A DNA stretch of 21,430 nucleotides, taken from the NCBI GenBank assembly GCA_030039695.1, contig JASHVB010000854.1, forward strand, positions 1-21,430, given 5' to 3'. This stretch comes from Acetobacteraceae bacterium. GTDB taxonomy: Bacteria; Pseudomonadota; Alphaproteobacteria; Acetobacterales; Acetobacteraceae. Of the stretch, positions 1-21,430 are shown piece after piece; position 1 is the stretch's first letter, and every line of letters starts with the position of its first letter. The position numbers and the translations under genes were made by a program. The notes beneath the pieces were generated by a model, which made no database searches, was not told the origin of the DNA, and saw only the letters and a program-made list of their open reading frames with translations.

Positions 1-100
1 TCCTGCTGGCGTGGGCATGCAATCCAGCAAGGACGTTCCGCGGGCACTATCGGCCGATCAAACGAGAGTTCTGGATCTCTGCGATGGAGTTGCGCTCTCG

Positions 101-238
101 CTACTGTAACTTAACGATGGACATCCCAACCTGCACCCTCGCGCCGGAACTGGTCTTCACGACCACGCAGGTTGCCGAGACGAAGGAACCGGCAGGAATA
201 TCCGAGACGGGGGTAGCAAACGAACTCGGACTCAGCAT
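101..238 (-). CDS. possible small ORF (45 aa) after the HEAT-like gene
   Basis: This short ATG frame begins 2 nt after the stop of the HEAT-like gene. It encodes a Ser/Val/Thr-rich peptide ending in VGMSIVKLQ. The position suggests a last gene of the GTPase operon, but there is no clear ribosome binding site and no family is recognised. It may be chance open frame. Bases 1-100 beyond it hold nothing I can identify. Confidence 0.25.
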   Translation of the reverse strand: MLSPSSFATPVSDIPAGSFVSATCVVVKTSSGARVQVGMSIVKLQ

Positions 239-240
239 GT

Positions 241-1095
241 TCAACCGATAGGGCTGGCGTTTTGATCGATCCGTCTGCAATACAATTGGGCGTCGGCCGA
301 TTGAGAGAGCAGGTCGTTGATCTCTCGGCCTATGCGCCAGTCCGCCACCCCGAGCATTTGGATCAACTGCTGAACCGCCTTCTCGCATTCAGCGGTGCCG
401 CCCTGCTTCAACGCCATCGAGCAACCGAGCGCCGCGGTCTCAGGGTCCGGTTCACCTCGCCATAGATCCCGCAAAGTCTCGGTTGTCGCCGGCGGCGGAT
501 CGATTTCAGTCAGCAGTCGCATGGCAGCGCGCCGGCGCCGCCGGGCTGACTCGTCGTCTGGCTCAATACCGATACTCGCAGCGTTGATCAGCGCTGTCGC
601 TGCCGCAGCGCCAAACTTCCGCAGCGCCTCTTCCGCCACGGGGCGCGCGAGATCGTCTCCCAATGCGGCGATGAGGCAGGAAATGCCCTCAATGCGACGG
701 GTTTGGCCGATCACCTCGATCGGTCCGACCAGCTTTCGGGTTTCTGCCAGTAGCAGCAAGCGATGGAACAGAGCGTCATCCATGCTGTCCTGGACGGCAC
801 GGGCAGCGGCATTGATGACCGCCTCCTCACCGGCGCGCTCGACTGGATCAGGGATATGACGGTCAGCTTGTAGGAATTCCGCCAGCACAGCGCGCGCATG
901 AAGCGCCGCCAGGGCCTCGACCACACGGCATCGGGGCTGGAATAGACCGCTCGGCTCGCGTTGGAACAGCAATGTTCGCAAGCGGGGAACAGCCCGCTGT
1001 CCGATTCGCACGACCTCGAGCACACCTCGGTCCCCATCGATCAGCGACGTGAGATGGCACGTCGCCATCTTAAGTTCGTCCGGTGGGCGTTCCAT
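241..1095 (-). CDS. HEAT-like alpha-helical repeat protein
   Basis: A 284-aa protein with no signal peptide or membrane segment. It is built from Ala/Leu-rich amphipathic helices, for example around residues 30-75 (VVEALAALHARAVLAEFL) and 135-170 (GISCLIAALGDDLARPVAEEALRKFG followed by TALINAA). That periodicity is typical of HEAT or PBS-lyase-like repeats, which are protein-binding scaffolds. The start is the ATG 9 nt after the stop of the dynamin-like GTPase, so the two are very likely co-transcribed and translationally linked. By inference it is a partner or regulator of that GTPase. No catalytic motif is visible. The repeat assignment comes from helix pattern only and could not be checked against a profile. 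Confidence 0.75.
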   Translation of the reverse strand: MERPPDELKMATCHLTSLIDGDRGVLEVVRIGQRAVPRLRTLLFQREPSGLFQPRCRVVEALAALHARAVLAEFLQADRHIPDPVERAGEEAVINAAARAVQDSMDDALFHRLLLLAETRKLVGPIEVIGQTRRIEGISCLIAALGDDLARPVAEEALRKFGAAAATALINAASIGIEPDDESARRRRRAAMRLLTEIDPPPATTETLRDLWRGEPDPETAALGCSMALKQGGTAECEKAVQQLIQMLGVADWRIGREINDLLSQSADAQLYCRRIDQNASPIG

Positions 1096-1104
1096 GTACG
1101 CGTC

Positions 1105-2895
1105 TCACGGGTCGGCGGCGTCGGCAGTTCGATCGACCAATCCGGCGATGATCAAGCGGAGGCCAACTTCCGCCGTGCGCAGGCTGTCCAGTTCCGACGC
1201 CGCCAGCGCTGCCTCATGCCGCCGACGGTTGATCACTTGCCCAACGCTGCCTTCGGTCGCTGTAATGGCCTCCGCCAGGTGATGGTCGAGCTGCTGGGTG
1301 AAGCGTCGGAACGTGGTGTCCAAGCCACGTAAAGTCGACCAGCGCAGGCCCTCGACGTTTTGCAGTATCAATCCGGCAATCTCCTGTTCCAACGCACGGC
1401 GCAGATACCGTTGCCGCGCCGCGCCTGGCAGTACGCGGCGCAAAAGGCCGGCAGGCGAGGGAATCAATGCGTGCACCAGCTTCTGGCTGACCCAATAGGG
1501 CTCCGGTCCGAGCCGGAATGGCTCAGGCGGTTCCTGTGGCGGCAGTGCGACGTCGAATAGGCTTGCCGTGGTCTTACGCACCGAGGCGATCAGCGCATCC
1601 CCCCGCTGTCGGTGCCGCGCCAGTATGGTCTCGACGACCTGACGGAATTCTGCCGCGAATGCGTTCAGCCGAGCCTCGAAGAATTCCGGCATGACGGTGT
1701 CCAGGCTGTGCTGAATTCGCCCGCGGTGCACGATGCCGTGGCTTGCGTCAATGGATTGCTGGACCAACGCGTCGAATGTGCGTCCCGCTTCCTGGCGAAG
1801 CGCCTCCGCTTGTCGCTCAAGCTCCGCGATGGCGCGCCGTTTGTCGCCCTCGAGCGTGTCATGCGCCACGAGCCGCTCGCGTTCGGTCTCGCACAGCGCC
1901 TTGCTCAGGGTTTGAGCGCGCTGTTGCAAATCGTCCAGTGGCAGCTCCAGTGCGCGGATTTTCAGGCTTAGATCGGCGAGAGCCTGTTCGAGCAGCATCC
2001 TCGCCTTGACCGTGGCTGAGGCGCGGAGCGCGCTGCGCTTGCCGGTGCCAAGCGGGCGCAGAATCTCGCGTTTGATTCGCAAGAGGCCGCTCGCTTCCAG
2101 CGCTGTGGGGCTAGATTCGGTCGCGGCCTGCAGCGCACCACGTGCGGAAAGCGGGAAAATCTCCGGCTCCTCGGCAGTTGCCAGTGCGGCACGGAACGCA
2201 TTGCGGAAAAAGCCGATCACCTCCCTTTGTACGGCAGGGTCCAGATAGTCGACCTTATTCAGCACAAAATAGAGCCGCGTCACATGTGGCCGGACTGCGC
2301 GGAGATAGGCGACTTCCGCTTCCGTCACCGGTGGGTCAACCGATACGACGAACAGGGCTGCATCGCACTCGGGCAGCACCTCCAACGCCGCTTTGGTGTT
2401 GTGCCGGAGCGTTGAGCCAATACCCGGCGTGTCGATCAACACGATACGATCGCGCAGCACGTCCGCAGGGACGAACAAATCGACACGGCGCACACCGCGG
2501 CGATTGACGGGGTTGCCCTCTTCCGTCACCCACTGATGGAGCTCGCCGCGGATTTCGTCGGGATCGATCGGGTGCAGGTCCTCGGGCGGCCGGCCATCCT
2601 GATAGGCAACGCGAATGTGTGGTGTGGGTCCCCAGGAGATGAAGGTTGAGATCGCCGTCGCTGGCACCACCGCGGACGGCAGCAACGGTGCGCCCAGGAG
2701 TGCGTTGATGAACGTGCTCTTGCCGCGTTTGAATTGACCCAGGATCGCAACCTGCAAGCGCGACTCCGCCAGACGGTCCCGCAGGGTGTTCAGGGCGCGC
2801 AGCGCAGGGTGGCCGTCGGGCCAGATCTGCGCGACGCGATTGACGCCGGCATCAAGAGCACCTCGCAGATCCGCACCGTTGGGATTATCCAGCAT
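1105..2895 (-). CDS. dynamin-like GTPase
   Basis: A 596-aa protein with a full N-terminal GTPase domain. The P-loop GQFKRGKS is at residues 53-60, the switch-I Thr lies in VVPATA (75-80), the G3 motif DTPGIGS is at 155-161 and the G4 motif NKVD at 213-216. The rest is long and helical (about 290-450) with coiled-coil-like Leu/Glu/Arg/Gln stretches and a basic helical tail. That is the layout of bacterial dynamin-family proteins, which bind membranes and oligomerise to remodel or protect them. No transmembrane helix is obvious. ATG at 2895 overlaps the upstream small ORF by 11 nt, and the HEAT-like gene follows after 9 nt. Related operon-encoded dynamins act in membrane maintenance or phage and stress tolerance; which role applies here cannot be read from sequence. 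Confidence 0.93.
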   Translation of the reverse strand: MLDNPNGADLRGALDAGVNRVAQIWPDGHPALRALNTLRDRLAESRLQVAILGQFKRGKSTFINALLGAPLLPSAVVPATAISTFISWGPTPHIRVAYQDGRPPEDLHPIDPDEIRGELHQWVTEEGNPVNRRGVRRVDLFVPADVLRDRIVLIDTPGIGSTLRHNTKAALEVLPECDAALFVVSVDPPVTEAEVAYLRAVRPHVTRLYFVLNKVDYLDPAVQREVIGFFRNAFRAALATAEEPEIFPLSARGALQAATESSPTALEASGLLRIKREILRPLGTGKRSALRASATVKARMLLEQALADLSLKIRALELPLDDLQQRAQTLSKALCETERERLVAHDTLEGDKRRAIAELERQAEALRQEAGRTFDALVQQSIDASHGIVHRGRIQHSLDTVMPEFFEARLNAFAAEFRQVVETILARHRQRGDALIASVRKTTASLFDVALPPQEPPEPFRLGPEPYWVSQKLVHALIPSPAGLLRRVLPGAARQRYLRRALEQEIAGLILQNVEGLRWSTLRGLDTTFRRFTQQLDHHLAEAITATEGSVGQVINRRRHEAALAASELDSLRTAEVGLRLIIAGLVDRTADAADP

Positions 2896-3148
2896 TGCTG
2901 TGTTTCCCGGTGACGGCCGTTAACAGATCGCTTAGGCGTTCCTGTATGGCCGCGGCCGTATCGCGCGCCGAAACCGCCAGCGCCAGGGCCTGCGTCCCAC
3001 GGCCACCCGCGCTCCGCCCTGCAACGGAGCGCGCGCGACCCGAAGGTCTGCGTTGGTTGACCAAGGGCCTGGTCGCCCGGTCCGGCTTCCCGGCTGCCAC
3101 GACCACGATTGCTGAATTCGAGAGCGCCGTGCCAGCGTTCAGCATCAC
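2885..3148 (-). CDS. small basic protein upstream of the GTPase (87 aa)
   Basis: This GTG-started frame overlaps the GTPase start by 11 nt. It encodes NAGTALSNSAIVVVAAGKP, then an Arg/Gly/Ser-rich linker, then a helical tail (VSARDTAAAIQERLSDLLTAV). Third codon positions are GC-rich (roughly three quarters or more), which supports coding. The same good codon pattern continues upstream of the GTG to a TGA, about 21 codons away, and joins the adjacent 39-codon frame. The two may therefore be one gene of about 126 codons broken by a single missing base. The family is not recognised. Confidence 0.5.
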   Translation of the reverse strand: MMLNAGTALSNSAIVVVAAGKPDRATRPLVNQRRPSGRARSVAGRSAGGRGTQALALAVSARDTAAAIQERLSDLLTAVTGKHSNAG

Positions 3149-3264
3149 GGCACGGGTGGTCGCCTGGCTGTGTGCGTTCGGAACGGGCGCAAACGCGCTC
3201 CGTCATGATCGAACGTGCGCGGGAGCACCCGGATCGCGCGCCACCAGAGGGACAATCTCGTCAT
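3145..3264 (-). CDS. small ORF (39 aa), possibly the N-terminal part of the next gene
   Basis: The ATG overlaps the stop of the preceding gene as ATGA, and the TGA overlaps the next GTG start as GTGA. The peptide begins MTRLSLWWRAIRVLPRTF, and its first 21 codons have strongly GC-biased third positions. The bias falls in the second half, where the frame of the 87-aa ORF is better. The span 3264 to 2885 is 380 nt, one base short of a multiple of three. This fits a single-base deletion (or assembly error) dividing one gene. The alternative is a genuinely separate coupled peptide. Confidence 0.35.
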   Translation of the reverse strand: MTRLSLWWRAIRVLPRTFDHDGARLRPFRTHTARRPPVP

Positions 3265-3989
3265 GTCAGTGCCGGGAGCAGGCTCCGCACGCGCATCCAT
3301 AGGTTTATGCCGCGCGTGCGCTGGGCCGGTGGCTGACGACGCTTTGCGAGAAAGCGCGACAAGAGGTCAAGGTGATCCTCGGAGACTATGGGGCGCGCAT
3401 CCTCGATACCGATTGTGCAAAGACGGTCCAGCAGATCAACGCCCTTTGCCCAATACCATGCACGTTGGTCCGCGAACGCTGCGATCTGCGCGCTGCCGCA
3501 GATCAGACACGCCACCGTACAGGCCACGTCCTCTCGCACCCACTCGTCCAGGACCATTGTCGACGCTACGATGTAGGTTTTCACCGAATGATAGGCCTGC
3601 AGCCATGACCTCACGGTCCGTCTCTTTTCGTCAGCCAGGATGGCCGATCCGGAACCGCCGATGTCGGCCTCGATGCGTGGCAGCAGTTCTGTTCGCGCCG
3701 CATCCAGGAGCAGCTTGGCGCGGGCGTCGTCGTGACCATCGCGCGTGCCGATCATCTGCGGTGCAAAGCACTTAAGATCCTGACGCAGAGAGGCGGGCAT
3801 CTGATCGTTCATCGTAATGGCGAACCGACGAAGCACGCGAGAAGCGGTGACGGGATTGTCCGAATGGTCCTCCCCCGCAAGGAGCGCGACGAACGACATG
3901 ACGCAAAGCTGCGCACGTTGTCGATCGCCGACGCCGCGAACCAGTTCGACTTGGTTATAGAGCTCCTCGAGCCTCGGATTGACTGTCAT
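3261..3989 (-). CDS. uncharacterised helical protein, main part (242 aa)
   Basis: The start is taken at the ATG with AAGGA 8 nt upstream, giving MTVNPRLEELYNQVELVRG. The same frame is open back to an ATG at 4049 and further to a stop near 4131. That extension also shows good coding bias, so this is probably the C-terminal part of a longer gene beginning at 4267. The protein is soluble and helical, with Cys residues at VACTVACLICGSA and basic segments (DEKRRTVRSWLQ, FLAKRRQPPAQR). The family is not recognised. It is the first large gene of the dynamin/HEAT operon; the ATGA overlap at its end supports co-translation. Confidence 0.65.
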   Translation of the reverse strand: MTVNPRLEELYNQVELVRGVGDRQRAQLCVMSFVALLAGEDHSDNPVTASRVLRRFAITMNDQMPASLRQDLKCFAPQMIGTRDGHDDARAKLLLDAARTELLPRIEADIGGSGSAILADEKRRTVRSWLQAYHSVKTYIVASTMVLDEWVREDVACTVACLICGSAQIAAFADQRAWYWAKGVDLLDRLCTIGIEDARPIVSEDHLDLLSRFLAKRRQPPAQRTRGINLWMRVRSLLPALT

Positions 3990-4000
3990 GAGCGGTTCCT

Positions 4001-4267
4001 TCAGCACACGGAAAGCAGTGGAAACCTGAAACGCCGTGCCGGCCGGCATGCTCCCCTGCGACCGGCTCTGCGTCGCAACCTGTTGCTTCCCGGCCGCCGT
4101 ATAGCTCTGGAGGATGCGACATCCTGAGGGCTAATCTGGAAGGCACGCGCCAAATCTTCGATTTGCCGCGGCGAGATGCAGTGCGACTCCATCACGCGCC
4201 GCACGAAGTCTTGCAGAAGGGACGTTTGAAGGGGTGCGCACTGCGGCTCCGTCCGATCGATCGGCAT
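4001..4267 (-). CDS. N-terminal part of the operon's first gene, apparently frameshifted
   Basis: The start at 4267 is chosen for the AAGGA 8 nt upstream (MPIDRTEPQCAPLQTSLLQD). About the first 51 codons, to ISPQDVASS, have GC-rich third positions. After that this frame turns Arg-rich with poor codon bias. The -1 frame takes over with good bias (QSYTAAGKQQVATQ) and runs into the 242-aa ORF without a stop. The span 4267 to 3261 is 1007 nt, one short of 336 codons, so one missing base near 4105-4115 would unite them into a protein of about 335 aa. No slippery heptamer was seen, so programmed frameshifting is unlikely. Confidence 0.5.
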   Translation of the reverse strand: MPIDRTEPQCAPLQTSLLQDFVRRVMESHCISPRQIEDLARAFQISPQDVASSRAIRRPGSNRLRRRAGRRGACRPARRFRFPLLSVC

Positions 4268-4308
4268 ACCTACCATCCTTCTCGTGGCGCTATCGCGCCT
4301 GTGACTGG

Positions 4309-4355
4309 TAGGGGTCATCAGCCGGATCGGCGGTCTATGGGGGCACCCCATCCCC
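4309..4355 (-). promoter_or_regulatory. conserved leader element, copy A (upstream of dynamin operon)
   Basis: Read on the minus strand, this element contains GGGGATGGGGTGCCCC near its 5' side and CGGCTGATGACCCCTA at its 3' side. It ends 41 nt before the ATG at 4267. A second copy at 5528-5573 matches it at 16 of 16 bases in the distal block, at GGCG, and at GGGGATGGGGTnCCCC, with one indel between. Equal spacing from two unrelated starts argues for a cis-acting function (protein operator or structured leader) rather than chance. It could instead be a remnant of a mobile element end. Confidence 0.6.
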
Positions 4356-4379
4356 GGGGATATATTTAATAGCACTCAC
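4335..4379 (-). CDS. possible leader peptide A (14 aa)
   Basis: A GTG-started frame reads VSAIKYIPGDGVPP and then stops with TAG, inside conserved element A. There is no good ribosome binding site. The reason to list it is the match with the second leader frame, which also ends PGDGVP plus one residue and stop at the same place in the element. Confidence 0.25.
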   Translation of the reverse strand: MSAIKYIPGDGVPP

Positions 4380-4716
4380 GCATCAGGTCAACGGCGACAC
4401 CGGCGTCCTCGTTGTAAGGGAATGCAACCTTTTGCCGCGAGCCATAGCCAGTCGATGGCTGGGGCGGAAAGCGGCCGGGATGGCAGGTCCGCTTTGTCTG
4501 CGTCGCACATTCATGCGGGCATGACGTCCGGATTTCCGGCATGCCGCCTGGGTGAGACGCCGCTCTCCCTTCATTCGACGAAGTGATCACTGTAAACGCC
4601 TGCGAGTCCCGCCGTGCAGCCTGATGTCATATGGCTTGCCTGCAGCAACACGAGCTCGCTCGGCAAATGCCGGCCAAGCGTTCGCATGGCTGGTTGTGTC
4701 CCTTCTTGCCCACCCG

Positions 4717-5484
4717 TCACGGTCCGGCATACCTGCAGCTGGGGCCGCCACATCGGCCCTGCCGATCGTCGTCAGGATCGAGGTTGGCATCTAAGACACG
4801 CGAGGTTCCTGACTCTTCATACACAGGGTCTGTCGGTGCGACACTGCAGAACTGGCGCAGTACGTCGAGGTACACGTGACGTTTGAAAGACACGATGAGG
4901 TTTGGAAGTTCGGCGGCCGAAACCCAGCGCCACGCGGAAAACTCAGGATGCTCTGTGGCGACGTTGATCTCAGCGTCGCAGCCGACGAAGCGCATCGCGA
5001 ACCACTTCTGTTGTTGTCCGCGCCAGCGGCCCTCCCACGCCTTGCCGACCAAACTTGGCGGCAGCTCATATCGTAGCCAGGTGCTGCTTTCGGCCAGCAC
5101 TTCGACGTGATCCGTGCCGACCTCTTCCCGCAGTTCGCGCAAAGCAGCGTCGAGCGGCTCTTCACCGTCCTCGATGCCCCCTTGCGGCATTTGCCAGGCT
5201 TCATCCGGCGTTCTGGTTCTGCGGCCCACGAGCACGCTACCGTAGCGGTTGAGCAGCATGACGCCGACGCCGGACCGGAATTCGCATGAACGCTCCGCGT
5301 CGATGCCGAGATACCCATCCGTCGGCGGCGCGGCCGTATCGGCGTGCCGGTCCAGCAAACGTCGATAGAGTGTCCTAATTTGCGCCGGATCGACCTTATC
5401 GGCGCGCATGATCAGCCCGATCAACGGATCAGCCAACCAGTCGTCCAACGAAATTCCTGAATTCGTCCCGCTACTGTCGCTCAT
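4717..5484 (-). CDS. RppH-type Nudix hydrolase (RNA pyrophosphohydrolase-like) with extra termini
   Basis: A 255-aa protein from the ATG at 5484, chosen for AAGGA 9 nt upstream; an in-frame ATG at 5556 lies inside the conserved leader. Residues about 70-215 are a Nudix fold with FRSGVGVMLLNRYGSVLVGRR, DEAWQMPQGGIEDGE and a complete Nudix box (G102 through RELREEVGT). WRGQQQKWFAMRF and EFSAWRWV follow, all characteristic of the RppH / diadenosine-polyphosphate hydrolase group. RppH removes pyrophosphate from mRNA 5' ends and starts decay. Typical RppH is about 160 aa. Here about 70 residues precede the domain (SLDDWLADPLIGLIMRADKV) and an acidic, Cys-containing tail follows. The extra parts and the shared leader suggest a specialised paralogue rather than the housekeeping enzyme. 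Confidence 0.85.
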   Translation of the reverse strand: MSDSSGTNSGISLDDWLADPLIGLIMRADKVDPAQIRTLYRRLLDRHADTAAPPTDGYLGIDAERSCEFRSGVGVMLLNRYGSVLVGRRTRTPDEAWQMPQGGIEDGEEPLDAALRELREEVGTDHVEVLAESSTWLRYELPPSLVGKAWEGRWRGQQQKWFAMRFVGCDAEINVATEHPEFSAWRWVSAAELPNLIVSFKRHVYLDVLRQFCSVAPTDPVYEESGTSRVLDANLDPDDDRQGRCGGPSCRYAGP

Positions 5485-5527
5485 GCCCCATCGTCCTTTC
5501 CAAACGCTCGCGCGCTCGCAATTGCGA

Positions 5528-5573
5528 TAGGGGTCATCAGCCGAAATGGCGCTCATCGGGGAACCCCATCCCC
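5528..5573 (-). promoter_or_regulatory. conserved leader element, copy B (upstream of RppH-like gene)
   Basis: Second copy of the element at 4309-4355, 43 nt upstream of the Nudix start at 5484 and in the same orientation relative to its gene. The blocks GGGGATGGGGTTCCCC and CGGCTGATGACCCCTA are kept. A strong ribosome binding site and GTG-started peptide run into it from upstream, so at least this copy is probably transcribed as part of the 5' leader. Confidence 0.6.
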
Positions 5574-5585
5574 TGGTTCAGTCAC
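5553..5585 (-). CDS. probable leader peptide B (10 aa)
   Basis: GTG start with AAAGGAG 6 nt upstream, reading MTEPGDGVPR and then TGA. The stop overlaps (ATGA) an ATG at 5556 that is in frame with the Nudix gene. A third short frame (MTPIAIASARAFGKDDGA, stop) begins in the element and its TGA overlaps the Nudix ATG at 5484 as ATGA. Such nested overlaps are typical of leader-peptide control or translational coupling. Function is inferred from arrangement only. Confidence 0.4.
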   Translation of the reverse strand: MTEPGDGVPR

Positions 5586-5793
5586 CCTAAGCTCCTTTGC
5601 TAAGAGGGTCAATGACACGCGAAACGACCGATGACCTCGTTTCGGCTGATGGCTACCAGGCCGCAGATTCGGCGGTGAATCGGGTGTACTGGAGGTGGCG
5701 TACAGCCGGGTTGTATTGCCTTGCGGCGGCCGACCCCGTACCGTTTGTTTCAGGACCTGCCTGCGGCTCTGCTTCCGTTCTGTTTGGCAGCGC
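5586..5793. other. intergenic stretch between RppH-like leader and PP2C gene
   Basis: About 200 nt with no convincing gene. It should contain the promoter of the Nudix gene (minus strand) and the 3' end of the phosphatase transcript. I see no hairpin with a T-run. A plus-strand open frame starting near 5612 is probably chance. Confidence 0.4.
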
Positions 5794-6513
5794 TCAAAGA
5801 ACTTCGACGACGACCGCCGTGACGTTGTCTGACGCGTCCTTATCGAGAGCGGCTGCTATCAACGTCTCGGCCAGAGAAGTTCTTTCCCGTCGCGCGAGCA
5901 ATGTGGCGAGTGTGGTGTCGGATAGGGTCTTGAAAATACCATCGCAGCAGAGGAGGAAAATATCGCCCGGCTGCAGGGCACCATCGACTTCATCCAATTC
6001 GAAGCTTTCCAAATCCGCTCCGACGGCGCGCGTGATGACGTTCGCGTGCGGATGATGCTCGGCCTGTTCAGCCGAGATCGCGCCGGCGTCGACGAGTTCC
6101 TGGACCAGACTATGATCTCGCGTGAGTTGTTGAATGTTCCCGTCCCTGACCAAATAGATCCGCGAGTCACCAGCCCAGAGACAAGTAAAGTGATCGTCGC
6201 CGGACACCAATGCCACGACCGTGGACGCAAGCAACACACCAGGTCCACGCCGCGTGGCCTCCATGCGCAAGGCGAGATGCGCCGATTTTATACGCGCTTT
6301 GACTTCGGAGACCCGTTTTGATTCCGCAAGATTGGTGGGTATCGTCTGCAGTGTGTCACGGAGCAATCCGGCAGCAACCTCGCCGCTCTCATGCCCGCCC
6401 GCGCCGTCTGCCACTGCCCACAACCCGGTATCAGGACGATCGACATAGGTGTCCTCATTGTGGGATCGCCTGGGACCCGGATCCGTCGCGGCTGAGGACC
6501 GAAAGCGCATCAT
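5794..6513 (-). CDS. PP2C-family serine/threonine protein phosphatase (PrpC/Stp-like)
   Basis: A 239-aa protein; the ATG at 6513 has GGAGG 8 nt upstream. All metal-binding motifs of bacterial PP2C are present: NED at 19-21, ADGAGGH at 35-41, AGDSRIYL at 114-121, TRDHS at 131-135, CCDGIF at 189-194 and ASDNVTAVVV at 227-236. The length is that of a stand-alone catalytic domain with no membrane anchor, so it is cytosolic. The family removes phosphate from Ser/Thr kinase substrates and often pairs with a Hanks-type kinase or FHA protein, but none is in this window. It lies on the same strand as the flanking Nudix genes but with gaps of more than 200 nt, so it is probably a separate transcript. 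Confidence 0.93.
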   Translation of the reverse strand: MMRFRSSAATDPGPRRSHNEDTYVDRPDTGLWAVADGAGGHESGEVAAGLLRDTLQTIPTNLAESKRVSEVKARIKSAHLALRMEATRRGPGVLLASTVVALVSGDDHFTCLWAGDSRIYLVRDGNIQQLTRDHSLVQELVDAGAISAEQAEHHPHANVITRAVGADLESFELDEVDGALQPGDIFLLCCDGIFKTLSDTTLATLLARRERTSLAETLIAAALDKDASDNVTAVVVEVL

Positions 6514-6750
6514 GGTTATTGCCTCCACTCGCACGGTCGTGGCGGATCGGCGCACGAGCATTACACGCTGTCACCAGGACCGATATTTGGCAAACGGTAG
6601 ACAAAGTGTGTTACGGCTTGTTTGCCTCCTCTGTTTCGCGCCCGGTCTTGGCTCTGGACGTGATGGGCGATAGTCTGCGGAAGCCTATCGCTATCTATGC
6701 ACCATCAACCAGAGCCTGAATTGCGATTTGCACCGCACACCATATTGGAA
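6514..6750. other. intergenic stretch between Nudix and PP2C genes
   Basis: About 237 nt of lower-GC sequence upstream of the phosphatase, presumably holding its promoter. The conserved leader element found before the other two transcription units is not present here. No RNA gene recognised. Confidence 0.4.
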
Positions 6751-7230
6751 TCAAAGCGGGAGACACCTTCGCCTGCCCACCTTGTGACCCAGGAACTCGA
6801 TCGCCGGAACGGTCGCGCGAAGAATCTCGGCAAGACCGCGCTCGTCGACCATGTATGCCGCCCTTTGCGGCGTCATCCACCTATAGTCTCTTTGCGCCTT
6901 CTCCAGCCAGTCCTCGAGTTGGTGATCGACCGACAGCAGGAACACTTTGACGCGGCAGAGGACTTCCCGATTGTCTGGCAGCCGTTTGCTGTAGTGGTAA
7001 GAACCGATCGAACGCTTGCCTACGATTCTGCCGACCAGACCGGCTTCTTCAAGCGCTTCCCTGGCAGCCACTTCTCTTGGCCGGAGCCCAGGAATGGGCC
7101 AACCCTTTGGAATGACCCAGCGCCGTGACTCGCGTGAGGTGATGAGCAGTATCTGTAGGTTGCTCGACTCGATCCTGAAGGGTAGCGCGGCAAATTGCAC
7201 GCCTGTTACGTCGCCTGTCATTCTCGCCAT
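6751..7230 (-). CDS. Nudix hydrolase (DIPP-like group)
   Basis: A 159-aa protein starting MARMTGDVTGVQFAALPFRI. The fold has ILLITSRESRRWVIPKGWP, then the Nudix helix REVAAREALEEAGLVG and SYHYSKRLPDNREVLCRVKVFLL. WVIPKGWP plus REALEEAG is the signature of the DIPP/MutT group that cleaves diphosphoinositol or dinucleoside polyphosphates; the substrate cannot be told. The first Glu of the generic GX5E is Leu, as is usual when the motif is written PKGWP-x-x-GL. The start is uncertain: ATG at 7230 overlaps an upstream stop as TAATG, and ATG at 7221 is equally possible. The first ten residues of the core recur in a truncated copy at 16534. Confidence 0.85.
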   Translation of the reverse strand: MARMTGDVTGVQFAALPFRIESSNLQILLITSRESRRWVIPKGWPIPGLRPREVAAREALEEAGLVGRIVGKRSIGSYHYSKRLPDNREVLCRVKVFLLSVDHQLEDWLEKAQRDYRWMTPQRAAYMVDERGLAEILRATVPAIEFLGHKVGRRRCLPL

Positions 7231-7714
7231 TAGCCAGGCATCCACGCCAGGAACCACCGCCTCACGGTCGCAAGGCCAGGGCGCACACACGCGGAGCGAC
7301 TGCGAGTAGCGAATGCGCGAGAAGCATCTCTTGCAACGCAGCCGAAGGCCTCAACGCCGCAACGGCCAGGGGGCTCAGCCTGATCAAATTTCGGCGGTGG
7401 TGCGTTGGTCTTCATTCTGTTCTTGGGGGCAACGTCCTCTTTATGACTGATTAACTCCGCTACCACCACCTCCCAGGATGGCGCTTGAATGGGACTGCTG
7501 GGCTCGTGATCTGGATGAATAGTCCCGCTGTCGGGCATCCCATGCTCCGGTACAGTGCGGTAGCGTCGCAACTTGTGTCCAGGCCCGATGTGTGGGCTGC
7601 TGGAGCCGCGGGAGAAGGAGGCTGTTTGTGCTCGCGGACGTCGCCGATGCTCCTGTCTTCGTGTCTTGCTGATCCGATGCCGGGGGCTGTGGTCACGTGA
7701 TCGGCGTTCACGGT
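7231..7714. other. stretch without a confident gene
   Basis: Several minus-strand frames are open. One from about 7415 to 7230 (MKTNAPPPKFDQAEPPGRCG) ends in TAATG at the Nudix start, and another (7711 to 7460) starts with GTG just after the broken gene at 7715. Neither has a good ribosome binding site or recognisable motif. The patchwork of half-plausible frames looks like decayed coding sequence. Confidence 0.35.
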
Positions 7715-7940
7715 TCAAGGCGTGGCCCCGGGTCCGCTCTGCCGTGGCGCAGGAACTTCAAGCGCCCGCGATACGTGCGCGAGTAGCTGCTTGGCCAGCG
7801 CGCGCGCTGTGCTCGGCGTGAGCTGGACGCTCACAGCGAAACGGCCCATCAAGAATCAACAGGGCCAGGTCGCCGATCTTCCTGGTGACACTGATGTGGG
7901 CCGGGTGCTGCATACGGCCGATGGGGCGGTACCTGTCCAT
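7715..7940 (-). pseudogene. small gene broken by a one-base insertion (about 74 codons)
   Basis: ATG at 7940 has AAGGA 7 nt upstream and reads MDRYRPIGRMQHPAHISVTR, then KIGDLALLILDG. At GGGCC (7843-7847) the frame must drop one G. After that, RFAVSVQLTPSTARALAKQL, LAHVSRALEVPAPRQ and a stop at 7715 follow naturally. The span is 226 nt, one more than 75 codons, which matches a single-base insertion. Without correction the frame ends at 7758 with an Arg/His/Ala-rich tail. The protein looks cytosolic, with a C-terminal amphipathic helix. No family is recognised. A sequencing error is an alternative explanation. Confidence 0.55.
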
Positions 7941-8309
7941 CGGTTGTTCCTTCTTCGCGTCGTCGTTAACCTCGTACGTAATGATAGCTCGAGGCCCTTG
8001 CTTTGGGGTCATCCCGCACCCCCAGCGCCCGAACAGAAGAACGGCCGCAGAACATCGCTTACAGTTAGCCGACGCGGAAGACCGGCGTACATTTCATGAC
8101 GGGCGGCAGGGTTTCCATCATTGGCCGTGGTTTGCTGTTGATTGCTTTTGATGCGCCGGAGTGAGCCCCCCGCGGCAGATTGCGGCCATTCCTCCAAATC
8201 ACGACATCACAAGACCGCTTTCACAGCGCGCCGCGTGAACCCCTGCACCATGTGTGCTCAATGAAGCCAGCCATTCGAGCCCAATCACCCTGTGCTTGCC
8301 CACCTCAGA
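7941..8309. other. stretch without a confident gene
   Basis: The part next to 7940 (about 8005-8013) contains GATGACCCC on the minus strand, preceded by GGGGGTGC. This recalls a fragment of the conserved leader element but is too short to claim. A minus-strand TTG frame (8197 to 8009) is open but has no motif. Otherwise nothing recognised. Confidence 0.3.
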
Positions 8310-8732
8310 CTAGACGATCGGAAGTGACCCTCTGGTCCCCTTCTCCCAGACGTTGAAGACGGCCTCCCACCTGACAATCTTCCCCGCTTCTATGCTCGAT
8401 AGCTCGATTCCACGCCCTTCCATCGCGCGCCCATCGCGACTGTCCTGCCAAGTAGCGTCCCAGGAGCAGACCATCACATTTCCGGAGACCGCACGCAGTT
8501 GCTTCTTCAAGCGGTAGTTCTTCTAGCGCGAGAATCGCGAAGCTGCGAAGCGCTTGAGTTCTGCTTGCCCCTGCATCTCGGGGAAATCCGCATAACGCAC
8601 AACGACATCGGGCGCAAATGACTCAACCATCCGCGCCGGATCGTTACTCCCTGTCAGCTCCTGCTGATAGGCAACAAGACGCACCGCCTCCTGCCAGGTA
8701 AGCTCCGTCGTTGGCTTCTTCTCAACCGCCAT
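8310..8732 (-). pseudogene. NTF2-like (SnoaL-type) protein with an in-frame amber codon
   Basis: ATG at 8732 with AGGAGG 6 nt upstream. The first 69 codons (EAVRLVAYQQELTGSNDPAR, then FAPDVVVRYADFPEMQG and FAASRFSR) end in TAG at 8523. The same frame continues at once with KNYRLKKQLRAVSGNVMVCS, WDATWQDSRDGRAMEGRGIE and KIVRWEAVFNVWEKG, to a stop at 8310. Together, at about 140 codons, they make a normal NTF2-fold protein: N-terminal helices, then a beta sheet with a WxAxW-like strand. A CAG to TAG change would explain the break. It lies 55 nt downstream of the decayed WYL regulator, its likely former controller. Confidence 0.7.
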
Positions 8733-8787
8733 ATCAACCTCCTAGTTGTGCGGAGAGAATAGCTTCAGCCTGTGCCAGTTTTTGTCA

Positions 8788-9237
8788 TCATGCTTCAGGC
8801 AGGCTCGCCGGGGCGAACTCCGACTGCCGCCACGCCAACAATAGGCCTCGTCGGCGTCTCGGGTACCGCTCTTGCGTTTCCCTGAGCGCGATAATTCGGT
8901 CGACACGGAAGGTCCGAAAATCCTCGCGGAGTTCGCACCATGCCGCGAGCAGGCGCACATGGTTTCCGAAGGTGAGTGCAATGGGCCAAACGTATCGCGT
9001 CGTGACTCGGCTCGCTTGGTCGCTATAGTCGATTTCGATTCGATGTTCGGCGCGCATTGCGGCGCGCAACCTCACTAACGCTACCCCGTCCGCCGCAGCA
9101 GGTGGCCGTGGCCCGGAAAACAGCCCAATCGCCGCGACAGTCTCCCTCCCATCGCCTGGAAGCACGGCCGCGCTCACTGCACCTCGACGGCGCAGGAGAA
9201 ATTGCATCAGTTCGAATAGCCGTGCCGTGCGCGCCAT
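8788..9237 (-). pseudogene. WYL-domain transcriptional regulator with internal deletion
   Basis: The remaining 149 codons start MARTARLFELMQFLLRRRGA, the usual beginning of DeoR/YafY-type HTH plus WYL regulators. The rest of the winged helix and the linker are missing. The sequence jumps through DGRETVAAIGLFSGP into the WYL domain (LRAAMRAEHRIEIDYSDQ, TTRYVWPIALTFGNHVRLLA and AWCELREDFRTFRVDRI), which reaches a normal C-terminus. Such regulators are usually about 220-330 aa. With most of the DNA-binding domain gone it cannot bind as the family does. The frame stays open, so an in-frame deletion is likely, or two compensating indels. Confidence 0.65.
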
Positions 9238-9299
9238 CAATGTGCCTAGTAGATCGATTCCGTGAAACTGCTTGTTTTGGGCAGAATTCCCGGAGCTTC

Positions 9300-9560
9300 T
9301 AATGCCTTGTACCATTTCATCGATCCGCGGAAAAGGTGGAGCGAGGCTGATGGCGGCATGGCGGCGAGCGATCGGGTCGGCAATCGAGAGTGACGACTTG
9401 GCGAAGCTGACGTCGATCGCGCGGTCGCGGAGCGAAGCGGCGAGCCGGGTCGAGCGGGCGCAGAAGCTGCCGGCTTATTGGAAACGTGCTTCCTTCTTTG
9501 CCGTTGGTCAGGCGTTGGGAGTGCATCACGAGACCGCGTAGCGCTGCGTCGAGCGGGCGG
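9300..9560 (+). mobile_element. 5' fragment of an IS630-type element
   Basis: The plus-strand frame from 9350 reads MAAWRRAIGSAIESDDLAKL, then RSRSEAASRVERAQKLPAYW and FFAVGQALGVHHETA. It meets TAG at 9539 and continues RCVERA. This is the N-terminal helix-turn-helix region of an IS630-family transposase, with a Gln codon apparently turned into amber. The similarity stops at about 9560, where the sequence meets the oppositely oriented fragment. No DDE domain remains. Confidence 0.6.
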
Positions 9561-9921
9561 CGGTCTCGCGCTGCAGATCGACGCAACGCCACCGTACCAC
9601 ACCATCGCGCTCAAACTCAGGACCCTCTCCGACCCATGTCGCCACCTGCGCTTGCTGTTCTTCCGACAGACGCGCCAGCGGGCCATTGCGCCGTGCCTGG
9701 TAATACAGGCCATCCAGCCCAGCCGCGTTGTAGCGGTGCACCCAATCGCGCAACGTCTGGCGATCCATGCCACAGGCCTCGGCTACCGCGTCCCGCAAGG
9801 AGCCTTCCAGCACTAGCGCGATAGCCAGCATGCGGCGCGACGCCTTCACGTCCGGCGTTCGCGCGGATACCTGGCGCAACTCAGCCGCAGAAAGGTCCAT
9901 ACGCGGAATGGCTACCGTCAT
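9526..9921 (-). pseudogene. IS630-family transposase, N-terminal fragment
   Basis: ATG at 9921 is preceded by GGAGGAG. The sequence MTVAIPRMDLSAAELRQVSA leads into the helix-turn-helix VLEGSLRDAVAEACGMDRQT, LRDWVHRYNAAGLDGLY, then LSEEQQAQVATWVGEGPE and RWRCVDLQRETAAR. This is the first third of an IS630-family transposase. At about 9553 it breaks off into unrelated residues (STQRYAVS), exactly where the other fragment ends. The catalytic DDE domain is absent, so it is inactive. It differs in sequence from the plus-strand fragment, so the two come from different elements. Confidence 0.8.
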
Positions 9922-10039
9922 CGCCCGCTCCTCCTTCATCGGAGGTTGGCGAATCACGCCGCCCCGCGTCGCGCCAAGTCACGATCGGGTCAATGGTTCT
10001 GGCCGTTGGTATCCGATCAACGGCAGCGAACCGAGCAAA

Positions 10040-10125
10040 TTCTCAATCCAAACGACATTTTCTCAACTCACCGGCAATCGCAACCCACTAAATTTCCTGC
10101 AGGGGCTTTCTCAATCCAAGCGACA
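10040..10125. repeat. 18-bp direct repeat pair
   Basis: TTCTCAATCCAAACGACA at 10040-10057 recurs as TTCTCAATCCAAGCGACA at 10108-10125 (17 of 18 identical, 68 bp apart). TTCTCAA also occurs between them. The pair lies just past the 3' end of the response-regulator gene and before the IS630 remnant. It may be the footprint of an earlier insertion, or protein-binding sites. Confidence 0.6.
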
Positions 10126-10140
10126 GCATGACAACCGCCA

Positions 10141-11505
10141 TTACGGGATACGCAGCTTGCGCATCTTCTCCCATAATGTAGTGCGAGAGACACCAAGCAA
10201 GGCCGCTGCTTTGGCGATTTCTCCCCCGGTTTGGCGTATCGCTTCTTCTATGTGCAGGCGCTCCGCGCGTTCTCTTGCCTCTGCTAGGGTTCCCACCCTC
10301 CCTCCAGGCTCCTCGAGGAGCGATCGTTCGGGAAAGAGCACGTGCGCCGAAATTTGCGGTGCAGCGGCAACCAGATCCAACGCGCGTTGTATCCGGTGGC
10401 GCAACTCACGTACGTTGCCCGGCCAGTCATGATCGAGCAATTCAGCGGCGGCACCCGGGGTCAGGCTCGGTGTGCGATGACCTGCGTTTCGCGAGAACTG
10501 AGTGATGAAATGCTCTGCAAGCGGGATTATGTCGTCGCGTCGCGTACGCAGCGGGGGAATGTGCAGCTCCGTCACGTTGAGGCGATAGTATAGGTCCGCT
10601 CTGAACTGGCCTTCCCGCACCAACGTGGGCAGATCGGCATTGCTCGATGAAATGATACGTGCATCTGAAATCATTTCCTGCACTCCGCCCAGTCGCATGT
10701 AGCGCTTGTCCTCGATAAGGCGAAGCAACTTGCGTTGCAGCACCGGCGCGAGCGCCGATACCTCGTCCAGGAACAACGTTCCGGCACCGGCCTGCTCCAC
10801 GAGTCCGACGTGGGCCGTCCGCGAGCCAGGAATGACGCCACGCTCGTGGCCAAATATCACGCTTTCCGCGCGCTCGGCGGGCAGCGTCGCGCAATTGACA
10901 ATGACAAAGGGTAAATCCTTACGCAGTGACATGTCGTGCAGTTGGCGCGCGGCCACTCCCTTGCCCACGCCCGTCTCGCCCAGTAGTAGCACCGGATCTG
11001 GCTTATCCGCAGCGGCAAATAGTTCGCTTTGCACCCGGCGCATTGTCGGCGATCCGCTCAATGCCTGCCGGCCCAACGTATCGCTGCCCGCAGTAACTTC
11101 TCTGGCGCAGAGCAGAGCGATCTTGGTGAGAAGTGCATCAACCTCGAACGGCTTCGTGATATAGTCGTTTGCACCGGCCTGCATCAGCCGCACGGCCTGT
11201 TCGACCTCGCCGAAGGCCGTGATGAAGATGACCGGCGTTGTCCCAAGGGTTCGCAGCACGCGTCGGAACAGTTGCTCGCCACTCAGGTCTGGCAGGCGGA
11301 TGTCGGATACGAGAACGTGGCAGGTCGTTTCCGTCAGCGAATCGAGAGCAGCTTCGCCCGACCGCCACCAGCGCGTTTGATAGCCTTCCAGTCGGAGGCG
11401 TTGCACCAACGACTCCCCCATGATCGGATCATCCTCGACGATCCCGATCAGCGGTTGGGCGCCATAGGGCGTTTCAAGGATTGCCGGTTGGCGCGAGGCG
11501 GTCAT
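10141..11505 (-). CDS. NtrC-family response regulator lacking a GAFTGA motif
   Basis: A 454-aa, three-domain protein. The receiver (18-130) has acidic pocket ED at 24-26, phospho-acceptor D68 in VSDIRLPD, T95-A96 and K118. The AAA+ domain (150-380) has Walker A GETGVGKG at 176-183, Walker B GTLFLDE at 242-248 and the arginine-finger region FRADLYYRLNV. The Fis-type helix-turn-helix is at the end (GEIAKAAALLGVSRTTLWEK). Where sigma-54 activators carry GAFTGA, this one has GVIPGS (223-228), so contact with sigma-54 is doubtful. Some NtrC-like proteins without the loop act with sigma-70. The ATG overlaps the kinase stop as ATGA, showing coupled expression. Targets may include the palindromes at 13033-13098 (inference). 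Confidence 0.92.
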   Translation of the reverse strand: MTASRQPAILETPYGAQPLIGIVEDDPIMGESLVQRLRLEGYQTRWWRSGEAALDSLTETTCHVLVSDIRLPDLSGEQLFRRVLRTLGTTPVIFITAFGEVEQAVRLMQAGANDYITKPFEVDALLTKIALLCAREVTAGSDTLGRQALSGSPTMRRVQSELFAAADKPDPVLLLGETGVGKGVAARQLHDMSLRKDLPFVIVNCATLPAERAESVIFGHERGVIPGSRTAHVGLVEQAGAGTLFLDEVSALAPVLQRKLLRLIEDKRYMRLGGVQEMISDARIISSSNADLPTLVREGQFRADLYYRLNVTELHIPPLRTRRDDIIPLAEHFITQFSRNAGHRTPSLTPGAAAELLDHDWPGNVRELRHRIQRALDLVAAAPQISAHVLFPERSLLEEPGGRVGTLAEARERAERLHIEEAIRQTGGEIAKAAALLGVSRTTLWEKMRKLRIP

Positions 11506-13151
11506 CCGATCTCCTGACGCGACGGTTCGCTGGCCGGCAAGGCAACGGCAATCTTCGATCCCCGGTCGTCCGCGGTCGCGGTGATCCGGCCACCAAGGCT
11601 GCGGACAAGGTCTCTCACAACACGTATGCCAAGACCGCGTGGCGGGTCATTGGAGTCGAGGGTCCCACGCTCCGTCAGCGCCGCTACGGCCGAAGGGGGT
11701 AGCCCGGGTCCGGCGTCACTGACCTCCAGCCGCAATTCCGGCTGTGATGGGCCATCGGCACATGTCATGACGGATACCTCAAAGCCGACCTGGCCGCCGG
11801 CTGGCGAGGCCTCGCATGCATTGAGCAGCAGGTTCAAAGCGATTTGGCGGGTTTCGGTCGCATTGACGTTCACATCATCATCGATGGCGTTATCCCAGGA
11901 AAGGTCCAGGCCACGCCGTGCCACTTCGGGAGCGATTAATATCCGCAGGTCTTCGAGGTCTCCGGCCGTGAGCTTGCGGCCGTTTGCGGGCAAACGATGG
12001 AAAGCCAGCACGGAACTCACGACATCCCTGATGCTCCACAGGCCTCTTTCGATGAGATCAAGGGCCTGGGAGCGGACGTCAGGATCATCGCCAAACTTGC
12101 GGACGGTATCGAGCGCTGTGGCCATCCCACCGAGCGGGTTTCGCACTTCGTGCGCCAGGGTTGCAGCGAGGCGGCCAAGCACGCTCTCGCGCTCCCGCTC
12201 TGCCAACCGGGCTGCTAGAGCTTCCCTTTCCTGGAGGGCATCAATCAGGTCATTGTAGCCACGCAGAAGCTGGCCGTAATCGCTCGCCACCGGCGGCAAC
12301 GCGCCGATGGGCACGCGATCAAATATTCCGGCCCGTGCCCGCCGCAGGCGGTCGGTCAGCAGGCGCACTGGCCGCACCATGCGATGCACGATCAGAAACC
12401 CGACACCGGCGGCCCCCAGGCTGGCCAGGATCGTTGCGATCCTCAGGCTCTGGCGGAGTGCCCTGCGCTCGGCGAGCAGTGGTTTAAGGTCCAGGGCCAC
12501 GTAGAGATCGGCGACATGGTTCCCGTTGCGCACGATGGCGCGTGAGGCCCAACCGGTGCCGGTCTTTGCGTCGAAAACAAAGCCGTCGTTTTGTGCGAGC
12601 AGCTGCTGTAGTGCAGGATTGTGAAGGGGACTGAGGCCGCTCTCGTCGCCATGTGGGCCAGAGACATCGGCAAACAGATTCCCGTCAGGCAGCAATACGA
12701 TCGCGCGCTGCTCGCTCATGTCCTGGTGGAACCACATGGACCGGCTCAGCGATTCAATCGTGTCGGGAAGATTGCGTGCCAGTACGTGCGGGTAGACCGT
12801 CGTGGCGATCCCGTCGAGGTAAACTGCCTCAATGCGGCGAACCCCCATTTCCTGTTCCCGCGCGACAGTTGACATCATGACGCGCGAGCCCGCGAGCGCC
12901 ACGGCGAGGATCAGGCCACCGGAGACGATCGGCACACGCGCCCACAGCGGCAGCGGCCACGCCCGTCGCCAGCTCTTGGCAGCCCGCGCGATGACGCCGT
13001 GATGCGAGGTCAACGGCGAAGAATGTCTGATCTCACGGAACCGTGATATGTTCGGAATTCCGAACACGCCGCGGCCCGGCAAGTTCGGATTACCGAACGT
13101 CGAACCGGTAGCGCGCGCGAGAACACTGCGAAGTGCGGTCATATTACTCAT
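11502..13151 (-). CDS. membrane sensor histidine kinase
   Basis: 549 aa from ATG 13151, with an uncertain start: no strong ribosome binding site, and the first 45 codons overlap palindromic DNA. TM1 is about residues 71-94 (VPIVSGGLILAVALAG). A periplasmic sensor of about 140 residues follows, then TM2 at about 238-256 (ATILASLGAAGVGFLIV), HAMP, and HisKA with H334 in LAHEVRNPLGG. The ATPase domain has N444 (LLLNACEAS), DAGPGLP (479-485) and RGLG (505-508). All catalytic boxes are intact. It overlaps the response regulator by 4 nt, forming a classical two-component pair. The divergent universal stress protein and phosphate transporter are plausible targets, but the signal is unknown. Confidence 0.9.
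   Translation of the reverse strand: MSNMTALRSVLARATGSTFGNPNLPGRGVFGIPNISRFREIRHSSPLTSHHGVIARAAKSWRRAWPLPLWARVPIVSGGLILAVALAGSRVMMSTVAREQEMGVRRIEAVYLDGIATTVYPHVLARNLPDTIESLSRSMWFHQDMSEQRAIVLLPDGNLFADVSGPHGDESGLSPLHNPALQQLLAQNDGFVFDAKTGTGWASRAIVRNGNHVADLYVALDLKPLLAERRALRQSLRIATILASLGAAGVGFLIVHRMVRPVRLLTDRLRRARAGIFDRVPIGALPPVASDYGQLLRGYNDLIDALQEREALAARLAERERESVLGRLAATLAHEVRNPLGGMATALDTVRKFGDDPDVRSQALDLIERGLWSIRDVVSSVLAFHRLPANGRKLTAGDLEDLRILIAPEVARRGLDLSWDNAIDDDVNVNATETRQIALNLLLNACEASPAGGQVGFEVSVMTCADGPSQPELRLEVSDAGPGLPPSAVAALTERGTLDSNDPPRGLGIRVVRDLVRSLGGRITATADDRGSKIAVALPASEPSRQEIG
13033..13046. promoter_or_regulatory. inverted repeat TCACGG-AA-CCGTGA
   Basis: Perfect 6-bp arms around AA, 18 bp from the centre of the neighbouring 16-bp palindrome. 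It lies in the 5' region of the kinase frame. A possible additional operator, weaker than the next two because its core differs. Confidence 0.35.
13050..13098. promoter_or_regulatory. two GTTCGG-n4-CCGAAC palindromes
   Basis: GTTCGGAATTCCGAAC (13050-13065) is a perfect 16-bp palindrome, and GTTCGGATTACCGAAC (13083-13098) repeats it with centre ATTA. Their centres are 33 bp apart, about three helical turns, so two dimers would sit on the same face of DNA. In the kinase frame they are translated as VFGIPN and TFGNPN. Good candidates for operators controlling the kinase operon, the divergent stress gene, or both. Confidence 0.55.
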
Positions 13152-13344
13152 TGCTCTGCGGGAACGTATACAAACTTTGTCGGATGCGATTACGCGTTTC
13201 ATCCGGCACAACGGTACCGTCGATCGCAATATATACTTGCTGTCCATCGAGTGGGAAGCAATTGTCGCGCGACGCACCATGAATCGATCCGGGAATGTCT
13301 ATCTGCAACGTAGCTGAACAATAAGCCTGAACGGGAGGCACACA
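13152..13344. promoter_or_regulatory. divergent promoter region, kinase operon versus stress protein
   Basis: About 190 nt between oppositely oriented genes, AT-richer than its surroundings, with TATATA- and GTATAC-containing stretches (near 13170 and 13230) that could serve as -10 elements. ACAAACTTTGT near 13172 is an 11-bp palindrome. GGGAGG at 13331-13336 is the ribosome binding site of the stress protein. Exact promoters cannot be fixed. Confidence 0.4.
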
Positions 13345-14214
13345 ATGGGCTTGCGGGATATTCTCGTTGTGCTTGATGACGGGCCGGTCAGCGAAACGCG
13401 TCTGCAGCTTGCGACGAAAGTTGCCCGGCAACAGGAAGCCTCTCTCAGCGCTGTGCTCCTTCGATCTGACCGCGCGGCCCCTTCGCGCGTTGCGAGCCGT
13501 GCGCCACACCTGGCTCTTACGGCTGGAACGTCATCGGGGTTGGTCGCAGCGAGGCTTTGGGTAGAGGCGGTGCCTCACAATGAGGCAGAGCTCCTCGAAC
13601 GCCGCTTTCGCGATTGTGTCCGGTGCGTTGATCACGGCGGGGAATGGTATTGCGTGGACCGGGCCGACCACGCGGCGCTGGTGAACCTGGCAAAGGCAGC
13701 TGATTTGGTTGTCATGGGACAGGTCAGCCCTTATACCGGCGCTGTGCCGCCGTGGTACCGCCCAGAAGAAATTGTCGTTAATTGCGGCCGCCCTGTTCTG
13801 ATGGTCCCGTACATCGGGACTTTCGAGGAAGTAGGCCAACGCGTTCTCATCGCGTGGGATGGCTCGAGAGAAGCGGTGCGTGCGGTTAACGACGCATTGC
13901 CGGTTATAGCGTCCGCTCGAGTCGTCACGTTGATGACCATCCGGCCTGATTTCCGCGGCTTTCAGTCAGAGCGCGTTGCGATGCAGAACATGCGTCGGCA
14001 TTTGGCGCGGCACGATGTCGTCGCCGTTATCGACGAGACCATTCGGGGCGACAGCACCGTCCATGATGTTCTGCTGTCTCGTTCGGTCGATCTCGCGGTC
14101 GATATGATCGTGGCCGGAGCTTATCACCGTTCACCCTTTCGGGAGGCGCTGATCGGCGGCGTCAGTCGCGGTCTGCTCCAGCACATGACTGTTCCGGTAT
14201 TGATGTCACACTGA
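13345..14214 (+). CDS. tandem-domain universal stress protein
   Basis: A 289-aa protein with a good GGGAGG site 8 nt before ATG. It has two Usp folds. The first (1-150) begins LRDILVVLDDGPVSETRLQL and ends with VVNCGRPVLMVPY. The second (157-289) begins GQRVLIAWDGSREAVRAVND and ends VDMIVAGAYHRSPFREALIG, GVSRGLLQHMTVPVLMSH. The second keeps the shape of the Usp nucleotide-binding loop, with Tyr-His in place of the usual Gly. Tandem Usp proteins of this length are common in alphaproteobacteria and respond to energy, oxygen or envelope stress. It leads the gene pair with the Na/Pi transporter and is divergent from the two-component system. Confidence 0.9.
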   Translation: MGLRDILVVLDDGPVSETRLQLATKVARQQEASLSAVLLRSDRAAPSRVASRAPHLALTAGTSSGLVAARLWVEAVPHNEAELLERRFRDCVRCVDHGGEWYCVDRADHAALVNLAKAADLVVMGQVSPYTGAVPPWYRPEEIVVNCGRPVLMVPYIGTFEEVGQRVLIAWDGSREAVRAVNDALPVIASARVVTLMTIRPDFRGFQSERVAMQNMRRHLARHDVVAVIDETIRGDSTVHDVLLSRSVDLAVDMIVAGAYHRSPFREALIGGVSRGLLQHMTVPVLMSH

Positions 14215-14216
14215 GC

Positions 14217-14402
14217 ATGAGATCCGTCCTCGCAATTCTGGAGACTGCTGCGCCGGACATCCAGCCTGGTCGCCCGGATCACAGGCGCAGGCGTTCCTCG
14301 ATCTCACGACCGGATTGCGCGTTCTCTCATCGAGAGCAAATTCACCTCAGCAAAGGACACACCGGGTGCGGTTCACAGCGCCGCGGAGATGACGGCCAAT
14401 GA
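14217..14402 (+). CDS. possible linking ORF (61 aa) between stress protein and transporter
   Basis: The ATG lies 2 nt after the stress-protein stop, and its TGA overlaps the transporter ATG as ATGA. The first 20 residues (MRSVLAILETAAPDIQPGRP) look protein-like; the rest is Arg/Ser/His-rich and not convincing. The position would couple translation of the two large genes. It may be decayed or chance. Confidence 0.25.
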   Translation: MRSVLAILETAAPDIQPGRPDHRRRRSSISRPDCAFSHREQIHLSKGHTGCGSQRRGDDGQ

Positions 14403-16054
14403 ACTTCCCTCTCACGGTCGTGACGCTCGCTGGCTCGGCGGCGCTTCTGTTGTGGGGTGTCCGGATGGTTCAAACGGGCGTGCAGCGCGCCTCCGGGGCG
14501 AAGCTTCGCAGCACTTTGGGCCACACACTGCAGAACCGTTTCAAGGCGTTCCTCGCGGGGGCGGGCGTGACCGCCATCCTGCAGAGCAGCACGGCAACGG
14601 GCCTCATGGTCACCGGGTTCGCGGCAGGCGGGCTTGTCGAGCTCGTGCCAGCACTGGCCGTCATGCTGGGCGCCAATGTCGGCACGACGCTGATCGTTCA
14701 AGTGCTTTCGTTTAACGTCAACGAAGCCGCACCCGCCCTCATCCTGGTCGGCGTGATCATGTTTCGGCGGGCAACAGCCGGCCCGCGGGACTTCGGCCGT
14801 GTGCTGATCGGCTTGGGCCTCATCCTGATGGCACTCAATCAGTTCGTGGAGGCGCTGTCGCCCTACGAAAGCGTGCCAATGCTCAGTCAGCTTCTCGGCG
14901 CTATATCCACTCAGCCCTTGCTGGACTTGCTTCTCGCGGCGGGGTTTACCTGGGCCGTTCACTCGAGCGTGGCCGTTGTGCTGGTCATTATGTCTTTTGC
15001 CGCCAACGGGACGGTCCCACCGGATGCGGCCTTTGCGCTGGTGCTTGGCGCGAATCTCGGAACCGCGATCAATCCGGTGCTCGAAGGTGCGACCGGCGAC
15101 GATCCAGCGGCGCGGCGTGTGCCCCTTGGCAATCTTGTCAATCGCGTCATCGGTGTCGCGGTCGCCCTTTTTCTGCTGCCTCACATCAGCCCCTGGTTGG
15201 CGCATTTCGATCGAGACAGCGGACGGGCGGTTGCCGACTTTCACACGGCTTTCAATCTCGTGCTGGCGGTCCTTTTTCTCCCGTTGCTCGATCCCTATGC
15301 CGCCCTGCTGCGGCGCTGGCTGCCGGCACGCGTAGATCCGGCGGACCCGAGCCGCCCCCTGTATCTCGATCCCGCGGCCCGCGAGGCACCGATGGTCGCT
15401 TTGGGAGGCACTGGACGCGAGGCGCTTCGGCTGGCCGATGTACTGGAAACCATGTTGACCGGCCTGCGCGATGCCCTCGAGAGAGATGACCGCAAACTCG
15501 TCGCCGAGACGCGGCACCTCGATAGCATCATCGATAAGCTGAATACCGCGATCAAGGCGTATATCGCGTCGCTGGACGCGGGTGCACTCAGCGACGCCGA
15601 TCATCACCGCGTGCGAGAAATCCTCGCCTTTACCACGAACATGGAGCAGGCAGCCGACATCGTGGCGAAGGACCTGCTCGGGATTGTCAGCAAGAAGATC
15701 AAGCGCGGTTTGTCGTTTTCTGAAAGCGGCCAGGCGGATCTCATGCAACTCCTCGACCGCCTGTCGGCGAATGCGCGAACCGCGGCGTCGCTGTTCATGA
15801 CCGGTGACGAGCGGGCCGCGAGGCTTTTGGCGAGCGAGAAGGAGACATTCCGCAGCCTGGAGGCGTTGGCAACCGAAGCACACTTCGAGCGCCTGCGTTC
15901 GGGGCGCATCGATACGGCCGAGACAACCGCCCTGCACTTGGACGCCTTGCGATACCTCAAGACCGTCAACGCTCATCTGGTCGCTGGTGCCGCATATCCG
16001 CTGTTGGAGAGCAAGGGCGAGCTGCTGGCCAGCCGGTTGCGCCATGAAACGTAA
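14399..16054 (+). CDS. Na/Pi cotransporter family protein with PhoU-like C-terminus
   Basis: A 551-aa inner-membrane protein. Two inverted transport repeats are visible. The first has QSSTAT (62-67) and GANVGTT (91-97); the second has HSSVAVVLVIMSFAANG (188-204) and GANLGTAINP (217-226). These are the hallmark QSS and GANxGT motifs of the NptA/PNaS family. About eight hydrophobic segments cover residues 1-310. The last 200 residues are a soluble helical PhoU-like domain (residues 345-551, for example LADVLETMLTGLRDALERDD and ILAFTTNMEQAADIVAKDLL). The family imports phosphate with sodium, and the PhoU-like part may gate it. Translation probably depends on coupling, as the local ribosome binding site is weak. 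Confidence 0.93.
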   Translation: MNFPLTVVTLAGSAALLLWGVRMVQTGVQRASGAKLRSTLGHTLQNRFKAFLAGAGVTAILQSSTATGLMVTGFAAGGLVELVPALAVMLGANVGTTLIVQVLSFNVNEAAPALILVGVIMFRRATAGPRDFGRVLIGLGLILMALNQFVEALSPYESVPMLSQLLGAISTQPLLDLLLAAGFTWAVHSSVAVVLVIMSFAANGTVPPDAAFALVLGANLGTAINPVLEGATGDDPAARRVPLGNLVNRVIGVAVALFLLPHISPWLAHFDRDSGRAVADFHTAFNLVLAVLFLPLLDPYAALLRRWLPARVDPADPSRPLYLDPAAREAPMVALGGTGREALRLADVLETMLTGLRDALERDDRKLVAETRHLDSIIDKLNTAIKAYIASLDAGALSDADHHRVREILAFTTNMEQAADIVAKDLLGIVSKKIKRGLSFSESGQADLMQLLDRLSANARTAASLFMTGDERAARLLASEKETFRSLEALATEAHFERLRSGRIDTAETTALHLDALRYLKTVNAHLVAGAAYPLLESKGELLASRLRHET

Positions 16055-16533
16055 TGCTACCGATCGGAAACATGGCCGAGACGACAGCACGCGAGTCGGG
16101 GCCAAAGTCCGACCGATCCGTTCAAGCCAGGCCGGAGCAGAGAGCCGCCTCGGTCGACGCTCAAGAGGATGGATACCAGGAGCACCAGCATGAAGACCAG
16201 CATGAAGGCCAGTGCCTTGCCGACCGAGTGCGATCAGACGAACCTTGCTTGCTCTGTTGACGTTGAAGCTAAAGGCCGGACTCTGCGAGAGGATCGGCAC
16301 GATTTCAGGTAAAGACGGGACTCCGGGAGTGCGCCGGGCGATCGCTCGGCACTGGTCAAGGTGCGCGCTTTCGACTCGGCACCGTAACGAGTCCGGGGTT
16401 TACGTGCAACGTCCGGCCTTGACCGAGTTACGACAAACTCATTTCACAGATTCGTTCTACACGATCGCTCTGCGCGCCCGCATCTCTTTCTTGAGACCGC
16501 CAGGTTCTGATCCTGGGCGTAGTTAAGCAACCA
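16055..16533. other. stretch without a confident gene
   Basis: About 480 nt after the transporter. Open frames exist on both strands but have poor codon pattern and no ribosome binding site. One minus-strand frame near 16202-16065 begins with a hydrophobic run (MLVFMLVLLVSILLSVD) and could encode a tiny membrane peptide; the evidence is too thin to call it. No terminator with a T-run was seen. Confidence 0.35.
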
Positions 16534-16600
16534 ATGGAGACAATCACAGTTGAAGGTGCGGGCGTGCAATTCGCTGCACTGCCCTTCAGGATCAGTTCAC
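16534..16600 (+). pseudogene. 5' remnant of a Nudix hydrolase gene
   Basis: The frame reads METITVEGAGVQFAALPFRI, then SSPIS. VQFAALPFRI is identical to the core start of the Nudix protein at 7230-6751, and the DNA is also alike (GGCGTGCAATT versus GGCGTGCAATTC, and CCCTTCAGGATC in both). After about 16600 the similarity ends, and neither PKGWP nor the Nudix helix follows. This is a truncated paralogue whose remaining body is missing. Confidence 0.55.
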
Positions 16601-16712
16601 CAATCTCGCCAATCCTCCAGGTGTCGGTCTCGGTTGCCTGCCGGTCGAATGTCCATGGTAGAGTCCAGGACGGGAGAGGACCGAGGCCAGCTACCGGACA
16701 AAGGGGGAAGCG

Positions 16713-17651
16713 ATGCGCGCAGTTGGACTATTCACTCATGGCGGTCCTGAAGTTCTCCAGGTCGTCGAAGTGCCCGAAGTTCACGCCGGCCCAGGGCAGG
16801 TGCGGATCCGCGTCCATGCTGCGACGGTCAACCCGACCGACGTCGGGGCCCGCAACGGCTCGCGCGCCGAGCAGCAGAAGGCCGATCCGCCGCCCTACGT
16901 GCCGGGGATGGAGGCGGCGGGGATCGTCGATGAGGTAGGCAGCGACGTTCCTGACAGACTCAAGATCGGCGATGCTGTGATCGCGATCGTGGTTCCGAAG
17001 GGCAGCCATGGTGCGTATCGCGAGCAGATAGTGCTCGACGTCCGATCGGTCGTGCGCGCGCCTGTCGGAAAGACCCATGCCGAGGCCGCTACCCTGCCGA
17101 TGAACGGGCTGACGGCCCGCCTGTCGCTTGATCTGCTCAAGTTGTCTCCGGGTCAGGTCATCGCCGTGACCGGCGCGGCGGGCGCTTATGGCGGCTATAT
17201 CGTCCAGCTCGCCAAAGCCGAGGGGCTGACGGTCATCGCCGATGCCTCCGAGAAGGACGAAAAGCTGGTCGCGTCCCTCGGCGCCGACATCGTCGTTCGA
17301 AGGGGCGATGACGTCGCGTCGCGGATTCGCGAGCACTTCCCTCGAGGTGTCGATGGGCTTGCGGACGGCGCGGTGCTCAACGAGCTTGTTATCCCCGCAG
17401 TTCGCGATGGCGGCGCCTTCACCGCCGTCCGCGGCTTCCAGGGCATCCCGCAGCGGGATATCCGCTTCACGACGACCTTCGTGCGCTCCTATGCGCAGGA
17501 ATGGGAGAAGCTTGATCGGCTCCGGCAACTGGTCGAGGATAGGAAGATCACGCTTCGCGTGGCGGAGGTCTATCCGCTGGAAAGGGCCGCCGAGGCCCAT
17601 CGCCGCCTGGAGGCCGGTGGGACGAGAGGACGGCTGGTCATCCAATTCTGA
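16713..17651 (+). CDS. NADPH:quinone-oxidoreductase-like protein (zinc-independent MDR family)
   Basis: A 312-aa protein with GGGGGAAG just upstream of ATG. The N-terminal GroES-like half ([20 protein letters not shown], then [12 protein letters not shown] and [20 protein letters not shown]) is followed by the Rossmann half with [16 protein letters not shown] (153-168). It ends [24 protein letters not shown], the usual tail of this family. The catalytic and structural zinc ligands of true alcohol dehydrogenases are absent, as in quinone or enone reductases. It probably reduces quinones or alpha,beta-unsaturated carbonyls with NADPH in the cytosol. It stands alone with its own upstream region, and TTGCCT and TAGAGT at about 16634-16665 are a possible promoter with a long 19-bp spacer. 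Confidence 0.9.
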
Positions 17652-18057
17652 TCTGGAAGGACAATGTCGTCTTCACTTAAACGCCGGATCAGCGGGTCGG
17701 ATAGATCAAGCAGTTAGCGATCTCGTTTTCAAACCGGACAAGAGCTTCCCTACCTCTCTTCATGGCTCGTCCCCCCTGTGCGTTGAGGAAAGACCCGGAC
17801 TTTTCAAGTAACCCTCGTTCGTTCCCGCACACGCGGGACGAGTCAAAATGCCGCCTGATGTGTTGCAGAATAAGCGTGAGCGCCCGCATTTTTCCGGGCT
17901 CCGAGAATGGCCACATTCTTCGATTCCATGTTGCGGAAATAGAGGGCAGGGCGACAATCGCTCTATGCATCGTGGGGCTAGCCGTATGTAGCTGTAGCCA
18001 CCGAAAGCTCGCAAGGGGGTTGACTGCTACGCGAGTCATCAATGCGGACCTCTGGAA
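17652..18057. other. stretch without a confident gene, lower GC
   Basis: About 400 nt. Short frames on the minus strand (for example MESKNVAILGARKNAGAHAY, ending near 17850) look protein-like but are too short to name. TCCCGCACACGCGGGA at about 17823-17838 is a perfect 6-bp stem that could be a processed or regulatory hairpin; no T-run follows. The base composition suggests transferred or mobile-element-derived DNA. Confidence 0.35.
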
Positions 18058-18297
18058 CTACCTGGTGGCGTACGGTTCACCAGCGCCGGTTCCGACATAG
18101 ATCATACCGCTGCTGCCCGTCGGCGGACCTGCGACAGGACTGGTTAGGATATGGCGGCGCTCGCCGGTCACCCGATCGAGCAACCATAGGCCATTCTGAC
18201 AGCAGATCAGGATTTGCCGGCCGTTTTCCGACAGCGACAGAATACCCATCTCGGTCATGTCGATACGACATTGCAGCGTGCCATGCGTGATGTCTGG
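18058..18297 (-). pseudogene. possible C-terminal fragment of a PilV-like or tail-tip protein
   Basis: The frame is open from a TAA near 18300 to a stop at 18058 and reads ITHGTLQCRIDMTEMGILSL, SENGRQILICCQNGLWLLDR, and ends GMIYVGTGAGEPYATR. The pattern of a Cys, a short beta segment, then LxCQNGxW resembles the C-terminal modules of type IV pilus tip proteins (PilV) whose variable ends are swapped by shufflons. No ribosome binding site and no upstream pilin part are present, so it looks like a stranded fragment. This is a resemblance I recall, not a verified match. Confidence 0.3.
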
Positions 18298-18317
18298 TTA
18301 GCCTAACACGGGCTGAC

Positions 18318-18337
18318 GGGGAGCCGCGAGACTCCCC
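18318..18337. terminator. hairpin GGGGAG-n8-CTCCCC
   Basis: A perfect 6-bp GC stem with an 8-nt loop lies 55 nt before the start of the hypothetical gene at 18392. No T-run follows on either strand, so intrinsic termination is doubtful; it may be a boundary structure of the inserted DNA. Confidence 0.25.
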
Positions 18338-18391
18338 TCCGACGTTCCGCTACCGTGGGAATTGTCACACCTAGCCAGGAAGCGAATCGGC

Positions 18392-19099
18392 ATGGCTCAA
18401 TATCATCTTCACCCGCTCGACGACTGTCGCGAGTGGACACGGCGGGCAAGTAAACATATTGCTGAATTCAAAGATATGCTTGAGGCTGCGAGAATCCAGC
18501 AGGCGAACGCTGTCCCCCTCAACTTTGACCCTAACCCCCCTCATGAATGGCTCCTCGCAGTCCCACCCGAAACCTTGTATGGAATGCAATTCAGCGTGGT
18601 AGTCGGGGAAATCTGTTATAATCTCAGGTCTGCGCTGGACTACCTCGTATTTCACCTTGCTGAACTCGATTCCAGAATTCAGCAAGAGGGAACGCAATTT
18701 CCAATTGTAGACACGAGAAAGCTCTTCCAAGATCGGATAGCTACTTGGATGAAGGGCATCAACAGCAGCCACGTCGCAGTCTTGGAGCGGCTTCAACCGT
18801 ACAATGGTTGCAACTGGTCGAAGCGGCTCCGCGACCTCTCCAACCCAGACAAGCATCGCGAATTGGTCCGGCACATAGGTGAGAGCAGAATCACCGTCCA
18901 TTTGGAGGAAGGGAAGAACCTCTCTGGAATTCACGGCGTGGTGCGTCAAGCAACCCATCCCACCCGCGGGGTGGTGGATGTGAAGGTCCACGTCGCCTTG
19001 GGCGTAGCGTTCAGCGACGGATCGCCTGTCGTACAGACGATCGAGGAAATCCAAGCGGGCGTTGCTCACACACTTGCTGATTTCAACCCGAGTTTCTAG
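18392..19099 (+). CDS. conserved hypothetical protein, helical (235 aa)
   Basis: The start is placed at ATG 18392 (MAQYHLHPLDDCREWTRRAS) with AGGAAG 9-10 nt upstream; an in-frame GTG at 18362 gives 10 more residues. An N-terminal helical bundle contains EICYNLRSALDYLVFHLAEL, followed by EGTQFPIVDT, LERLQPYN and LSNPDKHRELV, then a beta-rich C-terminal part. The NLRSALDxLV plus DKHR pair marks a family of uncharacterised bacterial proteins found singly in many genomes. A HEPN-like bundle is possible, but the canonical R-x4-6-H is not seen. GC is clearly lower than in flanking genes, suggesting acquisition. No partner gene is adjacent. Confidence 0.75.
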   Translation: MAQYHLHPLDDCREWTRRASKHIAEFKDMLEAARIQQANAVPLNFDPNPPHEWLLAVPPETLYGMQFSVVVGEICYNLRSALDYLVFHLAELDSRIQQEGTQFPIVDTRKLFQDRIATWMKGINSSHVAVLERLQPYNGCNWSKRLRDLSNPDKHRELVRHIGESRITVHLEEGKNLSGIHGVVRQATHPTRGVVDVKVHVALGVAFSDGSPVVQTIEEIQAGVAHTLADFNPSF

Positions 19100-19346
19100 C
19101 GCAGAATTTGGGGCATCCGCGCAAGGCCCCGTAGTCGTCAGCCTGTCACGCTCTACTATTCCAGTACTCGTAGTGCTGCTTTGTCGAAAGGATGATTGGG
19201 ATCCTTTGGCTTGACGCTAGACTGTCTGACGGACGCCGCGTTCACCGGGTCAGTCAAATTGACGAATGTTCAATGCCTAACCCAGATTTTTTCATGCCGA
19301 GAATAATTCCGTTGCATCAAGCAGAGGTTCACGGTATCGTGTGCTC
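19100..19346. promoter_or_regulatory. intergenic stretch upstream of lipoprotein gene
   Basis: AAAGGAT-n7-ATCCTTT (19187-19207) is a perfect 7-bp stem after the hypothetical gene, without a T-run. TTGACG occurs twice (about 19212 and 19259) and could be a -35 element for the lipoprotein gene. Nothing else recognised. Confidence 0.35.
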
Positions 19347-19601
19347 ATGTCACGCGTAGTTTTCTTGCTGGCACTGTTGCTTGGTGCCTGTGCCGCACAA
19401 CCGCCACCCCATGCCGACCTATCACCAGCAACCGTGCGGACCGCATGGCTAAGCAAGGGCCGGTACGTGTGGCAACCGCTAGTGCCGGCTGTGCCGCCCG
19501 TGAAGCCAGCAAAGAGAGATCCCACAACCCCGATCGCGACTGTTCCGCGCGTTCTCGCGTGCGATCTTACCGGCTTCAATGGTGGCTGTGCGACCTACTG
19601 A
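19347..19601 (+). CDS. small lipoprotein, possibly truncated by the adjacent IS
   Basis: An 84-aa protein with a lipoprotein signal: MSRVVFLLALLLGAC with lipobox LGA-C15, then a Pro-rich extracytoplasmic part and a C-terminal CDLTGFNGGCATY whose two Cys could pair. It would be lipid-anchored in the outer or inner membrane. The ATG at 19347 has no clear ribosome binding site. The TGA stop (19599-19601) lies exactly where the IS5-type element begins, so the original C-terminus may have been different. With the sequence beyond the IS, the frame could read through TTA for about ten more codons. The family is not recognised. Confidence 0.6.
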   Translation: MSRVVFLLALLLGACAAQPPPHADLSPATVRTAWLSKGRYVWQPLVPAVPPVKPAKRDPTTPIATVPRVLACDLTGFNGGCATY

Positions 19602-20660
19602 GAGCCTGACTCGAATCGATCTGGCAACACGACCGCCTAGATTCCACGTGTGAATCCGATCCCCCACTGGCGTTCAGGCGGCCGCCAGACGACGCGACAT
19701 CGGCTTGACGCTCGCGATATAGAGCCATGCCACGACGCTTTCCATGGTTGCTTCCACATCCTTGGCCAAACGTCGGTTGCGGTTGAGCCATGCAAAGGTA
19801 CGTTCAACGACCCAACGCCGGGGCAACAGAACAAACCCCTTGGCAACATCCGACCGCTGGACGATCTCGATCGTCCAGTCGCCGAGATCTTTCAGTACAT
19901 CCTGCAGCTTGTCGCCGGCGTAGCCACCATCGGCGAAGACGTGGCGCAGCCAGGGAAATGAACTGCCTATTCGGGCCAGCAGAGTGGGTGCGCCGTCGCG
20001 ATCCTGAATATCCGCCGGGTGCACAATCATCCCGACCGGCAGGCCAATGGTGTCAGTGAGGATATGCCGTTTGCGGCCAAGGATCTTCTTGCCAGCGTCA
20101 TAGCCCCTCGGCCCGCCCGATTCGGTTGTCTTGACCGACTGGCTGTCGATCACGCCGGCTGTGGGTCTGGCTTCACGGCCTGCGGCTTCGCGCACCTCCA
20201 TCAAAAGTACATGATTGATCCGCTGCCATATCCCGCGGTCACGCCAATCATAAAAGTACCGCTGCACCGTCGAGTAGGGCGGGAAATCCTTTGGTAGCAT
20301 GCGCCATTGGCAGCCCGATTGGGCAATGTAATAGATGGCATTGACCGCATCTCGCAGGTTGACCTCGCGCGTCCGCCTCGCCGGTGGCGGTAGATGCGGT
20401 TCGATCAGCGCCCACTCTTCGTCGGTGGTGTCGCTTGCGTAGCGCAGCCCATCGCGCCGATACTTGGCGCGCGTGATTCCAGTCCAGGCCATGATCGGAT
20501 CCCTCGTTGTCTTTGCAAGCTCGAGAGAATCGTAGCTGCTGGAGTCATGCAACCCCGATTTACCGTCCACACCATGTTGGAACGAGCACGGCGGACACAA
20601 AATCGCCAAGAGCTTGAAGAGACTCAATTATTCATTGCTTAATCATTTCGAGTCAGCCTC
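19602..20660 (-). mobile_element. IS5-family insertion sequence, about 1.06 kb
   Basis: The ends carry inverted repeats: left GAGCCTGACTCGAATCGAT (19602-19620) and right, on the opposite strand, GAGGCTGACTCGAAATGAT (20642-20660), 16 of 19 identical. A single transposase gene fills the element. Flanks are TGA on the left and TTA on the right. Both fit the TNA target preference of IS5-group elements but are not identical, so there is no clean target duplication. This may reflect mutation or later recombination. Confidence 0.8.
19674..20492 (-). CDS. IS5-family transposase
   Basis: A 272-aa protein from the ATG at 20492 (MAWTGITRAKYRRDGLRYAS); the frame is open 45 codons further but the upstream part lies in the IS end and lacks motifs. 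It has the N-terminal DEEWALIEPHLPPPARRTRE region (DUF4096-like), AIYYIAQSGCQWRMLPKDFP, and a DDE catalytic core: first D in GVIDSQSVKTTE, second D in FADGGYAGD and E in VVERTFAWLNRNRRLAKD. GPRGYDAGKKILGRKRHILT is the family signature between them. The length and all catalytic residues are intact, so it is potentially active. Confidence 0.93.
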   Translation of the reverse strand: MAWTGITRAKYRRDGLRYASDTTDEEWALIEPHLPPPARRTREVNLRDAVNAIYYIAQSGCQWRMLPKDFPPYSTVQRYFYDWRDRGIWQRINHVLLMEVREAAGREARPTAGVIDSQSVKTTESGGPRGYDAGKKILGRKRHILTDTIGLPVGMIVHPADIQDRDGAPTLLARIGSSFPWLRHVFADGGYAGDKLQDVLKDLGDWTIEIVQRSDVAKGFVLLPRRWVVERTFAWLNRNRRLAKDVEATMESVVAWLYIASVKPMSRRLAAA

Positions 20661-21046
20661 TTAGCTGCCATCCGCAGCCGGGTCAGACGATGAACTCGCT
20701 GAGACTAGCGCCGTGTTGTTCCGTAATGCGTATGAGAAATGACCCTTATTTTGCGAGTCGCTGATTTAGCATCAGCGCGACAGCCGATGTACCGCGGGCG
20801 ATCTGGTGGAACAACCTTGAGCGCACCCTGTTGGCGGTGGAGGACCTGGATTGCCGCAAGTTGTTGGGCTGAGGGAACCGTCAATGCCGTCAACATCATC
20901 CAGGACAGAAATAATGTTCGGCGATGGCGCGATCGTCGGGCGTGGGTGAGGGCATTGGCCGAGCCGGGCAACAATGGCCATAATCGAAAATCCAGCAGGC
21001 CCGGCCCGGCGATGCGGGCCGGGGTGACCGAGGGAGGGAGGTTACC
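20661..21046. other. stretch between IS and secreted propeller gene
   Basis: About 390 nt without a confident gene. CGCTGAT-n5-ATCAGCG (20759-20777) is a perfect 7-bp stem, without a T-run. A minus-strand frame (MLTALTVPSAQQLAAIQVLH, about 20900 to 20705) is open but unrecognised. The last 50 nt form the leader of the next gene. Confidence 0.35.
21000..21023 (+). promoter_or_regulatory. GC-rich hairpin in the leader of the propeller gene
   Basis: CCCGGCCCG-GCGATG-CGGGCCGGG is a perfect 9-bp stem with a 6-nt loop, ending 23 nt before the ATG at 21047. No T-run follows. It could be the terminator of upstream transcription, a stabiliser or an attenuator. Confidence 0.45.
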
Positions 21047-21430
21047 ATGCGAGCTTTGGTCCTGTTCCTAGCCGCGGGTGTGCTCAGCACGACGACAGCG
21101 GCACATGCCCAGTACAAAGCCTGGGCGCTGTCCAAGTTCGACGATACGCCCGAGGGCCTGACGGTTGACAAGGACGGCAACTACTATGCGGCGCTGTTCC
21201 ACACCGGCAAGATCATGAAGGTGACGCCCGATGGCCATCAGGAACTGATCGCCACGGTCCCGCCGGGCCCCCACCATGGAGACACCGTCGGCGTCGAGCT
21301 TGACAAGAAAGGCAACCTGTACGTTGCCTACAAGCAGGATTCGCCGAGGTACGAGGCGAGCAACCTGACCGACCCATTCCACGCCGCCTGCCGCGACGTC
21401 AAAGTGACAGCCTCGGGCGTATACAAGATC
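21047..21430 (+). CDS. secreted beta-propeller protein (SMP-30/NHL-like), 5' part
   Basis: The gene runs off the window after 128 codons without a stop. GGGAGG lies 6-7 nt before ATG. The first 22 residues (MRALVLFLAAGVLSTTTAAHA) are a clear Sec signal peptide with an AHA cleavage site, so the product is periplasmic or secreted. The mature part has repeated propeller-blade units: FDDTPEGLTVDKDGNYYAAL followed by TGKIMKVTPDG, and GVELDKKGNLYVAYK. This resembles SMP-30/gluconolactonase and NHL-type propellers, which hydrolyse sugar lactones or bind ligands. No active-site assignment is possible from the partial sequence. Confidence 0.8.
   Translation, partial: MRALVLFLAAGVLSTTTAAHAQYKAWALSKFDDTPEGLTVDKDGNYYAALFHTGKIMKVTPDGHQELIATVPPGPHHGDTVGVELDKKGNLYVAYKQDSPRYEASNLTDPFHAACRDVKVTASGVYKI

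Follow-up and report, generated by a model that had tools for sequence, protein, structure and literature searches.

What joins a dynamin operon to the gene of an RppH-like Nudix hydrolase? The question is raised by a contig of an Acetobacteraceae bacterium in which two such transcription units are headed by matching leader elements. Within the window – the whole stretch of 21,430 bases that was analysed – these elements form the top direct repeat (4309-4357 and 5528-5576; 49 nt, 71% ungapped), and they lie 41 and 43 nt upstream of start codons at 4267 and 5484, each as a 5′ leader on the strand (minus) of its own gene. A first-pass annotation had noted the elements, their conserved blocks and this spacing, all of which are borne out. 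It took them for an undescribed RNA or leader peptide that ties the dynamin operon to the RppH-like gene, and did not recognise a known riboswitch in them: the shared leader stands, but the element is a described one, and it belongs to a riboswitch family.

Identity of the leader elements

Both copies exceed the gathering cut-off (34 bits, an Rfam covariance-model score) of one family, RF01734, and because they do so the repeat cannot be put down to chance. They are the sole Rfam matches at gathering level across the window, and between 4200 and 5700 no other Rfam family matched at E up to 1. The first aptamer (RS1) scores 59.4 bits with R1, a model of our own built from 19 aptamers that mostly do not adjoin a dynamin, the window copy being part of its seed. 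The repeat is thus real, but the boundaries first drawn around it give way to those of the aptamers (Table 1).

Table 1. Leaders and genes of the two transcription units (positions in the window)
Feature	Position	Strand	Basis or remark
Aptamer 1 (RS1), dynamin-operon leader	4302..4364	-	RF01734 46.0 bits, E 5e-10
Aptamer 2 (RS2), Nudix leader	5521..5582	-	RF01734 42.3 bits, E 7.9e-9
RS1 pseudoknot strand GGGGU	4345..4349	-	partner ACCCC 4311-4315, sequence reading
RS2 pseudoknot strand GGGGU	5563..5567	-	partner ACCCC 5530-5534, sequence reading
RS1 UGGUAGG, ribosome-binding region	4269..4275	-	pairs CCUACCA 4306-4312 (aptamer 3′ end), candidate OFF state
RS2 CGAUGGGG before start 5484	5486..5493	-	pairs CCCCUAUCG 5525-5533, candidate OFF state
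Small ORF directly behind RS1, doubtful gene	4001..4267	-	open frame, start ATG 4267
orf262	3261..4049	-	conserved; likely ATG near 3989
Dynamin-like GTPase, 596 aa	1105..2895	-	PF00350
284-aa protein behind dynamin	241..1095	-	conserved homologues
RppH-like Nudix hydrolase, 255 aa	4717..5484	-	NF001938, PF00293

The blocks singled out in the first-pass annotation are conserved parts of the aptamer: GGGGATGGGGTnCCCC is stem P1 together with its loop, the conserved core; GCC/GGC forms the second stem; and CTGATGACCCCTA holds the 3′ strand of the pseudoknot. In an aptamer alignment (A2) of 19 rows, 17 of them distinct and the window's two copies among them, 94.0% of cells are paired over P1, the second stem and the pseudoknot, a level that none of 500 shuffles attained. 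Stem P1 (97.1% of cells paired) and the pseudoknot (97.6%, with both-side changes in three of five pairs) carry this signal. The second stem is weaker, at 83.3% and without covariation, for which misalignment is partly responsible; one of five measures, further pair types, did not exceed shuffles, of which 120 in 500 reached its value. A2 shows the two stems and the pseudoknot of RF01734, with covariation in the pseudoknot. Known members of this family – published in 2010 as the crcB RNA motif (PMC2864571) – share with RS1 and RS2 the same stems, pseudoknot and conserved core, and the position ahead of a gene. It is near certain that both elements are fluoride riboswitch aptamers; judged by their sequences, they would themselves be expected to respond to fluoride.

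Genes behind the riboswitches

RS1 is followed by the small ORF, orf262, the dynamin gene and the gene of the 284-aa protein, in that order, so that 1.4 kb and other frames separate RS1 from the dynamin start. The small ORF had no homologue in the fetched relative loci, and orf262 is the operon's first well supported gene: it has no Pfam match, and is 47% identical to a frame in an Acidobacteriaceae MAG (L001:383-1126) that likewise lies behind a fluoride riboswitch. The order in L001 is riboswitch (4-67), orf262 homologue (47%), dynamin (54%), PP2C (63%) and a homologue of the 284-aa protein (57%). Homologues of the latter, 41-57% identical, occur in L001, L002, L003, L005, L008 and L012; the 284-aa protein has no Pfam match of its own, those of L001 and L002 have HEAT matches only below the Pfam cut-off, and the protein is perhaps a HEAT-like helical-repeat protein.

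Elsewhere in the window, the frame at 8788-9315 has a WYL domain (Pfam). A search of the window with the CrcB, Na+/H+ exchanger, enolase, MutS and MFS sequences of relatives brought up none of these genes; the one match of the query set was that of a long Lichenicola CrcB to the window's Usp protein (28.8%). A transposase gene at 19674-20627 is the sole one confirmed by Pfam. Insertion-sequence ends had been raised in the first-pass annotation as a competing source of the elements; this origin was rejected, since the inverted ends near the transposase, at 19.6-20.7 kb, and the gene itself are far from both.

The window dynamin matches PF00350 (Dynamin_N) at 82.8 bits against a cut-off of 27. 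Over the 31 rows of a dynamin alignment (A1) the invariant residues fall in GQFKRGKS, DTPG and NKxDY, which we take to be the GTPase motifs. Its structure model (pLDDT 82.1, pTM 0.65) has a GTPase part and long helices with a low-confidence stretch between them, at the place where other dynamins touch membranes. Foldseek matched the model to IniA (E 7.7e-23) and BDLP (E 6.7e-22). The model is consistent with the GTPase-neck-trunk architecture of bacterial dynamins, an arrangement that is uncertain because whole-length TM-scores are only about 0.4-0.5. The protein falls short of the DynA type (NF052648, an NCBIfam equivalog; 61.7 bits against a cut-off of 1600) and of the LeoA type (NF041922, an NCBIfam subfamily; 15.2 against 325).

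Fluoride riboswitches across the dynamin family

Dynamin relatives were collected by an alignment scan of genome contigs that was blind to RNA, and the best 80 of the resulting 434 were taken as the loci studied; in these loci and the window, R1 gave 136 matches at E up to 0.05. A same-strand riboswitch lies at most 300 nt upstream of the dynamin start in 54 of the 80 loci; widening the limit to 1 kb gives 64 loci, and to 3.5 kb 71 (the counted matches of L042, L049, L017 and L023 being weak, at 20 to 27 bits) – the opposite of the absence from related operons that the first-pass annotation had named as an objection to its own reading. In L007 the riboswitch is 7 kb from the dynamin. Eight loci have no upstream riboswitch: four of these hold 204 nt of upstream DNA or less, and L026, L053, L035 and L036 have none despite 480 to 9,951 nt. 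Whole-genome searches, one of the three run with stricter filters, found RF01734 in 20/22, 48/50 and 7/8 of the relatives' genomes, that is in 75 of 80 at E 1e-3 (74 of 80 over the Rfam cut-off); among 14 named control genomes four have it. The link extends over both bacteria and archaea, among proteins 33-54% identical to that of the window. By record name the linked rows, mostly MAGs, belong to alphaproteobacteria, Thermodesulfobacteriota, Bacillota, Planctomycetota, Acidobacteriota, Spirochaetota, Atribacterota, Chloroflexota and methanogenic archaea.

As a control for bias, 199 genomes per phylum, drawn evenly, were searched with the dynamin alignment and RF01734 in two phyla: Bacillota (that of Moorella, G034) and the phylum of G010, probably Acidobacteriota because the sample holds G074 and G078, records so named. 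Five genomes – G034 and G007 (Bacillota), G010, G074 and G078 – were left out of the counts because the first scan had already picked them. With the limit between near and far dynamins at 130 bits, a value fixed after gaps in the scores were visible, the riboswitch occurs in 14 of 15 and 21 of 22 genomes with a dynamin at or above it, against 67 of 182 and 45 of 174 among the remaining genomes (Fisher 1.9e-5 and 1.7e-10; combined, 35/37 against 112/356, Fisher 2e-14). A hand tally of any dynamin match per genome placed a same-strand riboswitch no more than 1 kb upstream in 27 of these 37 genomes, and no more than 2.5 kb upstream in 32; among the 27, RF01734 scores are below the Rfam cut-off in G115, G227, G346 and G419, and G248 and G123 are supported by R1 alone, G123 at just 18.8 bits. 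In the genomes where the best dynamin falls below 130 bits, including the seven that have DynA-like frames of about 1,200-1,340 aa, the riboswitch is not enriched (7 of 22, p 1.0), and a nearby riboswitch occurs in one of these 22, beside a 153-aa frame (G265).

The same division appears in a tree of 133 GTPase domains, made by a quick method with a midpoint root and some long branches, on which riboswitch labels were set by hand for distances within 3.5 kb. One set of 116 rows, whose support of 89 is below the starred level, contains every one of the 103 riboswitch-linked rows, eight unlinked rows and five with too little upstream DNA; 17 unlinked rows lie outside. The label changes nine times on the tree, compared with 23.1 in shuffles (0 of 500 as low). 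The tree omits L131 and L161 (under 200 aa), five copies of genomes already included (L111, L112, L141, L142, L144) and L126, which the profile missed.

The company that these dynamins keep points the same way. When the ORFs of 81 sequences were clustered and one representative per cluster was tested against Pfam, the largest clusters by number of sequences were Na+/H+ exchanger (20), enolase (18), MutS (16), MFS (15) and Usp (14), followed by CrcB (9), DUF190 (8), an NADH-dehydrogenase-type subunit (6) that is probably formate hydrogenlyase, and HAD (4), whose representative has a Pfam score only near the cut-off. Genes neighbouring the dynamin relatives are known fluoride genes: PMC11139923 lists CrcB, Na+/H+ antiporters, enolase, formate hydrogen lyase and HAD proteins as fluoride-riboswitch genes, PMC2864571 names mutS and formate hydrogen lyase with the motif, and PMC5533749 names uspA. 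In Moorella sulfitireducens SLA38 (L031), a cultured environmental carrier, a single stretch reads riboswitch-crcB-crcB, riboswitch-dynamin, riboswitch-MFS-MutS-MutS, the riboswitches being confirmed and the first CrcB confirmed by Pfam; the dynamin here follows a riboswitch at 71 nt. In Methanolinea (L044) the order is riboswitch-dynamin-toroid protein-enolase, with the toroid protein tested against Pfam. On a Lichenicola cladoniae plasmid (RefSeq annotation) dynamin and crcB diverge, and the riboswitch between them faces crcB, not dynamin. Spread of the dynamin by plasmids was considered and rejected: a search of 72,556 plasmid records gave two matches at E 1e-20, each with less than 36% identity.

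The Nudix gene

The protein behind RS2 carries a Nudix domain (NF001938, an NCBIfam model; 205.4 bits against a cut-off of 116) with the match starting at residue 65; two other NCBIfam RppH models score below their cut-offs (141.7 and 126.1 bits against 259 and 241). It shares this domain with RppH, the (di)nucleoside polyphosphate hydrolase, and differs by an N-terminal extension of about 65 residues, which makes it a long form. Relatives were found in 10 of the 20 first-set genomes, as 18 matches. All seven long forms (match from residue 2-17) are on contigs with RF01734 hits, as against one (G019:C6) of the 11 short forms (match from residue 55-69), a difference (Fisher 2.5e-4) that serves only as a guide given contig fragments and related genomes. 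Three long forms lie 97-136 nt behind a riboswitch (G021:C139, G010:C117, G003:C225), that of G008 is directly behind the dynamin, and in the remaining three cases the contig holds riboswitches, none of them just upstream. Because six of the seven long-form genomes also hold a separate short form, the regulated Nudix protein is a distinct paralogue and not the common RppH.

Mode of switching

In the minimum-energy fold of each window leader the 3′ strand of the aptamer is paired with the ribosome-binding region. Taken singly, the two leaders show no better anti-RBS pairing than shuffles (259 of 2000 as low for RS1, 203 of 2000 for RS2), and the modelled opening of the site is modest (unpaired 0.39 to 0.50 and 0.24 to 0.41). 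Across 53 dynamin leaders – the 54 loci with a riboswitch within 300 nt, minus one too short – the pairing is stronger than in shuffled sequences (mean z -1.09, 72% below zero, Wilcoxon 2e-5), a p value that is generous because the leaders are related. No intrinsic terminator-like site was found in 4100-5750, where shuffles lead one to expect 1.2; a terminator platform is accordingly disfavoured, and because no such site is visible in the leaders a translational one is favoured. Sigma-70 promoter-like sites were likewise not seen there, which is uninformative either way. We accordingly favour translational ON control, with moderate confidence.

Discussion

It is highly probable that two fluoride riboswitches of one regulon drive the dynamin operon and the Nudix paralogue. 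Under this explanation, as cytoplasmic fluoride rises, F- together with Mg2+ would lock the aptamer pseudoknot (GGGGU with ACCCC); the locked pseudoknot would free the ribosome-binding region that is paired with the aptamer's 3′ strand in the ligand-free fold, and translation would be turned on. RS1 would in this way switch on the dynamin operon, whose dynamin would most likely act at the inner membrane, maintaining or remodelling it under HF stress, a role modelled on that proposed for the drug-induced dynamin IniA. RS2 would switch on the RppH paralogue, replacing or supplementing a fluoride-inhibited enzyme in the manner of enolase and pyrophosphatase.

That the window dynamin remodels membranes is suggested by its fold and by comparison with IniA. 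IniA (6j72) is the model's best structural match, at 21% identity; in sequence it matches more weakly (65.0 bits) than does Nostoc BDLP (2j68/2j69), which at 121.7 bits is the best PDB sequence match and ranks second in structure. Nostoc BDLP is not known to have an inducer, and in the 10.9 kb fetched for a plasmid-borne dynamin from a second Nostocales cyanobacterium no riboswitch was found. IniA is a stress-induced dynamin-like protein with membrane fission activity, proposed as a keeper of membrane integrity under drugs; it is induced by drugs, and the available part of its description (PMC6715688) names no fluoride riboswitch. A further bacterial dynamin, DynA of Bacillus subtilis, is reported to act in membrane surveillance and phage defence (PMC8844932).

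A different account accepts the riboswitches as functional and holds that the dynamin answers a side effect of fluoride, the inhibition of GTPases and phosphoryl-transfer enzymes, serving as a replacement or as a GTPase sensor. Metallofluoride complexes lock GTPases, and the motif residues of this one are invariant in A1. Other members of the regulon are indeed fluoride-inhibited enzymes that are overproduced, enolase and pyrophosphatase among them (PMC11139923). The long helices and low-confidence tip of the model, however, resemble those of the membrane-acting IniA and BDLP, and a soluble decoy would not need them; we regard this account as unlikely for the dynamin. Far less probable still is that the dynamin is a passenger, fluoride islands being places where genes gather and the riboswitch merely the nearest leader. 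In some genomes riboswitches do crowd together, as with the seven hits on the 31.6-kb contig G003:C128, and the window contains a transposase gene. Against this, of 27 genomes with one RF01734 hit, 22 have a riboswitch match within 300 nt of the dynamin, and by hand-converted coordinates this match is the genome's lone hit in all 22, so that the only riboswitch serves the dynamin; the association also holds through bacteria and archaea at the identities given above. A leader peptide of an undescribed kind, or another RNA class, has next to no probability left: both copies do contain the frame PGDGVP plus one residue and a stop that the first-pass annotation had read as a leader peptide, but they exceed the RF01734 cut-off, the frame is the aptamer core (GGGGATGGGGTnCCCC) read as codons, and among 136 riboswitches checked (31 missed by the motif pattern, 105 assessed) 45 have no stop inside the element and just 16 of the 105 have it at the window's place; the frame is thus not conserved, and an attenuator was rejected on this ground.

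For the Nudix gene, the two-riboswitch explanation gains from enzymology. Fluoride inhibits RppH, into whose crystals it was soaked to that end and in which it takes the place of the attacking water (PMC7144940, which also cites Guranowski 1990 on Ap4A hydrolases). A riboswitch-driven Nudix protein therefore fits the rule that fluoride-inhibited enzymes are overproduced, and by this analogy the paralogue most likely replaces or supplements the inhibited enzyme.

The riboswitch is already known; its use with a dynamin is the new part. Neither a dynamin operon nor an RppH-like Nudix gene is named among the RF01734 targets in the available parts of PMC2864571, PMC7266159, PMC11139923 and PMC5533749, and the six-gene operon that PMC5533749 names for the fluoride-resistance island GI3 of Enterobacter cloacae FRM contains neither. 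Our literature search found nothing that links fluoride, riboswitch and dynamin, a mention in the supplement of Baker et al. 2012 being possible; the search on fluoride riboswitch and Nudix led to a review.

Throughout the family, dynamins of this type are very strongly associated with fluoride riboswitches and with fluoride genes. This suggests a so far neglected role of membrane remodelling in resistance to fluoride. A wider proposal, about as likely as not, is that the whole family, which occurs in numerous bacterial phyla and also in methanogenic archaea, forms a dedicated, ancient component of the fluoride response that fluoride riboswitches control directly and that remodels or seals the membrane against HF entry. 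Since fluoride complexes can trap dynamin-type GTPases, the dynamin may even be gated by fluoride directly. If the proposal is true, fluoride resistance would comprise membrane remodelling as well as export, pH control and enzyme replacement. The riboswitch is a label that marks the genes that count under fluoride; through it a widespread dynamin family previously without a physiological signal acquires one, the Nudix enzyme is indicated as a further fluoride target, and the question is raised of why a fluoride-stressed cell needs a membrane-shaping GTPase. The answer bears on fluoride toxicity, on the bioremediation of organofluorines and on what bacterial dynamins are for.

Further genes of the window

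The PP2C-type phosphatase gene (Table) may be one more gene of the kind found in fluoride operons, since comparison with the fetched loci places a relative 63% identical to it immediately after the dynamin-like GTPase gene in an Acidobacteriaceae MAG (L001, 4438-5145). The second Nudix hydrolase gene adjoins it.

Both Usp and phosphate import are mentioned in papers on fluoride (uspA in PMC5533749). The Usp part encoded in the window is similar to a segment of a 409-aa Lichenicola CrcB (28.8% identity over 146 residues), a protein that may represent a CrcB-Usp fusion; no match to RF01734, the Rfam fluoride riboswitch aptamer, was found upstream of the window's Usp and cotransporter genes.

The transposase gene, bracketed by 30-nt ends that are 77% complementary, makes up an insertion element (19598-20664). 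The helix-turn-helix protein may be a transposase fragment.

Features of the window around and beyond RS2, the fluoride riboswitch leading the RppH-like Nudix gene
Feature	Position	Strand	Remarks
PP2C-type phosphatase	5794-6561	-	upstream of RS2
Second Nudix hydrolase, distinct from the RS2-led one	6751-7290	-	PF00293
WYL-domain protein	8788-9315	-	
Helix-turn-helix protein	9526-9957	-	
Sigma-54-type response regulator and histidine kinase pair	10141-13280	-	
Usp-domain protein, then Na+/phosphate cotransporter with PhoU domain	13345-16054	+	
Transposase	19674-20627	-	PF01609, PF13340 (Pfam)

Fluoride-riboswitch loci in other genomes

On a Lichenicola cladoniae plasmid (L189, 6675-6887) dynamin and crcB, both annotated in RefSeq, are divergently oriented and separated by a fluoride riboswitch that points toward crcB. 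Moorella sulfitireducens SLA38 carries a fluoride island with three riboswitches (L031, 8006-16198), one each for a crcB pair, the dynamin and an MFS-MutS-MutS set. Whole-genome searches returned seven RF01734 matches on one contig of 31.6 kb (G003:C128) and eight on another of 39.6 kb (G021:C139): by virtue of these numbers, both are very dense fluoride regulons.
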